Source of the DNA: Pseudogemmobacter hezensis
Lineage (GTDB): Bacteria > Pseudomonadota > Alphaproteobacteria > Rhodobacterales > Rhodobacteraceae
NCBI RefSeq assembly: GCF_013155295.1
Contig: NZ_JABJXT010000004.1
Span: 124,001 to 188,000 of the forward strand
DNA: 64,000 nt
Direction: 5' to 3'
Positions 1-64,000 of the stretch are shown here, in pieces. Under the pieces are notes generated by a model. It saw nothing but the letters and a program-made list of their open reading frames with translations. It made no database searches and was not told the DNA's origin. Each line of letters begins with the position of its first letter. The first letter of the stretch is position 1. A program made the translations under genes and the position numbers.

Positions 1-87
1 CGGCAAGAGAACAGCCGCATGCTTTCGGGCAAGAGAAGGATTTTGCCCCTGATCGCCGAAACCCGGCGCGACTGCCCGCAGAAATCA

Positions 88-119
88 CCAGGGCGGCCTG
101 TAAAAATCAGGCCTCCTGG
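88..119. terminator. Imperfect hairpin downstream of davB
   Basis: Arms at 88-100 and 108-119 pair with a one-base bulge around an A/T-rich loop. It lies just past the stop of the leftward davB gene, so it may end that transcript, but there is no clear T tract. The rest of positions 1-155 shows no gene that I can support. Confidence 0.35.
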
Positions 120-155
120 CGAATTACAGGCATTTCCCCGGTCTTTTCTTCGGGC

Positions 156-1814
156 TCAGGCCTCTTTGTCCAGCGCCAGCGGCCCCAGCTCTGCCCAAAG
201 ATCGCCAGGCCCGGGATTGGCCGGATCCGAGCGCCCGCCCAGATGCGTCATGATCCCCCAGACCGCATTCAGCGCGGTCTGCACCGCGCCCTCGACCCAG
301 GCGGGCGTCCAGCTGATGCCATCGCCGGCCAGGAAGATGCCGCGCTGATCTGCGGGCATCTCGGCTTGCATGAAATGCCCATACATCCGCAGGTTATAGC
401 GGTAATGGCCGGGCAGGGCGCCTTTGAATGCGCCCAGGAAATTATCGTCCGCCTCCCAGCTGACGCAGATCGGATTGCCCCGGATATGGCTGCGGATATC
501 GACGCCGGGATAGATCCGCTCCAGCGCGGCCAGCGCCAGCTCGACCCGCTTTTCGGGGCCATAGGGCAGCACTTTCAGCGCATCCGTCATCCAGCTGTAG
601 GACAGGCAGATGACGGCGGGTTTGTCGGGGCCATTGTCGAAGAAATAGGTGCCGCGCGTGTTGCGATCTGTCAGCGTCATCGACAAAAGCGGGCGGCCAT
701 CGGCCCCCTGGTCTTTCCAGAACGGGCGATCCACCATCACAAAGGTTTTCGCCGCCTGCATATAGCGGGTGCGGTCCAGCGCCATCCACAGTTTCTGGTC
801 AAACAGCGCCTCATTCACCGCGACAGAGGTGGTCAGAAGATGGCTTTGGCAGGTGACCAGCACCGCCGCATAATCCCGCGCCACGCCCCAGAGATCGGTG
901 ACAGTAAAACCGCCCTGCGCATTTCGCGCGATCTTTGTCGCCCGCCCCAGCGTCGCGCCGCCGTTCAGATCGGCAAGCGTCGTGCCCTTTGGCCAATGCG
1001 CGCCTGCGCCCGGATGCCGCCAGAGGCGGTGCAGCACCCCCTCGACGCCCCCGACGATATAGCGCTGGTGGTCGTCCAGCTCCAAAAGGTTGACGCGCAG
1101 GATCTCAAGCATCGAATTGGGGAAATCGCTGTCCCAGCCGCCGGTGCCGAACCCCACCTGGCCAAAGACCTCACGGTGGCGAAAGCCAAGCGCCTGGAAG
1201 GCCTTTGATGAGGTGACGAAATCGTAAAACGTCCGCTCATCCCATTTGGCGATCAGCGGATCCCAAAGCGCCTTTAGCCGCCTGGCGTCACGGTCGCGCA
1301 GGGCCTGGGTCAGGGCGGCAAAATCGGTATGTTCCTCAAGTGCGGCGCGGTAAGCGGCGGCGACCTCATGGTAAAGCTGCGGCAGATCCTCCAGGGTGCG
1401 GGCGAAAGAGGTCTCACCCTCGAGATCGATCACGGTCGAGCCTGCGGCCTCGGTCAGCGGGTTGGGGAAGGGGCGGCTTTCCAGCCCCAGCAGGTCGACA
1501 TAATGGTAAAAGCCGCGCGAAGAGACCGGAAAGCGCATGCCGCCCAGCTCTGCGATCACGTCCTCGGTGCCCTCAAACAGCTCTGAGCGCAGGCGGCCAC
1601 CGAATTTGCCGGATTCGTAGATCTCGGGGCGCAGGCCAAGGCGCATCATCTCATATCCGGCGATGATCCCGGCCGCGCCCGCCCCGATCACCGCGACCCT
1701 TTCGCCATGCCGCGCCGCCGGAATGGTGCCCAGGCCCGCCGGATGCTGCAGCCAGTCATCATAGGCAAAGGGGAAATCCGGGCCAAAGGCGGTGACGGGT
1801 TTGACAGGGGTCAT
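156..1814 (-). CDS. davB: L-lysine 2-monooxygenase (flavin amine oxidase family)
   Basis: A 552-residue flavoprotein that likely converts L-lysine with O2 to 5-aminovaleramide and CO2, the first step of the aminovalerate route. The N-terminal dinucleotide-binding motif GAGAAG is at residues 44-49, followed by an acidic residue at the end of the second strand and a GGRLRS motif. The start (FGPDFPFAYDDW, HPAGLG) and the end (WVEGAVQTALNAVWG, NPGPGD) strongly resemble Pseudomonas putida DavB as I remember it, and much less the plant-pathogen tryptophan monooxygenase IaaM. It is divergent from an amidase that fits the next step. A related monooxygenase acting on tryptophan or phenylalanine cannot be excluded from sequence alone. 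Confidence 0.82.
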   Translation of the reverse strand: MTPVKPVTAFGPDFPFAYDDWLQHPAGLGTIPAARHGERVAVIGAGAAGIIAGYEMMRLGLRPEIYESGKFGGRLRSELFEGTEDVIAELGGMRFPVSSRGFYHYVDLLGLESRPFPNPLTEAAGSTVIDLEGETSFARTLEDLPQLYHEVAAAYRAALEEHTDFAALTQALRDRDARRLKALWDPLIAKWDERTFYDFVTSSKAFQALGFRHREVFGQVGFGTGGWDSDFPNSMLEILRVNLLELDDHQRYIVGGVEGVLHRLWRHPGAGAHWPKGTTLADLNGGATLGRATKIARNAQGGFTVTDLWGVARDYAAVLVTCQSHLLTTSVAVNEALFDQKLWMALDRTRYMQAAKTFVMVDRPFWKDQGADGRPLLSMTLTDRNTRGTYFFDNGPDKPAVICLSYSWMTDALKVLPYGPEKRVELALAALERIYPGVDIRSHIRGNPICVSWEADDNFLGAFKGALPGHYRYNLRMYGHFMQAEMPADQRGIFLAGDGISWTPAWVEGAVQTALNAVWGIMTHLGGRSDPANPGPGDLWAELGPLALDKEA

Positions 1815-1899
1815 ATGGCAAAGGCTTTCGCGCTGGTGAATTGCGGATCGTGGCAGGATAGGGCAGTTTCATCGCAACATTAGCGTGCAGGAGGTTCAG

Positions 1900-2691
1900 A
1901 TGAAGGTGGCACTCTGGCAGGCAAGCCCCACGAATGGCGAAATAGAGACAGTATTTTCGGCAATTTGTCAGCAGTTGACCGCGGCGGCGGCTGCCGGGGC
2001 GCGGCTTTTGCTGGTGCCAGAGCTGATCCTGCCCGGCTACAACCGCCCCGATCTGCATGCAAAACTGGCGCAGCCGCTGGATGGGCCCTGGATCACCCGG
2101 CTGCGCGAAATGGCCGCGCGGCTGGATTGCGGGATCTGCCTTGGCTGGGCGGAATGTGACGGCGATCGGGTCTATAACGCCGCCACCACCATCGGCCCTG
2201 ACGGGGCGGTGCTGGCGCATTACCGCAAGATCCAGCTTTACGGTGGGGTTGAAAAGTCCAGCTTTATCCCCGGTGACCAGCTTTGCCCGATCTTCACGCT
2301 TGAGGGGCGGAAGATGGCGATGCTGATCTGCTATGATATTGAGTTTCCAGCGCATTCCGCAGCCCTTGCCCGCGCCGGGGCCGGGCTGATCCTGGTGCCC
2401 ACCGCCAATCCGGCGGGGTTCGAGCATGTGCAGCGCCTGCTGGTGCCCGCCCGCGCCCATGAGGGCAACTGCACCATCGCCTATGCCAATCTTGTTGGCC
2501 CTGAGGGTGATCTGATCTTCGGCGGCCTTTCCGTGATTGCCGGGCCTGACGGGCAGCCGCTGGCCATGGCGGGCCCGCGCGGCGAGGCGCTTTTGATCGT
2601 CGATCTGGCGGCCTCAGATGCGGTGCCCGAAGGTCTGCGATCCGCGCAGGAGCGCGACTATCGGCCCGCAGGCTTGCCCCCGCCTGGCTGA
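1900..2691 (+). CDS. davA: 5-aminovaleramide amidohydrolase-like carbon-nitrogen hydrolase
   Basis: A 263-residue nitrilase-superfamily amidase. The catalytic triad is visible as Glu41 (VPELILPGY), Lys110 (HYRKIQL) and Cys144 (LICYDIEFP). With the divergent monooxygenase it probably hydrolyses 5-aminovaleramide to 5-aminovalerate and ammonia. The start at 1900 is chosen because AGGAGG at 1889-1894 sits 5 bases upstream; a GTG at 1885 would overlap that ribosome site. It ends close to the convergent AraC gene. No davT/davD genes for the later steps lie in the window. If the partner oxidised tryptophan this enzyme would be an indoleacetamide hydrolase, which I consider less likely. Confidence 0.75.
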   Translation: MKVALWQASPTNGEIETVFSAICQQLTAAAAAGARLLLVPELILPGYNRPDLHAKLAQPLDGPWITRLREMAARLDCGICLGWAECDGDRVYNAATTIGPDGAVLAHYRKIQLYGGVEKSSFIPGDQLCPIFTLEGRKMAMLICYDIEFPAHSAALARAGAGLILVPTANPAGFEHVQRLLVPARAHEGNCTIAYANLVGPEGDLIFGGLSVIAGPDGQPLAMAGPRGEALLIVDLAASDAVPEGLRSAQERDYRPAGLPPPG

Positions 2692-2710
2692 CGGCGGCAG
2701 GGCAGGGCCG

Positions 2711-3718
2711 CTATTCATCCGCAAGACAAGAGCGTGCGGTCTGGCTGGGCGTTTCGTGCCACTGGGCCGCATAGGCGCGTGAGAAATAATTCGGATCCCG
2801 AAAACCGCAGCGCCAGGCGATCTCGGCGATGCGGGTCGGGCCGCTGGCCGAGATCAGCATCTCTTGCGCCACCTGCAACCGGCGCAGCAGCAGATATTCC
2901 CGAAAGCTGGTGCCATTCTCGCGCAACAGCCGCTGCAGATTGCGCGGATGCAGATCCATCGACATGGCAATCTCGCCCAGGGTCAGCCCGGCGCGGCCAA
3001 GACTGGCATTGATCAGGAATTTGAACCGCTCGAACAGGCTTAGCGGGCTGGCGACGGTGCCGCTGTTCAGATCCCCCGCGACATGGTTAAGCGTCAGCAG
3101 GAACTGCTGTTTCAGCTGAGCCAGACGCCCGGGCGGATGCGGCGCACAGCGCAGAAGATAGCCCGCAAGAAACGCCAGATGATGGCCCGAGGGCACATTG
3201 GCCGCCAGCAGGGTAAAACCCTCAAAATGCACGGGCGGATTGTGGATCAGCGCCAGATCGCAGCGCCCGCCATGGGGCAGCGACAGTGTGACCGCCCGCT
3301 GCAGCGGCAAAAGCGCGATCTGCCCGGCAGGCAGATCGGTCAGCACATCGTCGCCCATGTCCAGATGCCCGCCCCGGATCATCCGCAGCAATATCAGCGC
3401 CGCGCCCGGCTGCAATTGCGGTCGCAGATCCGGCTGCGGTGCCAGCCGCCAGCCGATGCGGCCCGGCCCCAGATCCAGCGTCGAAAGCAACATATCGCCC
3501 ATCTCCAGCGCGAGAAACTGGCCCTCGCTGTCCTGGCTTTTATGGCCTGTGCTTTCATGCTCCAGGTCTGCCACCGTGATCAGCCGCCCCCAAAGCCGCG
3601 CGGCCAGCTGGCGGGCCTGCCGCAGGCGGGCGCGGGCGAAATTGCGCCGCGTCAGCCGCTCGGTCTCCCAGGGCGGCGGGGTGTCGGTCTGTCGTGTTTG
3701 TCCAGAAGGATGGTGCAT
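2711..3718 (-). CDS. AraC-family regulator of siderophore uptake
   Basis: About 335 residues. The C-terminal 100 residues form the two helix-turn-helix motifs of the AraC family (TLGEIAMSMDLHPRNLQRLL and RIAEIAWRCGFRDPNYFSRAY). The N-terminal part is a divergent ligand-sensing region. It is transcribed away from a TonB-dependent receptor, the arrangement of PchR-type activators that sense a ferric siderophore and switch on its receptor. ATG at 3718 is preferred over an upstream TTG at 3757 because GGAG lies just before it, though closely spaced. The inducer is unknown. Confidence 0.8.
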   Translation of the reverse strand: MHHPSGQTRQTDTPPPWETERLTRRNFARARLRQARQLAARLWGRLITVADLEHESTGHKSQDSEGQFLALEMGDMLLSTLDLGPGRIGWRLAPQPDLRPQLQPGAALILLRMIRGGHLDMGDDVLTDLPAGQIALLPLQRAVTLSLPHGGRCDLALIHNPPVHFEGFTLLAANVPSGHHLAFLAGYLLRCAPHPPGRLAQLKQQFLLTLNHVAGDLNSGTVASPLSLFERFKFLINASLGRAGLTLGEIAMSMDLHPRNLQRLLRENGTSFREYLLLRRLQVAQEMLISASGPTRIAEIAWRCGFRDPNYFSRAYAAQWHETPSQTARSCLADE

Positions 3719-3829
3719 GGCTCCAGAGGATAACAGCAGCGCGGGGCGGATAACCAACTATTTTTATCAGCAAAGTTGAATTGCCGATCTGGCTCCCGAA
3801 TCTGGCCCCCCGAAGCGAATGGAATCCCG

Positions 3830-6076
3830 ATGTCAAAACCGCATGTCTTTGTTGCACGCAAATGGGCGCTGGCTGTGCTTTTGTCCGGCACTGCGCTGGT
3901 CACTGGCCTGGCCCGCCCCGCTTTCGCCGAAGAGGAGGAGCAGCCCACCCCGCTGGGCACCCTGATTCTGACCGCCAACCGCGCCGAGCGCCCCGTCTCG
4001 GCGGTGCCGGGCGCGGTGCAGGTGATCGATGAGGGCCAGATCGCCGACCAGCTGGCGCAAAGCAATGATGCGACCACGCTGCTGGCGCGTCTGGTGCCGG
4101 GCTTTACCTTCTCGAACCAGACGCTTTCGGGGGCCTCGGAAAGCTTTCGCGGCCGTGGCGTGCTGATCATGGTCGATGGTGTGCCGCGCAATACGCCGCT
4201 GCGCGATGCCTCGCGCACGCTGTCGCTGATCGACCTTTCCACCGTGGCGCGGGTTGAGGTGATCGGCGGGGCCTCGTCGCTTTATGGGGCGGGCGGCACC
4301 GGGGGGGTGGTGAATTTCATCACCAAAAGCGGGGCTGATGCCGATGCCGCGCCGCGCATCACCATGGAGACAAAGCTGCGCGCCTTTACCGCGGATATCG
4401 GTGCCTCGGTCGCGCCGGAACTGTCGCTGGGGGTGACGCAAAAGCCCGGCGCCTTTGACTATGCCATTGGTCTGAGTGTGAAAAAGACCCGCGAAACCTT
4501 TGACGGGCGTGGCAATCTGCTGTCGTCAGATCCGATGCTGGGGCAGGGCGGCGGCGATCATACCCAGGCGCTGAATGGCACGCTCCGCCTGGGCTATGAC
4601 ATCGACGAGGGCAGGCGGGTCGAGCTGTCTTTCGAAAAGGTCGATCTTGAGCAAAAGCCGAAATATTTCACCAATTACCTGTCGGACCCGGTCTCGCCCA
4701 ATCTGGCCGCGCCCTATTACGGCCTGCCCGTGGCCGAGGAGTCCAGCTATCTGACCCTCTCTTACAGCGATGAGAATTTCGCGCTTGGCAAGCTGCGGGT
4801 CAGCCTGTCACGCAATGATGTGACAAAGCGCTTTGCCTTCAACGTCTTTGACCCGCTGGTCAATTCCATCGTCTATTACAGCGGCGATCCGGCCAATCCG
4901 ACCGCCGATTTCAACCAGTCAGAGCTGGACAGCCTGCGCGATACGCTGACGGTCAGCATCGACAGCCCGCTGACGATCCTTGGCCGCGATGCCAGCCTCA
5001 GCTGGGGGATCGAGGCGGGGCGCGACCAGACCTCGCAGGTGGGGATCAATGGGGCGGCGATCTCAACCCCGCTGGATAACCGCTGGCGCTCGGCCTATGC
5101 GCAGCTGAACCTGGATGTGAATGACACGCTCAGCCTGTCGGGCGGGCTGCGCTATGACCATTTCGATCTGCAGGTGGGCAGCTTTACCCGCCCGACCGTT
5201 TATTATGTCGGCTATGTGCTGCCGGCGATCAGCGTGACGGGGGGCGATTTCACCTTTGAGGAGATCACCGGAAACCTTGGTTTCACCTATGATCTGGCGG
5301 CGCAGACCCAGGTGTTCGGCGGCTGGTCGCAGGGCTATTCGCTGACCGATATCGGCAGCTTTACCCGCCGCGCCGGGCTGAACTCGGCCGCAGAGGCCTG
5401 CGCGGCCTATGGCACTTCGGTGCCGATCGTCGCCTATCTTTACGGCTGCACCCTGCCGGGATCGGGCACGCTGTCCTATGCCGAGATCGGCCCCAAAGCC
5501 CAGGTCGTCGACACATGGGAGCTGGGCCTGCGCCATGAAGGGGATCGCTGGGGCGGCCAGGTCTCGGCCTTCTATTCCACCTCGGATGAGGGGGTGAATT
5601 TCGATCCCACCACCAACCGCGTCCGCCAGAGCCGTGAGGAAATCTGGGGCATCGAGGCCCAGGGGAATGTGGCGCTCTCAGACAGCACAGTGCTGGATGG
5701 GATGATCGCCTTCCGCGAGGGGCGGGTCGACAGCAATGGCGACGGGCGGGTGGATGCCTGGCTGGGCAACAACCGCATCGCCTCGCCCCTGCGGGTGCGG
5801 CTGGGGGTCAGCCATGAGTTCGCCAATGGGCTGATGCTGCGCGGTGAGGCGCTGCATCTGTCGGGCCGCGACAAGGTGCCAAATGAGGTAAAGCTGGACG
5901 GGGTGACGCTGGTCAATGCCTCGATGGCCATGCCTCTGGGCGCGGGAATGGTCTCGCTTTCGGTCGAGAACCTGCTTGATCGCGGCTATGTGAACCCGAC
6001 CGCCACCGCCACCCGCAACACCCATGCGATGGGCTGGGGGCGCACGGTCACCATCGGCTACAACCTGACCTTCTGA
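3830..6076 (+). CDS. TonB-dependent siderophore receptor
   Basis: About 748 residues; an outer-membrane gated channel for a ferric siderophore. It has a signal peptide (AVLLSGTALVTGLARPAFA) ending near residue 33, then a plug domain with the segments PGAVQVID, GVLIMVDGVPRN and a GASSLYGAGGTGGVVNFITK stretch, then a long beta-barrel ending in phenylalanine (GYNLTF) as expected for outer-membrane insertion. An in-frame ATG at 3776 gives an 18-residue extension with no signal character, so 3830 is chosen. It heads a likely operon with the next two genes. The cognate siderophore cannot be read from sequence. Confidence 0.88.
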   Translation: MSKPHVFVARKWALAVLLSGTALVTGLARPAFAEEEEQPTPLGTLILTANRAERPVSAVPGAVQVIDEGQIADQLAQSNDATTLLARLVPGFTFSNQTLSGASESFRGRGVLIMVDGVPRNTPLRDASRTLSLIDLSTVARVEVIGGASSLYGAGGTGGVVNFITKSGADADAAPRITMETKLRAFTADIGASVAPELSLGVTQKPGAFDYAIGLSVKKTRETFDGRGNLLSSDPMLGQGGGDHTQALNGTLRLGYDIDEGRRVELSFEKVDLEQKPKYFTNYLSDPVSPNLAAPYYGLPVAEESSYLTLSYSDENFALGKLRVSLSRNDVTKRFAFNVFDPLVNSIVYYSGDPANPTADFNQSELDSLRDTLTVSIDSPLTILGRDASLSWGIEAGRDQTSQVGINGAAISTPLDNRWRSAYAQLNLDVNDTLSLSGGLRYDHFDLQVGSFTRPTVYYVGYVLPAISVTGGDFTFEEITGNLGFTYDLAAQTQVFGGWSQGYSLTDIGSFTRRAGLNSAAEACAAYGTSVPIVAYLYGCTLPGSGTLSYAEIGPKAQVVDTWELGLRHEGDRWGGQVSAFYSTSDEGVNFDPTTNRVRQSREEIWGIEAQGNVALSDSTVLDGMIAFREGRVDSNGDGRVDAWLGNNRIASPLRVRLGVSHEFANGLMLRGEALHLSGRDKVPNEVKLDGVTLVNASMAMPLGAGMVSLSVENLLDRGYVNPTATATRNTHAMGWGRTVTIGYNLTF

Positions 6077-6082
6077 CCCCCG

Positions 6083-6481
6083 ATGATCCACTTCGGCCGC
6101 CACGCGGCGCGGCCAGGGCAAACCGCCCTGGCCCTGCGCTTCCAGCCACCCCAGGACCCCGCAGACAGCGCCGCCTATCTGGCGCTGTTTGAGGTGCTGG
6201 CCCGCCACCCTTGCCCTTTCGTGCTTTATTCCGATCTGCGCGGCTTCCGGCTTGATCACGCCGAAGAGGTCGCCCAGAATCAGATCGCCAGAGCCACCCG
6301 GGCCGCCATTTCCCGCCAGATCCGCGGCATGGTGCTGTTCAGCCCCGGCCCCAGCGAGAAAAAGCGCGCCGCCTTTTCGAAATTCTGGTCGATCCCTGTC
6401 GAGGTTTATGATGACGCAGAACGTGCCGGGGCCGCCTTCCTCGCCCTTCATGACCGGATCTTCGCAGGGGGCGGTGACTGA
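6083..6481 (+). CDS. Small unknown protein between receptor and permease
   Basis: A 132-residue soluble protein that I do not recognise. No signal peptide or membrane segment is visible. It alternates predicted strand and helix (FVLYSDLRGF, QIRGMVLFSPGP, IPVEVYDDAERAGAAFL), suggesting a small alpha/beta fold, perhaps STAS-like. It starts 6 bases after the receptor stop and its stop overlaps the permease start, so it is translationally linked to siderophore uptake. The position resembles small proteins such as FptB in the Pseudomonas pyochelin-uptake operon, but I cannot claim homology. Confidence 0.7.
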   Translation: MIHFGRHAARPGQTALALRFQPPQDPADSAAYLALFEVLARHPCPFVLYSDLRGFRLDHAEEVAQNQIARATRAAISRQIRGMVLFSPGPSEKKRAAFSKFWSIPVEVYDDAERAGAAFLALHDRIFAGGGD

Positions 6482-7700
6482 CAGCCCCCTCAGCGCGGCC
6501 AGCCGCCCGCGCCGCTATGGGGTGCTGGCGATGCTTTATCTGGCGCAGGGCGTGCCCTCTTATGTGCTGGCCGCCGCCGTGCCGCCGATCCTGCGCGAGC
6601 AGGGGGTCTCAAAGACTACGATCGGCTTTCTGGCGCTTTTGCTGCTGCCGCTGGCGCTGAAATTCCTCTGGGCGCCCTGGATCGACCGGCTGCGCTCGCT
6701 GCCCATCGGGCCGCGCCGGGCCTGGATCCTGCCGATGCAGTTGGGCACGGCGCTGGCGGTTTTCGCCCTGGCGCTGATCGAGCCGACCGATATTGCCGCG
6801 CTGGCGGTGATCGGGCTGGCGCTGGTTTTGCTGACCTCGACGCAGGATATTGCCACCGATGGCTATGCGGTGCTGACGCTTGCGCCCGAGGAACGGGCCA
6901 GCGGCAATGCGATCCAGGGCGGCGCGGTGGCGCTGTCGGTTATTATCGGCGGCACGCTGACGCTGGTGCTGTATCACCGGATCGGCTGGCAGGCGACGAT
7001 GGTGATCATGGGCTGCATCACGCTTTTGCCGCTGCTGGTCCTGCCCATGATGCATGAGGATCAGGCCCGGCCCGCGCCGAAAAACCGCCCCTCGATCCGT
7101 GCGTTTCTCGCCCGGCCAGAGGCGGTCAGCGTGCTGGCGCTGGCGCTGTTTTACCGCGCCTCCGAGGGCCTGGTGAAGTCGATGGAGGGGCCCTATCTCG
7201 TCGATGCCGGGATGCCTTTGGACTGGATCGGCTATCTCTCGGGCGCGGGGGCGGCGACGGTGGGGCTGGGCGGCTCGTTTCTGGCGGCGATCAGTGTGCG
7301 CGGGCGTGGGGCGCATCAGACGCTGATCTGGCTGGGCAGCCTGCGCAGCCTGTGTTTTGCGATCTTTGCGCTGCATGCCTTCGGCGTGATGGGTGGGCTG
7401 TGGCCGGTGGCGGCGGCGGCGGTTTTCCAGACGCTGATCCGCTATATGGAGATCGTCGCGCTTTACTCGCTTTTCATGCAGGTCAGCTCATCCGAGCAGC
7501 CGGGCACCGATTTCACCCTGCTGGCCTGCGCGCAGATGGTGGTCTATCAGTTTGGCGGCATGGCCTCGGGGGTGATTGCCGACCGGATCGGCTATGGCGG
7601 GCTGTTTCTGATTGCCACGCTGATTTCGGTGGTGGCGACCAGGGCGACACGGGCCCATGCAGGCCGCCACCAGCGGCTGTTAAACCGGGCCGGGGTTTAG
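6474..7700 (+). CDS. RhtX/FptX-type siderophore permease (MFS)
   Basis: About 408 residues with roughly 12 hydrophobic segments. The start (YGVLAMLYLAQGVPSYVL) and a segment LLPLALKFLWAPWIDR are typical of the AmpG-like RhtX/FptX single-component permeases that move ferric siderophores across the inner membrane. The GTG at 6474 is chosen because a purine-rich GCAGGGGG precedes it and it overlaps the upstream stop; an ATG at 6408 would overlap the previous gene by 74 bases. Together with the receptor it provides an import route that needs no ABC transporter. Confidence 0.82.
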   Translation: MTDSPLSAASRPRRYGVLAMLYLAQGVPSYVLAAAVPPILREQGVSKTTIGFLALLLLPLALKFLWAPWIDRLRSLPIGPRRAWILPMQLGTALAVFALALIEPTDIAALAVIGLALVLLTSTQDIATDGYAVLTLAPEERASGNAIQGGAVALSVIIGGTLTLVLYHRIGWQATMVIMGCITLLPLLVLPMMHEDQARPAPKNRPSIRAFLARPEAVSVLALALFYRASEGLVKSMEGPYLVDAGMPLDWIGYLSGAGAATVGLGGSFLAAISVRGRGAHQTLIWLGSLRSLCFAIFALHAFGVMGGLWPVAAAAVFQTLIRYMEIVALYSLFMQVSSSEQPGTDFTLLACAQMVVYQFGGMASGVIADRIGYGGLFLIATLISVVATRATRAHAGRHQRLLNRAGV

Positions 7701-7728
7701 CGCCGCCCGGCCCGGATCAGAGGGGCGA

Positions 7729-8826
7729 TCAGAGGGGCAGCTTTGCCAGATCAAGGCGCAAAACCGCATCGGGCTTGCCCTCAACCCAGGTCGGGTTCTG
7801 CTTGTTGAAGGGCATTTTCACCGTGACAAACAGCAGCTGGCCATCGGCGGACAGCTCCAGGCTGTTGGGGTGGGGCGGCAGGTCCAGCTGCGCTTTGATC
7901 GCATAGCTTTGCGCATCGATCACCGCCAGGCCGCCTGTGCCCATCGGCTCGGCATGCGAGGCCCCGCGCCAGCTGACGTAAATCTCGGCCCGTGCCGGAT
8001 TATAGCAGACATCCAGCGCCCCGAGGCCGATATCCACCCGCGCCAGCTGATCGCCACTGGCCGCGTCAAAGGCATAAAGCGCCCCGGTTTTGGAATCGCT
8101 GGCGAAAAGGCGTTGGCCCGGCTGATCCAGCACGAGGTTCAGGAAGAAATGCTGCGAGGTCTCTGGCGCGTCCTCGGCGCTTTCGCCGGTCGAAATCGCC
8201 CCCAGCCGCGCCCCGTCCGGGGACAGCACCAGGATCTCTTCGCGCCCGCTGCCGCTGACGTAAAGCCGCCCGGCCTGGGCATCAAAGGCTGCCCCCGTCG
8301 TCCAGAGCCCGGCCGGAACGCTGTGCAAAAGCCGCAGCTCTTTGGTGTCGATGATCCAGACCAGGCTTTGCGGATTGCCGGGGCTGGTGACAAAGGCCAG
8401 CCCCCGCGCCGGATCCAGCCGGATCATCCGCGTGTGCTGCATATAGTTCTTCTCGCCCGCCTTCTGGCCCAGCTGGATCATGCCCAGCACATCGCCCTGA
8501 CGCGCGTCCAGCACCGTCAGCGAGCCATCCATCGTATTGCCGACGTAAAGCCGCCCGGCCGCGCGGTCCAGCGTCAGGGCAAAGGGCCGCCGATCCAGCC
8601 GGAACTGGCGCAGCGGGCTGAGATCATCGGCCTTCAGCACATGGACAAAGCCCTCTGTGCCCGCCTCAAAGGAAGGGGCCGAGGCCACGAAGACCAGGCC
8701 CTCTTCGGCCCAGTGCACCAGCTCATAGGCGCCGGGGATGCTGTCTGTGCGGATCAGGGCGGCGCCGATTTCGGCGGATGTCAGGGGTGCGGGTTGGGAT
8801 GCGGGGGTGGTCATGGGGGTGGTCAT
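7729..8826 (-). CDS. YncE-like beta-propeller protein
   Basis: 365 residues with repeated propeller blades carrying motifs such as GRLYVGNTMDGSLTVLD, GLAFVTSPGN, GRLYVSGSGREEILVL and LFASDSKTGALYAFD. This is the YVTN/YncE family. Members are often periplasmic or linked to metal or iron limitation, but no signal peptide is visible here. It is convergent with the siderophore permease, so a role in iron uptake is only a guess. The start carries a perfect 12-bp duplication giving MTTPMTTP; AGGAGG 7 bases before 8826 favours the outer ATG. Confidence 0.72.
   Translation of the reverse strand: MTTPMTTPASQPAPLTSAEIGAALIRTDSIPGAYELVHWAEEGLVFVASAPSFEAGTEGFVHVLKADDLSPLRQFRLDRRPFALTLDRAAGRLYVGNTMDGSLTVLDARQGDVLGMIQLGQKAGEKNYMQHTRMIRLDPARGLAFVTSPGNPQSLVWIIDTKELRLLHSVPAGLWTTGAAFDAQAGRLYVSGSGREEILVLSPDGARLGAISTGESAEDAPETSQHFFLNLVLDQPGQRLFASDSKTGALYAFDAASGDQLARVDIGLGALDVCYNPARAEIYVSWRGASHAEPMGTGGLAVIDAQSYAIKAQLDLPPHPNSLELSADGQLLFVTVKMPFNKQNPTWVEGKPDAVLRLDLAKLPL
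8803..8826. repeat. Two 12-bp tandem units at the start of the YncE-like gene
   Basis: GGGGGTGGTCAT occurs twice without a gap (8803-8814, 8815-8826). On the coding strand each unit holds an ATG, so copy-number change would keep the frame but add or remove a start codon and move the ribosome site relative to the ATG. Confidence 0.9.
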
Positions 8827-8902
8827 GGACGGGCCTCCTGCGCCGGGGGCGCTGTCAGAACGGGGGATCGTGTGGCGAGGATTGGCTGGTCCCTGCTTTG
8901 CA

Positions 8903-8929
8903 CAAAAAAGGGCGGCTTGCCAGCCGCCC
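8903..8929 (-). terminator. Intrinsic terminator
   Basis: An 8-bp perfect stem (GGGCGGCT at 8910-8917, AGCCGCCC at 8922-8929) with a 4-base loop is followed, reading leftward, by six T residues (8903-8908). It lies about 110 bases past the stop of the leftward antiporter gene and would end that transcript before the YncE-like gene. Confidence 0.8.
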
Positions 8930-8933
8930 CGGA

Positions 8934-8961
8934 TGTCATTCCGCCAGTGTCATTCCGCCAG
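8934..8961. repeat. Two 14-bp tandem units
   Basis: TGTCATTCCGCCAG occurs twice in a row between the antiporter stop and its terminator, followed by a partial third TGTC. It is noncoding and its role is unknown. Confidence 0.85.
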
Positions 8962-9041
8962 TGTCGGCCTTCAGGTGGCAGCCCGCCCGTTGACGCCCAC
9001 CTGTGGCCGCCCTCCAGCGGCTGCGGATAAGTGGCTGCGGA

Positions 9042-10820
9042 TCAGTGGGCCCCGCCCGGCTGGTCGATATTGCCATGCAGCAGCGCCCGGCTTTCATCCA
9101 GGCCGCCCGATTGTTCCAGCACCATCCGCTCGGCGTCGCGGGTGCGGATATCGGCCATTGTATCCTCGACCAGGATCGGATCCTCGCCCAGCCGCAAGAG
9201 CGCCTCGCGCCCCATGACCATCGCCGATTCAAAGGTCTCGCGGATCTGGAAGGCCGCGCCATCGGCCAGCAGCTCCTGGGCGTGCTGGCGTGACAGGGCG
9301 CGGGCCATGACCGGAACCATCGGAAACTCATGCCGCGCCAGGCTGACAATATGCGAAATCGCTTCGCGCTCAGAGGCTGCGACCAGGATCAGGCTGGCGT
9401 GCTGCGCCCCTGCCGCATGCAGGATATCCAGCCGCGAGCCATCGCCGTAAAACACCCTGAACCCATATTGCCCCGCATCGCGGATCGCCTGGGGATCGGT
9501 GTCGATGATCGAGACCGAATAGCCCCGCGCCAGCAGCGGCTGGCTGACGATCTGGCCAAAGCGGCCAAAGCCGATCAGCAGCACCTGGCCCGCCAGCCCC
9601 TCGGGCGTGTCGAGCCCCTCCAGCGAGGGGGCGGCTTTGGGGGCCAGCCGGCCATGCGCGATGATCATCAGCGGCGTCAGCACCATCGAGATGATGATGA
9701 TCGCGGTCAGAGTGGCGTTCCATTCCGCGGTCAGGATGCCGAATTGCGTGGCGCTGGCGTAAAGGACAAAGGCGAATTCGCCACCCTGGGCCATCAGGAC
9801 CGCGCGTTCCAATGCCTCGGATTTCGGGGCTTTGGTGGCGCGGGCGACGCCGTAGATCACCAGCATTTTCAGGATCATATAGGCCGGAACAGAGATCAGG
9901 ATGATCGACCAGTTGCTGGCGATGATCTGCAGATCCAGCGCCATGCCGACGCCGATGAAAAACAGCCCCAGCAAAAGGCCGCGAAACGGTTCGATATCGG
10001 CCTCAAGCTGGTGGCGGAAACTGGATTCCGAGAAGAGAACCCCGGCCAGAAACGCCCCCATCGCCATGGAAAGCCCGCCCGCATTCATCAAAACCGCTGC
10101 GCCCAGCACCACCAGAAGGGCGGCGGCCGTCATCACCTCGCGCGCGCCAAAGCGCGCCAGCAGGCGAAACATCGGGTCCAGCAGGTAGCGCCCGGCCAGC
10201 ACCAGAACGAGGATCGCGCCCAGCCCGATGCCCACATTCGCCAGGCGGTCAGCCAGCGTCGCCTCTTCGGCACCAGGCGCCAGGAAAGCCACCAGCGCCA
10301 GCAGGGGCACAATCGCCAGATCCTCGAACAGAAGGATCGCAATCATCCGGCGGCCCTGGGGTTTGGCCATCTCGCCGCGTTCCTGAAGCATCTGCATGAC
10401 GATGGCGGTTGAGGTCAGCACAAAGCCGGTGCCCGCCACGAAACTGGCCGCCACCGGATAGCCAAGCGCGATGCCCACCCAGACCAGCGTTGCAATCGCA
10501 AGGCAGACCTGCAGCGCACCCAGGCCGAAAATCTCGCCCCGCATCGCCCAAAGCCGCGAGGGCTGCATCTCAAGCCCGATGATGAACAGGAAAAGCACGA
10601 CGCCCAGTTCGGCGATATGGATCACCGATTGCGCGTCGTGGAAAAAGCCAAAGCCCCATGGCCCGATTGCCAGCCCCGCCGCCAGATATCCCAGCACCGA
10701 GCCAAGGCCGATCCGGCGAAAGAGCGGCACCGCCAGCACCGCAGCCGCCAGCAAAACGACCACCGGGATCAGATCGAAACTGGCATGCGCGGCCCCGGCC
10801 GCCTGAGTTGGATCCGCCAT
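9042..10820 (-). CDS. CPA2-family monovalent cation:proton antiporter with RCK domain
   Basis: About 592 residues. The first 390 are a membrane domain with about 12 hydrophobic segments (for example LGVVLFLFIIGLEMQPSRL, typical of KefB/KefC and RosB-like antiporters). The C-terminal part is a TrkA-N/RCK nucleotide-binding domain with VLLIGFGRFGQ, an IIDTD strand end and FYGDGSR. It probably exchanges K+ for H+ at the inner membrane and is gated by a nucleotide or glutathione adduct. ATG at 10820 is preferred because GGGAAAGG lies upstream; the longer readings at 10847 and 10949 lack a good ribosome site. It is a single-gene unit ended by the terminator at 8903-8929. Confidence 0.85.
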   Translation of the reverse strand: MADPTQAAGAAHASFDLIPVVVLLAAAVLAVPLFRRIGLGSVLGYLAAGLAIGPWGFGFFHDAQSVIHIAELGVVLFLFIIGLEMQPSRLWAMRGEIFGLGALQVCLAIATLVWVGIALGYPVAASFVAGTGFVLTSTAIVMQMLQERGEMAKPQGRRMIAILLFEDLAIVPLLALVAFLAPGAEEATLADRLANVGIGLGAILVLVLAGRYLLDPMFRLLARFGAREVMTAAALLVVLGAAVLMNAGGLSMAMGAFLAGVLFSESSFRHQLEADIEPFRGLLLGLFFIGVGMALDLQIIASNWSIILISVPAYMILKMLVIYGVARATKAPKSEALERAVLMAQGGEFAFVLYASATQFGILTAEWNATLTAIIIISMVLTPLMIIAHGRLAPKAAPSLEGLDTPEGLAGQVLLIGFGRFGQIVSQPLLARGYSVSIIDTDPQAIRDAGQYGFRVFYGDGSRLDILHAAGAQHASLILVAASEREAISHIVSLARHEFPMVPVMARALSRQHAQELLADGAAFQIRETFESAMVMGREALLRLGEDPILVEDTMADIRTRDAERMVLEQSGGLDESRALLHGNIDQPGGAH

Positions 10821-11060
10821 TCGCGCAGCCTTTCCCGGGTCGAACATACCCGGCGTTACCAGTGACAAAACCGGCCAGGCAAATGCGCCAGCCGGGCGCG
10901 GTTTTGGGCCGCTTTCCCAGCCTTTATTGCGCCTTTTGGTCCCGATCAATCCGGCAATTATGATCAGATCATCTGACAGCCGCGCACAATAGCGCAGCGA
11001 GGGCGCATCGGGGCCGCATCGGTGGCGCAGCGCAGCGGGCGGGCCGCAAAATGCGGCAGA

Positions 11061-12026
11061 TCAGCGGGCGGCGGCGCCGCGTTCCTGGGCGCGCGCCGGG
11101 GTGACGCCGAAGGTGCGCTTGAAGGCGGTCGAGAAATTCGCCGGGCTGGAATAGCCCGCCAGATGCGCTGCCTGCGCCACATTCACCGCGCCCCGGCTAA
11201 GGGCGGTAAAGGCCGCATCCAGCCGCTGGGCGCGGATGAACTCGCCGGGGCTGCAGTCAAGCTGTCTGCGGCACAGCCGCTGCAGGCTGCGCAGCCCAAG
11301 GCCACAGGCCCGCGCCAGCGTCTCTGGCGCAAGCGCCGGGTCGTCAAGATGGCCCGCGATATAGCCAGCCAGCGTCGCAATCCGGGGGTCAGACAGGTTT
11401 TCGCCCAAAGGCGCCAGGCTGTGGGCATCATCGTCCGCGATATCCTGGCCCGCGCAATCATGGCCCGCGATCCCGGCGCGAAGGGCGGCGGGGGGCGGTT
11501 CGGCGGCCTCAAGGGCGGCGCGGTAAAGCTCGATCCCGCGCGACATCAGCAAAAGGCTGCCATGGCCGGGCCGGCGCGAATCAAAGGTGCCGCCGCGATG
11601 GGCCTCGGTAATGCTTTGCGCCAGCCGCAGCATCGCGGCATCGGGCGTCCAGATGCGATGTGAGATGCCATTTTGCACCCCCCGCCCAAAGCCCGCCGCC
11701 ACCCCGCGCACCTCGCCCGCATGATCCAGCCAGTCGGGATCGGTGGTGATCGCAATCTTGACCAGCGGATGGCCATAGCTTTCGAAATACTGCAGCTGCG
11801 CCTCGGCCCCGATGCGCAAAAGCAGCGCCTTTGGCCCCGGATCATCGGGCATCACGGTGGAAAGCGTGATCTGGGTCTGGTTGACGCGAAAGCGCTGATG
11901 GCCGTTCAGCAGCAAAAGCAGCATCTGCTTTGGCGCGACCATGCCCGCGCTGAGATCCTCTACGCCGGTCACCCGCTCATGCATGACGCCGATGCGCAGA
12001 TTTCCGGGATAGCGAAAGACGGTCAT
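11061..12026 (-). CDS. AraC-family regulator next to second siderophore receptor
   Basis: About 321 residues with a C-terminal double helix-turn-helix (ETLARACGLGLRSLQRLC and AQAAHLAGYSSPANFSTAF). It is divergent from a TonB receptor and esterase, suggesting siderophore-responsive control. The reading frame stays open upstream to 12347, but that extension would run into the receptor gene and covers an A/T-rich stretch. The ATG at 12026 gives the usual family length, so I chose it, with low certainty about the exact start. Confidence 0.75.
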   Translation of the reverse strand: MTVFRYPGNLRIGVMHERVTGVEDLSAGMVAPKQMLLLLLNGHQRFRVNQTQITLSTVMPDDPGPKALLLRIGAEAQLQYFESYGHPLVKIAITTDPDWLDHAGEVRGVAAGFGRGVQNGISHRIWTPDAAMLRLAQSITEAHRGGTFDSRRPGHGSLLLMSRGIELYRAALEAAEPPPAALRAGIAGHDCAGQDIADDDAHSLAPLGENLSDPRIATLAGYIAGHLDDPALAPETLARACGLGLRSLQRLCRRQLDCSPGEFIRAQRLDAAFTALSRGAVNVAQAAHLAGYSSPANFSTAFKRTFGVTPARAQERGAAAR

Positions 12027-12204
12027 GACGGGCTGCGCATGGCTGATGACGCCCGGGCAAACAAGATTGTCGCCATAACAAAACCCCAGAAAATGGTGCC
12101 GCCGTCCCGCCTCATATAATACCTGCCCAAAATACTCAAGAACTCGGCAATCCGGTCTGACAGCCGTCAGGCGGCCTTTTGCCGGGGTTGTGAAAGGATG
12201 GATC
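12027..12204. promoter_or_regulatory. Divergent promoter region
   Basis: This is the space between the AraC regulator and the TonB receptor, much more A/T-rich than its surroundings. It holds TATAAT at 12114-12119 on the plus strand and TATTAT in the same place on the minus strand, both good -10 candidates. No convincing -35 box was found, so the exact promoters are unresolved. Confidence 0.45.
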
Positions 12205-14328
12205 ATGGCAGGAAAAATGACGCAGGGGCTGTTGCTGGCGACCAGCGCCTGGATGGTGCTGGCCCCGCTGGCACAGGCGCAGACCACCGGCGAGGGCGCG
12301 GCCCAGGACAGCAAGAGCCTGGGCACGATCCATCTGGATGGCACCAAAGGCTATGTGGCCGGCAAATCGCGTGCGGGCACCAAGACAGACACCCCGCTTG
12401 AGGAAACCCCGGCCTCGGTCTCGGTGGTGACAGAGGCGCAGATCGCCGATCAGGGCGCGAAATCGGTGGCCCAGGCGCTGCGCTATACGCCGGGCGTCTC
12501 GGCGGAATATCGCGGCGCCTCGAACATCAGCGATGAGGTCTATATGCGCGGCTTTGGCTATGCGCCGCGCTATGTGGACGGGCTGGCTTTTGGCGGCTCT
12601 GGCCAGCAGATCGACGCCTGGGCGCTGGAAAGCGTGGCAGCGGTCAAGGGCCCGGCCTCGGTGCTTTATGGTCAGGCCAGCCCCGGCGGGCTGATCGATT
12701 CCACCACCAAAAAGGCCGATGGCCGCACCATCAACCACATCGGCATGTCGACCGGATCGCATAGCCGCGCCGAGGCCCGTTTCGACTTTGCCCGCCAGAT
12801 CGAGGGCACCGATCTGGCCTGGCGTTTTGTCGGCAATGCCGCCCAGGCCGATACCCAGGAAAAAGGCCTGCAGACGCGCCGCCTGATGCTGGCCCCCTCG
12901 GTCCGCTGGACCCCCGATGATGCCACCAGCCTGACCGTCTTTGCGATGTATCAGCGCGAGCCCGATGCCGGTTACCGCAATTTCCGCGAATATCTGGGCA
13001 CTGTGGTCCCCACCACCTATGGCTATATCCCCGCCGATTTCCTGGTGGGTCAGGCCGATTTTGAACGCTCCAGCCGCACTGCCCATTCGCTGGGCTTCGA
13101 TTTCGAACATAAACTCAGCGAGACCCTGACGCTGCGCAGCAAGGGCCGGATCTCGCAGGGCGACTGGACGCAGCGCACGCTGGTCTGGGGCAGCCTGGCC
13201 GCCGATGAGCGCACCATCTCGCGCAGCGTGACGGAAAGCTATTCCGAGACCCGTCAGGCCACGCTCGACAATCAGGCAGAGCTGAAGTTCCGGACCGGGG
13301 CGGCCGAGCATACGCTGCTTGCGGGCTTTGATGTGCAATATACCAGGGGCCGTTCGTCCGGGACCTCGGGGGCGGCGGTCAATCCGATCGACTGGACCAA
13401 TCCGGGCGCCAGCACCATCGGCACCATCGGCGCACCGCGCAATACCAATGACAGCACCAGCCATACCCGCCAGCATGGGCTTTATCTGCAGGATCAGATC
13501 GCCTGGAACGGGCTGAACGTGCAGGCCGGGCTGCGCTATGACTGGGCGACCAGCGTCTCGCAAAACAACATCAGCGGCAATCGCACCCATATCGATTCAG
13601 AGGCGCTTTCGGGCCGCCTGGGCGCGCTTTACGACTGGGGCAATGGCTTTGCGACCTATGCCAGCTATTCGACCTCTTTCGAGCCGGTCAATCAGGTGCC
13701 GCAGGCCGGGGAATCCGCCTTTGATCCGACCGAGGGCAAGCAGCTAGAGGTTGGCGTGAAATGGGCCAACAGCGATGACAGCCTGACGGCGACGCTGTCG
13801 GTCTATGACCTGCGCCAGACCAATGTGATGAAATCGGTGCCCGGCACCTCGCCCGCCCGCTATGAGCAGGTCGGCGAGATCCGCAGCCGTGGCGTCGAGC
13901 TTGAGGTGCAGGGCCAGGTGACCGAGGCCTTCTCGATGATCGGCTCTTACAGCTATAACGACTCGCGCATCTCGAAGTCGAACAATGCCGCAGAGGTCGG
14001 GCTGCACAATGACCGCGTGCCGATGCATCAGGCGGCGCTTTGGGGCAAATACAGCTTTGAAAGCGGCTGGGATCTGGCGCTTGGCCTGCGTTACATGGGC
14101 ACCAGCTTTGACCGCACCAATCAGTGGAACGCCCCGGCGGTGACCCTGGTCGATCTGGCGGTGGGCTATGATCTGGGCCGCTTCGACAGCCGCTATGACG
14201 GGATGCGCGCCCAGCTGAACGTGACCAACCTGACGGATGAGTTCTATACCGCCTCTTGCGCCAGCCGCTTTGCCTGCTTCGTCGGCAATGAGCGCAACGT
14301 CACCCTGGCCCTGGACTACCAATGGTAA
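12205..14328 (+). CDS. TonB-dependent siderophore receptor (hydroxamate/ferrichrome type)
   Basis: About 707 residues. A signal peptide (GLLLATSAWMVLAPLAQAQ) is followed by a plug with the TonB-siderophore pattern: TPLEETPASVSVVTEAQIADQ, ALRYTPGVSAEYRG, VYMRGFGYAPRYVDGL and KGPASVLYGQASPGGLI. The barrel ends in tryptophan (LALDYQW). The plug pattern resembles FhuA/FoxA-like receptors. ATG at 12205 has AAAGGA upstream; the GTG at 12190 has none. The stop overlaps the start of the esterase gene, so the two are probably translated together. Confidence 0.88.
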   Translation: MAGKMTQGLLLATSAWMVLAPLAQAQTTGEGAAQDSKSLGTIHLDGTKGYVAGKSRAGTKTDTPLEETPASVSVVTEAQIADQGAKSVAQALRYTPGVSAEYRGASNISDEVYMRGFGYAPRYVDGLAFGGSGQQIDAWALESVAAVKGPASVLYGQASPGGLIDSTTKKADGRTINHIGMSTGSHSRAEARFDFARQIEGTDLAWRFVGNAAQADTQEKGLQTRRLMLAPSVRWTPDDATSLTVFAMYQREPDAGYRNFREYLGTVVPTTYGYIPADFLVGQADFERSSRTAHSLGFDFEHKLSETLTLRSKGRISQGDWTQRTLVWGSLAADERTISRSVTESYSETRQATLDNQAELKFRTGAAEHTLLAGFDVQYTRGRSSGTSGAAVNPIDWTNPGASTIGTIGAPRNTNDSTSHTRQHGLYLQDQIAWNGLNVQAGLRYDWATSVSQNNISGNRTHIDSEALSGRLGALYDWGNGFATYASYSTSFEPVNQVPQAGESAFDPTEGKQLEVGVKWANSDDSLTATLSVYDLRQTNVMKSVPGTSPARYEQVGEIRSRGVELEVQGQVTEAFSMIGSYSYNDSRISKSNNAAEVGLHNDRVPMHQAALWGKYSFESGWDLALGLRYMGTSFDRTNQWNAPAVTLVDLAVGYDLGRFDSRYDGMRAQLNVTNLTDEFYTASCASRFACFVGNERNVTLALDYQW

Positions 14329-16007
14329 AAGCATCTGATCGCATGACGGGGGGCCTGGTGGCCCCTCAAACTGCCGCCAGACAGATCTCCCGGGCCGTGG
14401 TCCGGGATTTTCTGCATCTGTGTGCCGGCCATATCCGTATGGGTCTGCTGGCGTTTTCAGTGACGGCTTTGCTGGCCGCGCCGGATCTGGCCCGCGCCGA
14501 TCTGACGCAACTGCAGCCCGGCCAGGCGTTGCGCACGGAAATCGGGGCGCAAAGCGCCGATTTCGCGCTGGAAACCAGCCCCGGCGACTATCTGGCGGGC
14601 CGGATCAGCGGCGCGGGCCAGGCGGTCAGCGCCGATCTGCTGTTCCCCGATGGCCGCCATTTCCGCCGCCTCAGCGCAGGTTCAAGTGGCGAGATCCGCT
14701 TTCAGCTGGTCTCCGAAAGCGAGGGGCTGATCCTGCGCCTTGGCGGCGAAGGCCCGGTCACGCTGCTGCTTGAGACCCGGCTTGCCCTGCAGATGCAGAC
14801 CCCGCCCGCGCCGGAATGGCTGAGCCCGCGCATCGCGCAGATGGCGGCGGAGCTTGCCGCCGGCGGCACGACCGGGGCTTTCTGGCAAGAGATCACCGCC
14901 AATGGCACGCCCCTGATCGAGACGGTTGAGGGCAAGACTATAATGACCTTCCTCTGGCGCGGGGCCACGCGCAATGTGCGGCTGATCGGCGGCCCTTCGA
15001 ATGACCATGAATGGCTGGCGCGGCTGGGCGAATCTGACATCTGGTTCAAAAGCTTTGAGGTGCCGCCGGGCACGCGCCTGTCGTATCAGCTGGCCCCCGA
15101 TGTGCCCGATATCCCCGGCACCGCGCGGGCCAGACGCGGCGCGCTTTCCGCCACCGCCCAGGTCGATCCGCTGAACAAAGCGCCCTGGCCCGCAGACGCG
15201 CCGGACCGTTTCAGCCAGGAGGCCAGTGTCGCGCTGCCCGATGCGCCGCTGCAACCAGGCTGGCCGCCCGCACCTGATGCCAGCCCGCAGATCAGCCGTT
15301 TCGCCTTCGACAGCCCGGCCCTTGGCAACAGCCGCGAGATCACCATCAGCCAGCCGCAGGATCTGGACCCCACCGACCCGGATCTGGTCCTTCTGTTTCT
15401 CTTCGATGGCGAGCGGGCGCAAAGCGATGTGCAGGCCCCGGCGCTGCTGGATGGGCTGACCCGCGCAGGCCGCCTGCCGCCGGTGGTTGCGGTGATGATC
15501 CCCTCGATCGACAGCGCAACCCGCGCGCGCGAGCTGCCAGGAGACAGGGTTTTCGCCGATGTTCTGGCCGATGACCTGCTGCCAGAGGTGCTGGCCCGCG
15601 CCGGGATCCGCGCCAATCCCGCCCGCACGGTGCTGGCGGGGGCCAGCTATGGCGGGCTGGGGGCGGCGCGGATCGCCATTCAGCGCCCCGATGCCTTTGG
15701 CAATGCGCTGTCGATGTCGGGCTCTTTCTGGTGGGCGCCCGAGGGGGTGGACACCGATGGCACACCCTGGGTCGCCTCGCTGATCGCGGGCGGTGAAAAG
15801 CTGCCCCTGCGGGTGTTCCTGTCGGGGGGGCTGTTTGAAACCGGGCGCGACGGCACGGCGGGGATCCTTGAGACTTCCCGCATCCTGCGCGACACGCTGC
15901 GCCTGAAAGGCTATGAAACCCATTGGCGCGAATATGCGGGCGGGCATGACTATGTCATCTGGCGCGGTGCCCTGGCCGATGGGCTGATTGCACTTTTCGG
16001 CAAGTGA
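14322..16007 (+). CDS. Enterochelin esterase-like protein, probably exported
   Basis: Up to 561 residues. The C-terminal half is an esterase-D-type alpha/beta hydrolase with a nucleophile elbow GASYGG (Ser near residue 443), an LLFLFDGE strand and a late GGHDYVIW segment that supplies the His. The central part resembles the N-terminal domain of Fes (FLWRGATRNVRLIGG). It would hydrolyse an ester-bonded siderophore to release iron. A hydrophobic stretch (LLAFSVTALLAAPDLARA) lies near residues 41-58; if translation starts at 14439 this is a normal signal peptide, making it an IroE-like periplasmic enzyme. The start is uncertain (14322, 14343, 14397 or 14439). Confidence 0.78.
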   Translation: MVKASDRMTGGLVAPQTAARQISRAVVRDFLHLCAGHIRMGLLAFSVTALLAAPDLARADLTQLQPGQALRTEIGAQSADFALETSPGDYLAGRISGAGQAVSADLLFPDGRHFRRLSAGSSGEIRFQLVSESEGLILRLGGEGPVTLLLETRLALQMQTPPAPEWLSPRIAQMAAELAAGGTTGAFWQEITANGTPLIETVEGKTIMTFLWRGATRNVRLIGGPSNDHEWLARLGESDIWFKSFEVPPGTRLSYQLAPDVPDIPGTARARRGALSATAQVDPLNKAPWPADAPDRFSQEASVALPDAPLQPGWPPAPDASPQISRFAFDSPALGNSREITISQPQDLDPTDPDLVLLFLFDGERAQSDVQAPALLDGLTRAGRLPPVVAVMIPSIDSATRARELPGDRVFADVLADDLLPEVLARAGIRANPARTVLAGASYGGLGAARIAIQRPDAFGNALSMSGSFWWAPEGVDTDGTPWVASLIAGGEKLPLRVFLSGGLFETGRDGTAGILETSRILRDTLRLKGYETHWREYAGGHDYVIWRGALADGLIALFGK

Positions 16008-16015
16008 TGGCGAGG

Positions 16016-16061
16016 CCCGGGCGGGGGACGGCGAAATATCTTGCCGCATATCCCGCCCGGG
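16016..16061. repeat. Inverted repeat after the esterase gene
   Basis: CCCGGGCGGG at 16016-16025 and its exact complement at 16052-16061, with a 26-base loop. It lies just after the esterase stop and before the next gene. It could be a weak transcription-ending hairpin; no T tract follows. Confidence 0.35.
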
Positions 16062-16092
16062 AATAGTAAGGGAAAAATTCCTTCGGTGAGCC

Positions 16093-16791
16093 ATGATCGC
16101 AGATAAAATCACGCTTTGCCTGACCATGGGCCGCCGCCCCGATCTGCTGCGCCAGACGCTGCAAAGCCTGAAAGGCCTGCCCCCCATGGCGGTGCTGGCG
16201 ATCAATGATTTCGGCGATGAGGAAACCAATGCCGTTTTCCGCGAGATGTGCCCGCATGGCCGCCTGATTGATGCGGGGCGGCACCTCGGCCATCACGGCG
16301 CGGTCGATCTGATGTATGCCGAGGTGAAAACCCCCTATATCTTCCATTGCGAGGACGACTGGGGCTTTACCCGCACCGATTTTCTGGAAGATGCGGTTCG
16401 GCTGTTGCATACGGATCCGCTGATCTCGGTCGTATGTCTGCGGGCCAGCGGTGATATTCCGCTCTCTGATGCTGATCGCAAGCTGGTGCAAAACGAGACC
16501 CGCGACGGCATCGCCCTGCAACGGATGGAGGCGGTGCATCCGCAATGGCACGGCTTCAGCTTCAACCCGCATCTGGCCGAAAAGCGGCTTTGGGAAGAGC
16601 TGGGCGGCTTTTCGCAATTCGAAAAAGAGCGCTATGTCTCGCGGTTTTTGCGGGCGAAAGGGCGCTATGTGGCGTTTCTTCTGCCCGAGGCCTGCCGCCA
16701 TATCGGCGACAATCGGTCAAACACGCCGGGCCGCGACAGCCTGTTCCGCCGCGTCAAGAAATGGCTGCGCGGGATCAAAAGCGTCAGCTAA
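16093..16791 (+). CDS. Glycosyltransferase family 2-like protein
   Basis: 232 residues. The start (KITLCLTMGRRPDLLRQTLQSL) and the acidic motif HCEDDWG near residue 87 fit a GT-A fold glycosyltransferase acting on a nucleotide sugar. It has no membrane segment. It is a single gene on the plus strand next to the leftward LPS cluster, so a role in LPS or another surface glycan is likely but not shown. Donor and acceptor are unknown. Confidence 0.7.
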   Translation: MIADKITLCLTMGRRPDLLRQTLQSLKGLPPMAVLAINDFGDEETNAVFREMCPHGRLIDAGRHLGHHGAVDLMYAEVKTPYIFHCEDDWGFTRTDFLEDAVRLLHTDPLISVVCLRASGDIPLSDADRKLVQNETRDGIALQRMEAVHPQWHGFSFNPHLAEKRLWEELGGFSQFEKERYVSRFLRAKGRYVAFLLPEACRHIGDNRSNTPGRDSLFRRVKKWLRGIKSVS

Positions 16792-16839
16792 GCCGCATCA
16801 GCGGGCCTTGCCGCATATCGGGGGCAGGGCCCTCAGCCC

Positions 16840-17784
16840 TTAAAGGTCGTCGGCATCTGAAAGATCGGCGACCGGGGCGGCAGCGGCCCCGACGCGCCAG
16901 CGGCGATGCATCCAGATCCATTGATCGGGATGTTTGCGCACCTGTGCCGCCAGGCTGTCATTCAGGGCCTGGGTGGTGACCAGCGGGTCCCCCGCCGGGA
17001 TCGGGGCCTCTGTGATCAGGTCAAAGCCCAGGTCGGGGCGGCGAATGCCATAGGCCGGCACGATCAGCGCGTTGTATTTCAGCGCCATCTCGGCCACCGA
17101 CAGCGAGGTCATCGCCTGGTGCCCCATGAAATCAAGCGGCACGCCCGAATACATATGCTGATCCAGCACCACCCCCAGCATGCCGCCGCCTTTTAAAAAG
17201 CGCAGCATCTCGGCCATGCCATTGCGGTTGCGGGGGAAAAGCGGCTCGCCGATCCGCTCGATGGTTGAGACGTAGTGATCGTTGAAAAAGCGGTTCACCA
17301 TCGGCTTGTAAAGCCCGCCGACCGGATAGCCCCGCGCGATCAGCGCGGCGCGCATGGCGTCGTAATTGCCGATATGGCCGGTGACCAGCAGGACCGGGCG
17401 GCCCTGGCGATGCGCCTCTTCCAGGGCAGCGATGCCTGGGCCCTGCAGCGGCTCGGCAGCGATGCGGCGGCTGAATTCCTCGGGCGAGTAAAGCTCGATC
17501 ATGGTGCGGCCAAAGCTGGCGGGCACCTCGCGCTGCAGGCGGCGGATCTCGGCCTCTGGCAGGTCGGGCATGATCAGCTTCAGGTTCTCGCGGATGCGCC
17601 CGCGCCAGTTGGTGAAACGCGACAACAGCCGCAAAAACCAGGCCGCAATCGCCAGCCGCTGCCGCCAGGGAAAGCGCAGCATCAGCCAAAGCGCCGCCCG
17701 CAGGATCCGGTCGGTGACCCAGTCAAGCGCGGTCTCAAGGCGGTTGCGGCTGTGACCGCTGGATTTGTTGATCGGCGATTTCAT
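16840..17784 (-). CDS. Lipid A lauroyl/myristoyl acyltransferase (LpxL/HtrB family)
   Basis: 314 residues. An N-terminal hydrophobic helix (RILRAALWLMLRFPW) anchors it at the inner membrane, and the acyltransferase motif HIGNYD (HX4D) follows near residue 130. It transfers a secondary acyl chain to Kdo-lipid IVA. Its start overlaps the waaA stop by 4 bases, matching the order of the pathway: waaA adds Kdo, then this enzyme acylates. Confidence 0.85.
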   Translation of the reverse strand: MKSPINKSSGHSRNRLETALDWVTDRILRAALWLMLRFPWRQRLAIAAWFLRLLSRFTNWRGRIRENLKLIMPDLPEAEIRRLQREVPASFGRTMIELYSPEEFSRRIAAEPLQGPGIAALEEAHRQGRPVLLVTGHIGNYDAMRAALIARGYPVGGLYKPMVNRFFNDHYVSTIERIGEPLFPRNRNGMAEMLRFLKGGGMLGVVLDQHMYSGVPLDFMGHQAMTSLSVAEMALKYNALIVPAYGIRRPDLGFDLITEAPIPAGDPLVTTQALNDSLAAQVRKHPDQWIWMHRRWRVGAAAAPVADLSDADDL

Positions 17785-19094
17785 TCCGGCCCGTCCATTG
17801 CGCCAGTTTCAGAGTTTTCCGGTCCCGGCCTAAGGTTCAGCAATGGCAGCAAAAGGGCAAGGCTGCGCTGGCTGGCCCCCTGATGGCGGCTTTGCTCGGC
17901 CCGGGCGGCGCTTTGCATATGGTGCAAGAGGGCCGGATCGGCAAGCAGGCCCGCCACCGTCTGCGCAAGGCTGGCGGCATCGGTGACCTCGCGCATCGCC
18001 CCTGCCGCGCCAAGGGCCTGATAGGCGGCAGCGGCATTGCGCAGATAGGGGCCCGCCAGAATCGGGCAGCCTGCGGCGGCGGCCTCATAGGGGGTATGGC
18101 CGCCAGGCCCGGGGCGCAAAGAGCCGCCGATCAGCGCCAGATCGGCGGCCGCATAGACGCTGCCCATCAGGCCAAGCGTGTCGATCAGATGCACAGCGGT
18201 ATTGGCGTCAGGCTGCTGGCCAAGGCTTTGACGGGTAAAGGAAATCCCGCGACGTTTCAGCAGATCCGCGACGCTTTCGGCCCGCGGCGGATGGCGCGGG
18301 GCCAGCAGCAAAAGCCCCGGCTGATCCAGCGCGGAAAGCGCGTCGAGGACGATTTCCTCTTCGCCCTCATGGGTTGAGGCGGCGGCCCAGATCGAGCGCG
18401 GGCGGGCCGCCTGCTGCCAGGCCTGGACCAGCGCCGGATCGACTGCGGGCGCGGCGATATCGGCCTTCAGATTGCCCGGCGCATGCAAGATCCCCGGCGC
18501 GACGCCCAGGCGCAAAAATTCATCGCGCAGGCTGTCTTCCTGCAGGGTGATCAGGTGCATGGGGCGCAAAAGCACGGCAAAGCTGCGCGGGGCGCGGCTG
18601 CGGGTTTTTGAGGGCCGGGCGTTCACAAGCGCCGCCGGGATGCCGCGGACGGCCAATGTCTGCATCATCCGGGGCCAAAGATCGCCCTCGACGAACAGCG
18701 CCGCATCGGGGCGCCAGTGATCGAGAAAGCCCGTAACGGCGGCAGGCGTGTCGATGGGCGCAAACTGATGCAGCGCACCTGGAATACGGTTGGCCACCAC
18801 CGTCGCGCCGGTGGCACTGGTGGTGGTGATCAAAACCCGCAGGCCGGGCTGCGCCAGCAAAAGCCCTGCCAGCGGGATGATTGAGACCACCTCACCGACC
18901 GAGGCCGCATGCAGCCAGATCAGCCGTCCTTCCGCCTGCAGGTCGGGGCGTGGCAGGCTGGCCTTGCCGAACCGCTCGCCCAGGCGGTCGGGCGGGGCCT
19001 GCATACGCCTGTGCGCCCGCGCCGCAAGGTGGCTCAGAGCGCAGGGAAAGGCCCAGGAAAACCCCAGCCAAAGCCGCAGCAAAAGGGGGGTCAC
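17781..19094 (-). CDS. waaA: 3-deoxy-D-manno-octulosonic acid transferase
   Basis: 437 residues, the usual length. An N-terminal hydrophobic anchor is followed by the family motifs LIWLHAASVGEV and LLITTTSATG, and in the C-terminal Rossmann half by IWAAASTHEGEEEIVLDA and a GGSLRPGPGGHTPYEAAAAGCPIL segment. It adds Kdo from CMP-Kdo to lipid IVA on the inner face of the membrane. It starts at GTG. Upstream lie other LPS glycosyltransferases and a Kdo kinase; downstream is the overlapping lipid A acyltransferase. Confidence 0.9.
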   Translation of the reverse strand: MTPLLLRLWLGFSWAFPCALSHLAARAHRRMQAPPDRLGERFGKASLPRPDLQAEGRLIWLHAASVGEVVSIIPLAGLLLAQPGLRVLITTTSATGATVVANRIPGALHQFAPIDTPAAVTGFLDHWRPDAALFVEGDLWPRMMQTLAVRGIPAALVNARPSKTRSRAPRSFAVLLRPMHLITLQEDSLRDEFLRLGVAPGILHAPGNLKADIAAPAVDPALVQAWQQAARPRSIWAAASTHEGEEEIVLDALSALDQPGLLLLAPRHPPRAESVADLLKRRGISFTRQSLGQQPDANTAVHLIDTLGLMGSVYAAADLALIGGSLRPGPGGHTPYEAAAAGCPILAGPYLRNAAAAYQALGAAGAMREVTDAASLAQTVAGLLADPALLHHMQSAARAEQSRHQGASQRSLALLLPLLNLRPGPENSETGAMDGPE

Positions 19095-19121
19095 GGCCGC
19101 GCCCCTGCTGTCAGGGCCGGG

Positions 19122-19892
19122 TTAATTGCCACGCCGAAAGGCACGCTGTTTGAACCAGGCGATGATCTTGTTGCGCCACAACCGCTGTTGTTTTGCCCAG
19201 CCATAATACCAGCTGCGCCCGTTTGCCTTGCGCAGGGCCCCATTGCCGTCGATATCGCTTTCCACCCCGGTCTGGCTGGTGATCGGCGGCCAGATCGCAT
19301 AGCCAGAGCCGCGCTTGACCATGATCTCGCGCAGCTGGGTGTCGATGGGCATCGTCACGACCGAGTGGTTCTGGCGCACATTCTGCGCCCCCTCACGCGT
19401 CCACAAAAGCGCGGTGGTCAGCATCGGGAAATAATGCGCCCGCACCAGATCATGGCCGCCCGAGAGGTGATCGGTCGGCGTGTAGATCTTCATCTTGTTC
19501 GGCCCCAGATGAACGATGTCCCAGGGCTGGCCTTTGGCCTCAAGCGCGCGAAGCGCCTCGTCGATCACGGGGACGAAATCGGGGGCGATCTGCGCGTCAT
19601 CCTCAAGCACGATACCATAGGGCTGACCCGAGGCCAGAAAGCGGTCGATACACTCAAGATGACTGCGATAGCAGCCATATTCCGCCCCGCGAAGTGGCCG
19701 CCCCAGGAACCGATGCGCCTTTTTCAGATCGCAGTCCTGGGCGGTGACAAGGTCGATTTTGCGCCCGTCAAAGGCGGGGACACGTTCAGCCCAGGTGATG
19801 CCGACGGCACTCAGCCCGGCCTCGATCGAGGCGCGGCGCTCATCCGAGCTGTCGAGGTTGATGTAATAGACGGGGATGTCACCATTCATCAT
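19122..19892 (-). CDS. Glycosyltransferase family 25 (LPS biosynthesis)
   Basis: About 256 residues. It starts with IPVYYINLDSSDERR and carries the family features GAEYGCYRSHL near residue 75 and IVLEDDAQI near residue 97 (acidic metal-binding motif). GT25 enzymes add hexoses to LPS core. An ATG at 19892 with AAGGTG upstream overlaps the end of the preceding glycosyltransferase gene by 14 bases. Sugar and linkage are unknown. Confidence 0.8.
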   Translation of the reverse strand: MMNGDIPVYYINLDSSDERRASIEAGLSAVGITWAERVPAFDGRKIDLVTAQDCDLKKAHRFLGRPLRGAEYGCYRSHLECIDRFLASGQPYGIVLEDDAQIAPDFVPVIDEALRALEAKGQPWDIVHLGPNKMKIYTPTDHLSGGHDLVRAHYFPMLTTALLWTREGAQNVRQNHSVVTMPIDTQLREIMVKRGSGYAIWPPITSQTGVESDIDGNGALRKANGRSWYYGWAKQQRLWRNKIIAWFKQRAFRRGN

Positions 19893-20664
19893 GAAGCACC
19901 TTGCTGACGAAGCTTTCGGCCGGGAAAACCCCGTTGTATTTTTCATTTACATAGCGGGTCAGATGGCTGCCCCAAAGATGCACCGCATAGGCCTCGGGGG
20001 GCGCATCGGCGGCGCTATAGCTGCCGGGATCGGCGAAAAGCGGGATTCCTGACATCGGAACCGGATAGAACGTATTCAATGGCCTGATATGCGCAATCTC
20101 TTCGCTGCGCTTCAGCTCGGCGGTGAAAAGAGCGGGACCAATGGAGCCCCAGGGCCATCTTTCGATCGGCAAACCACCCGACAGAATGTTTTTCACATGA
20201 TACTTAAACCGCTTAAATCCCTCCAGCCGCGGCGGCATGCCCCTGGTTTCGGCCGAAAAAGCCGATAGCGCTGCAAGGGCGGCTGATCCTTTGGGCAGTT
20301 TCAGAACCGCAGAACCGGCAGAATCCTTCGCCTCATATCCGAAAACATTATCATCGGGAAAGTCGAACGGTCTTAGCGCAATGACATCCAGATCGACCCA
20401 GGTGAAATCGGTCTTTGCAACCATGGCGTAACGGAACAAATCCGAATGCAGGGCCGGACTTTTGGTCCGACGATGCAAAACGATACGACCCAGATCAAGC
20501 ACAGTCCGTGCATCGGCCTGGATTACATCCGGCGGGCAATTGACAATCGGATCATAGGAAAACAACGTAAATTCATGGCCATGGCGCTGAAAAGACCGGA
20601 TCGAGGCCAGCTCAATCGGCCCAAGGCTTTTGCCGATCCACAGGCTCGCAATAGTTTTCAGCAT
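19879..20664 (-). CDS. DXD-motif glycosyltransferase (GT32-like)
   Basis: 261 residues. The motif WVDLDVIALRPF near residue 93 is the DXD nucleotide-sugar site, with an upstream HSDLFRYAMV helix typical of the Och1/capsule-type family. It ends with a His/Trp segment VHLWGSHLTRY. The gene appears less G/C-rich than its neighbours (many A/T third positions), which could reflect transfer, as is common for LPS outer-core genes. It sits between the Kdo kinase and GT25 genes with near-zero spacing, implying one operon. Confidence 0.72.
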   Translation of the reverse strand: MLKTIASLWIGKSLGPIELASIRSFQRHGHEFTLFSYDPIVNCPPDVIQADARTVLDLGRIVLHRRTKSPALHSDLFRYAMVAKTDFTWVDLDVIALRPFDFPDDNVFGYEAKDSAGSAVLKLPKGSAALAALSAFSAETRGMPPRLEGFKRFKYHVKNILSGGLPIERWPWGSIGPALFTAELKRSEEIAHIRPLNTFYPVPMSGIPLFADPGSYSAADAPPEAYAVHLWGSHLTRYVNEKYNGVFPAESFVSKVLHDEW

Positions 20665-20667
20665 GCT

Positions 20668-21432
20668 TCATACTTTCCCGTAGCCATCAGCCTGCTCCGG
20701 CTTGCCACTTACTGCGGATACTTCAGCGTCATAGCCCGCCTGCAGCGCCTGCCAGTCCTGGGGTGACCAGTGCAGCCCGGCCACTTTGCCCTGTTCCTTG
20801 ACCAAAGAGCGGTGCAGGCGCGAGAGGTTCTCTGCCTGCCAGCCACCGGGCCTCCGGCGGGCGCATTTATCGAAATCGATCAGCCAGACCTTCCCGGCCT
20901 CATCCAGCAGGATATTGCGGCAGTTCAGATCGGTGTGATCGACGCCTGCGACATGCATCTGCGCAATCACCTGCCCGATTTGCCCCCAAACCGCCGCCGA
21001 CAAAGGTGCATCACGCAAAACCTCGGCCAGGGTGCGGCTTTGGGGGATGCGCTCGGTGATCAGATCGGCGCGGTAGAAAAGCCCCGCAGGCTGATAGCGG
21101 GCCATGATCGGGCGCGGCACGGGCAGGCCCTGTTCGCGCATCCAGTCGAGCAGCATGAACTCTTCCATCGCACGGCTTTGTGCGGCGGGGCGGCGCAGGT
21201 ATAGGTCGCGGTTTACACGCCCCACCAGCCCGCCGCGCCAGAAGTGCCGCCAGACCAGCTCCAGCCCGTTATAGCGCAGAAACCAGGCCTGATTGCGCCC
21301 GGTTGAACTGCCCGCAAGATGGCCGTTCTCGCGCAGCCAGGCCAGGTCGAAAAGGCGCGGCTCGCCCTGGGGCAGGGCTGTGCTGTCATACCACAGGACG
21401 CAGCCTTTTTCCTGGCTTTTGGTCAGTGTCAC
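20668..21432 (-). CDS. kdkA: 3-deoxy-D-manno-octulosonic acid kinase
   Basis: 254 residues of the LPS-kinase fold. Kinase features are GVDHTDLNCRNILLD (catalytic loop, residues about 165-180) and VWLIDFDKCARR (metal-binding Asp). GRNQAWFL and WRHFWRGGLVGR near the N-terminus match KdkA. It would phosphorylate Kdo with ATP on the cytoplasmic side. It starts at GTG. It lies within the LPS operon, 3 bases from the next gene. Confidence 0.8.
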   Translation of the reverse strand: MTLTKSQEKGCVLWYDSTALPQGEPRLFDLAWLRENGHLAGSSTGRNQAWFLRYNGLELVWRHFWRGGLVGRVNRDLYLRRPAAQSRAMEEFMLLDWMREQGLPVPRPIMARYQPAGLFYRADLITERIPQSRTLAEVLRDAPLSAAVWGQIGQVIAQMHVAGVDHTDLNCRNILLDEAGKVWLIDFDKCARRRPGGWQAENLSRLHRSLVKEQGKVAGLHWSPQDWQALQAGYDAEVSAVSGKPEQADGYGKV

Positions 21433-21445
21433 CGGCCGGGCCCCC

Positions 21446-22186
21446 TTAGCGCCAAAGCTCGTCTACCCAGGCGACGGGCAGCACGCGCCGATACCATTTG
21501 CCAGAGCGCCCGATGATCGCGTCAGGCGGGTTGGGCTTGCCGTGGAAGACCACGACCTTTGCACCCTCGGGGATGCGGGCGGGGCGGAAAAAGCCCATCA
21601 GCCCGCGATACATGCAATGGCGCTTGAAGCTGACGCACCAGCCCTTCGGCCAATAGTCCATCTTGCCCTGGCGCGAGAAATAGGAGGTCACGAATTCCTG
21701 CTCATTGCGGTAATCGGTCTGGGCGGACTGCAGCCCTCCTGCCAGATGCGCGATCAGATCGGCATGCGCACCCGCGGTGAAGCGAAAGACCGAGGTATTG
21801 CCGGTTTCATCGCGCTTGTCCCATTCCTTGATCACGAGGAATTCGCCGGGCGGATCGAAGAAGGCATCCAGCGGCCCGGTGATGACGATATCGACATCAA
21901 GGAACAGCACCGGCCCGGTCAGATCATGCAGGGGGGCGGCAAAGACGGTGGCCTTCAGCCAGCCGTGCAGACGCGTCCAGCCGGTGGCGGCGTCAAACTC
22001 GGGGATGCCGATTTTCGGCAGCGGATCGGTTTCGATCCCGGGGGCGATGCCGGTGGCATCATCGGTGAAACAGACGAAACGGTAAGGGCGCGACATATTG
22101 CGCTGCACCATATTGTGCAGCTTGTTCACATAGTCCGGCCCGTATTTGGTGCCCCATTTGACGCAGATGATATTGACCAGTTCCAT
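21446..22186 (-). CDS. DXD glycosyltransferase, probable first gene of the LPS operon
   Basis: About 246 residues. It starts ELVNIICVKWGTKYGPDYVNKL and carries VLFLDVDIVITGPLD near residue 95, a DXD motif of retaining GT-A enzymes. No membrane segment is visible. It likely adds a sugar to the LPS core or another glycan. Start at ATG 22186; 22249 would add a poor extension. Confidence 0.7.
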   Translation of the reverse strand: MELVNIICVKWGTKYGPDYVNKLHNMVQRNMSRPYRFVCFTDDATGIAPGIETDPLPKIGIPEFDAATGWTRLHGWLKATVFAAPLHDLTGPVLFLDVDIVITGPLDAFFDPPGEFLVIKEWDKRDETGNTSVFRFTAGAHADLIAHLAGGLQSAQTDYRNEQEFVTSYFSRQGKMDYWPKGWCVSFKRHCMYRGLMGFFRPARIPEGAKVVVFHGKPNPPDAIIGRSGKWYRRVLPVAWVDELWR

Positions 22187-22313
22187 GCGTTTGCCCCGCA
22201 AATGATGCCCAACCACCCCCAGCCACATCCGGTGCCAGCCCTGTGCCACCTGGTGCCGCGCCCGGGGCGCAGAGGTCCCGTCTCTGCTATCGGGGCAGAG
22301 GCGGCGAAAGTCA

Positions 22314-22341
22314 ATTCCGGGGCCGGGATAGGCCCCGGAAT
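22314..22341 (-). terminator. Hairpin downstream of dctBD
   Basis: An 11-bp perfect stem (ATTCCGGGGCC at 22314-22324 and its complement at 22331-22341) with a 6-base loop lies just past the dctD stop. Reading leftward it is followed by TTGACTTTC. It is likely the transcription end of dctBD. Confidence 0.65.
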
Positions 22342-22368
22342 GCGCGGAACTGGGGGCCAGGCACGGCT

Positions 22369-23811
22369 TTAATGCCGGAATTGCGCCGGGTTGATGCCAT
22401 GGCGGGCCATTTTATCGTAAAGCGTCTTGCGCGGCAGCCGCAGCTGCACCAGCGCCGCCGCGACAGAGCCGCCAGCCCGGCGCAAAGCGGCGCGGATCAG
22501 CTCTGCCTCATAGGCGGCGACCTGTTCGGCCAGGCCCGCCTCTGGGGGGGCGCCATCCGGATTGCCCCCCTGGCCGTCCGCGCCCCAGGGGGCAGGGGGC
22601 CCGAGTGTTGTCAGGCCAAAGGCCACGGCTTCGGCGAATTGCTGCAACTCGCGCAGATTGCCGGGCCAGTCATGCGCCGAAAGCCGCGCGGTGATCTGCG
22701 ACGAGAGCGGCGGCACCGCCAGATTGAGCCGGCGGCAGGTCTGCAGCAAGAGGCGGCGGAACAGCGGCGGCACATCCTCGCGCCGCGCGGCCAGCGGCGG
22801 CACCCCGATCACGATCCCCGACAGGCGGTAAAGCAGATCGGCGCGAAATCCCTGCCCGGATTGGGGGCCGGATTGCGGGCCGGATTGCGCCAGCACCGAC
22901 AGCTCGGTCGCGCTGCCGGTCAGCACCCGCATATCCAGCGGCCGGGGCGCGGTGCCACCTGCGGGCGTGAACTCATCCGCGCCAAGGATCGCCAGCAGCC
23001 GCGCCTGCAAGGGGGCGGCCAGCATGTCGATCCCTTCCAGAAACAGCGTGCCGCGATGGGCCTTTTCCAGATAGCCCGGCACCCGTCCGATGCGCGGTGC
23101 GCTGGCGGCCTGACCGAAGAAATCGGCGTCAAAGCGGGCCGGATCCAGCGCCGCGCAAACCACATGCACAAAGGCGCGGCCCCGCCTTGCGCCTTTGGCA
23201 TGCAGCGCCCGCGCCACCGCCTCTTTGCCAACCCCGGTCTGGCCGATGATCAGCGCATCCACCCCCGCCTCGGCCACCCGGGCGATGGTCTGGCGCAGAT
23301 GGGTCATCGCAGCGCTGTCGCCTGAAAGGCGCAGATCGCCCTCATCTTCGTCATCAAGGGGCCGCGCGGCGCGCAGCTGGCGGTTTTCCAGCGTCAGCTG
23401 CCGCGCCTGGCCTGCCCGGCGCAGGGCCGCCGCCAACACATCCGAGCCGACAGGCTTGGTCAGGAAATCCCAGGCCCCCGCCTTCAGCGCGGCCACCGCC
23501 ATCGGCACATCGCCATGCCCGGTCAGAAGGATCACCGGCAGATCCGGGTCCATCGCGCGGATGCGGCGGTGCAGCTCGAAGCCGTCGATCCCGGGCATGC
23601 GCACATCCGAGAGGATGACGCCGGGATAATCGGGGCCCAGTCCTTCCAGCGCCTTTGCGGCATTGTCAAAGGGCTCTGTCCGAAAGCCCGCAAGCCGCAG
23701 CGCCTGGGTCTGGGCGGCCAGCAGATCGGTGTCATCCTCGATCACCCGCACCAGGGGCAGATCTGCGCCCGGCCCGGCGTTGGCTGCGCGGGCAGTCAGA
23801 TTGCGGCTCAT
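22369..23811 (-). CDS. dctD: DctD-type response regulator lacking the GAFTGA loop
   Basis: 480 residues: receiver domain (acidic pocket at 25-27, phosphoacceptor Asp69 in LSDVRMPG), AAA+ domain from about 165 to 390, and a C-terminal Fis-type helix-turn-helix (GGSVAAALVQLRLPRKTLYDKM). Walker A is GQTGVGKE. The loop that should read GAFTGA near residue 234 is instead AASAPRIGRVPG, and Walker B reads GTLFLEGID rather than GTLFLDEI. Without GAFTGA it should not engage sigma-54. It overlaps the dctB stop by 4 bases and faces dctA. A short QSGP repeat lies in the AAA+ domain. Confidence 0.85.
   Translation of the reverse strand: MSRNLTARAANAGPGADLPLVRVIEDDTDLLAAQTQALRLAGFRTEPFDNAAKALEGLGPDYPGVILSDVRMPGIDGFELHRRIRAMDPDLPVILLTGHGDVPMAVAALKAGAWDFLTKPVGSDVLAAALRRAGQARQLTLENRQLRAARPLDDEDEGDLRLSGDSAAMTHLRQTIARVAEAGVDALIIGQTGVGKEAVARALHAKGARRGRAFVHVVCAALDPARFDADFFGQAASAPRIGRVPGYLEKAHRGTLFLEGIDMLAAPLQARLLAILGADEFTPAGGTAPRPLDMRVLTGSATELSVLAQSGPQSGPQSGQGFRADLLYRLSGIVIGVPPLAARREDVPPLFRRLLLQTCRRLNLAVPPLSSQITARLSAHDWPGNLRELQQFAEAVAFGLTTLGPPAPWGADGQGGNPDGAPPEAGLAEQVAAYEAELIRAALRRAGGSVAAALVQLRLPRKTLYDKMARHGINPAQFRH
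22858..22891. repeat. 12-bp tandem repeat inside dctD
   Basis: GGATTGGGGGCC, GGATTGCGGGCC and a partial third unit follow one another, coding for the QSGPQSGPQSG segment in a loop of the AAA+ domain. It keeps frame. Confidence 0.85.
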
Positions 23812-25679
23812 GTTGAAGACCCTTCTGGCAGGGGCAGGGGCAGGGTCAGGCGAAAGACCGCGCCCTGGCCGCTGATCGGCGGGTCTGCCCGCAGATCGCC
23901 GCCGAAATCGCGCAAAATATCCTGGGCGATCACCAGGCCCAGCCCCAACCCGCCGGGCTTGCTGGTCAGGAAGGGCGTGAAAAGCTGGCCCGCCACCCCG
24001 GGATCAAGGCCCGGCCCATTGTCGCTGACGCTGATCTCGACCTGATCCGGCCCGAGCGTCACGGTGATGGTGATCTGCGGATCGGGGCGGCCAGACAGCG
24101 CCTCTTGCGCGTTCTGGATCAGATTGACCAGCACCTGTTCCAGCCGGACGGCCTCGACCGCGACGCGCAGATCGGGATCGGGGTTTTCGATCAGGATCTC
24201 TGCCCCTTCGGCGCGGCGGCGGCTGGCGGTCAGCAGGACCGAGGCCTCGATCACCTCGCGCAGGATCACCGGGCGGGTTTCTCCGGTTGCTTTGCGGGCA
24301 AAGCTGCGCAGTTCGGTGGTGATCTGGGCGATACGATCGCTCATCCGCACGATCGCAGAGAGATTGTCGCGCATCTCTGCCGGGCCGCGTTTGGGCATCA
24401 GCGCCAGCGCGTTTTCGGCCAGCAGGCGAATGGTGGCCAGCGGCTGGTTCACCTCATGCGCAAGGCCCGCCGTCACCTGGCCCAGCGTCGCCAGCTTATT
24501 GGCCTGGACCAGATCGGCCTGCATGCCCGCCAGCCTTGCCTCGGCGCGGCGGCGCTCGGCCATCTCATCCTGCAGATCGCGGGTGCGGGCGCTGACGGCG
24601 GCCTCCAGCTCGTGGCGGTGACGGGTATCGGCGGCAATCCGTGCCTCGATCCGCGCGCTTGCCCTGCGGCGCGCCATCAGCACGCGGTCCAGCCCGAAAG
24701 CCAGCATGAAGAAAAGCGCCCCGATCCCGCCCGCCGCCGAAAGCGCCGCCTGCATTGCCCCTGCCGCCGGCACCGCATGGATCAGCTGCCAGCCCGGCGG
24801 CGACAGCGGCAGGCGCACCACCAGCCGGTCAGCGCCGATGGGTGGCGGTGGCGCGAAACGGTCCCCGGGGCGGTTCGAGATCACCACCTGCCCGGTCTCA
24901 TCGGTGACCCATGTCTGCACAGAGGTCATATCGGGGGTCATATCGGGGGCCAGATCGCGGGCCAGATCGGGGGGCTCATCGGTAATCTGCTCCGGACGGG
25001 CGGCCCAGCTGCTCTCCAGTGCGTCAAACTCGACCTTGACCGCCACAACCCCCAGGGCCGCATCACGGCCACCGCCCCCCGTCGCGTCAGAGACCGCGCC
25101 AGCGATCACATGCGAGAGATAAAGCCCGGGCCTTTGGCTGACTGTGCCGAGCGCGAATTCCAGCGCCACCCCCTGCCGCATCGCCCCGGTGAAATAGCCG
25201 CGCCAGGCATAAGAGCTGCCGACAAAAGAGGCCGGCTCGTCCCAGTTCGAGGCGGCAATCGCCACCCCCTGGCGGTCCAGCAGATAGATCACCGCGCCAT
25301 GGGTTTCCGCGCGCAGACGGTCCAGCTTGCGCGAGACCGCCTGATGCCCGCTGATGCCCCCGACCAGCAGCGCCTGGCGCACCGCATCATCATCCGACAG
25401 GATCGCCACCACGGCGCGTTGCTGCACAAGCGTGCTTTCCAGCATCTGCGCCCGGGCTTGCGCCCCCGCCTGTGCCTCATCGGTCAGCCGATCCGTCGCG
25501 GTCTTATGGGCCAGCCAGCCCAAAGCCGCCATCGCAGCCAGGATCAGGCCAAGCGCCAGCGCCCAGAACGCCGCCCGCGCCCGCAACTGCGGTATCACCC
25601 GCGCCCCGGCAAAGACATCTTTGGGCGAAGAACCTGTCACTCGGGCGCTTTCGTTTGTGTGGGTTTCCACATTACATAA
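23808..25679 (-). CDS. dctB: DctB-type C4-dicarboxylate sensor histidine kinase
   Basis: About 623 residues: first membrane helix (AAFWALALGLILAAMAALGWL), a periplasmic Cache-like sensor of about 250 residues, a second helix (GIGALFFMLAFGLDRVLMA), a coiled coil, then the kinase with H box GLAHEVNQPLATIR, N box NLIQNAQEAL, G1 DNGPGLD and G2 GLGLGLVIA. It senses succinate/fumarate/malate and phosphorylates DctD. The start is uncertain: ATG 25679 overlaps the first DctD-type site, while GTG at 25637 would leave the site noncoding. Confidence 0.87.
   Translation of the reverse strand, partial: LCNVETHTNESARVTGSSPKDVFAGARVIPQLRARAAFWALALGLILAAMAALGWLAHKTATDRLTDEAQAGAQARAQMLESTLVQQRAVVAILSDDDAVRQALLVGGISGHQAVSRKLDRLRAETHGAVIYLLDRQGVAIAASNWDEPASFVGSSYAWRGYFTGAMRQGVALEFALGTVSQRPGLYLSHVIAGAVSDATGGGGRDAALGVVAVKVEFDALESSWAARPEQITDEPPDLARDLAPDMTPDMTSVQTWVTDETGQVVISNRPGDRFAPPPPIGADRLVVRLPLSPPGWQLIHAVPAAGAMQAALSAAGGIGALFFMLAFGLDRVLMARRRASARIEARIAADTRHRHELEAAVSARTRDLQDEMAERRRAEARLAGMQADLVQANKLATLGQVTAGLAHEVNQPLATIRLLAENALALMPKRGPAEMRDNLSAIVRMSDRIAQITTELRSFARKATGETRPVILREVIEASVLLTASRRRAEGAEILIENPDPDLRVAVEAVRLEQVLVNLIQNAQEALSGRPDPQITITVTLGPDQVEISVSDNGPGLDPGVAGQLFTPFLTSKPGGLGLGLVIAQDILRDFGGDLRADPPISGQGAVFRLTLPLPLPEGSST
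24925..24972. repeat. Four 12-bp tandem units inside dctB
   Basis: GTCATATCGGGG twice, then GCCAGATCGCGG and GCCAGATCGGGG, with no gaps. They code for a PDM/LA-type repeat in the periplasmic sensor domain. Length changes would stay in frame. Confidence 0.88.
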
Positions 25680-25702
25680 CATAGATTGTGCGAATTTCCA
25701 CA
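25656..25702. promoter_or_regulatory. Tandem DctD-type upstream activator sites
   Basis: TGTGTGGGTTTCCACA (25656-25671) and TGTGCGAATTTCCACA (25687-25702) are near-palindromic, with centres 31 bases apart (about three helical turns). Both resemble the rhizobial DctD site TGTGCGGAAATCCGCACA as I recall it. They lie about 140-185 bases before the dctA start. I searched for a -24/-12 (GG-N10-GC) element between them and dctA and found no convincing one. Confidence 0.7.
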
Positions 25703-25840
25703 CAAAATTTCACCCGCTTCCCGGCCTGTTTCCTATGAAATCAACACATTGCCGCAAGGTGCTGAAAGACAAGGCGGCGCTGCACGATCCTGTATCACTT
25801 CCTTCACATATCTGTCGCTTGCCTGCCTGGAGGAGGAATC

Positions 25841-27205
25841 ATGCAACCCGACACCACGATGCCGCAGCCTCATGCGGAGCGCCCCTTCTACCGCCATCTC
25901 TACTTTCAGGTGCTGGTCGCCATCGTGGCGGGCGCGCTGCTGGGCCATTTCTGGCCGCTGGTCGGCGAGGCGATGAAACCATTGGGAGATGGCTTCATCA
26001 AGCTGGTTAAAATGATCATCACCCCGGTCATTTTCCTGACAATCGTCACCGGGATCGCGGGCATGACCAGCCTGCGCGGCGTCGGATCTGTGGTGGGCAA
26101 GGCCTTCGCCTATTTCCTGTTCTTCTCGACGCTGGCGCTGGTGGTTGGTCTGATCATGGCCAATCTGGTGCGCCCCGGCGCGGGGATGAATGTCGATCCG
26201 GCGACGCTGGATGCCTCGAAAGTGGCCACCTATACCGAAAAGGCCCATGAAAGCACGCTGACCGGCTTTGTGATGGATATCATCCCCGACACGATGACCT
26301 CGGCCTTTGTCGACGGCAATATCCTGCAGGTGCTGTTCGTGGCGATCCTGTTTGGCGTTTCGCTGATCATGATCGGGGAAAAGGCGCGGCCGGTGATCAC
26401 GCTGTTTGAATCGGCGGGGGCGGCGGTCTTTCGCGTTGTCGATATCCTGATGAAGGCCGCGCCGATCGGCGCTTTCGGGGCCTTTGCCTTTACCATCGGC
26501 AAATATGGCATCGCCTCGATCATCAACCTGGCGCTGCTGGTGGGCACCTTCTATCTGACCGCATTTCTGTTTGTGGTGGTGATCCTGGGGGCCGTCTGCC
26601 GGGCCAATGGCTTTTCGATCTTCCGCCTGATGGCCTATCTGAAGGCCGAGCTGCTGCTGGTTCTGGGCACCTCTTCCTCGGAATCTGCCCTGCCCTCGCT
26701 GATGGAGAAGATGGAGCAGGCGGGCTGCAAACGCTCTGTCGTGGGGCTGGTGGTGCCGACGGGCTATTCCTTCAACCTGGATGGCACCAATATCTATATG
26801 ACGCTGGCGGCGCTGTTCATCGCCCAGGCCACCAATATCGACCTGACGCTGCAGCAGCAGATCCTTTTGTTGCTGGTGGCGATGCTGTCGTCCAAGGGCG
26901 CGGCGGGCGTGACGGGCGCGGGCTTTATCACCCTGGCGGCGACGCTTTCGGTGGTGCCTTCGGTGCCGGTGGCGGGGATGGCGATCATCCTTGGCGTGGA
27001 TCGGTTCATGTCGGAATGCCGCTCGCTGACCAATTTCATCGGCAATGCGGTGGCCACCATCGTCGTCAGCCGCTGGGAAGGGGCGCTGGATACCGAAAAG
27101 CTGCATGCAGCGCTTGGCGGCGAACCCATCGACGCCGCGCGTCCGATCACCACGCTGAACGCGGCCCCTGCCGGGCTGAACCTGGGCGAGGCCAGCGCCG
27201 ACTGA
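25841..27205 (+). CDS. dctA: C4-dicarboxylate transport protein
   Basis: 454 residues, a DAACS-family sodium- or proton-coupled symporter for succinate, fumarate and malate. Family signatures are [56 protein letters not shown] and [16 protein letters not shown], the core substrate- and ion-binding hairpins. The start has GGAGGAGG directly upstream. It is divergent from dctBD and likely controlled by the sites at 25656-25702; a terminator follows. Confidence 0.95.
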
Positions 27206-27227
27206 GCCAGCCTGACCACTGATCCGG

Positions 27228-27253
27228 CAGCGCCCCCCTTTGCGGGGGCGCTG
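27228..27253 (+). terminator. Terminator of dctA
   Basis: A 10-bp perfect stem, CAGCGCCCCC (27228-27237) with GGGGGCGCTG (27244-27253), followed by TCATTTT, 22 bases after the dctA stop. Confidence 0.8.
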
Positions 27254-27485
27254 TCATTTTCAGACGCATGTTTCTGCGCCGCCCCTTTTTTCTGGCCCCG
27301 CCTTCTGGCCGCCATTTCAGACCAGGCTGTCGCGCGCCTTCGCGGTCGATTGGTGAAATCACGAACAGATCCTGTGTGCGGATCGCTCTTTCCATTCGGG
27401 TCCGGCGGCCAGATATTCCGTGCCAGACACACGGCGGATCAACTGGAGATCAGGGTCCGATCCGCTTTCGCCCAGGAGACCAGAG

Positions 27486-28451
27486 ATGCTTGTGAATGGC
27501 AAATGGACCGAAGACTGGCAGCCCGTCCAGGCGGTCGATGGCAAGGGTGCCTTTGTGCGCCAGACCTCTGGCTTTCGCAGCTGGGTCACCCCCGATGGCA
27601 GCGCAGGCCCCAGCGGAGACGCAGGCTTTCGCGCCGAGGCGGGGCGCTATCACCTTTATGTCGCGCTGATCTGCCCCTGGGCCAGCCGCACGCTGATCGC
27701 CCGCAAGCTGAAAGGCCTCGAAGAGGTGGTCTCGCTTTCCATCGTCGAGCCGGAAATCTCTGACCAGGGCTGGCGCTTTGCCACCCCCGACCCGGTCAAT
27801 GGTGCCGAATATATGCACCAGATCTATACCAAAGCCGATCCGCAAATCAGCGGCCGCGCCACCGTGCCCGTGCTGTGGGACCGTGAGACGGGAACCATCG
27901 TCAACAACGAATCCGCCGAGATCGTGCGGATGTTCAACACGGGCTTTGGCACCCTGGCCTCTGGCCCCGACCTCTATCCCGAGGCCCTGCGCACCCGCAT
28001 CGACGCCCTGAATGAGCGGATCTATCCGCGCCTGAACAATGGCGTCTACCGCGCGGGCTTTGCCACCACGCAAGAGGCCTATGAAGAGGCCTTCCACGGC
28101 GTCTTTGCCGAGCTGGACCAGCTGGAGGCCGAGCTGTCCGCCGCAGGCCCCTTCCTGACCGGGGCCGATTTCACCGAGGCCGACATCCGCCTGTTCGTGA
28201 CGCTGGTGCGCTTTGACGTGGCCTATTTCGGGCTGTTCAAGACCAACCTGCGCCGGATCGCCGATTACCCGGCACTGTCGGCCTATATGGCGCGGGTGCT
28301 GGCGCTGCCGGGCGTACGTGAAACGGTCAGCATTGAGCATATCAAGCGCGGCTACTACTCGATCAAAAAGCTGAACCCGCTGGGGATCGTGCCGCTGGGG
28401 CCAGAATTGGGGCCAGAGTTGGGGCCAGAACTGGGAGCAGAATTCGGCTGA
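27486..28451 (+). CDS. yqjG: Glutathionyl-hydroquinone reductase (GST, ECM4/YqjG family)
   Basis: 321 residues. The thioredoxin-fold part has the catalytic CPWASR motif with the active cysteine near residue 63, followed by the all-alpha GST C-terminal domain. Such enzymes remove glutathione from glutathionyl-hydroquinones in the cytoplasm. ATG 27486 is chosen for AGGAG upstream and the family-like start; 27420 adds an unlikely extension. The C-terminus ends in an ELGP repeat from a 12-bp tandem array. It appears to be a single-gene unit. Confidence 0.88.
   Translation: MLVNGKWTEDWQPVQAVDGKGAFVRQTSGFRSWVTPDGSAGPSGDAGFRAEAGRYHLYVALICPWASRTLIARKLKGLEEVVSLSIVEPEISDQGWRFATPDPVNGAEYMHQIYTKADPQISGRATVPVLWDRETGTIVNNESAEIVRMFNTGFGTLASGPDLYPEALRTRIDALNERIYPRLNNGVYRAGFATTQEAYEEAFHGVFAELDQLEAELSAAGPFLTGADFTEADIRLFVTLVRFDVAYFGLFKTNLRRIADYPALSAYMARVLALPGVRETVSIEHIKRGYYSIKKLNPLGIVPLGPELGPELGPELGAEFG
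28397..28444. repeat. Four 12-bp tandem units at the 3' end of the reductase gene
   Basis: GGGGCCAGAATT, GGGGCCAGAGTT, GGGGCCAGAACT and GGGAGCAGAATT run without gaps and code for the LGPE-type tail of the protein, just before its stop. Confidence 0.92.
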
Positions 28452-28484
28452 CACGCGCCTGAACTGACACCCGCCCGCCAGAAC

Positions 28485-28512
28485 GGGGCCGCACTGGTAC
28501 AGGCGCGGCCCC
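28485..28512 (+). terminator. Candidate terminator hairpin
   Basis: GGGGCCGC (28485-28492) and its exact complement (28505-28512), with a 12-base loop, lie 34 bases after the reductase stop. No strong T tract follows. The remaining space to 28639 shows no gene. Confidence 0.45.
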
Positions 28513-28639
28513 GCTTGCGTCCTTTGGTCGCCCCTATATGGGTGGGCTGAAACGGGCGCGGCCTGCGCCCTTACGCCCGGTTGTATCAGGGCGGTGACTG
28601 TGGCTAGTCTCGGATCAGCCCCTTTCCCGTTCCGAGATC

Positions 28640-29113
28640 ATGATGCCCGAGGCCCGCCTGCAAAAACCCTCGCCTTTCCTGCTGCTTGCCGCCTTTGGAT
28701 CAGGGGCGCTGCTGTCGCTGATGATCCTGTGCAATGCGACGGTCACCGCCCATACCAATGGCCATTTCTCTTCGCTGGCGGCGCATGGCAGCGGCATGCT
28801 GGCGGCGCTGATCGTGCTGGCGGCGCTGCCTGCGGCACGGCGCAGCTGGCGGGGCGGTGCGCCGCTCTGGGCGTTCAGCGGCGGGCTGATGGGGGCGGTG
28901 ACGGTGGCCCTGGGCACGGTTGCGGTCAATTCACCGCTGGCACTTTCGGGGATGATCGCGCTCGGGCTGCTGGGCCAGGTGGTCTATAGCCTGCTTGCCG
29001 ACCGTTTCGGCTGGTTCGGCCTGCCAAAGCGCCGCCCCGATGGCCGCGACGCGCTGGTCGTCGGGCTGATCCTGGCGGGCTGCCTGCTGATCGTCTGGGG
29101 GGGCGCAGCATGA
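28640..29113 (+). CDS. DUF606/YdcZ-family small membrane protein, first of a pair
   Basis: 157 residues with about five hydrophobic segments, for example FLLLAAFGSGALLSLMILCNA and ALVVGLILAGCLLIVWGG. This is the DMT-like DUF606 group, in which two half-length proteins from adjacent genes are thought to pair as a transporter. Its stop overlaps the next start (ATGA), supporting a two-subunit complex at the inner membrane. The substrate is unknown. Confidence 0.78.
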   Translation: MMPEARLQKPSPFLLLAAFGSGALLSLMILCNATVTAHTNGHFSSLAAHGSGMLAALIVLAALPAARRSWRGGAPLWAFSGGLMGAVTVALGTVAVNSPLALSGMIALGLLGQVVYSLLADRFGWFGLPKRRPDGRDALVVGLILAGCLLIVWGGAA

Positions 29114-29535
29114 GCCTGATGATCTTTTTCGCGCTGCTGGCCGGAGTGCTGGTTGGCAGCTCGCGCTCGGTCAATGGGCGGCTGGCGCTGACGACTTCGG
29201 CGCTGATGGCCTCATTCTGGAACCATGCGGTGGGGTTCGGGGCGCTGGTGCTGGCGGGGCTGGCGGGCTTCAGCCTCTGGCCCGAGGGGGTGGGCGCGAT
29301 CCCGCTCTGGGCCTGGGTCGGCGGGCCGCTGGGGGTGGTGTTCATCGCCTCGGGCAGCTGGCTGGTGGCGCGGCTGGGCGCGGTCGTAACGGCGATGATG
29401 GTGATCGCCGGGCAGATGGTCTCGGGCGTGGTGATCGATCTGATCCGGGGGCTGCCCGGATCGGGGATGATGCGGCTGGCGGGCGTCTTGCTGATCATCG
29501 CCGGGATGGTGATCGCCCAGGGGCGCAAACGCTGA
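29110..29535 (+). CDS. DUF606/YdcZ-family small membrane protein, second of a pair
   Basis: 141 residues with about five hydrophobic segments (LMIFFALLAGVLVGSSRSVNG, MMRLAGVLLIIAGMVIA). The N-terminal GxxxGxxxxxNG-type pattern is typical of DUF606. It overlaps the previous gene by 4 bases. It probably forms an antiparallel partner of the first protein; substrate unknown. Confidence 0.78.
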   Translation: MSLMIFFALLAGVLVGSSRSVNGRLALTTSALMASFWNHAVGFGALVLAGLAGFSLWPEGVGAIPLWAWVGGPLGVVFIASGSWLVARLGAVVTAMMVIAGQMVSGVVIDLIRGLPGSGMMRLAGVLLIIAGMVIAQGRKR

Positions 29536-29612
29536 GCCACCCTTGCCGGGGGCCGGCCCCGGCCCTGCAGTTTCCATTCCCGACCCGCCTGCCCTATAAG
29601 CGGCCCAGCCCA

Positions 29613-30320
29613 ATGCCAGACAAGAGCGCCCCCATGCAGATCCCTGCCCCCGTCACGCCGCTTCCCACAGGCAAGATCCGCCGTGGTGACGTGCGCCGCC
29701 AGGAGCTGTTGCAAGAGGCCGCCCGCATCCTGCTGCGCGACGGGATCAGCCGCACCAGCATGGATCTGATTGCCACCGAGGCGCGGGCCTCAAAGGCAAC
29801 GCTCTACCGCCATTTCGGCGACAAGCACCGGCTGGTGGTCGAGGTGGTCGCCTGGCTTTGCGAGGATTTCGTCCAGGATGTGCCGGTGCCCGGCCCCGAA
29901 ATCGGCATGTGCGCGGCGCTGATGCAGATCCTGGAAGGGCTGACCCGGGTGCTGGACAAGCCGGGCCACCCCGATTTCTTCCGCCTGGTGGTCGAGGGTG
30001 CCCGCATCGACCCCGCCATCGGCCGCGCCTGGTATGACAATGGGCCGCAATTCTGGCACGGGCTGTTGCGCGACGTGATCACCCGCGCCCGTGCAAGCGG
30101 CGAGATCCCCGCCACCGCCCGGACCGAGCGCTATCCCGAACTGCTGTTCGACGCCGTCTTTGCCGACCGCATCATCCGCACCGCCGTCCTGGCCCCGGGC
30201 GATTCCGATGCGGTGCCGAATGTCGAAGGCTCGGTCCTCGAAACCCTGGTCGGCGCGGTCGAGGCGGCCATTCGCGGCGGCACCCCATTCCCCCCCATCC
30301 CTGCACAGGACCAGCCATGA
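29613..30320 (+). CDS. TetR-family repressor
   Basis: 235 residues. The N-terminal helix-turn-helix is at about residues 33-80 (LLQEAARILLRDGISRTSMDLIATEARASKATLYRHFG); the C-terminal ligand-binding part is all helical. The start could be 29613 or 29634. Its stop overlaps the dipeptidase start, so the two are cotranscribed. The inducer is unknown; targets may be its own operon or the preceding membrane pair. Confidence 0.82.
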   Translation: MPDKSAPMQIPAPVTPLPTGKIRRGDVRRQELLQEAARILLRDGISRTSMDLIATEARASKATLYRHFGDKHRLVVEVVAWLCEDFVQDVPVPGPEIGMCAALMQILEGLTRVLDKPGHPDFFRLVVEGARIDPAIGRAWYDNGPQFWHGLLRDVITRARASGEIPATARTERYPELLFDAVFADRIIRTAVLAPGDSDAVPNVEGSVLETLVGAVEAAIRGGTPFPPIPAQDQP

Positions 30321-31351
30321 GCACCGCGCTTTTCTGGTTTGACGGCCATAACGACACGCTTTTGCGCCTGTGGGAAGATCACCGCGGCAATGAACCCGCG
30401 GCCTTTTTGCAAGGCGCGCCAGAGGGGAAATCACAGGGCCATATCGACCTGCCAAAGGCCCGCGCGGGCGGGCTGGCGGGCGGGCTTTGCGCAATTTTCA
30501 TCATGCCCGACCCGGATCGGCCAGACAAAAGCGCCAACGCGCCCCGCGTCGGCCAGGACCGGGCGCTGCGCGACACCCATGAGATGCTGGCCACGCTGAT
30601 CCGCCTGGACCGCGCCGCCCCCGATGCCCTGCGCCTGTGCAAAAGCCGGGCCGAGGTCGATGCCGCCATCCGTGACGGTGCCTTCGCGGCCATCGCCCAT
30701 ATCGAGGGGGCCGAGATGATCGGCCCCGATCTTGACGCGCTTTATGTGCTGCATGCGGCAGGGCTGCGCTCGCTTGGCCCGGTCTGGAGCTCGACCAATA
30801 TCTTCGCGCATGGGGTGCCGTTCGCCTTCCCCTCAACGCCTGATATCGGGCCGGGGCTGACGGCGGCAGGGCGCGATCTTTTGCGCAGCTGCAATGAGCT
30901 GGGGGTGCTTTTCGACCTCTCGCATCTGAATGAGGCGGGGTTCTGGGATGTGGCCCGCCTCAGCCGCGCGCCGCTGATCGCCAGCCATTCCAACGCCCAT
31001 GCCATCGCGCCGCATTCGCGCAATCTGACCGACCGCCAGCTGGACGCGATCCGCGACAGTGACGGGCTGGTCGGCATCAATCTGGGCGGCGGCTTCCTGA
31101 ACCCCGAGGGCATCCGCACCGCCGATCTGCCCCTGGATCTGATCCGCCGCCATGTCGATTACATCGCCCGGCGCATCGGCATCCGGCACCTGGGCCTTGG
31201 CTCTGATTTCGACGGCACGGTGATTCCCAAAGATCTGGCCGGGGCGCAGGATCTGCCCAAACTGGCTGCCCTGTTGCAGCAGGATTTCAACCCTGACGAG
31301 CTGGCGCAATTCGCCCATGGCAACTGGCTGCGGATGCTGGAACAGATCTGA
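30317..31351 (+). CDS. Membrane dipeptidase (peptidase M19)
   Basis: 344 residues of the renal dipeptidase TIM-barrel family. Visible metal-site features are DGHNDTLLR (HxD near the start), IAHIEGAE (bridging Glu near residue 132), an LFDLSHLN His, a SHSNAH segment and GLGSDFDG near the end. It hydrolyses dipeptides with a di-zinc centre. No signal peptide is visible, so it is likely cytoplasmic. It is cotranscribed with the TetR gene and lies 144 bases before pqqA; whether it takes part in PQQ maturation is open. Confidence 0.88.
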   Translation: MSTALFWFDGHNDTLLRLWEDHRGNEPAAFLQGAPEGKSQGHIDLPKARAGGLAGGLCAIFIMPDPDRPDKSANAPRVGQDRALRDTHEMLATLIRLDRAAPDALRLCKSRAEVDAAIRDGAFAAIAHIEGAEMIGPDLDALYVLHAAGLRSLGPVWSSTNIFAHGVPFAFPSTPDIGPGLTAAGRDLLRSCNELGVLFDLSHLNEAGFWDVARLSRAPLIASHSNAHAIAPHSRNLTDRQLDAIRDSDGLVGINLGGGFLNPEGIRTADLPLDLIRRHVDYIARRIGIRHLGLGSDFDGTVIPKDLAGAQDLPKLAALLQQDFNPDELAQFAHGNWLRMLEQI

Positions 31352-31495
31352 GCCCTCTGCCCGCGCCCGCCCAGGTAACGAAACGCTGAAGTATCGCTAT
31401 TCGCTGGAAACCGATCCGTGCCCGGGCTATCACTGAAGCTGCGGCAGCTCGTCGCAACGCCGGGCATTGGTGCCCCGCGTTTGCCAGTGATGGAG
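31352..31495 (+). promoter_or_regulatory. Leader region of the pqq operon
   Basis: This 144-base space separates the dipeptidase stop from pqqA and is where a pqq promoter would be expected. A GATGGAGATGAAA stretch provides a GGAG ribosome site before the pqqA start. No clear -35/-10 pair or terminator was found. Confidence 0.35.
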
Positions 31496-31582
31496 ATGAA
31501 AATGGCCTGGATCACGCCCAAATACTTCGACACGCCGGTTGGCATGGAAATCAACATGTATGCCTGCGCTGAAGAAAAGTGA
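31496..31582 (+). CDS. pqqA: PQQ precursor peptide PqqA
   Basis: A 28-residue peptide (26 if the second ATG at 31502 is used): it begins MKMAWITPKY, continues FDTPVGMEINMY and ends ACAEEK. It carries the conserved Glu and Tyr spaced by three residues (EINMY, Glu18 and Tyr22) that PqqE crosslinks to make the PQQ skeleton. It is too short for normal gene finders. Its TGA overlaps the ATG of pqqB. GGAG sits immediately before 31496, which better suits the ATG at 31502. Confidence 0.93.
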   Translation: MKMAWITPKYFDTPVGMEINMYACAEEK

Positions 31583-32529
31583 TGACCAACCCGGCCGCCG
31601 CATCCGCCAGGGGGGATGGCTTGCATATCCTGATCCTCGGCGCGGCGGCCGGAGGGGGCTTTCCGCAATGGAACTGCGCCTGCCCCGGATGCCGGGCGGC
31701 GCGATCCGGCGGGGCCCCCGGCTCTGGCCAGTTCTCAATGGCGCTCAGCGCCGATGGCAGGGACTGGGTGCTGATCAATGCCGCGCCAGAGATCCTGCAG
31801 CAGATCCGGGAGACCCCCGCCCTGCACCCCCACGCGGGCCAGATCCAGGGTGACGGGCTGCGCCATTCGCCCATCAGCGCCGTGGTGCTGACCAATGCCG
31901 AGATCGACGCGGTGGCCGGGCTTTTGTCGCTGCGCGAGGGGGGCCGTTTTGCGCTTTGGGCCAGCGAAACCGTGCATGAGATCCTGGTGCAAAACAGCCT
32001 TTTCGCCGTGCTGCGCCCTGAAAACGTCAGCCGCCCGCAGCTGGTGCCGGATCAGCCCTTCACCGTGGCCGGGCTGGAGATCACCGCCTTCACCGTGCCC
32101 GGCACCCCCGCCTGGTATCTGCGCGACCACAAGGCCCCCGATGCAGGCGATACCCTGGCGCTGGAGATCCGCACAGCCGGGCGTCGCGCCGTGATCATCC
32201 CCGCCTGCGCGGGCGTGACCGGGGCGATGCGCGACCGGATCGAGGGCGCCGATATCCTGTTCTTTGACGGCACCCTTTGGCGCGATGATGAGATGATCCG
32301 CGCGGGCCTTGCGCAAAAGACAGGGGCCTCGATGGGGCATATGTCGATTTCTGGCCCGGATGGGGCCATCGCCGCGCTGTCGGATCTGCAGATCGGGCGG
32401 CGGGTCTTTGTCCATATCAACAACTCGAACCCCGTCCTTTTGCCAAGCAGCAGCGAGCGCAGAGCCCTTGGCCAAAGCGGCTGGGAAGTCGGCGAAAAAG
32501 GGGCCCGTTACACGCTATGTTCGATCTGA
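31582..32529 (+). CDS. pqqB: PQQ biosynthesis protein PqqB
   Basis: 315 residues of the metallo-beta-lactamase fold. The start carries ILILGAAAGGGFPQWNCACPGCRAA, typical of PqqB, with Cys residues for structural zinc. PqqB hydroxylates the tyrosine of the crosslinked Glu-Tyr intermediate. ATG 31582 overlaps the pqqA stop; the GTG one codon earlier is less likely. Its end overlaps pqqC by 13 bases, so pqqABCDE is one tightly packed operon. Confidence 0.92.
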   Translation: MTNPAAASARGDGLHILILGAAAGGGFPQWNCACPGCRAARSGGAPGSGQFSMALSADGRDWVLINAAPEILQQIRETPALHPHAGQIQGDGLRHSPISAVVLTNAEIDAVAGLLSLREGGRFALWASETVHEILVQNSLFAVLRPENVSRPQLVPDQPFTVAGLEITAFTVPGTPAWYLRDHKAPDAGDTLALEIRTAGRRAVIIPACAGVTGAMRDRIEGADILFFDGTLWRDDEMIRAGLAQKTGASMGHMSISGPDGAIAALSDLQIGRRVFVHINNSNPVLLPSSSERRALGQSGWEVGEKGARYTLCSI

Positions 32530-33287
32530 TCCTTGACCCCGACCCCCGCCCCCTGACCAGCGCCGACCAGCTGGAGGACAGGCTGCGCCAGATCGGCGCC
32601 ACCCGCTATCACAACCTGCATCCCTTCCACCGCCTCTTGCATGACGGGCAGCTGAACCGGGGCCAGGTCGCCGCCTGGGCCTTGAATCGCTATTATTATC
32701 AAAGCTCTATCCCGCTGAAAGACGGCATTGTGCTGTCGCGTTTCCGCGATCATGACCTGCGGCTGGCCTGGCGGCAGCGGATCGAGGATCACGATGGCGA
32801 CACCCTTGGCGAAGAGGGCGGGATCGAGCGCTGGCTCTTGCTGACCGATGCGCTTGGGCTGGGGCGCGACTATGTCACCTCGACCAGGGGCATCCTGCCG
32901 GGCACCCGTTTCGCGGTCGACGCCTATCTGAATTTCGTGCGCGAGCGCAGCCCGCTTGAGGCCGTCGCCTCGGCCCTGACAGAGCTTTTCGCCCCCGGCA
33001 TCCACAAAGAGCGCATCGCGGGCATGCTGGAGCATTATGACTTTGTGAACCCGAAAGTGATGTCCTATTTCACCCGCCGCGTTTCCCAGGCCACGAATGA
33101 CGCCGATTATGTGCTTGATTTCGTGCGTAAAAACGCCACCACGCCCCAGGATCGGCAAAAGGTGGTCGAGGCGCTGATCTTCAAATGCAACTGCCTCTGG
33201 GCGCAGCTGGATGCGCTGCACCATGCCTATGTGACCGGGCTGATCCCGCCTGGCTGCTTTGACCCGAAAGAGCTGCCCGATGTCTGA
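32517..33287 (+). CDS. pqqC: Pyrroloquinoline-quinone synthase PqqC
   Basis: 256 residues, the usual length. It catalyses the final ring closure and eight-electron oxidation of AHQQ to PQQ with O2 and no metal. Recognisable stretches are YHNLHPFHRLLHDGQL, AWALNRYYYQSSIPLKD and ERIAGMLEHYDFV, supplying conserved His and Tyr residues of the active site. It overlaps pqqB and pqqD. Confidence 0.95.
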   Translation: MFDLILDPDPRPLTSADQLEDRLRQIGATRYHNLHPFHRLLHDGQLNRGQVAAWALNRYYYQSSIPLKDGIVLSRFRDHDLRLAWRQRIEDHDGDTLGEEGGIERWLLLTDALGLGRDYVTSTRGILPGTRFAVDAYLNFVRERSPLEAVASALTELFAPGIHKERIAGMLEHYDFVNPKVMSYFTRRVSQATNDADYVLDFVRKNATTPQDRQKVVEALIFKCNCLWAQLDALHHAYVTGLIPPGCFDPKELPDV

Positions 33288-33570
33288 ACGTATCACCCTG
33301 ACCGAGGCGATGGTGGTGCGGCTGAAACGCTCCAGCCGGTTGCGGTTTGACAAGGCGCGGGGCATCCACACGCTTCTGGTGCCCGAGCGCGTGGTGGTTC
33401 TGAACGAAAGCTCGGTGATGATCATCGAGGCGCTGGATGGCCGCAGCATCGGCGCGATCCTGGATGATTTCGCTGTCAAATTCACCGCCCCGCGCGAGGT
33501 GATCGCCGCTGACCTGCTGAAAATGCTGCAGGATTTCACCGACAAGGGCTATCTGGACATCACGCCGTGA
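33280..33570 (+). CDS. pqqD: PqqA-binding chaperone PqqD
   Basis: 96 residues. A RiPP recognition element that binds PqqA and presents it to PqqE. The pattern LRFDKARGIHTLLVPERVVVLNESSVMII followed by an acidic VIAADLLKMLQDF helix fits the family. ATG 33280 overlaps the pqqC stop by 8 bases; 33259 is an unlikely alternative. Confidence 0.92.
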   Translation: MSERITLTEAMVVRLKRSSRLRFDKARGIHTLLVPERVVVLNESSVMIIEALDGRSIGAILDDFAVKFTAPREVIAADLLKMLQDFTDKGYLDITP

Positions 33571-34760
33571 AAGACGCGCCGCAATCTGAGGGCCAATCCG
33601 CGCCAAAAAGCCAGTTCGCGCTTTTGGGCGCGGCCAGCCCGGATCGCAGCTATGGTCTGCCGCTGGCGGTGCTGGCCGAGCTGACCCACCGCTGCCCGCT
33701 GCAATGCCCCTATTGCTCGAACCCGATCCAGCTGGAGCGCGCCTCGCGCGAGCTTTCGACCGAAGACTGGTGCCGCGCCATGGATCAGATGGCTGATCTC
33801 GGGGTGCTGCAGATCCATTTTTCGGGCGGCGAGCCCTGCATCCGCAAGGATCTGGAGGATCTGGTCGCCCATGCCACAAAGGTCGGGCTTTATCCAAACC
33901 TGATCACCTCTGGCGTGATGATGGACCGCGAGCGGATGATGCGGCTGGCCGATCTGGGCCTTGCGCATGTGCAGATCTCGATCCAGGGGGCGCGGGCGGG
34001 CACCTCTGACCGGATCGGCGGTTTTAAAAACGCGCTGCCGAAGAAGTTCGAAACCGCCGCCTGGGTGAAAGAGGCGGGGCTGGCGCTGACCATCAATGCG
34101 GTGATGCATCGCCAGAACCTGGATGAGCTGCCCGAGATCGTCGATATCGCCGTCCAGATGCGGGCCGAGCGGATCGAGGTTGCAAATGTGCAATATTACG
34201 GCTGGGCTCTGAAGAACCGCGAGGCGCTGATGCCGACCATCGCCCAGCTGAAAGAGACCACCGCCTTCGTCGAGGCCGCCCGCGCCCGCCTGCAGGGTAT
34301 CCTGTCGATTGATTACGTGATTCCAGACTATTACGCGAAACGGCCAAAGCAATGTATGGGCGGCTGGGGGCGGCAGTTTTTCAATATCTCGCCCTCGGGG
34401 AATGTATTGCCCTGCCATGCGGCCGAAACGATCACCGGGTTGAAATTTGACAATATCCGCGAGCATTCGCTGGAATGGATCTGGCACAATTCAGACGCCA
34501 TGAGCTGCTTTCGCGGCACCGGTTGGATGCCCGAACCCTGCCGTTCATGCCCGCTGAAAGAGGTGGATTTCGGTGGCTGCCGTTGCCAGGCCTTTGCACT
34601 GGCGGGCCGGGCCGATGCGACCGACCCGGCCTGCGAGAAATCGCCGCTGCATGCCTCGGTCTTTGAAACCGCGATGGCGGAATCGACCCATGGCCATGAC
34701 CGCCTGATCTACCGCAATTTCAGCGGCACCAAAGAGGCGCCGCTGCCGCAAAAAGACTGA
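33567..34760 (+). CDS. pqqE: PqqA peptide cyclase, radical SAM enzyme PqqE
   Basis: 397 residues. The radical-SAM cluster motif CPLQCPYC has Cys43, Cys47 and Cys50, and the C-terminal SPASM region holds additional cysteines (NVLPCHAAE, CRSCPLKEVDFGGCRC) for auxiliary iron-sulfur clusters. It forms the Glu-Tyr carbon-carbon bond in PqqA. It starts at a GTG that overlaps the pqqD stop. It is the last gene of the operon; no pqqF/G-type M16 peptidase lies in the window. It converges with the next gene with only 2 bases between stops. Confidence 0.95.
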   Translation: MKDAPQSEGQSAPKSQFALLGAASPDRSYGLPLAVLAELTHRCPLQCPYCSNPIQLERASRELSTEDWCRAMDQMADLGVLQIHFSGGEPCIRKDLEDLVAHATKVGLYPNLITSGVMMDRERMMRLADLGLAHVQISIQGARAGTSDRIGGFKNALPKKFETAAWVKEAGLALTINAVMHRQNLDELPEIVDIAVQMRAERIEVANVQYYGWALKNREALMPTIAQLKETTAFVEAARARLQGILSIDYVIPDYYAKRPKQCMGGWGRQFFNISPSGNVLPCHAAETITGLKFDNIREHSLEWIWHNSDAMSCFRGTGWMPEPCRSCPLKEVDFGGCRCQAFALAGRADATDPACEKSPLHASVFETAMAESTHGHDRLIYRNFSGTKEAPLPQKD

Positions 34761-34762
34761 AA

Positions 34763-36982
34763 TCAGCCCGGCTTCGCCGCCTCGGCCTCTTCAAAGCTGC
34801 GGGTCAGCGCCGGGTAGTCGATCTTGCCCGAGGCCAGCAGCGGGATCTTTTCACGCACCAGCACCTGGGCGGGCAAGAGGATGCTGCCAACCCCATTGTC
34901 GCGGGCATATTGCACCAGTTTCGGGCGGTCTGCGGCAGGCTCGGTCACGCAAAGGATGACCTGTTCGCCCGTGCGCGGATGCGGGCGCGAGATGGCGGCA
35001 ACCGTCGCCCCCGGCCACAGCTTTTGCGCAAGGATTTCAACCGATTGCAGCGAGACCATCTCGCCGCCGACCTTGGCGAAACGCTTGATGCGCCCGGTGA
35101 TGCGGATCAGGCCCTTCTCGTCGATCGTCACCGCGTCGCCCGTGTCATACCAGCCCTCGGGCGGCGGCTGCAGCACGCCGGGTTTGTCGTTCAGAATATA
35201 GCCTGCCATCACATTCGGCCCCTTGACCATCAGGCGGCTGCCGTCGATCCCGGCCATCTCGACCAGGCGATATTCCATCGCGGGCAAAAGCCGCCCGACG
35301 GTGCCGATATCGGGCTCTGCCGGGGTGTTCAGCGACAAAACGGGCGAGCATTCGGTCGCGCCATAGCCTTCCAGCACGCGCACGCCAAAGCGTTCCGCCC
35401 AGATCTTGCGGGTGCTTTCCTTGACCGCCTCGGCCCCGGCGACCACCGCCCGCAGCGTGGCGAAATCGCTGGGATCGGCGCGACGCGCCCAGCCGTTCAG
35501 GAAAGTATCCGTGCCAAAAAGCAGCGTTGCCTGCACCGAATAGGCCAGCTCGGGGATGATGCGGTAATGCAGCGGCGAAGGGTGAACCCCGGTGCGAATG
35601 CCGCAGACCAGCGGCAGGATCAGCCCCGCCGTTAGCCCGAAGGAATGGAACACCGGCAGCGCCGTGCAGGAAATATCCTGCGGCCCAACATTGGCCCGCG
35701 CCCTGATCTGCGAGATATTGGCCAGGATATTGCCGTGGCTGAGGACAACGCCCTTCGGCGCGCCCTCGGTCCCCGAGGTGAAAAGGATCGCGGCGGGGGT
35801 GTCGCGGGTCACATCCTTTGGCAGGCGGTTCAGGCTGAAAAGCGCGCCGAGTTTTGCGCCGGTGGTCAGCCCCGCCTTCAGGTCTTCCAGCCACAAAAAC
35901 CGCACGCCCTCGGCCTCAAGGCCTGCGACGAAATCGGTCAGCCTGCCCTTTTCGACAAAGGTGCGGCTTGAAAGGATCATATCGGCCTTCACCACGCCCA
36001 AGGTGGTTTTCACCGCCGCGACGCCGACCGTATGGTTAAGGATCGCAGGCGTGACGCGCAGCTGCCACAGCGCATTCAGCACCGCCACCGCGCCAGGGGC
36101 CGTGGGCAGCAAAAAGCCCAGGTTGCTGTCTTTCTTCACATGCGGGCCGATCATCGCCACCAGCATCGCCGAGGTCAGCCGCAGCTTGCCGCGCGACATG
36201 GTCGTGCCCAGCACATCCTCATAGGCTATGGCTTTGCTGCCATGCACCGCCCGCGCCTCTGCCACGGCCTCGGGGATATTGTTGTGGCGGTCAAGCGCCT
36301 GATATCGCAGGGTTTCGGTGATTTCGCGCAGCGCCATCGTGGCGCGTTCACGGCGCAGCTTGCCGCGCAGATCCGGGTCAATCTCCAGCCGTTGCGGCGG
36401 CGCGACGCAGACCCGCACCTTGGGGAACCAGACCTTGCGCCAGCCATTTCCGGCCTTTGCCAGCTTTGAACGCTCCAGCCCTTCGATATGGATGGCGATC
36501 ACATCGGCGCGGGCGGTATCGACCATCCAGGCCGCGCCGCCGGCGATTTTCATCGGCGCACCCGTGGTGGTGATGCGGCCCTCGGGGAAGATCAGGCAGG
36601 CCTCACCCTCAGAGACGCGCCGCGCCATGGCCTTGGCCGACATCGGGCGCTGCGGGTCAATCGGAGAGATGTCAAAGGCGCGGCCAAAGGCACGCAGCAT
36701 CAGACCTTTGGCCCAGGTCGTATAGACCACCACATTCAGCCGCCGCCTGACCAGCGCCAGCACCAGCGGCCCGTCAAAGAGGCTGACATGGTTCGAGACA
36801 TAGACCGCCGGGCCTTGGCTATCCAGATGCTCGGCGCCCTTGACCTCAACCCGGAACAGCAAAAGCGTCAGCCGGAAGATCCCCCGTGTCACCGCCCGGG
36901 GCGCGATGGCCCAGGCAACAACCAGGGCCAGCAACAATGCAAGAAGGCCAAGCACAAGGCCTGCGACAATCGTCAGAAACAT
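34763..36982 (-). CDS. Fused lysophospholipid acyltransferase / acyl-activating (AMP-binding) protein, Aas-like
   Basis: 739 residues. The first 210 form a membrane-anchored PlsC acyltransferase (N-terminal hydrophobic helix; NHVSLFDG as HX4D; FPEGRITTTG). Residues about 230-735 are an adenylate-forming domain (LFTSGTEGAPKGVVLSHGN, GYGATECSPVLSLN, YDTGDAV). This is the architecture of Aas, which activates fatty acids onto ACP and reacylates lysophosphatidylethanolamine. The partner domains argue against a role as aromatic CoA ligase for the catabolic genes nearby. Confidence 0.85.
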   Translation of the reverse strand: MFLTIVAGLVLGLLALLLALVVAWAIAPRAVTRGIFRLTLLLFRVEVKGAEHLDSQGPAVYVSNHVSLFDGPLVLALVRRRLNVVVYTTWAKGLMLRAFGRAFDISPIDPQRPMSAKAMARRVSEGEACLIFPEGRITTTGAPMKIAGGAAWMVDTARADVIAIHIEGLERSKLAKAGNGWRKVWFPKVRVCVAPPQRLEIDPDLRGKLRRERATMALREITETLRYQALDRHNNIPEAVAEARAVHGSKAIAYEDVLGTTMSRGKLRLTSAMLVAMIGPHVKKDSNLGFLLPTAPGAVAVLNALWQLRVTPAILNHTVGVAAVKTTLGVVKADMILSSRTFVEKGRLTDFVAGLEAEGVRFLWLEDLKAGLTTGAKLGALFSLNRLPKDVTRDTPAAILFTSGTEGAPKGVVLSHGNILANISQIRARANVGPQDISCTALPVFHSFGLTAGLILPLVCGIRTGVHPSPLHYRIIPELAYSVQATLLFGTDTFLNGWARRADPSDFATLRAVVAGAEAVKESTRKIWAERFGVRVLEGYGATECSPVLSLNTPAEPDIGTVGRLLPAMEYRLVEMAGIDGSRLMVKGPNVMAGYILNDKPGVLQPPPEGWYDTGDAVTIDEKGLIRITGRIKRFAKVGGEMVSLQSVEILAQKLWPGATVAAISRPHPRTGEQVILCVTEPAADRPKLVQYARDNGVGSILLPAQVLVREKIPLLASGKIDYPALTRSFEEAEAAKPG

Positions 36983-37203
36983 GGGGCACTCCGGGAAATC
37001 TGGCTTGCGGGGGGATGGCTTTCATCCGCCCCGGCAGGAAAGACACGACCATTGCAGGAAATCCCGGCGGCGAAAGCCTCAGGATCCGGCGCGGGCAGAC
37101 CCGCCGCGAGGGGCGCAATGTTACAACCTGTCATCAGGGCCGATAGTAACGCAGCCAGAGGCCCGGGCAAGGGCTTGTTGCGCCCCTGGCCGCCAGCACG
37201 CTT

Positions 37204-38490
37204 TTATGTGCGCTTTGGCTGCGGATAGCCGGGGATGCGGGCCCAGTATTCATCGGCCCGGCGCTCAAATGTGGCGGCGTCGCGGGCGTCGCTTTGGTAA
37301 AGGCTGCCGGGGGGAAGATGCGAATAGCTTTGCTCAACCCAGCCGCGCGGATCGTCATGGGGCAGCCTGTAGCCCACATGCCCAAGCGCCTCGGCCCCCT
37401 TGTAATGGGTGTCGCGCAGATGCAGCGGCACCTGGGCCGGGGCCTCGCGGGTGACATAGCTCAGGGCCTGGGCAATGCCGCGATAGGCCGACATGGATTT
37501 GGGCGCCCGCGCCACATGCAGCGCCGCGTGGGCCAGCACGATCTGCGCCTCGGGATAGCCGATCTTTTCCACCGCATTTGCCGCCGCCACCGCCGTTTGC
37601 AGCGCGGTATTATCGGCCAGGCCCACATCCTCGGAGGCGTGGATCATGATGCGCCGGGCGATGAAACGCGGATCCTCGCCGCCATGGATCAGCCGCGCCA
37701 GCCAGTAAAGCGTTGCATCCGGGTCTGAGCCGCGCATGGATTTGATAAAGGCCGAGACCACATCATAATGCGCATCGCCCGAGCGGTCATGGTTATCCGG
37801 CGCGGCGGCATAGGCCTCGTCGATCATAGCCGCGCTGACCGGGCCGTCATGGCCCAGAACTAGGCTTTCCAGCGTGGTCAGCGCCCGGCGCGCATCCCCG
37901 CCAGAGCGTCCGGCGATCTGGCGGATCTGGCCCGCATCCAGCATGGCGCCCGCGCCCTCGGCCTGCAGATGGGCAAGCCCGCGGCGGATCACCTCTTCCA
38001 TCCCCTCAATCGTCAGCGGCTCCAGCTTCAGGATGGTCGAGCGCGAGACAAGCGCCGGCGTCAGCACGTGATAGGGGTTGCCGGTGGTTGCGCCGATGAA
38101 ATCGACCGCCCCCTCTTCGCAGATCGCCAGCAGGTCATCGGTCTGGGTGGCGGAAAAGCGCTGCACCTCATCGACGAAGATCAAAAGCGGGCGCATCCGC
38201 GCCTCATCGGCCAGTTTGCGGATGTCGGCGACGCCTGCGCGGGTGGCGTGCAGGGGGCGGAACTCTTTGCCAAGGGTTGCACCGATGGCGCGGGCGATAC
38301 TGGTCTTGCCGATGCCGGGGGGGCCGTAAAGGATCAGGCTGCCCAGCCGCCCCGCCGCGATCCGCCGCCTGAGGATAGAGCCGGGCGCCAGGATCGGCTG
38401 GCCAATCACCTCATCCAGGGTCTTTGGCCGCAGCGCGGCTGCCAGCGGCAAACGCCCATGCGGCCCGGCCTTGTCGAAAAGATCGCTCAT
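37204..38490 (-). CDS. rarA: Replication-associated recombination protein A (MgsA/RarA)
   Basis: 428 residues, a clamp-loader-like AAA+ ATPase acting at stalled replication forks. Walker A is GPPGIGKTS near residue 58, Walker B LIFVDEVQRF, sensor GATTGNPYHVL, then the C-terminal RarA domains (HYDVVSAFIKSMRGSDPDA, EDVGLADNTAL). Its start overlaps the stop of an unknown gene by 4 bases. Confidence 0.93.
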   Translation of the reverse strand: MSDLFDKAGPHGRLPLAAALRPKTLDEVIGQPILAPGSILRRRIAAGRLGSLILYGPPGIGKTSIARAIGATLGKEFRPLHATRAGVADIRKLADEARMRPLLIFVDEVQRFSATQTDDLLAICEEGAVDFIGATTGNPYHVLTPALVSRSTILKLEPLTIEGMEEVIRRGLAHLQAEGAGAMLDAGQIRQIAGRSGGDARRALTTLESLVLGHDGPVSAAMIDEAYAAAPDNHDRSGDAHYDVVSAFIKSMRGSDPDATLYWLARLIHGGEDPRFIARRIMIHASEDVGLADNTALQTAVAAANAVEKIGYPEAQIVLAHAALHVARAPKSMSAYRGIAQALSYVTREAPAQVPLHLRDTHYKGAEALGHVGYRLPHDDPRGWVEQSYSHLPPGSLYQSDARDAATFERRADEYWARIPGYPQPKRT

Positions 38491-39104
38491 CCGGGCTGGC
38501 CGTTCGGGGGCGCAGGCTGTCTGTTGCCGTTACCGTCAAACCAGTGAATTTCGGCCTCGATCTCGGCCATGCGCGTGCCATCGGCGGGGGGCTGGCCCTG
38601 GCGAAAGCTGCGCAGGCAGCGCAGGCCGGCAATCTGCATCTCGCCCGCCACGCCATGGCCCAGATGCGCGGTCATCACCCGGTCGATCAGGCGGGTGGTC
38701 AGCTCTTCGGGCAGGGCCACCGACGGGTCGGCGATGATCGCGGTCTCACGGCTGCGCCGCGCCTCATCTTCGTGCAGGATCCGCGTCACCTCGGCCCGGA
38801 AGGTGGCCTCGGTGGCGATATAGGCCTCAAGCGCGGGAAGGGATTTTCGCGCGGGCTTTTTCAGCTTCAGATGGCCGCTTTTATACAGCATCAGCAGGAT
38901 CCGCGCGCCCACGGGCGAGGTCAGCGGGATATGCGCGTCGTGAAAGGCCAGCTCTTTTTCCTCACGCGTCAGGCGCAGCGAGAGGGGCCGCCCCTCCATC
39001 ACGGTGCGGCGCAACAGGGCCTGGGCAGGGCTGCGGTGGACGTTCGGGATCATGTCGATCACCGAAAGCGCGGGCCTCATCAGCGCACGGATATCCCAGA
39101 GCAT
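38487..39104 (-). CDS. Unknown protein coupled to rarA
   Basis: 205 residues, no family recognised. It is soluble and basic in the middle (KLKKPARKSLPALEAYIATE) with a Pro/Gly-rich tail. ATG 39104 has AAGGGG upstream; a GTG sits one codon earlier. It overlaps rarA by 4 bases, so the two are cotranslated, suggesting a link to replication or repair that sequence alone does not prove. Confidence 0.65.
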   Translation of the reverse strand: MLWDIRALMRPALSVIDMIPNVHRSPAQALLRRTVMEGRPLSLRLTREEKELAFHDAHIPLTSPVGARILLMLYKSGHLKLKKPARKSLPALEAYIATEATFRAEVTRILHEDEARRSRETAIIADPSVALPEELTTRLIDRVMTAHLGHGVAGEMQIAGLRCLRSFRQGQPPADGTRMAEIEAEIHWFDGNGNRQPAPPNGQPG

Positions 39105-39123
39105 CACATTCCCCTTTCAGCCT

Positions 39124-39173
39124 GGCCACCGGATCGGCCCACCGGATCGGCCCACCAGACTGGCCACCGGATC
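39124..39173. repeat. Four 12-13 bp tandem units between two genes
   Basis: GGCCACCGGATC, GGCCCACCGGATC, GGCCCACCAGACT and GGCCACCGGATC follow one another just upstream of the unknown gene at 38487-39104. It may touch its promoter. The rest of the 192-base gap shows no gene. Confidence 0.85.
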
Positions 39174-39296
39174 GGGGCCTGGCAGGTCTTGGCCGTTCCG
39201 TCTTATTCATGCCCTCTTACCCGGCGCAAAGGCGCGGCGTCCAGTCGCAGCGCAGGGTTCATGCTGGCAGCCCGGCGGTCTTTGCGCCTTTGGGCG

Positions 39297-40754
39297 CTAT
39301 TCGTCCCCGGTGCTGGCCACCGTGCTGGCCACCGTGCTGGCCTGGCGAAACCGCTCCAGCGCGGCATGGGCGCGGGTGCGGCCCCCGGATATGCGGTCGG
39401 GATCCCCGGCGCTCCAACGCGGTGCGGGCGACCAGGACAGGGGGGCTGCGTTCAGAAAAGCGGTGGCCTCTTCGCCCGTGGCGCCCTGATATCCCGCCAG
39501 CCAGCGGCGACGGTAAAGCCCCTTCGGGTCGTAGTCTGCCGCCTGTTTTTCGGGGTTGAACACCCGGAAATAGGGCGAGGCATCGGGGCCACAGCCCGCC
39601 ACCCATTGCCAGTTCATCGCATTGGCGGCCGGATCCCAGTCGGTCAGGCACGCCTCGAAATGGGCAAGCCCGTGGTGCCAATGGGTCAAAAGATTCTTTG
39701 TCAGCCAGCTGGCCACCACCATCCGCACCCGGTTGTGCATCCGCCCCGTCACCCACATCTCGCGCAGGCCCGCATCGACCAGCGCCACGCCCGTTCGCGC
39801 CTGCACCCAGGCATCAAGATCGGGGCCAGGACCGCGCCAGGGGAAATCGGCCCATTCACCGCGCCAGGGCGCATGGGGCATATCGGGAAAGCTGATCAGC
39901 AGATGCCAGGCAAATTCGCGCCAGATCACCTCGGACAGGAATTTGCCGATGGCGCTTTCGCGGCCCGGATCGGCCTCGGCCTGGATCTGCGCACGGGCCC
40001 AGATGCTGCGCGGGCTGATCTCGCCCAGGGCCAGATGCTCTGACAGGCCCGAGGTTGCGTCTATATCGGGGCGGTCGCGGGTGCTGGCGTAATCGCCGAC
40101 CCGGTCAAGGAAATCCTCCAGCCGCGCGAAAGCCGCATCCTCGCCCGCAGGCAGCGCGTGACGGGCCAGAACCGGGCCACCGCGCCGCATATCGGGGGCC
40201 AGAGCCAGCGCGGCGATGGGAATGGTCGGGAAGGGCAGCGGCGGCGGCGCATATCCGGTGATGCGGGCGGGCGCGTCGGGGGCGGGGCGCTCTGCCCCAA
40301 GGCGGCGCAGCGCATTGGCGAAGGGGGTGAACACCTTGTAAACGCCGCCCTGCCCGGTCCGCAAAGCGGCCGGATGCGCCAGCAAATGGCCCGGATGCAG
40401 CACAAGACCCGCGCCGATCCTGGCCCTCAGCCGCGCCTGCTGGCCGCGCGTCTGCGGCTCTGGCCAGTCGGCCTGATGCACGCGCGCCGCACCGACGGCC
40501 TGCATCAGCGCCGGCAATGCCTCTTCGGGCTCGGCCGCGACAATCAGAACGCCGCCAGCGCCGCGTTTTTTCAGACCCGCATCAAAGGCCTGCAGCGCCC
40601 GCTGCAGCCGCCAGCGCGGTGCAGCCCCAAGCGCCTTTGTCCGCGCATCAAGGCAAAACACCGCCAGAAGCGGCCCATCCGCCAGCGCCGCCAGCAGCGC
40701 CGGATTGTCGGAAAAGCGGAAATTGCGCGACAGCCACAGAAGACCCGCCGACAT
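39297..40754 (-). CDS. phr: Deoxyribodipyrimidine photolyase (class I)
   Basis: 485 residues. The N-terminal alpha/beta domain begins LLWLSRNFRFSDNPAL; the C-terminal FAD domain carries the family hallmarks MHNRVRMVVASWLTKNLL and WDPAANAMNWQWVAGCGPDASPYFRVFNP. It repairs cyclobutane pyrimidine dimers with light. The C-terminus ends in an STVASTVAST repeat from a 12-bp array. It is a single gene upstream of the catabolic operon in the same direction, separated by 153 bases. Confidence 0.92.
   Translation of the reverse strand: MSAGLLWLSRNFRFSDNPALLAALADGPLLAVFCLDARTKALGAAPRWRLQRALQAFDAGLKKRGAGGVLIVAAEPEEALPALMQAVGAARVHQADWPEPQTRGQQARLRARIGAGLVLHPGHLLAHPAALRTGQGGVYKVFTPFANALRRLGAERPAPDAPARITGYAPPPLPFPTIPIAALALAPDMRRGGPVLARHALPAGEDAAFARLEDFLDRVGDYASTRDRPDIDATSGLSEHLALGEISPRSIWARAQIQAEADPGRESAIGKFLSEVIWREFAWHLLISFPDMPHAPWRGEWADFPWRGPGPDLDAWVQARTGVALVDAGLREMWVTGRMHNRVRMVVASWLTKNLLTHWHHGLAHFEACLTDWDPAANAMNWQWVAGCGPDASPYFRVFNPEKQAADYDPKGLYRRRWLAGYQGATGEEATAFLNAAPLSWSPAPRWSAGDPDRISGGRTRAHAALERFRQASTVASTVASTGDE
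39310..39342. repeat. 12-bp tandem repeat at the 3' end of the photolyase gene
   Basis: GTGCTGGCCACC twice plus a 9-base partial unit, coding for the ASTV repeats at the protein's C-terminus. Confidence 0.9.
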
Positions 40755-40907
40755 CTCAGCGCGGCCTGTGGCAAAGGCGGAGGGGCACGAAAGGCGACGA
40801 AATAGGCATGTCAGGTCCGGTAAAATGGCGCAGGCCGCATGGGCTGCACCACCTTACAATGCAGGCGACAGGGGCAAAAGGGCGGCTTTCGCCGTATCTG
40901 CCCCCTG

Positions 40908-42113
40908 TCAGAGCCGCTCCAGCGCGATGGAAATGCCCTGGCCCACACCGATGCACATCGTCGCCAGCGCATAGCGGCCGCCGCCCGCCGCCAGCTGCAG
41001 CGCCGCCGTTCCGGTGATCCGGGCCCCCGACATGCCCAGCGGATGGCCAAGCGCAATCGCGCCGCCATTGGGGTTCACCCGCGGATCCGCATCAGCAATT
41101 CCCAGCTGGCGCAGCACCGCCAGACCCTGGGCGGCAAAGGCCTCATTCAACTCGATCACCGACAGCTGATCCGCGGTCAGCCCCAGCCGCGACAACAGCT
41201 TTTGCGTCGCAGGAACCGGGCCCATCCCCATGATGCGCGGCAGAACCCCCGCCGTAGCCCCGCCCAGCACCCGCGCAATCGGGCGCAGGCCATGGGCTTT
41301 GACCGCCGCCTCTGATGCGATGATCAGTGCCGCCGCCCCGTCATTGACGCCCGAGGCATTCCCCGCCGTGACCGTGCCGCCCTCTTTCGCAAAGGGCGCC
41401 GCCAGCCCGGCCAAAGCCGCAAGCGAGGTCTGACGCGGATGCTCGTCCCGGGCCACCACCAGCGGATCCCCCTTGCGCTGCGGGATGGTGACGGGGGTGA
41501 TTTCCTGCGCCAGCCGCCCGTTTTCCTGCGCCGCCAGCGCCAGTTCCTGCGAGCGCAGCGCGAAGGCGTCCTGATCCTCGCGGCTGATGCCGAACTCGCG
41601 GGCGACGTTTTCGGCGGTCTCGGGCATAGAGTCGATGCCGTATTGCGCCTTCAGCAGCGGATTGACAAAGCGCCAGCCGATGGTGGTGTCGTGGATCTCG
41701 GCCTGGCGCGAAAAGGCCGCGGTGGCCTTTGGCATGACGAAAGGCGCGCGGCTCATGCTTTCGACGCCGCCTGCGATGACCAGATCGGCCTCGCCCGTGC
41801 GGATCGCCCGGGCCGCCATGATCACCGCATCCATGCCAGAGCCGCAAAGCCGGTTCACCGTCGTCGCCGCCACATCAACCGGATAGCCCGCCAGCAAAAC
41901 GCACATCCGGGCCACATTGCGATTGTCCTCACCCGCCTGATTGGCGCAGCCGAGGATCACCTCATCGACCGCCGCCAGATCCAGCCCCGGATTGCGCAAA
42001 GCCAGCGCCCTGAGCGGCACCGCCCCCAGATCATCGGTCCGCACCATCGCAAGGCTGCCGCCAAAGCGGCCGATCGGGCTGCGGATATAGTCGCAGATGA
42101 AAGCGTCCTGCAT
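40908..42113 (-). CDS. Acetyl-CoA acyltransferase (beta-ketoadipyl-CoA thiolase-like)
   Basis: 401 residues. The nucleophilic Cys is in [13 protein letters not shown] near residue 91; the catalytic His lies in [17 protein letters not shown] and the second Cys in [10 protein letters not shown]. It closely follows the PcaF/PaaJ pattern. As last gene of the operon it probably cleaves the final beta-ketoacyl-CoA from the 2-aminobenzoyl-CoA route. ATG 42113 is preferred (GGAG upstream, family length); an ATG at 42128 is also in frame. Confidence 0.88.
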
Positions 42114-42155
42114 CGGGGTCTCCGGCATGTGAAATGGGCGTTTAAAAGAGATATC

Positions 42156-42554
42156 TCAGGCGGGAATGACGGCGGTGGCCTCGATCTCGACTTTGGCGCG
42201 ATCCTCCATCAGGGCCACGACCTGCATCACGGCCATGGCCGGATAATGCCGCCCGATGATCTCTTTATAGACGCTGCCCAGCCGTTTCAGATCGGCGAGG
42301 TATTCCTCTTTGCTGGTGATGAACCAGGTCAGGCGCACCAGATGCTCTGGCTTTGCGCCCGCCTCGGCCAGCACCGCCACGATATTGCGCAGCGTTTGCG
42401 CGACCTGATCGACGAAATCATCGCTTTCGAACGCGCAATCGGCATTCCAGCCGATCAGCCCCCCGGTCACGACAAGACGCCCCTGGGCCGCCATGCCATT
42501 GGCATAGCCTTTGGCGGGTTTCCATCCGGGGGGGTGCAGGGTCTGAATGCTCAT
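42156..42554 (-). CDS. RidA/YjgF-family enamine/imine deaminase
   Basis: 132 residues. Members hydrolyse enamines or imines to the ketone plus ammonia; this one keeps GGLIGWNAD, RLTWFITSKEEY and a KVEIEATAV end where the family's substrate-binding Arg and Glu normally sit. Within an operon whose monooxygenase/reductase yields a ring with an enamine at C2, it could perform or speed the deamination. It overlaps the thioesterase gene by 4 bases. Confidence 0.82.
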   Translation of the reverse strand: MSIQTLHPPGWKPAKGYANGMAAQGRLVVTGGLIGWNADCAFESDDFVDQVAQTLRNIVAVLAEAGAKPEHLVRLTWFITSKEEYLADLKRLGSVYKEIIGRHYPAMAVMQVVALMEDRAKVEIEATAVIPA

Positions 42555-42958
42555 GTCGCCTCCTGAAATGCGATGAGTTTTGTGCGAACCGCCTGCGGCC
42601 AGGGCTGCGGGCGGCCATTTTCATTAACGAAAACCAGCGTCAGATCGCAGGTCAGGCGGTGAATGCCCGCGCCATGCGCCTCAATATGCAGGCTGGCCGA
42701 GCTGGAGCCCAACCGCACCAGCGAAAGCCGCCAGTCCAGCACCTCACCCAGCCGCGAGGGCGCGTGAAACACCGTCTGGATCTGCGCGGTCGGAACGCCG
42801 GTGCCCGCCGCCATCATCTCTTCATAGGGCCAGCCGGCAATCTCGCGGAAGAAATTTTCGACGACGGAATTGGTCATCTCGAAATAACGCGGGTAAAAAA
42901 CGATCCCGGCAGGGTCGCAATGATTGAACTCAATGCGGATCGGGCGGGTATAGGTCAT
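42551..42958 (-). CDS. 4-hydroxybenzoyl-CoA-type hotdog thioesterase
   Basis: 135 residues. The start [20 protein letters not shown] has the Asp of the 4-hydroxybenzoyl-CoA thioesterase family ([13 protein letters not shown]). It hydrolyses an acyl-CoA. In this operon it may clear dead-end CoA esters or free CoA from a pathway intermediate. It overlaps neighbours on both sides by 4 bases. Confidence 0.85.
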
Positions 42959-44091
42959 GACAAAAGGCTCCGGGCGATGACGACGCGCTGCACGTCGGAT
43001 GCGCCTTCGTAGATACGCAGCGCCCGGATGTCACGATAGAGCTCTTCGACCTTGCTGCCGACCCGCACGCCGTCACCGCCATGCAGCTGCACCGCGGCGT
43101 CAATCACCTGCTGGGCGGCCTCGGTCGCGTAAAGCTTGGCCATGGCGGCCTCACGGGTGATGCGGGCCGCGCCCTGGTCTTTGGTCCAGGCGGCGCGGTA
43201 AACCAGCAAAGCGGCGGCATCAATCTTCAGCGCCATATCGGCCAGATGCCCCTGCACCATCTGCAAGGACGCCAGCGGCGCCCCCTGGATCTGGCGCGCC
43301 TGCGTGCGCGCCAGCGCCTCATCCAGCGCACGCCGCGCCAGCCCAAGCGCCGCCGCCCCGACCGTCGGGCGAAACACATCCAGCACCGACATTGCCAGCT
43401 TGAACCCCTCACCCGGCTTGCCGATCAGGGCGCTCTCAGGCAGGAACACATCGTCCAGCCGCAACTGCGCCAGGGGATGCGGCGCGATCACCTCAATGCG
43501 CCCCGCAATCGTCAGGCCAGGCTTGTCGGCGGGCATCAGAAAGGCCGACAGCCCCTTCGCGCCCGCCGCCTCGCCCGTTCGGGCGAAAACCACGTAAACA
43601 TCGGCAATGCCGCCATTCGAGATATAGGTCTTCTCGCCCGAAAGCCGATATCCCCCCTCAACCCGCCGCGCCAGCGTCGCCGTATTGGCCACATCCGAAC
43701 CCGCCCCGGGCTCCGTCAGCGCAAAGCCCGAAATCGCCCCGCCCGTCCGGGTCCGCTCCAGCCATTCGCGCTGCGCAGGCGTGCCGAACAGCGAGACCGC
43801 CCCCATCCCCAGTCCCTGCATGGCAAAGGAAAAATCCGCCAAAGCATCATGCCGCGCCAGGGTCTCACGGATCAGACAAAGAGAGCGCACATCCAGCCGC
43901 TCCCCCTCGCCCGCGCCTGAGTGGCGTAAAAAACCCGCCGCGCCCAGATCCCGCACCAGCCCCCTGCAAGCCTGATCGACATCCCCGTGATCGACAGGCA
44001 GATGCGCCCGCGCCCATTCCTCCAGCGCAGCCGCCAGCTCATGGTGACGCGCCTCAAAAAAGGGCCAGTCCAGAAAACTGCGATCACTCAT
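42955..44091 (-). CDS. Acyl-CoA dehydrogenase
   Basis: 378 residues. FAD enzyme signatures are [19 protein letters not shown] and a late [29 protein letters not shown], with the helical N- and C-domains of the family. It probably introduces a double bond in a dearomatised cyclohexane-carboxyl-CoA or ring-opened acyl-CoA. ATG 44091 abuts the dispersed repeat at 44091-44141; the longer frame to 44151 would read through that repeat. Confidence 0.87.
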
Positions 44092-44141
44092 TTCATCTGT
44101 CCCAAAATATCCTCGGGGGTCCGGGGGCAGACAGCCCCCGG
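44091..44141. repeat. Dispersed hairpin repeat, copy 1
   Basis: A G/C hairpin (CCGGGGGC 44121-44128, loop AGACA, complement 44134-44141) joined to an A/T tract. Read on the minus strand the order is hairpin, then ACCCCCGAGGATATTTTGGG, then ACAGATGAAA. The same arrangement recurs at 60407-60461. It lies between the enoyl-CoA hydratase stop and the acyl-CoA dehydrogenase start. Confidence 0.85.
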
Positions 44142-44163
44142 CGGCATCCATTTCACACAGCCC

Positions 44164-44987
<824 letters not shown>

Positions 44988-44991
<4 letters not shown>

Positions 44992-45419
44992 CGCTTCATC
45001 GCCTTCTTCAGAATTTCGGTCAGAGTATCGACATCCGCGTCATCCAGCCCCTCAAAGACCCGCGCCACCTCGGCCTCATGCCCCACGGCAAGGGTCTCGA
45101 ATTGCGCCAGCCCCTCGGGCGTCAGGCCGACATAGACAGTGCGCCGGTCGGTGTCTGAGGGCCGCCGCGCCACCAGACCGTCTTTTTCCAGCCGGTCAAC
45201 CACCGTCGTCGCATTGCCGTTTGAGACCAGCAGCAGGCGACTCAGCTCGCTCATGGTGCAGCCCTCACGGCGGCGGTAAAGCGCGGCCATCACGTCGAAA
45301 CGCGGCAGGGTGGTGTCATGGGTCAGGCGCAGAAATTCGCGCAGGTTCGATTCCGCGCTGCGCGTGACCGCCAGCATACGGATCCACAGTTTCAGCCTGC
45401 GCTTTGAACTTTCGCTCAC
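44988..45419 (-). CDS. MarR-family repressor inside the 2-aminobenzoyl-CoA operon
   Basis: 143 residues with a winged helix ([47 protein letters not shown], about 60-105). It starts at GTG overlapping the SDR stop. MarR proteins of aromatic-CoA pathways often respond to the CoA ester substrate, so it is the best candidate to bind the palindrome at 48534-48588 (inference). Confidence 0.83.
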
Positions 45420-46216
45420 ACCTCACCCCCTGCAATGGCCAATGCCTGACCATTGATGCCCTCGGATCCCGGCGCGCACAACCACAGTGCGGCCGCAGTT
45501 ACCTCATCCGGGCGGATCAGCCGCTTTTGCGGGTTGGTGGCGGCAAGCGTCTTGCGGGCGTCATCCGCGCTCATCCCGGTTTTTTCGACGATATTGGCAA
45601 CCGAGCGGTCGGTCATCTCGGTATCCAGAAACCCCGGGCAAAGCGCATTGACGGTGACGGGCTTCTTCGCCACCTCAAGCGCCAGGCTTTTCACCATGCC
45701 CACCACACCATGTTTCGCCGCAGTATAGGGCGCGACATAGGCATAGCCCTTCAGCCCGGCGGTCGAGGCCACGGCAATCAGCCGCCCCCAGCCGTCAAAC
45801 TGCGCCAAAGCCTGGCGGAAGGTCAGGAAAACCCCGGTCAGATTGACCGCCAGCATCGCGTTCCATTCCGCCAGCGAGGTTTTCGCCAAAGGGGCCGAAC
45901 TCGAGGCCCCGGCATTCGCCACCACGATATCGCAGCGCCCGGCCTCGGTGAAAAGGCGCTGCACATCCGCCTCATCCGTCACATCGGCCAGCAGCGCACG
46001 GGCGCCAATCGCTCCCGCCACCGCCTGCAAGGGGGCCTCGCGGCGACCGCAGATCACCACCTCGGCACCCCGGGCCGCAAAGCCATGGGCAAGGTCTGCC
46101 CCCACCCCGGTGCCACCGCCGGTGATCAGCACGCGTTTGCCGTTCAGATTGTCCTGCCGCAGATCGCTCTGTCTCGGGTCGCTCTGTCCCGGGTCGTTCT
46201 GTCTCGGGTCGCTCAT
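45416..46216 (-). CDS. Short-chain dehydrogenase/reductase
   Basis: 266 residues. NAD(P)-binding motif TGGGTGVG near residue 37, NAG motif (VVANAGAS), catalytic Ser and YxxxK (YTAAK). It likely oxidises or reduces a hydroxy/keto-cyclohexene or hydroxyacyl-CoA intermediate. The first 20 residues are a run of DPRQ-like units from a 15-bp tandem repeat, which is not part of the fold. It overlaps the monooxygenase gene and the MarR gene by 4 bases each. Confidence 0.87.
   Translation of the reverse strand: MSDPRQNDPGQSDPRQSDLRQDNLNGKRVLITGGGTGVGADLAHGFAARGAEVVICGRREAPLQAVAGAIGARALLADVTDEADVQRLFTEAGRCDIVVANAGASSSAPLAKTSLAEWNAMLAVNLTGVFLTFRQALAQFDGWGRLIAVASTAGLKGYAYVAPYTAAKHGVVGMVKSLALEVAKKPVTVNALCPGFLDTEMTDRSVANIVEKTGMSADDARKTLAATNPQKRLIRPDEVTAAALWLCAPGSEGINGQALAIAGGEV
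46154..46213. repeat. Four 15-bp tandem units at the 5' end of the SDR gene
   Basis: CTGTCTCGGGTCGCT (46199-46213 and 46169-46183), CTGTCCCGGGTCGTT (46184-46198) and a degenerate CTGCCGCAGATCGCT (46154-46168). They code for an SDPRQ-type repeat directly after the start Met. Confidence 0.9.
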
Positions 46217-48498
46217 GCGCGGATGGCCTCTTGCTGACGTTGATGCAGCCGGGTCAGTGTGACCTGACCGTGACGGTAGGGGGCGGGCCAGGTGGCTGCA
46301 GCCTCGCCCTGATCGATGGCGGCATGCAATGTCCAGTAGGGATCGGCCAGATGCATCCGCCCGATCATCACCAGATCGGCGCGGCCCGCCATCAGGATGC
46401 CATTGGCCTGATCCCAGTCGGTGATATTGCCGACCGTCATCGTGGCCAGCCCGGCCTCATTGCGGATGCGGTCGGAGAACGGCGTCTGGAACATGCGGCC
46501 ATAGATCGGGCGCTCGGCCGGGTCGGTCTGGCCAGAGGAAACGTCAATGATATCCGCCCCCGCCGCGCTGAACTGGCGGGCGATTTCCACCGCCTCCTCG
46601 GGCGTCACGCCACCCTCGATCCAGTCATTGGCCGAGATCCTGACCGACATCGGCTTATCCGCGGGCCAGACCGCCCGCATGGCGCGAAACACCTCCAAAG
46701 GATAGCGCATGCGGTTTTCAAGGCTGCCGCCGTATTCGTCGGTGCGCTGATTGGTGATCGGGCTGATGAAAGAGGCCAGCAGATAGCCATGTGCTGCGTG
46801 CATCTCAATCATATCGGCCCCGGCCCGCGCGGCCATTTCCGCACCGGCGACGAACTGGGCCCTGACCTCTGCCAGATCGGTGCGGTCCATCGCCCTGGGA
46901 ACCGCATTATCCGCCTTATAGGCAATCGCCGAGGCCGAGATGATCGGCCAGTTGCCCGATTTCAGCGGCGCATCAATGCCCCCATCCCAGGGCACACAGG
47001 TCGAGGCCTTGCGCCCGGCGTGGCCGATCTGGATGCAAAGCTTCGCATCGGTCTCCTGGTGAATGAAATCCGCCAGCCGCTTCCAGGCGGCCTCATGCTC
47101 GGGCGCGTAAAGGCCGGGGCAGCCGGGCGTGATGCGGCCAATCGCCGAGACGCAGGCCATTTCCGTGTAGATCAGCGCCGCACCGCCCTTGGCGCGCTCG
47201 GCATAATGGATCAGGTGCCAGTCGGTCGGGCAGCCATCCACGGCCTTATATTGCGCCATCGGCGACATCACGATGCGGTTCTTGAGGCGCATATCGCGCA
47301 GGGCGAAGGGCGCGAACATCGGGCGGCTGCCCGGCTTGCCACCCGCCTGTTCCTGGAACCAGTCTTCGGCGCTGGCCAGCCATTCCGGGTCGCGCAGGCG
47401 CAGGTTTTCATGGCTGATCCGCTGGCTGCGGGTCAAAAGCGAGTAGGCAAACTGGACGGGCGGCATATCGAGATACCGCTCGACCTGTTCGAACCATTCC
47501 AGGCTGTTGCGGGCCGCCGATTGCAGGCGCAAAACCTCGACCCGGCGCTCTTCCTGATAGCGGGCAAAGGCCGACTGCATATCAGGCTCGGAATGCAGAT
47601 ATTCCGCCAGCGCAATCGCGGAATCAAAGGCCAGCCGCGTGCCAGAGCCGATCGAGAAATGCCCGGTCGCCGCCGCATCGCCCATCAACACGACATTCTC
47701 ATGATACCAGCGCTCGCAGATCACCCGCGGGAATTGCGACCATACCGCCGAGCCGCGCAGATGCGCCGCGTTCGAGATCAGCTCATGCCCGCCGAGGTGA
47801 CGTTCAAAGATCTGGCGGCAGGTCTCGACGATTTCTTCCTTCGACATATCGACGAAGCCGAATTTCTCCCAGGTCTCGGGCAGGGTCTCAACGATGAAAG
47901 TCGCGGTATTGTCGTCGAACTGATAGACATGCGCCCAGACCCAGCCATGCTGGGTTTTCTCAAAGATGAAGGTGAAGGCATCGTCGAATTTCTGATGGGT
48001 GCCCAGCCAGATGAACTTGCATTTGCGCAGGTCGATATCGGGCTGGAATACGTCCTTATATTCGTTGCGCACCACGCTGTTGATACCGTCACAGCCGACA
48101 ACCAGATCGTAATCCCTGCGATACTCCTCAGCCGATTTGAAGATGGTCTCGAACTGCAGATTGACGCCCAGCTCGCGGGCGCGGTTTTGCAAAAGGATCA
48201 GCATCGCCTTGCGCCCGATCCCGGCGAAGCCATGCCCGCCAGAGACAGTGCGCACCCCGTCATGGACCACCGCAATATCATCCCAATAGGCGAAATCGGC
48301 GCGGATCGCCTCTGTGCTGACGGGATCGTTTTTCTGCATCCGCCCCAGGGCGTCGTCTGACAGCACCACCCCCCAGCCGAAGGTGTCATTGGCCTTGTTG
48401 CGTTCCAGCACAGTGATGTCATGCGCGGGGTCACGCAGCTTCATCGAAATCGCAAAATAAAGGCCCGCCGGACCTGCCCCGAGGCAAAGGATCTTCAT
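46213..48498 (-). CDS. 2-aminobenzoyl-CoA monooxygenase/reductase-type fused flavoprotein
   Basis: 761 residues in two flavin domains. Residues 1-380 are a class A FAD monooxygenase (GAGPAG at 7-12, VVGCDGINSVVR, an aromatic-hydroxylase-type GDAAATGHFSIGSG). Residues about 395-760 are an old-yellow-enzyme FMN reductase (LKNRIVMSPMAQYKAVDG, CIQIGHAGRKAS). This fusion is known for 2-aminobenzoyl-CoA monooxygenase/reductase and salicylyl-CoA 5-hydroxylase. With RidA and beta-oxidation genes behind it, the 2-aminobenzoyl-CoA function is likelier: hydroxylation at C5 then ring reduction. ATG 48498 is chosen for the FAD motif position. Confidence 0.87.
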   Translation of the reverse strand: MKILCLGAGPAGLYFAISMKLRDPAHDITVLERNKANDTFGWGVVLSDDALGRMQKNDPVSTEAIRADFAYWDDIAVVHDGVRTVSGGHGFAGIGRKAMLILLQNRARELGVNLQFETIFKSAEEYRRDYDLVVGCDGINSVVRNEYKDVFQPDIDLRKCKFIWLGTHQKFDDAFTFIFEKTQHGWVWAHVYQFDDNTATFIVETLPETWEKFGFVDMSKEEIVETCRQIFERHLGGHELISNAAHLRGSAVWSQFPRVICERWYHENVVLMGDAAATGHFSIGSGTRLAFDSAIALAEYLHSEPDMQSAFARYQEERRVEVLRLQSAARNSLEWFEQVERYLDMPPVQFAYSLLTRSQRISHENLRLRDPEWLASAEDWFQEQAGGKPGSRPMFAPFALRDMRLKNRIVMSPMAQYKAVDGCPTDWHLIHYAERAKGGAALIYTEMACVSAIGRITPGCPGLYAPEHEAAWKRLADFIHQETDAKLCIQIGHAGRKASTCVPWDGGIDAPLKSGNWPIISASAIAYKADNAVPRAMDRTDLAEVRAQFVAGAEMAARAGADMIEMHAAHGYLLASFISPITNQRTDEYGGSLENRMRYPLEVFRAMRAVWPADKPMSVRISANDWIEGGVTPEEAVEIARQFSAAGADIIDVSSGQTDPAERPIYGRMFQTPFSDRIRNEAGLATMTVGNITDWDQANGILMAGRADLVMIGRMHLADPYWTLHAAIDQGEAAATWPAPYRHGQVTLTRLHQRQQEAIRA

Positions 48499-48533
48499 CA
48501 CCGAAACTCCCTGATTTGGGATGATCCTTGCCG

Positions 48534-48588
48534 CTTCGCCGATAAATTTCAAGTTTAAAATTTTGTGACTTGAAATTTATCGACGAAG
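48534..48588. promoter_or_regulatory. Long palindromic operator between divergent catabolic operons
   Basis: The arm at 48534-48554 ends CGATAAATTTCAAGT and the arm at 48568-48588 starts ACTTGAAATTTATCG. They pair at 20 of 21 positions around a 13-base A/T-rich centre. It lies between the monooxygenase start (48498) and the hydratase start (48605). Each arm holds a TTGAAA that can serve as -35 box for one of the two directions, so a bound repressor could block both. It probably binds a MarR protein. Confidence 0.75.
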
Positions 48589-48604
48589 GCGCATTGTGCA
48601 GCCT

Positions 48605-49360
48605 ATGGAACATCTGATCGAGACTGATGAGGGCGGCTGGACCCGGCTGCTGATCAACCGCCCCGGCGCGAAAAATGCGCTGAACACTGCGCTGCTGGCC
48701 GACCTGGCGGCGGCGCTGACGCGGCTTTCGGGCGATGACAGCTGCCGCGCGGTGATGATCGCGGGCGCTGATGGCAATTTCGCCGCCGGGGCCGATATCG
48801 GCGAGATTGAGGGCAAAACCAGCACTGAGGCGGCGGCGGATCCGCGCAAAGCCCAATGGGCCAGCATCCGCGCCTTTCCAAAGCCGCTGGTCGCCGCGGT
48901 TGAGGGCTTTGCCCTGGGCGGCGGGTTAGAGCTGGCGCTGATGGCCGATCTGATGGTGGTGGGCGACAGCGCCCGGCTGGGGCTGGCGGAAACCAATCTG
49001 GGCATCATCCCCGGCGCGGGTGGCGGGCAGCGGCTGATCGCCCGCATCGGCCCGGCCAAAGCGGCGCGGATGGTGCTGACCGGGGAAATCATCGATGCCG
49101 ACACCGCCTTCGCCTGGGGGCTTGCCGCCTGTCGCGCCGGGGACGCGCTGGCCGAGGGGGCGGCGCTGACCGCGCGCCTCGCGCAGCGGGCGCCGCTGGC
49201 GCTGCAGGCGGCCAAAGCGGCGCTGATCCAGGGCGCCGAGGCCGCGCTTGCGCTGGATGCCGAGCGGGCCGCATTCGAGGCGCTGCTGGACAGCCAGGAC
49301 AAGGCCGAGGGCATCCGCGCCTTCCGCGAAAAGCGCAAACCCATCTGGCAGGGGAAATGA
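48605..49360 (+). CDS. Enoyl-CoA hydratase/isomerase family protein
   Basis: 251 residues, crotonase fold: oxyanion-hole segment GNFAAGADIGEIEG near residue 63 and GFALGGGLELALMADLMV near residue 104, with Glu in ETNLGIIPGAGGGQRL. A typical hydratase of aromatic-acid beta-oxidation (PaaF-like). ATG 48605; the upstream GTG at 48596 is less likely. It leads a two-gene plus-strand unit with the next gene and shares the palindromic control region with the minus-strand operon. Confidence 0.88.
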   Translation: MEHLIETDEGGWTRLLINRPGAKNALNTALLADLAAALTRLSGDDSCRAVMIAGADGNFAAGADIGEIEGKTSTEAAADPRKAQWASIRAFPKPLVAAVEGFALGGGLELALMADLMVVGDSARLGLAETNLGIIPGAGGGQRLIARIGPAKAARMVLTGEIIDADTAFAWGLAACRAGDALAEGAALTARLAQRAPLALQAAKAALIQGAEAALALDAERAAFEALLDSQDKAEGIRAFREKRKPIWQGK

Positions 49361-49361
49361 C

Positions 49362-50471
49362 ATGGCGACGGTGGCGGTGATTGGCCTTGGCACGATGGGC
49401 CTTGGCATTGCGCAGACCTATGCGGCAGCGGGGTTTGAGGTGCTGGCCACTGATGCCCATGCCCCCGTCCGCGACACGGCGGCCAGCCGCCTGGCCGCAG
49501 CGCTTGCCCCCCGTGTCGAGGCGGGCAAGATGACGCCCGCCGCCCGCGATGCGCTTTTGTCCAGGTTCCGCGTGGTAAACGGCCCCGAAGTGATGGGCGC
49601 GGCGGATCTGGCGATCGAGGCCGTTGTTGAACGGCTGGACGTAAAACAGCATATTTTCAATGCATTAGAGGATGTCATGCGCCCCGATGCGGTGCTGGCC
49701 AGCAATACATCCTCGCTTTCCGTGGCCAGGATGGCCCAGGGGCTGCGCCATCCCGAACGCCTGATCGGCCTGCATTTCTTCAACCCCGCCCCGGTGATGA
49801 AACTGGTCGAGCTGGTCGCGCATCCGGCCAGCGGACCCCAGGCCCTGCACCTCGCGCGGCAGCTGACCGAGGCGGCGGGCAAGACCGTCATCCAATGCCC
49901 CGACCGCCCCGGCTTTATCGTCAACCGCTGCGCCAGACCCTTTTACGGCGAGGCGCTCGCACTGTTGGAAGAGGGCCGCAGCCCCGGCGAGATCGACGCG
50001 GCGATGCAGGGCGCGGGCTACCGCCTTGGCCCATTCGCGCTGATTGACCTGGTGGGCGCAGACATCAATCTGGCCGCGACCGAAAGCCTTGCGGCGGCGA
50101 TGGGCGGCAGCCCGCGCTATCATGTGTTTGAGGCGCTGAAGGTCCAGGTCGCCAGCGGCAATCTGGGGCGCAAAACCGGGCGCGGGTTTCTGTTCCCCGA
50201 CAGCCCCGGCCCCCTGCCCGATGATGCCTCCAGCCTTGTTCTGCGCATCGAGGCCACGCTGATCAATGAGGCGCTCTGGCTGCTGTCCGAGGGGGGGATT
50301 GATGAAAGCGGTATTGATACCGCATTGAAACTGGGGCTGAATTTCCCGCGCGGGCCGTTTGAGATGCTGTCCCTTCACGGCGCAGACAGCGTGCGGGCCA
50401 CACTTGCACGGCTGGAAACCAGCGCCCCGCCACCGCTGAAAATCCGCTATTTGGCCGCGCCTGGCCTGTAG
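49362..50471 (+). CDS. 3-hydroxyacyl-CoA dehydrogenase
   Basis: 369 residues. NAD-binding motif GLGTMGLGIAQTYAAAG, SNTSSLSV, and the family box HPERLIGLHFFNPAPVMKLVELV with the catalytic His. Two C-terminal helical dimerisation domains follow. It oxidises a 3-hydroxyacyl-CoA in the lower pathway before thiolysis. One base separates it from the hydratase gene. A two-way terminator follows its stop. Confidence 0.9.
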   Translation: MATVAVIGLGTMGLGIAQTYAAAGFEVLATDAHAPVRDTAASRLAAALAPRVEAGKMTPAARDALLSRFRVVNGPEVMGAADLAIEAVVERLDVKQHIFNALEDVMRPDAVLASNTSSLSVARMAQGLRHPERLIGLHFFNPAPVMKLVELVAHPASGPQALHLARQLTEAAGKTVIQCPDRPGFIVNRCARPFYGEALALLEEGRSPGEIDAAMQGAGYRLGPFALIDLVGADINLAATESLAAAMGGSPRYHVFEALKVQVASGNLGRKTGRGFLFPDSPGPLPDDASSLVLRIEATLINEALWLLSEGGIDESGIDTALKLGLNFPRGPFEMLSLHGADSVRATLARLETSAPPPLKIRYLAAPGL

Positions 50472-50492
50472 GAAACCAGACGCCGCATAAGC

Positions 50493-50519
50493 AAAGGGCC
50501 GGGGATTTCCCGGCCCTTT
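50493..50519. terminator. Bidirectional terminator between convergent genes
   Basis: An 11-bp perfect stem, AAAGGGCCGGG (50493-50503) with CCCGGCCCTTT (50509-50519), loop of 5. T runs on both strands make it usable in both directions between the 3-hydroxyacyl-CoA dehydrogenase and iorB stops. Confidence 0.88.
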
Positions 50520-50525
50520 TGTCGC

Positions 50526-52067
50526 TCAGACAAAGCTGCGGATGGTCTGGATCGCACCGTCGAGATCCTTGCCTTCCTCATCCTTCAGCGCCGCCTCGCG
50601 CAGACGACGCGCCCAATCGGCGGCATCCTCGCGCCCGGCGACCAGATCAATCGCCGCGATCACCCGGTCAAACTTCGACAGGCCCCGCGCATGGGTGTCG
50701 GAATAGCCCTTGATGAGGCGGCGGCAGCGGATCAGCTCGACCGCGAGGGCGTAGTTGCGATCAACCTCAGCCAGGGCGCGGGTCAGCCAGGCCTCAAGAT
50801 GCGCCACCTCTTGTGCGTGGCGCAGCGTGCGGCGGCGCCAGAACTTCATGCCGCCCAGCAGGTAAAGCATGGCATAGCCGCGAAAGCTGTCGGTGCGGAT
50901 GCGCCGCCCATGGCCGAACCAACGGTTCAGTCGCGCCATGGATTTCGGATTGGCCTCGACCCGTGCCCCCCATTTGAGCGGCAGCATGCCGGCGATTTCC
51001 TCGGCGCGGGGGTGCATGAACTCGGTCAGCTGCATCAGATGCTGATCCTTTGCGCCCATCTCGCCGCGGATCCGGGCAAAGCGGTTGCCACGGGTTTTCA
51101 GATCGGCCACCCGGATCACATCGTCGTAACACATTGCATTTGCGATGTATTTCGCCGCCTGGACCGAGAGATCCCAGGGGGCGTGATCGCGGTCCAGCAC
51201 GGTTTGCAGCCGATCCAGATAGTCCGCCCCATAGGCGATGTCCTGAAAACTGACCACCTTGCGCAGCCCGTGTTCCCCCATTTCCGCCACCGGAGCGGGC
51301 ATCGCCTGCAGCCGCGCCACCAGCTTTTCCCAGGCCGCCATCAGCTTTGCCGGGCCGCGCACCATTGTATCTGCTACCGCAGGCGCGGGCTCGTTCTTGC
51401 CGATATCGCCGTTCAGCGCCGCATCATAGCCCGCGCCAAAGGCCCGGAGACTGGCCTCAATCCCCTTGCCGCCCGAGTGGCGGATCGCATCCTCAAAGGC
51501 CTGGCGCGGGAACGGCAGCGCCCCCGAGGCCGCCAGCGCCCCGAACAAAGTCGAGGAAATGATCGAGCCGTTTTTCACCGCCACCGCCTCATAATCGGCG
51601 GCCAGCAGGCGTTTCGCGGTCTGGATCGCGGCCTCGCGCACTGCCTCGGGGTCGGCGACGCCGTCGCCCGGCACCATCTTCTCGGAAACCGCCAGATTGC
51701 GATGGGTCGAGGCGATCAGCGTGGTGCGATCAGGCGTGACAAAGCCGCGAATGATGGCGCGACCGGCCTCCATCCATTCGGCGGCGATCATGACATCGAC
51801 GTCGCCCGCCGCCGGCATCAGCGAGAAAACCGGATCGCCGCCGTCTTTCGGGGCCATCTCGACATAGTAGATCGTGGCCCCGGTGCGCTGCGACACCCCC
51901 GCGACCGAGGTCGCCTGGGCCGCAAACCCCTGAGATCGCGCGACATCCTCGATCCAGCCGGTCAGCACGCCGCCACCCTGGCCGCCCACCGCATAGATCG
52001 CCACTTTGATGATGGATTTCAGCTTTTCATCGGGCTGACGGGGCGGGATCACTTCATGCAGGCTCAT
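50526..52067 (-). CDS. iorB: Indolepyruvate:ferredoxin oxidoreductase-type subunit, long form
   Basis: 513 residues. The first 210 are the gamma/beta catalytic domain of 2-oxoacid:acceptor oxidoreductases (VAIYAVGGQGGGVLTGWIED, GVSQRTGATIYYVEM). The remainder is an extra helical domain, as in the long IorB forms with a DUF6537-like C-terminus. With IorA it would oxidatively decarboxylate an aryl 2-oxoacid onto CoA and pass electrons to ferredoxin or another acceptor. The start overlaps the iorA stop by 4 bases. The substrate here is more likely isatinate than indolepyruvate (inference from neighbours). Confidence 0.82.
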   Translation of the reverse strand: MSLHEVIPPRQPDEKLKSIIKVAIYAVGGQGGGVLTGWIEDVARSQGFAAQATSVAGVSQRTGATIYYVEMAPKDGGDPVFSLMPAAGDVDVMIAAEWMEAGRAIIRGFVTPDRTTLIASTHRNLAVSEKMVPGDGVADPEAVREAAIQTAKRLLAADYEAVAVKNGSIISSTLFGALAASGALPFPRQAFEDAIRHSGGKGIEASLRAFGAGYDAALNGDIGKNEPAPAVADTMVRGPAKLMAAWEKLVARLQAMPAPVAEMGEHGLRKVVSFQDIAYGADYLDRLQTVLDRDHAPWDLSVQAAKYIANAMCYDDVIRVADLKTRGNRFARIRGEMGAKDQHLMQLTEFMHPRAEEIAGMLPLKWGARVEANPKSMARLNRWFGHGRRIRTDSFRGYAMLYLLGGMKFWRRRTLRHAQEVAHLEAWLTRALAEVDRNYALAVELIRCRRLIKGYSDTHARGLSKFDRVIAAIDLVAGREDAADWARRLREAALKDEEGKDLDGAIQTIRSFV

Positions 52068-54205
52068 ACCGGGAACTCCAGCGTACGGGCGGCGCGGCGG
52101 CGGGCAAGCCAGCCGATCAGGCGGGTTCGCAACCCGGCGCGCCATTTCTCAAACCCGGTCGGGTTATGGACCACGTCAGCGCGGTAGAAGCTGGGGCACA
52201 GCACCGCCGCATCAGCCACCTCGCCGCAATTGCCGCAGCCAACGCAGGTCTGGTCGATCCGCGCCACCGGGTCATCGCGCAAGGGATCGCCCGTGTGTTT
52301 CAGCCCCAAAGAGGGGCAGCCCGACAGCCGCATGCAGGCGTGATCGCCGGTGCAGACCGCCTCATCAACGCCAAAGCGAGGCGCCTCAACCCGGCGGCCC
52401 TCTTTGATCGCTTTGGCCTTCAGCGGCCGCTCGCGGCGCTGCTTGTTCAGCATACATTCCGACGAGGCGACGATGACTTTCGGGCCTTTTTCGTCGGTGG
52501 TCAGCGCCTCGGTGATGGTCGCTTTCAGCTTTGGCACATCATAGGTGTGGTCGATCTGGCGCACCCATTTCACGCCGATTCCCTTTACCGCCTGCGAGAT
52601 CGGGTTGTTCGTCGCCTTGGTGTCGTTTTTCGCCCGCGACGACATCACATCCTGGCCGCCCGTCGCCGCCGAGTAATAATTGTCGACCACGACCACCAGG
52701 CTGTCAGACTTGTTGAACACCATATTGCCGATCGAGGTGTTCAGCCCGTTGTGCCAGAAGCCGCCATCACCGATGATCGAGATAGGCCGCCTCTCGCCAC
52801 CGCCGTCAAAGGCCGCGTTGGCCGCTGGCCCAAGGCCATAGCCCATCGTCGCCCCGCCCACATAAAAGGGCGGCATAGAGCCGAACAGATGGCAGCCGAT
52901 ATCGGCGGTGATCTGATGCTTGCCGCGTTCCTGCTGCACCATTTTCAGCGCGGCAAAGATGGGGCGCTCGGGGCAGCCGGTGCAAAATCCTGGCGGCCGC
53001 ATCGGCACCACTTTGGTCAGATCCGGCAACTGCGGCTTGTCCTCATTCGGTGCGCGGACGGTGGCGGGCAGCATATCGGGCGCGGCGATTTTCAAAAACG
53101 CCGTCAGACTGTCCAGCATCACCTGGCCGGTATATTCGCCCCCCATCGGCAGGATGCCCTTGCCGTGCAGTTTGACCGTCGACCCGGCGCGGTAGAGATA
53201 GGTGGAAAGCTGCTGCTCCATAAATTCGGGGTGGCCCTCTTCGACCATCAGGAGGTTTTCCTTGCCCTCGCAGAATTCCAGAAACTCTGATGAAACAAGT
53301 GGATAGGCCACATTCAGGCAATAGATCGGCAGGTCTGTATTGCCGTAAAGATCGGCCAGCCCCATGCGCTGCAGCGCCCGGATCACGCCGTTGTACATGC
53401 CGCCCTGAACCACCAGCCCGGCCTTGCCGCCCTTCGGGCCGAAGAATTCATTCAGCTTATGCTCGATGATGAATTTCTCGGCGGCGGGCCAGCGATTGTT
53501 GATCTTGTCCTGTTCATGCAGATAGGTGAAGGGCGGCAGCACCACGCGGGTAACATCGGCCTGCGGGTTCTTCAGCGCGTCTTTGACGGTCAGCGGCGGG
53601 CGCCTGTTGTCGCGGCACTCAAAGGTGCCGGTGACATGGCAAGAGCGGATCCGCACGATCATCATCACGGGCGTATTCGTCGCCTCGGACATATCAAACC
53701 CGTAATGCACGGCGTCAACCATCGCCTGCAGATTGGGGCGCGGGTCCAGCAGCCACATCTGCGATTTCATCGCAAAAGCGTGGCTGCGTTCCTGCATGAT
53801 CGAGGAGCCCTCGCCATAATCCTCGCCGACGATGATCAGCGCGCCGCCATTGACGCCGGAATCGGTCAGGTTCGCCAGCGCGTCAGATGCCACATTGACG
53901 CCCACCGGCCCCTTGAAGGTCACCGCCCCCCGGATCGGATAATGGATCGAGGCCGCCAGCATCGCTGCCGCCCCTGCCTCATTCGCGTTGGCCTCAAAGC
54001 GGACGCCAAGCTCTGCCATCAGCTCTTCGGCATCGGCCAGCACATCCATCATATGCGAGATGGGTGCGCCCTGATAGCCGCCGACATAGCCGACCCCGCT
54101 TTCCAGCAGCGCCTTGGTCAGGGCAAGGATTCCCTCGCCGGTAAATGTCTCGCCCGCGCCTTTGCGCAGGTGCTCAACCTCGGCCTTGAAGCTGCGCTCT
54201 GCCAT
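52064..54205 (-). CDS. iorA: Indolepyruvate:ferredoxin oxidoreductase-type thiamine-diphosphate subunit
   Basis: 713 residues. Order: pyrimidine-binding domain (GVGYVGGYQGAPISHMMDVLAD), a domain ending EEGHPEFMEQQ, the thiamine-diphosphate site (IIGDGGFWHNGLNTSIGNMV and VVVDNYYSAATGGQ), then a ferredoxin-like end with CMRLSGCPS and CVGCGNCGEVADAAVLCPS for [4Fe-4S] clusters. It is the catalytic subunit that adds the 2-oxoacid to thiamine. Three bases separate it from the MarR gene. Being an iron-sulfur enzyme in an O2-using pathway is notable. Confidence 0.87.
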   Translation of the reverse strand: MAERSFKAEVEHLRKGAGETFTGEGILALTKALLESGVGYVGGYQGAPISHMMDVLADAEELMAELGVRFEANANEAGAAAMLAASIHYPIRGAVTFKGPVGVNVASDALANLTDSGVNGGALIIVGEDYGEGSSIMQERSHAFAMKSQMWLLDPRPNLQAMVDAVHYGFDMSEATNTPVMMIVRIRSCHVTGTFECRDNRRPPLTVKDALKNPQADVTRVVLPPFTYLHEQDKINNRWPAAEKFIIEHKLNEFFGPKGGKAGLVVQGGMYNGVIRALQRMGLADLYGNTDLPIYCLNVAYPLVSSEFLEFCEGKENLLMVEEGHPEFMEQQLSTYLYRAGSTVKLHGKGILPMGGEYTGQVMLDSLTAFLKIAAPDMLPATVRAPNEDKPQLPDLTKVVPMRPPGFCTGCPERPIFAALKMVQQERGKHQITADIGCHLFGSMPPFYVGGATMGYGLGPAANAAFDGGGERRPISIIGDGGFWHNGLNTSIGNMVFNKSDSLVVVVDNYYSAATGGQDVMSSRAKNDTKATNNPISQAVKGIGVKWVRQIDHTYDVPKLKATITEALTTDEKGPKVIVASSECMLNKQRRERPLKAKAIKEGRRVEAPRFGVDEAVCTGDHACMRLSGCPSLGLKHTGDPLRDDPVARIDQTCVGCGNCGEVADAAVLCPSFYRADVVHNPTGFEKWRAGLRTRLIGWLARRRAARTLEFPV

Positions 54206-54208
54206 GGT

Positions 54209-54682
54209 TCAAACCTCTTGCTTGCATATATTGGCTAGCATTTTCTGAAGGGTGCCGACGAAAGCATGCCGCTCTTCGTCGGAAATGCCGCGAAACATCC
54301 GCTCGGTGGCCAGCGCCATATGCGGCCAGATCCTCTCGAATGCGGCGCGGCCCTGATCGGTGGAAAAGACGCGGGTGGCGCGGCTGTCATTGGCGTCAGT
54401 CTCACGCCGGACCAGCCCCTCGGCCTGCAGCTGATCCAGCGCCCGGGACAGGGTTGATTGTTCGGTCACCGCCAGCTCTGCCAGCTCGCGGATCAGGGGG
54501 CCATCCATCACGGAAAGCACCCCAAGCGCCCGCATCTTGGCGGTGGTCAGGCCCATATCGGCCATCTCACCGCGCAGGATGCCGTTATACTGGCTCATCA
54601 GGCGGTTCATCAGATAGGGCGGAAAGGCGGAAAGACCGATCTGCCCCAGCCGCTGCGCCGGGCTGGGGGTCTCGCTGCTCAT
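54209..54682 (-). CDS. MarR-family regulator of the isatin/2-oxoacid operon
   Basis: 157 residues, winged helix at about residues 60-105 (LAELAVTEQSTLSRALDQLQAEGLVRRETDANDSRATRVF). It is embedded between the flavoenzyme and iorA genes with 4-base overlap and 3-base gap, so probably autoregulates the operon, binding in the 57037-57206 region. The ligand is likely a pathway intermediate. Confidence 0.82.
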   Translation of the reverse strand: MSSETPSPAQRLGQIGLSAFPPYLMNRLMSQYNGILRGEMADMGLTTAKMRALGVLSVMDGPLIRELAELAVTEQSTLSRALDQLQAEGLVRRETDANDSRATRVFSTDQGRAAFERIWPHMALATERMFRGISDEERHAFVGTLQKMLANICKQEV

Positions 54683-56238
54683 GCGCCCAGCCTTTTCGCC
54701 GCATTATAGCCCGAGCCGCCGCCAAGCCCCGGCCCCGGATGGGTTGAGGCGCCGATATGGATCAGCCCGCGCACCGGGCCGGTGCCATTCGTCGAATTGT
54801 AGAAGGGCCGCCAGATGAAGAACTGATCGACCGCGCAGGAACCGCCATAGGGATCGCCGCCGACCAGGTTGACGTTCATCGCCTCCAGGTCTTTGGGGCT
54901 ATAGGCGCGGCGTGCCAGAACCATCTTGTCGAAATCTTTGATATGGCTGGAAAGAATGGCCTGCAGGCGGTCGGCGAAGGCCTCTTTCGCGGCGTCCCAG
55001 TCGCGGGCCTCGATCTCGCCTGCGGCATCGCCTTTGATCACTGTGGGCACGTCGGGGATCTGCATCCAGATCACCGATTTGCCCTGAGGGCAGCGGGTTG
55101 GATCAAGACGCGAGGGCTGGCCCACGCAGATCGTCGGTGTGACCGGCAGCATGCCGCGCTCGGCCTCGTTTGACGATTTTGAGACCGCATCGACGCTGTC
55201 CGCCAGATGGATCAGCGCCACCTGTTCCAGCCCCGGCGTTTTCCATTCCGGCACTCCGTCCAGCGCGAAATGCAGCTGGAAATCGCCACGCCCATGGCGG
55301 AAGCGCTTCAGCGCGGCCTTTTCCTCGGGCAGGCTCACATCTTTCAAAAGCCGGTTGTAAAGCTGCCCCGGCGCGACCGAGGCCAGCACCGATTTCGAGG
55401 CGATATGTTCACCGCCCTTCAGCCGCACGCCCGTCACGCGGCCATTTTCCACCGTGATTTCATCGACATCGGCGCTGCAGCGCACCTGGCCGCCATTGGC
55501 CTCTATCAGCGAGACGAAGGCCTTCGCCGCCTGCCCCGCACCGCCTTTTGAGATCGGCGCGCCTGCGCCTTCAAGCGCGAAGGCGATCACCCGGCCCATC
55601 GCGCCGGAATAGGCATTCTCGACCGTCAGCCCGCAATGCAGCGCCCAGGGGGCGAAAAGCGTGCGGGCTTCTTCGGATTTGAACGTGGTCTCAACCCAGC
55701 CGCGCATCGGATCCAGCTGCTGGCCCATCCAGCCCGCAATCCCGCGCAGGCCCCGCTTGCGGGTCTCTTTCAACAGGGTTTTCAGCGTGGCCCAGGACCA
55801 GAGCGGCTGGCCCAGGATCGCAAACATGAAAGGCGCATCCGCCGCCAGACGATCCACCTCGGCCGCGAAAGCATCCCCATCGCCGGGGGCCGCGGCATTC
55901 AGCGCCGCGACGTTTTCCGCCCGGTTGGTTGACAGCACCAGCGAGCGGCCATCCTTGCGCAAAACAGCGGTCGGATGCGGGGTGTTGCAATATTCAAAGC
56001 CATGTTTGGCGAGGTGCGGCCCAAGCGCCGCCCCCGCCGCACTGGTCATAAACAGAACGAAAGTGGTCGCCATTGGGTCATGGACAAAGCCGGGATGCAG
56101 CTCATTGGTGCGCAGACAGCCGCCTGCCACCTCTTCGCGCTCCAGCACCAGAACCTTGCGGCCCTTCAGCGCCAGCAGACTGGCCGCAACCAGCCCGTTA
56201 ATCCCGGATCCAATGATAATATGGTCAACAGCGGCCAT
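54679..56238 (-). CDS. PYROXD2/phytoene-desaturase-like FAD oxidoreductase
   Basis: 519 residues. N-terminal FAD motif GSGINGLVAASLLALKGRKVLVLE; the C-terminal FAD-contact region ends with HIGASTHPGPGLGGGSGYNAAKRL. Such proteins catalyse flavin-linked dehydrogenation of unsaturated or N-containing rings; the reaction here is unknown. It is a paralogue of the gene across the divergent promoter (57207-58772) and lies right after the isatin-hydrolase-like gene. ATG 56238; a GTG at 56244 is in frame. Confidence 0.8.
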   Translation of the reverse strand: MAAVDHIIIGSGINGLVAASLLALKGRKVLVLEREEVAGGCLRTNELHPGFVHDPMATTFVLFMTSAAGAALGPHLAKHGFEYCNTPHPTAVLRKDGRSLVLSTNRAENVAALNAAAPGDGDAFAAEVDRLAADAPFMFAILGQPLWSWATLKTLLKETRKRGLRGIAGWMGQQLDPMRGWVETTFKSEEARTLFAPWALHCGLTVENAYSGAMGRVIAFALEGAGAPISKGGAGQAAKAFVSLIEANGGQVRCSADVDEITVENGRVTGVRLKGGEHIASKSVLASVAPGQLYNRLLKDVSLPEEKAALKRFRHGRGDFQLHFALDGVPEWKTPGLEQVALIHLADSVDAVSKSSNEAERGMLPVTPTICVGQPSRLDPTRCPQGKSVIWMQIPDVPTVIKGDAAGEIEARDWDAAKEAFADRLQAILSSHIKDFDKMVLARRAYSPKDLEAMNVNLVGGDPYGGSCAVDQFFIWRPFYNSTNGTGPVRGLIHIGASTHPGPGLGGGSGYNAAKRLGA

Positions 56239-56244
56239 TTTCAC

Positions 56245-57036
56245 TCAACTTTCTGCAACAAGCGCCAGCGCACGCATCGGCGAGCCGGTGCCATTTTTGA
56301 TTTTCAAAGGCGCGGCAATCAGCACCGCGCCTTTGGGCGGCAATTTATCCAGGTTCACCAGCGAGGCGAGACCAAAGCGGTTGTTGGCATGCAAGAGGTT
56401 ATGCGCCGGGAAAGGTGGGCTCATACCGCCTGCGCAGCCCGCGTCAGTGCCGATGCACTGGCTGCCCCAGCCAACGATGCCCTTGTCGACCAGGAACTGG
56501 ATCGCCTCGGCGGTCGGGCCGGGGGTATGGGGGCCGGTCTCATTGGCGTTCAGGAACTGCGCCTCATCATGGTTAAAGCGATCCCAGTCAGAGCGCAGCA
56601 CCACCCATTCGCCAGCCTGAATCGCGCCATGTTTGGCCTCCCATGCCTCGATATGCGCGACGGTCAGCAGGAAATCCGGGTCAGCGGCGCATTCGGCGCT
56701 GAAATCCAGCACATTCACCGGGGCAATCAGACGCTGAACATCGATGGTGTCGGTATAGCCTTCGGGGTTTTCGCGCCCGGTGATCCAGTGATGGGGCACG
56801 TCGAAATGGGTGCCCGAATGCTCGCCCAGCTCCAGCCAGTTCCAGGCCCAGAAGGGGCCATTCTCGTCATATTCGCAGATCTTATGGATTTTGATCGGCG
56901 GCGTGTCTTTCGCCAGTTCCGGCGGCAGTTTCAAAAGCGGCGTTTCCGGCCCCAGCGTCGCGGTCAGGTCAACCACCCTGATCCCGCCCGAGGCCAGCAA
57001 TCCGGCAAGCTGCATCAGCGCATTGGCTGCGGTCAT
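56245..57036 (-). CDS. Isatin hydrolase-like cyclase-family metalloenzyme
   Basis: 263 residues. The metal-binding family motif is EHSGTHFDVPHHW near residue 75 (HxGTHxDxPxH). The following stretch (TDTIDVQ, IEAWEAKHG, WVVLRSDW, GPHTPGP) and the end (PPKGAVLIAAPLKIKNGTGSP) match my memory of the Labrenzia isatin hydrolase much better than kynurenine formamidase KynB, which is about 50 residues shorter. It would open isatin to isatinate with a Mn or Zn ion. ATG 57036 has GGGAG upstream. It is first gene of the operon; five genes follow with near-zero spacing. Confidence 0.78.
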   Translation of the reverse strand: MTAANALMQLAGLLASGGIRVVDLTATLGPETPLLKLPPELAKDTPPIKIHKICEYDENGPFWAWNWLELGEHSGTHFDVPHHWITGRENPEGYTDTIDVQRLIAPVNVLDFSAECAADPDFLLTVAHIEAWEAKHGAIQAGEWVVLRSDWDRFNHDEAQFLNANETGPHTPGPTAEAIQFLVDKGIVGWGSQCIGTDAGCAGGMSPPFPAHNLLHANNRFGLASLVNLDKLPPKGAVLIAAPLKIKNGTGSPMRALALVAES

Positions 57037-57206
57037 ATCGTTTCTCCCTGTCTGACCTGTTGGTCTTCGATTGGTGTCTGGCATCCTTTGCGCCCGACAA
57101 CAGAGGGGCCCGGATGTCATGACGCTTTTCTCTGCGTCTGTGAGAATCACGCTAGACAGAAATAAATGCGTTTGCAAATATATCTTAAAAAGCGGGGGTA
57201 AGAAAT
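57037..57206. promoter_or_regulatory. Divergent control region of the isatin and importer operons
   Basis: This 170-base space separates two divergent operons. It holds an A/T-rich stretch (57154-57190) with TAGACA at 57153-57158 and A/T hexamers 17-19 bases later, a possible plus-strand promoter, and a GTGA-GAA-TCAC inverted motif just before it that could be a repressor site. Evidence for exact elements is weak. Confidence 0.4.
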
Positions 57207-58772
57207 ATGTCAGACAGCTATGACGTGGTTCTGATCGGGGCCGGCCACAATACCCTGGCCTGCGCCCTGCACCTCGCGGCAAAGGGCTGGAAAACCGGCC
57301 TTTTTGAGGCCGCCCCAACCCCCGGCGGCGCGGTGAAAACCGGGGAGTATACCCTGCCCGGCTTTCGCCATGACTGGGCGGCGATGAACCTGAACCTCTT
57401 CGCCGGATCAGCGTTTTATAAGGACTATTCGGCAGAACTGGCGCAGCATGGCTGCGCCTTTACGCCTGTCAGTAAGCCCTTTGCCTCGGCCTTTCCCGAT
57501 GGCTCCTGGCTGGGGGTTACCACCGACCGCGCGGAAACCCTGGCCCGCATCCGCGCCGAGGATCCCGCCGATGCCGAGACCTGGTCGCGCCTGAATGACA
57601 GTTTTCCGCAAACTGCCGAAGCGATAGGCGGTCTGCTTTCGATCCCGATGAAATTTAATGCGATTGCATGTTTCATGTTTAAAATGCTGCGCCGCAACAA
57701 AATCGGCGGCAGCCTGGATATCGCGCAGTTCATGGCCCAGACGCCGCGCCGCTTTCTGACGCGCAGCTTCCGCTCAGAGAAGATGCAGGCGCTTTTGGGG
57801 GCCTGGGGGCTGCATCTGGATTACGCGCCCGATGTCGCGGGCGGCGGCATTTTCCCCTATCTTGAGGGAATGGTTGCACAAAACCTGGGGATGACGCTGG
57901 GCCAGGGCGGCGCAGACACCATCATCCGGGCCATGGTCAAAGCGATTGAGGCACGCGGCGGGCGCGTCGAATGCAATGCCAGTGTCGCCAAAATCCTGCA
58001 TGAAAACGGCAAGGCCAGCGGGATCGAGCTGGCAGATGGTCGCCGCATTGCAGCGAAAAAAGCGGTGATTGCCGGTGTTGCGCCCCAGGCCCTGCTGCGG
58101 ATGACCGGGCCGACAGAGTCGCGCTTTGACCAGGCGATGCGCGATTACGCCTATGCGCCGGGCACGATGATGATCCACCTGGCGATGGACAGCCTGCCCG
58201 ACTGGGCGGCGGGCGCGGCGCTGCAGGAATTCGCCTATATCCATCTTGCCCCCAGCCTGGACCAGCAGGCGCGGGTCTATCAGCAGGCCCAGGCCGGCCT
58301 GTTGCCGGATGAGCCGATCCTTGTCGTGGGTCAGCCGACAACCGTTGACCCCTCGCGGGCGCCTCAGGGCAAGCATGTCCTTTGGGTGCAGGTGCGTATG
58401 GTGCCGGGCCAGATCAAAGGCGATGCGGCGGGCCAGATCACGGCGAAAACCTGGGATGAGGCCACCGCGCCGATGGCCGAGCGGGCGCTGGATATTCTTG
58501 AGCGCTATGCTCCCGGCACGCGGGCAAAGATCCTGGAGAAACACGTCGTCTCACCCCTGGATCTTGAGGCTGAGAACCCCAATCTGGTCGGCGGTGATCA
58601 GGTTTGCGGCAGCCATCACATCTCGCAAAACTTTATGTTCCGCCCGGCGCGGGGCCATTCTGACGGCTCGACCGCGCTGAAAAACCTGCATCTGACCGGG
58701 GCGGCCGTCTGGCCGGGCGCGGGCACAGGCGCGGGGCCAGGCTATCTCCTGGCAAGGAGGCTGGCAAAATAA
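57207..58772 (+). CDS. PYROXD2/phytoene-desaturase-like FAD oxidoreductase, paralogue
   Basis: 521 residues. FAD motif GAGHNTLACALHLAAKGW near residue 10 and the C-terminal segment AAVWPGAGTGAGPGYLLARRL. It is similar along its length to the flavoenzyme at 54679-56238, and both keep a NLVGGD segment before the C-terminus. The two may act in sequence or form a heteromer. It leads the plus-strand operon that continues with an ABC importer, so the substrate is probably the imported compound or an early product. Its exact reaction is unknown. Confidence 0.8.
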   Translation: MSDSYDVVLIGAGHNTLACALHLAAKGWKTGLFEAAPTPGGAVKTGEYTLPGFRHDWAAMNLNLFAGSAFYKDYSAELAQHGCAFTPVSKPFASAFPDGSWLGVTTDRAETLARIRAEDPADAETWSRLNDSFPQTAEAIGGLLSIPMKFNAIACFMFKMLRRNKIGGSLDIAQFMAQTPRRFLTRSFRSEKMQALLGAWGLHLDYAPDVAGGGIFPYLEGMVAQNLGMTLGQGGADTIIRAMVKAIEARGGRVECNASVAKILHENGKASGIELADGRRIAAKKAVIAGVAPQALLRMTGPTESRFDQAMRDYAYAPGTMMIHLAMDSLPDWAAGAALQEFAYIHLAPSLDQQARVYQQAQAGLLPDEPILVVGQPTTVDPSRAPQGKHVLWVQVRMVPGQIKGDAAGQITAKTWDEATAPMAERALDILERYAPGTRAKILEKHVVSPLDLEAENPNLVGGDQVCGSHHISQNFMFRPARGHSDGSTALKNLHLTGAAVWPGAGTGAGPGYLLARRLAK

Positions 58773-58795
58773 GACCCTCCTTCAAATAAGACCCT
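58767..58795. repeat. 12-bp direct repeat around the flavoenzyme stop codon
   Basis: AAATAAGACCCT occurs at 58767-58778 and 58784-58795. The first copy supplies the TAA stop at 58770. It may be a duplication or a small regulatory site before the ABC genes; no function can be assigned. Confidence 0.8.
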
Positions 58796-58877
58796 ACGGC
58801 CGCGCGCGCATAATCCGGCATCAGACCGGAGCGGGCGGAAAAACCGACCCATCCACAAGACAACGACAGGGAATGAT

Positions 58878-60395
58878 ATGAAACTCAATCGCAGAGCCTT
58901 GCTGCAGCTCTCGGCGGCCAGTGTCACATTGGGGGCGTTCAGCCTGCCCGCGCTGGCGCAGATCGACGAGCTGGTGATCGCCTATAACGTCACTCTGCCC
59001 AGCTGGGACCCGACCACCGGCCCAAGCGCGGTGAACCCGACGATCCAGGGCATCTATCAGTCGGTCTTTGACCAGTTCATCCTGCAACAGCCCGATCTGA
59101 CGCCCGCGCCGGGGCTGGTGACCGAATGGGGCTGGAATGAGGATTACAGCCAGATCTGGCTGGTGGTGCGCGAGGGCGTCAAATGGCATGACGGCTCGGA
59201 TCTGACGCCCGAGGATATCGCCTGGAGCCTGGCGCGTGTGGCCGATCCGGCGACCGGCAGCCCGATCCAGTTCGTCTGGGGCACGCTGGAAAACCACCGG
59301 GTCGAGGGCAATCGCGTCATCGCCGATGTGAAGCAATTCGACCCCACCATCTTCAAATGGATGTATTTCCTGACCGGCTATGTGCTGCCGAAAGCCTATT
59401 ATGAAAAGGTGGGGCCTGAGGGTTTTGAGGCCGCGCCGATTGGCACCGGCCCCTATATGGTCGAGAAATTCGAGCGCAACGCCTATGTGCGGCTGAAGGC
59501 GAATGAGGCCTATTGGGGCGGCGCGCCCGAGTTCAAAACGGTGACGATCAAATTCGTAACCGATGCGGCGGCGCGGGTGGCGGAAATCGAATCCGGCAAC
59601 AGCCATGTCACCCTTGAGATGCCCTATGAGGAATATGACCGCCTGAAAGGGTCGATGAATGGGGTGGCTGCGCCCATCTCGGATATCGGGATGATTTTCC
59701 TCAATGATATCGATGTGATGCTGGATCCGAATGTGCGCAAGGCGGCGGCGCATGCGATTGACAAACAGGCGATCATTGATCGGTTGCTGTCGGGGTACGG
59801 CGTGAAGATCGACACGCTGGAGACGCCGGAATATGTGGCCTATGATGCGTCAATCACCGTGCCCTACGACCCGGAAAAGGCGGTCGCGCTGCTGGCGGCC
59901 TCGGGCTATTCGACCGACAACCCGGTGAAGTTCAAAATCCAGACGACGCGGGGCTTCAAGCCCAAGGATTATGAGATGATCCAGGCGATTGTCGGGCTCT
60001 GGCGCCGCGTCGGCATCGAGGCCGAGATCGAGGTTTATGAGATCGCCAAACATTATGAGCTGCGGGCCGCAGATCAGCTGGCCCCGGCGGCGTTCTACAA
60101 CTGGGGCAACTCGGTTGGGGATCCGACCACGGGGACGGGTTTTGCGATGTTTGGCCCCAGCCCGCATTCGGTCTGGGACGGGCAGGATCTGATAGACATG
60201 ATCAACCCGCTTTGGGGCGAAAAGGATGAGGCGAAGCGGATCGAGGGCTGGAAGGCCGTCGATCGGTTCATCGCCGAGGATGCGCTGGTGATTCCGCTGT
60301 TGCAATATGTGCAGCCGATCCTCTCGGCGAAGGGGGTTGTGGTGACGCCGCATGCCTCTGGTGCCTTGCTGCCGCATCTGATGAAGCGCGGCTGA
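58878..60395 (+). CDS. ABC transporter substrate-binding protein (peptide/nickel family 5)
   Basis: 505 residues. A twin-arginine-like signal (NRRALLQLSAASVTLGAFSLPALAQ) points to export through Tat. The family-5 pattern is visible in GLVTEWGWNEDYSQIWLVVREGVKWHDG, FKTVTIKF and VRKAAAHAIDKQAI. It captures the substrate in the periplasm for the permeases that follow. The neighbours suggest an aromatic or indolic amino-type ligand rather than a peptide; this is inference. Confidence 0.85.
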   Translation: MKLNRRALLQLSAASVTLGAFSLPALAQIDELVIAYNVTLPSWDPTTGPSAVNPTIQGIYQSVFDQFILQQPDLTPAPGLVTEWGWNEDYSQIWLVVREGVKWHDGSDLTPEDIAWSLARVADPATGSPIQFVWGTLENHRVEGNRVIADVKQFDPTIFKWMYFLTGYVLPKAYYEKVGPEGFEAAPIGTGPYMVEKFERNAYVRLKANEAYWGGAPEFKTVTIKFVTDAAARVAEIESGNSHVTLEMPYEEYDRLKGSMNGVAAPISDIGMIFLNDIDVMLDPNVRKAAAHAIDKQAIIDRLLSGYGVKIDTLETPEYVAYDASITVPYDPEKAVALLAASGYSTDNPVKFKIQTTRGFKPKDYEMIQAIVGLWRRVGIEAEIEVYEIAKHYELRAADQLAPAAFYNWGNSVGDPTTGTGFAMFGPSPHSVWDGQDLIDMINPLWGEKDEAKRIEGWKAVDRFIAEDALVIPLLQYVQPILSAKGVVVTPHASGALLPHLMKRG

Positions 60396-60406
60396 GAGTG
60401 ACCGAC

Positions 60407-60461
60407 CCGGGGGGCTTTGCGCCCCCCGGACCCCCCGCAGGATATTTAAGGACAGATGAAA
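60407..60461. repeat. Dispersed hairpin repeat, copy 2
   Basis: A G/C hairpin (CCGGGGGGC 60407-60415, loop TTTGC, complement 60421-60429), then ACCCCCCGCAGGATATTTAA and GGACAGATGAAA. It matches the minus-strand reading of 44091-44141. It lies between the binding-protein stop and the first permease, where it could lower expression of the downstream transporter genes. Confidence 0.85.
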
Positions 60462-60486
60462 GGGCCAGGGGACTGGCGCTTTCTGG

Positions 60487-61503
60487 ATGGTCATGCAGCA
60501 TCTGAGAACAGTAATGGGGCGGCTGTTGACCACGCTGATCACGCTTTTGGGCGTGGCGGTGGTGGTCTTTGTCGTCATCCGGGTCGTGCCGGGCAATCCG
60601 ATCGCCATGATGCTGCCCCCGGGCGCGACAGAGGCGGATATTGCGCGGCTGAACGCGCTTTATGGGTTCGACAAGTCGATCCCGCAGCAGTTTTTTATCT
60701 GGCTGGGCGGCGTGGTGCAGGGCGATTTTGGCACCTCGATCACCGCGAGGCAGCCCGTGACGGGGATGGTGCTGGGGCGGCTGCCTGCGACGCTGGAGCT
60801 GTCGGTCATGGCGCTGGTTATGGCCTGCGTGATGGGTGGCGCGATGGCGCTTTGGGGGACGCGGCGGCGCGAGACAAAGACCGAAGCCGCGATTGATGTG
60901 GCCAATGGTATGGCGCTGTCGGTGCCCGATTTCCTGTGGGGGCTTTTGCTGATCCTGGGGTTTGGGGTTCTTTGGCCGGTGTTTCATATCTCGGGGCGGG
61001 TGACGCCCTCGCTGGAGCTGCCTTTCACCACGAATTTCTATCTGTTTGAAAGCCTGATCCGGCTGCGCTTTGATCTTTGGGCCGATATCGTCAGCCATAT
61101 GTTCCTGCCTGCGCTGGCGCTGGCGATCCCTTTGTCGGCGATCATCGGGCAGCTTCTGAAGCAAAGCCTGAAAGAGACCATGCATCTGGATTACGTCACG
61201 CTGGCGCGCACCCGCGGCTATGGCGAGACGCATGTGATCCTGCGTGAGGCTTTGCGCAATGCGATCCTGCCGACGCTGACGCTGGTGGGGGTGCAGTTCA
61301 CCTTTCTGATCGGTGGCACGGTGATCATCGAGCGGCTGTTTTCCTATGAGGGGCTTGGCAATATGGCCATTGAGGCGGTGACCAACCGCGATCTGCCGCT
61401 GATCCAGGGGATCGTGATCCTTTTCGCGCTGATCTTCACCGGGGTGAACCTGGTCGTCGATCTGCTTTATGCCGTTCTGAACCCGAGGCTGCGCCATGGC
61501 TGA
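60487..61503 (+). CDS. ABC transporter permease (DppB-like)
   Basis: 338 residues, six hydrophobic segments. It begins MVMQHLRTVMGRLLTTLITLLGVAVVVFVVIRVVPG-like, typical of DppB, and carries the coupling loop (YVTLARTRGYGETHVILREALRNAILP). One half of the inner-membrane channel. Its stop overlaps the next gene by 8 bases. Confidence 0.9.
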   Translation: MVMQHLRTVMGRLLTTLITLLGVAVVVFVVIRVVPGNPIAMMLPPGATEADIARLNALYGFDKSIPQQFFIWLGGVVQGDFGTSITARQPVTGMVLGRLPATLELSVMALVMACVMGGAMALWGTRRRETKTEAAIDVANGMALSVPDFLWGLLLILGFGVLWPVFHISGRVTPSLELPFTTNFYLFESLIRLRFDLWADIVSHMFLPALALAIPLSAIIGQLLKQSLKETMHLDYVTLARTRGYGETHVILREALRNAILPTLTLVGVQFTFLIGGTVIIERLFSYEGLGNMAIEAVTNRDLPLIQGIVILFALIFTGVNLVVDLLYAVLNPRLRHG

Positions 61504-62347
61504 TGCGCGAATGATGGTTAGGCGCCAGGCCGGGGCGCGGCTGTGGCTGTCGGCTTTCTGGCTGGGGCTGGTGGCGCTGGCGGCGCTTTTTGCGCCACTG
61601 ATCGCGCCGCATGACCCGCTGGCGCAGGATCTGTTTCTGGGCCGGATGCCGCCCTTCTGGGTGGCGGGGGCCGAGCCTGGCTATTGGCTGGGCACTGACA
61701 GCCTGGGCCGCGATGTTTTAAGCCGGCTGATCTATGGCGCAAGGATTGCGCTGACAGTGGCGCTGGTTGCGGGGGCTGCGACCTGCGTGCTGGGCGCGGG
61801 GCTTGGGCTGATGGCGGGCTATATGCGCGGCTGGGTCGATACCGTCATCTCACGCTTTATCGACATCTGGATGGCCTTTCCGCCGGTTCTGTTTTCCATC
61901 CTGCTGATTGCGGTGATGGGGCCGGGGCTGATCTCGATCATCATCGCCATCGTCATCATCGACTGGACCCGTTTCGCGCGGGTGATCCGGGCCGAGGCGA
62001 TGGGCCAGGGGGCGATGGATTATGTCGCCTCGGCCAGGGTGGCGGGGCGCGGGCGCATCTCGACCATGCTGACCGAGATCCTGCCCAATGTCCTGCCGAC
62101 CATCGTCGTTTTGCTGACGCTGGAGATGGGGATTGCGGTGATCATCGAGGCGATCCTGAGTTTCGTGAACCTGTCGATCCCCACCGATGATGCGACCTGG
62201 GGCGGGATGATTTCCGAGGGCCGGGTCTCAATCCATCAGGCCTGGTGGGTGCTGGTTTTCCCGCTGATCGCGCTGTTCCTGACCGTGCTGGCCTTCTCTC
62301 AGCTGGGTGAGGGGCTGAAGGACCGCTATGACCCGGTGTTGCGGTGA
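61496..62347 (+). CDS. ABC transporter permease (DppC-like)
   Basis: 283 residues, six hydrophobic segments. Family features: LGTDSLGRDVLSRLIYGARI and the coupling loop (YVASARVAGRGRISTMLTEILPNVLPTI). It pairs with the preceding permease. The start may be 61496 or ATG 61511. Confidence 0.9.
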   Translation: MADARMMVRRQAGARLWLSAFWLGLVALAALFAPLIAPHDPLAQDLFLGRMPPFWVAGAEPGYWLGTDSLGRDVLSRLIYGARIALTVALVAGAATCVLGAGLGLMAGYMRGWVDTVISRFIDIWMAFPPVLFSILLIAVMGPGLISIIIAIVIIDWTRFARVIRAEAMGQGAMDYVASARVAGRGRISTMLTEILPNVLPTIVVLLTLEMGIAVIIEAILSFVNLSIPTDDATWGGMISEGRVSIHQAWWVLVFPLIALFLTVLAFSQLGEGLKDRYDPVLR

Positions 62348-62357
62348 GGGGGCTGCG

Positions 62358-63230
62358 ATGAATTATCTTGAGCTGAAGGGCCTTTCGGCGCGGATCATGC
62401 GCCAGAACCATCCGCTTTTGCGTTCGGTTTCACTGGCGCTGGCGCCCGGAGAGGTGCGGGGCCTGGTGGGCGAAAGCGGGGCCGGAAAGTCGATGATCGG
62501 CAAGGCGGTGCTGGGCATCCTGCCCAAAGCTGTAGAGCTGACCGGGGGTGAGATCTGGCTTGATGGCCAGGATCTGCAGCGCCTTTCCGCCCGTGATCGC
62601 CGCCACCGGATCGGGCAGAGCTGTGCGCTGATCCCGCAGGATCCGCTGACGGCGCTGAACCCCTCACGCCGGATCGCGCCGCAGATCACCGACCGGCTGG
62701 TTGACATCCTGGGGTGGGAACGGGCGCGGGCGGTGACCCGCGCCGAAGAGCTGCTGCATGAGGTCAGGATCGAGGATCCGGCGCGGGTGATGCGCGCTTA
62801 TCCGCATGAGCTCTCGGGCGGGATGCGCCAGCGGATCCTGATCGCCTCGGCCTTTGCGGCAGAGCCGAAGCTGATCGTCGCGGACGAGCCGACCACCGCG
62901 CTGGATGTGACGGTGCAAAAGCAGATCCTGAAACTTATCAAAGACATGCAGGCCCGCCACGGCACCGCGATCCTGTTTGTCACCCATGATCTGGGCGTGG
63001 TGTCAAAGGTCTGCAACCGGCTTTCCGTGCTTTATGGCGGCATGGTCGTTGAGGATAATGACATCGACAGTTTCTTCGCCGGGCCGCGCCATCCCTATTC
63101 GCGGGCGCTGCTGGCGGCGACGCCGAAATACACCGATCCCGGGGCCAGCCTGACCCCGGTTCCCGACAGTGTCATCGCCGGGGTGCGCGGCGAAATTGAG
63201 GCTTTTGACCAAAGGCAGGCCCATGTCTGA
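62358..63230 (+). CDS. ABC transporter ATP-binding protein (DppD-like)
   Basis: 290 residues. Walker A GESGAGKS, Q-loop ALIPQDPLTALNP, signature LSGGMRQR, Walker B LIVADEPTTALDV and switch His in FVTHDLGV. One of two ATPase subunits. ATG 62358 is preferred over the in-frame ATG at 62328, which overlaps the permease. Its end overlaps the next gene by 8 bases. Confidence 0.9.
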   Translation: MNYLELKGLSARIMRQNHPLLRSVSLALAPGEVRGLVGESGAGKSMIGKAVLGILPKAVELTGGEIWLDGQDLQRLSARDRRHRIGQSCALIPQDPLTALNPSRRIAPQITDRLVDILGWERARAVTRAEELLHEVRIEDPARVMRAYPHELSGGMRQRILIASAFAAEPKLIVADEPTTALDVTVQKQILKLIKDMQARHGTAILFVTHDLGVVSKVCNRLSVLYGGMVVEDNDIDSFFAGPRHPYSRALLAATPKYTDPGASLTPVPDSVIAGVRGEIEAFDQRQAHV

Positions 63231-64000
63231 AGATCTTTACCGCGCCGAGGGCCTGCGCCTGTCGCTGCCCGATCTGAACCGCAAACCGCTTTGGGGCCCG
63301 GCGCCGCGAAACGAGATCCTGAAGGGCCTGGATTTCAGCATCCGCAGGGGCGAGATCCTTGGGATTGTCGGCGGCTCGGGCTCGGGGAAGTCGACGCTGG
63401 GGCGCTGCCTGGTGCGGCTTTTGCAGCCGACGGGGGGCCGGGTGCTGTTTGACGGCCAGGACATCACGCATCTGGATGACGCGGCCCTGCGCCCGCTGCG
63501 GCGACGGTTCCAGATGATCTTTCAGGATCCGATGTCATCCCTGAACCCGCGCCACCGGGTCGGCCAGCTGATCGCAGCACCCTTGCATCTGCATGGCGTT
63601 CAGGATGTGCGGGCCCGGGTGGCCGAGGCGCTGGATCTGGTCGGCTTTCCCCAGGAAATGGCCAGCCGCTATCCGCATGAGATGTCAGGCGGTCAGCGTC
63701 AGCGGGTTGGAATCGCCCGCGCCATCGCCCTGCGCCCCGATTTCATCCTGGCCGATGAGATCGTTTCTGGCCTTGATGTCTCAAGCCAGGCGCAGGTGCT
63801 GAACCTGCTGGAGCGGCTGGTCAAAGATCTGGGGCTGACGCTGGCCTTTATCAGCCATGATCTCAGCGTGATCCGGCGGCTGTGCTCGCGGATCATGGTG
63901 CTCTATCAGGGCGAAATCGTTGAGGAATCCGAGACGGCGGCCCTCTTTGCAGCCCCCCGCGCCGCCTATACGCGCGAACTGCTGGACGCGATCCCCCTGC
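63223..64000 (+). CDS. ABC transporter ATP-binding protein (DppF-like), cut by the window end
   Basis: 259 residues are present and the frame is still open at base 64000. Walker A GGSGSGKS, Q-loop MIFQDPMSSLNP, signature MSGGQRQR, Walker B FILADEIVSGLDV and switch His in FISHDLSV are all visible. It completes the importer with the preceding ATPase, which it overlaps by 8 bases. The C-terminus and any later genes lie outside the window. Confidence 0.9.
   Translation, partial: MSEDLYRAEGLRLSLPDLNRKPLWGPAPRNEILKGLDFSIRRGEILGIVGGSGSGKSTLGRCLVRLLQPTGGRVLFDGQDITHLDDAALRPLRRRFQMIFQDPMSSLNPRHRVGQLIAAPLHLHGVQDVRARVAEALDLVGFPQEMASRYPHEMSGGQRQRVGIARAIALRPDFILADEIVSGLDVSSQAQVLNLLERLVKDLGLTLAFISHDLSVIRRLCSRIMVLYQGEIVEESETAALFAAPRAAYTRELLDAIPL

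Follow-up and report, generated by a model that had tools for sequence, protein, structure and literature searches.

Isatin arises when indole or auxin is broken down, and the consumption of isatinate (2-aminophenylglyoxylate) is an open step of both pathways in bacteria. A 64-kb stretch of Pseudogemmobacter hezensis DNA (the window) raises the question of whether this step can be an oxidation directly to 2-aminobenzoyl-CoA. The original prediction was that it could be, without a CoA ligase, and that the locus would then be an unusual link between two known modules.

Organisation of the locus

The hydrolase/IorAB/ABM cluster was confirmed at the coordinates given. As predicted, an isatin hydrolase-like gene shares an operon with IorA and IorB, beside an operon for ABM (2-aminobenzoyl-CoA monooxygenase/reductase) and beta-oxidation. 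Operon 1 has five genes (57036-50526, minus) spaced by anything from 4-base overlaps to 6-base gaps, in the order isatin hydrolase B, flavoenzyme, MarR, IorA, IorB. The ABM operon (operon 2; 48501-40908, minus) adjoins it and runs ABM, SDR, MarR, enoyl-CoA hydratase, acyl-CoA dehydrogenase, thioesterase, RidA, thiolase. A hydratase/3-hydroxyacyl-CoA dehydrogenase pair occupies 48596-50471 on the plus strand. The features are as follows.

58878..63230, plus: peptide/nickel-type ABC importer (binding protein, two permeases, ATPase), accompanying FAD2 across loci
57207..58772, plus: FAD2, second CrtI-like flavoprotein, divergent from operon 1
56245..57036, minus: isatin hydrolase B-like protein (cyclase family, PF04199), first in operon 1
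54679..56238, minus: FAD1, CrtI/amine-oxidase-like flavoprotein (PF01593; CrtI-type models below NCBIfam cut-offs)
54209..54682, minus: MarR-type regulator of operon 1 (PF12802)
52064..54205, minus: IorA, ThDP subunit, proposed isatinate:acceptor oxidoreductase alpha (TIGR03336)
50526..52067, minus: IorB, POR domain plus DUF6537, proposed beta subunit (NF006179; PF01558, PF20169)
49362..50471, plus: 3-hydroxyacyl-CoA dehydrogenase (PF02737, PF00725)
48596..49360, plus: enoyl-CoA hydratase (PF00378; best NCBIfam match PaaF, below cut-off)
46213..48501, minus: ABM, predicted two-domain 2-aminobenzoyl-CoA monooxygenase/reductase (NF006101)
45416..46216, minus: SDR dehydrogenase of the ABM operon, seen again in other ABM operons
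44988..45377, minus: MarR-type regulator of the ABM operon
44164..44991, minus: enoyl-CoA hydratase family protein (NF006107 484 bits, cut-off 330)
42955..44091, minus: acyl-CoA dehydrogenase family (below equivalog cut-offs)
42551..42958, minus: YbgC/FadM-type thioesterase (below cut-off)
42156..42554, minus: RidA family (below cut-off)
40908..42128, minus: 3-oxoadipyl-CoA thiolase (NF006551 and TIGR02430 above cut-off)

The motifs upstream of operon 1 and of the ABM operon differ, so joint regulation is unsupported. ABM joins an FAD_binding_3 to an Oxidored_FMN domain and belongs to NF006101 (1251 bits, cut-off 1078); its substrate is predicted from sequence. The model itself is named salicylyl-CoA 5-hydroxylase/oxidoreductase.

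The hydrolase and the IorAB subunits

The hydrolase is identical at 184 of 261 residues (70%) to isatin hydrolase B of Labrenzia aggregata (LaIHB, PDB 4j0n/4m8d). The isatin hydrolase signature, as given in the available part of PMC6117287, is a metal motif HxG[T/A]HxDxPxH, a W-x-W pocket motif and either GLAS or GLQC. The window protein has HSGTHFDVPHH, WAW and GLAS, and is a predicted Mn-dependent isatin hydrolase. Labrenzia sp. DG1229 (L174) has a locus of the same type as the window, IorAB included.

IorA and IorB resemble indolepyruvate ferredoxin oxidoreductase in domain order, ThDP motif and cysteine-rich end but differ from it in genomic context, isatin hydrolase and ABM, and in scoring below the indolepyruvate equivalog cut-offs (IorA 281.7 bits against 650.9 for TIGR03336; IorB 41.9 against 205.8 for TIGR03334). 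IorB, the sole POR match in the genome, is a member of the NF006179 beta subfamily (666.9 bits, cut-off 348). IorA has a GDG motif and, within 618-670, seven cysteines, all invariant across 13/13 aligned sequences. No homologue of either subunit was found by phmmer among solved structures, and a profile built from the 13 IorA sequences gave three weak matches there, to acetolactate synthase. The reaction proposed, in which an aryl 2-oxoacid and CoA give an aroyl-CoA, is that of phenylglyoxylate:acceptor oxidoreductase. As generally described, that enzyme has more subunits than two and is thereby set apart from the window enzyme, which is encoded by two genes, one a DUF6537 fusion. Acyl-CoA products are known for enzymes of the IorAB superfamily.

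Alongside the gene content, arrangement, motifs and conservation observed, the reading that we consider probable is that the locus is a module for isatin use in which isatinate is oxidised directly to 2-aminobenzoyl-CoA. The hydrolase would open isatin to isatinate, which IorA-IorB, as a ThDP, iron-sulfur 2-oxoacid oxidoreductase, would convert with CoA to 2-aminobenzoyl-CoA, CO2 and two electrons for a putative acceptor. ABM would then hydroxylate and reduce the 2-aminobenzoyl-CoA, and the adjoining CoA enzymes would degrade the product. Free anthranilate and a CoA ligase would be bypassed on the isatin branch, the ligase elsewhere in the genome serving anthranilate from kynurenine. We infer the CoA product of IorAB from family chemistry and gene context.

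Co-occurrence in related genomes

Among 289 alphaproteobacterial genomes, its own included, the hydrolase occurs in 11 and IorA in 47, and all 11 fall within the 47, far beyond chance (hypergeometric 7e-10, uncorrected for phylogeny). Hydrolase loci were examined as the best 80 of 585 candidates, a sample in which distant hydrolases are under-represented. IorA lies near the hydrolase in 73 of these 80, two of the seven misses being at a contig end, and MarR stands between them in most; minimal loci consist of hydrolase-MarR-IorA-IorB alone. At an identity of at least 45%, FAD1 is present in 58 of the 80, being missing from many minimal loci, and the importer binding protein in 54; FAD1, FAD2 and the importer occur together. 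ABM or a piece of its operon is present in 24/80. Whole-genome searches covered 49 genomes drawn from the same best 80 of 585 loci: all 49 have a full-length ABM, 45 of them above the cut-off, versus 50 with an ABM above the cut-off among the 289 genomes of the class.

On Novosphingobium plasmids the hydrolase and IorA matches are 10-16 bases apart in four records (best place per record only). Caballeronia has IorA-IorB-thioesterase-ABM on one strand with the hydrolase 5 kb further, and no ligase is annotated in this stretch. IorA homologues without a nearby hydrolase exist and count against isatinate as the substrate, several with a TRAP transporter and three inside the hydrolase-linked clade; most rows of the tree were fetched via the hydrolase, so the hydrolase label is partly clustered by design. 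Two genomes (G134, G024) were dropped as support: their IorAB lies near ABM with kynureninase between and without the hydrolase. In another (G170), IadF-, IadG-, IadD- and IadE-like genes, the hydrolase, IorAB and the ABM operon lie in one stretch. In this draft (92% complete, 320 contigs) no anthranilate-CoA ligase homologue was found at 1e-60 and no kynureninase was detected; the IadF-like AMP-binding enzyme encoded there could serve a second function. That IorAB acts on isatinate, with ABM as the downstream sink, is backed by the conserved pairing, ABM in 49/49, G170 and the iad-exclusive iorAB of the excerpted PMC9613470.

Location of the CoA ligase

The 2-aminobenzoyl-CoA (anthranilate) pathway, with a CoA ligase and ABM, has ABM and its operon in common with the window, but in the window genome the ligase is 87 kb off instead of in the operon, and the substrate proposed to enter is a 2-oxoacid rather than anthranilate. 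No benzoate-type CoA ligase was found within the window, where the sole AMP-binding match (34763-36982) most resembles acyl-ACP--phospholipid O-acyltransferases without reaching their cut-offs. The genome has nine AMP-binding places, six of them classified and the other three falling in open reading frames 1345 and 1570 residues long. It is not free of a ligase: a gene of the benzoate-CoA-ligase family lies at C34:81386-82951 (TIGR02262 360 bits, cut-off 375), ~87 kb from ABM. Its product is 85-87% identical to the ligase of Paracoccus sp. IB05, the nearest relative, where the gene sits between RidA and thiolase of the ABM operon, beside hydrolase-IorAB. The claimed lack of a ligase therefore holds for the window and the cluster but not as a feature of the system.

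All 49 relatives have a ligase homologue, at 74-89% identity in 46. The ligase of G255, missed by the gene caller even after retraining for several lower-GC loci, was found by tblastn. The ligase is within 10 kb of ABM in 35/49 and within 2 kb of kynureninase in 14/49, ABM being on a separate contig in four of those. In Tsukamurella it adjoins ABM, and in Alloyangia it is within the same cluster. Of the ABM operons with linked hydrolase-IorAB, 6 of 14 have it within 10 kb, versus 29 of 35 unlinked (Fisher 0.012, uncorrected for phylogeny), a comparison in which Mesorhizobium accounts by name for four of the eight linked losses, contigs are draft and the ligase of G323 is at a contig end. Paracoccus sp. 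IB05 and five other linked genomes retain it in the ABM operon beside hydrolase-IorAB. Displacement of the ligase as proof of a direct route, for which the early counts seemed clean, was broken by these wider data. Since the window genome and 49/49 relatives have a homologue, its absence is no proof of a direct route; a ligase missing at the locus is a local relocation and hence does not demonstrate a bypass.

Auxin degradation loci and the source of isatin

The iad auxin loci of Variovorax and Bradyrhizobium, in the excerpts available of PMC9613470 and PMC12633357, resemble the window in an isatin hydrolase-like IadI, iorA/iorB homologues IadA/IadB, MarR regulators and a route via isatin and isatinic acid. 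They differ in that the published end product is free anthranilate and in having an IadDE oxygenase, none being found in the window genome. The same excerpts give iorAB as exclusive markers of isatin-type (iad), not iac, loci and anthranilate as the reported end product in both genera (PMC9613470). As iad loci are known to contain iorAB, the pairing of hydrolase and IorAB is not wholly new. Variovorax produced free anthranilate from the iadC-K2 region, and a compound of isatinate's formula built up strongly only in strains overexpressing it (PMC12633357, in part). We infer from its name and gene order that this region lacks iadAB, which would speak for isatinate as the IorAB substrate; the build-up may be an overexpression effect only. 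A 2025 iad preprint gives, in its accessible sections, roles within iadC-K2 and none for iadAB, and the questions raised in a 2018 review (PMC6221969, in part) include the standing of isatin as a genuine intermediate and the identity of the genes that carry anthranilate on.

In one genome (G283) IorA-IorB immediately precedes an IadC-to-IadI run, and in L164 and Paracoccus saliphilus the hydrolase-IorAB pair accompanies iad genes whose substrate is plain indoleacetate. The window genome has no adjacent IadD/IadE: its only PF00848 (Ring_hydroxyl_A) match is closest to the glycine betaine monooxygenase GbcA (495.6 bits, cut-off 670). Nor was a StyA-like indole monooxygenase found in it; such matches occur in 14 of the 55 genomes searched.

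Alternative explanations

IorAB, or a later thioesterase, might instead end at free anthranilate, a CoA ligase then making 2-aminobenzoyl-CoA with isatinate still the substrate. The ligase homologues in all 49 relatives and their closeness to ABM in 35 favour this, as do thioesterases encoded in the ABM operon and, in Caballeronia, behind IorB, and the anthranilate reported from Variovorax and Bradyrhizobium (PMC9613470, in part). We nevertheless think it unlikely, given the acyl-CoA products of the superfamily, the G170 draft and the other likely job of the ligase beside kynureninase.

The family name would make IorAB an indolepyruvate (or phenylpyruvate) oxidoreductase feeding indoleacetyl-CoA into the top of an indole pathway, sharing that pathway with the hydrolase at non-consecutive steps. 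In G024 an IorAB 55% identical, without a hydrolase, does lie near kynureninase, tryptophan dioxygenase and a class V aminotransferase. The missed equivalogs, the minimal loci with no indoleacetate-to-isatin genes in between, and iorAB marking iad rather than iac loci (PMC9613470, available part) make this quite improbable. With neither an iad-type oxygenase nor a StyA-like monooxygenase found in the window genome, and with FAD1, FAD2 and the importer occurring together, hydrolase and IorAB might instead act on an isatin-like compound (an isatin bearing substituents, or some other aryl 2-oxolactam) that the ABC importer takes up and FAD1 and FAD2 prepare; as the pair also occurs with plain-indoleacetate iad genes, this seems very improbable.

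Chances look even for a wider reading, in which the IorAB of this clade, IadAB of auxin degraders included, would be an enzyme dedicated to oxidising isatinate with acylation of CoA. The breakdown of indole and auxin would then lead from the 2-oxoacid directly to 2-aminobenzoyl-CoA across Alpha- and Betaproteobacteria (perhaps Actinomycetota), free anthranilate of iad strains would be an overflow or hydrolysis product, and the ThDP enzyme that Agrobacterium, Deinococcus and Rhodococcus have near hydrolase homologues would have been recruited separately, as an isatinate decarboxylase needing a ligase. If IorAB does form 2-aminobenzoyl-CoA, the gap in isatinate consumption closes, an ATP-using activation is saved on the isatin branch, many genes labelled indolepyruvate oxidoreductase are misnamed, and a two-gene enzyme seemingly without an assigned role in auxin breakdown has a job.

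Other ThDP enzymes near hydrolase homologues

In Agrobacterium pusense a different ThDP enzyme lies 4.3 kb from a hydrolase with GLQC, and the same plasmid has no IorA match, which speaks for isatinate as the IorAB substrate. Where a ThDP gene adjoins the hydrolase homologue in Rhodococcus and two Deinococcus, the metal motif is kept but neither GLAS nor GLQC is seen, Rhodococcus also lacking W-x-W, and this weakens the argument from the ThDP gene. The Tsukamurella homologue likewise keeps the metal motif without GLAS/GLQC, and such homologues may be other than isatin hydrolases; those of Agrobacterium and Caballeronia retain GLQC.

Organisation of the hydrolase and IorAB genes

The genes that bear on the proposed conversion of isatin via isatinate to 2-aminobenzoyl-CoA are arranged as follows.

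Operon 2, ABM (2-aminobenzoyl-CoA monooxygenase/reductase) first with its start at 48501: then SDR, MarR, hydratase, acyl-CoA dehydrogenase, thioesterase, RidA and 3-oxoadipyl-CoA thiolase
48596-50471, plus strand: hydratase and 3-hydroxyacyl-CoA dehydrogenase, between operon 1 and ABM
Operon 1, minus strand, IorB end at 50526, spacing -4 to +6 bases: isatin hydrolase, CrtI-like flavoprotein (FAD1), MarR regulator, IorA and IorB
From 57207, divergent from operon 1: FAD2 and a peptide/nickel-type importer

The original prediction placed an isatin hydrolase-like gene in one operon with IorA and IorB, and both were indeed found in the minus-strand operon 1 at this close spacing. The hydrolase is 70% identical to isatin hydrolase B (4j0n, 4m8d; phmmer, 8e-128), while kynurenine formamidases match it only near 7e-4. 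The metal motif, W-x-W and GLAS signature, described for isatin hydrolases in PMC6117287, are all found. The enzyme is likely to be active on isatin.

The two CrtI-like flavoproteins (54679-56238 and 57207-58772) travel with the importer. In Tsukamurella, two NAD(P)/FAD-dependent oxidoreductases also adjoin IorAB, one of them 38% like FAD1. A long near-perfect inverted repeat, read by eye, with arms around GATAAATTTCAAG, separates the divergent ABM and hydratase genes (48502-48595) and is likely to be an operator. The stretch 57037-57206 contains words, including TATTTGCA (32/77) and TGTCTAGC (30/77), that recur in front of the hydrolase across related loci; they are unlike the ABM-side repeat.

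Association of the hydrolase with IorAB and ABM

Among 289 alphaproteobacterial genomes, the hydrolase was found in 11 and IorA in 47, with all 11 among the 47. The two genes are adjacent in five (G000, G131, G255, G001 and G170), 8.5 kb apart in G283 and in separate places in the other five. The best 80 of 585 hydrolase loci contained IorA in 73 and IorB in 69 within the fetched stretch; of the seven loci lacking IorA, two (L139 and L146) run into a contig end, and the other five (L152, L162, L169, L170 and L173) have none in the fetched stretch. A good part of these 80 loci are without FAD1, FAD2 and the importer, leaving hydrolase-MarR-IorA-IorB. IorA was also present in 40 of 57 plasmid records with the hydrolase, at 5 kb or less in 32 (best place per record) and in one more across the circular start. 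On a tree of 60 IorA sequences the hydrolase label needed 3 changes, compared with a mean of 17.6 after shuffling, though most rows were fetched via the hydrolase and the label is thus partly clustered by design.

Full-length ABM was found in all 49 hydrolase-IorAB genomes searched (45 over the NF006101 cut-off, 4 at 1001-1054 bits); across the class draw it exceeded the cut-off in 50 of 289. Where a class genome has the hydrolase, ABM is full length in 10 of 11 cases, G156 giving a partial match only. ABM or its operon lies inside 24 of the best 80 of 585 hydrolase loci. This co-occurrence ties isatinate to the 2-aminobenzoyl-CoA pathway, whatever its entry route.

IorB is the single POR match of the genome. 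Both subunits fall below the indolepyruvate equivalog cut-offs (IorA, alpha, 281.7 against 650.9 bits; IorB, one beta model, 41.9 against 205.8), and IorB passes the broader family NF006179. The GDG motif and seven C-terminal cysteines of IorA are kept in 13/13 aligned relatives, as would be expected for an electron-transferring ThDP enzyme. A Variovorax plasmid carries an IorA-like gene of greater length (L199:8001-10349) that gives two separate partial matches; it lies near IS1071 and an acyl-homoserine-lactone synthase, and no adjoining IorB is annotated.

The class genome G283 carries a minus-strand run of IorA, IorB, IadC, IadD, IadE, IadF, IadG, SDR fusion, hydrolase and SDR (Iad labels by homology to locus L164), and in Paracoccus saliphilus TRAP-MarR-hydrolase-MarR-IorA-IorB adjoins an iad-type auxin-degradation operon. 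According to PMC9613470, iorB/iadB and iotA/iadA are exclusive markers of iad-like as against iac operons, and iadA is placed first in the Variovorax operon. From these linkages and markers, IorAB is associated with the isatin route and not the catechol route. PMC12633357 states that iadC-K2 is sufficient for anthranilate and that C8H7NO3 and C7H7NO accumulate strongly only in iadC-K2-overexpressing strains; from names and gene order, iadAB would lie outside iadC-K2.

Entry to 2-aminobenzoyl-CoA

In many ABM operons the acyl-CoA dehydrogenase is followed by a benzoate-CoA-ligase-family gene, and ligase plus ABM is one of four anthranilate fates listed in PMC6221969. As claimed, the window's operon has no such ligase, but the contig carries one 87 kb away (C34:81386-82951). 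Paracoccus sp. IB05, 90-95% identical over operon 1 and 93% for ABM, has the ligase between RidA and the thiolase, indicating that the window operon lost it locally. In the stretch L012:6262-10951 (C34:78262-82951) the displaced gene lies near an OsmC protein, a zinc-type alcohol dehydrogenase and an AraC regulator weakly like AndR (108 bits against a cut-off of 350). A ligase homologue is present in 49/49 relatives. Kynureninase is present in 47/49, at 2 kb or less from the ligase in 14; the ligase thus probably has another job. In Tsukamurella and Alloyangia a ligase is kept close to ABM. G170 departs from this pattern: the hydrolase, IorA, IorB, the ABM operon and genes like IadF, IadG, IadD and IadE lie together in a single stretch, and neither a ligase homologue (at 1e-60) nor kynureninase was found, although in a genome 92% complete such absence is no more than suggestive.

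Isatinate is probably the substrate of IorAB and, if so, the product would probably be 2-aminobenzoyl-CoA. The module combines known kinds of enzyme; no proposal of a conversion of isatinate to 2-aminobenzoyl-CoA was found in the extracts of literature searched, a body taking in few subscription journals.

A second ThDP enzyme and other loci

Deinococcus psychrotolerans has the order ABM-SDR-MarR-hydratase-acyl-CoA dehydrogenase-ligase-hydrolase homologue-ThDP enzyme-RidA. The hydrolase homologue also adjoins a ThDP gene in Deinococcus sp. KNUC1210 and Rhodococcus erythropolis R138, and the two are 4.3 kb apart in Agrobacterium pusense. Across these three genera, the decarboxylase/oxidase-type ThDP enzymes located beside or near hydrolase homologues (L178:9765-11405, L186:9744-11390, L187:6130-7773, L177:3062-4708) are 54-87% identical to that of D. 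psychrotolerans and are candidate isatinate decarboxylases. Two scanned ThDP proteins gave many family matches, none over cut-off among the 25 listed for each. Among the associated hydrolase homologues only that of Agrobacterium has the full signature. If they are true isatin hydrolases, the occurrence of two unrelated ThDP enzymes after a single hydrolase would suggest that both act on isatinate, a lead rather than proof.

In L018, L020, L024, L033, L037, L038, L040 and L053, IorAB homologues are accompanied by a TRAP transporter and lack a neighbouring isatin hydrolase; they perhaps act on other aryl 2-oxoacids. A StyA-like indole/styrene monooxygenase lies near the module in L196 (6958-9494), L127, L155, L017, L096, L098, L101, L103, L119 and L120, suggesting indole as the isatin source in these loci.
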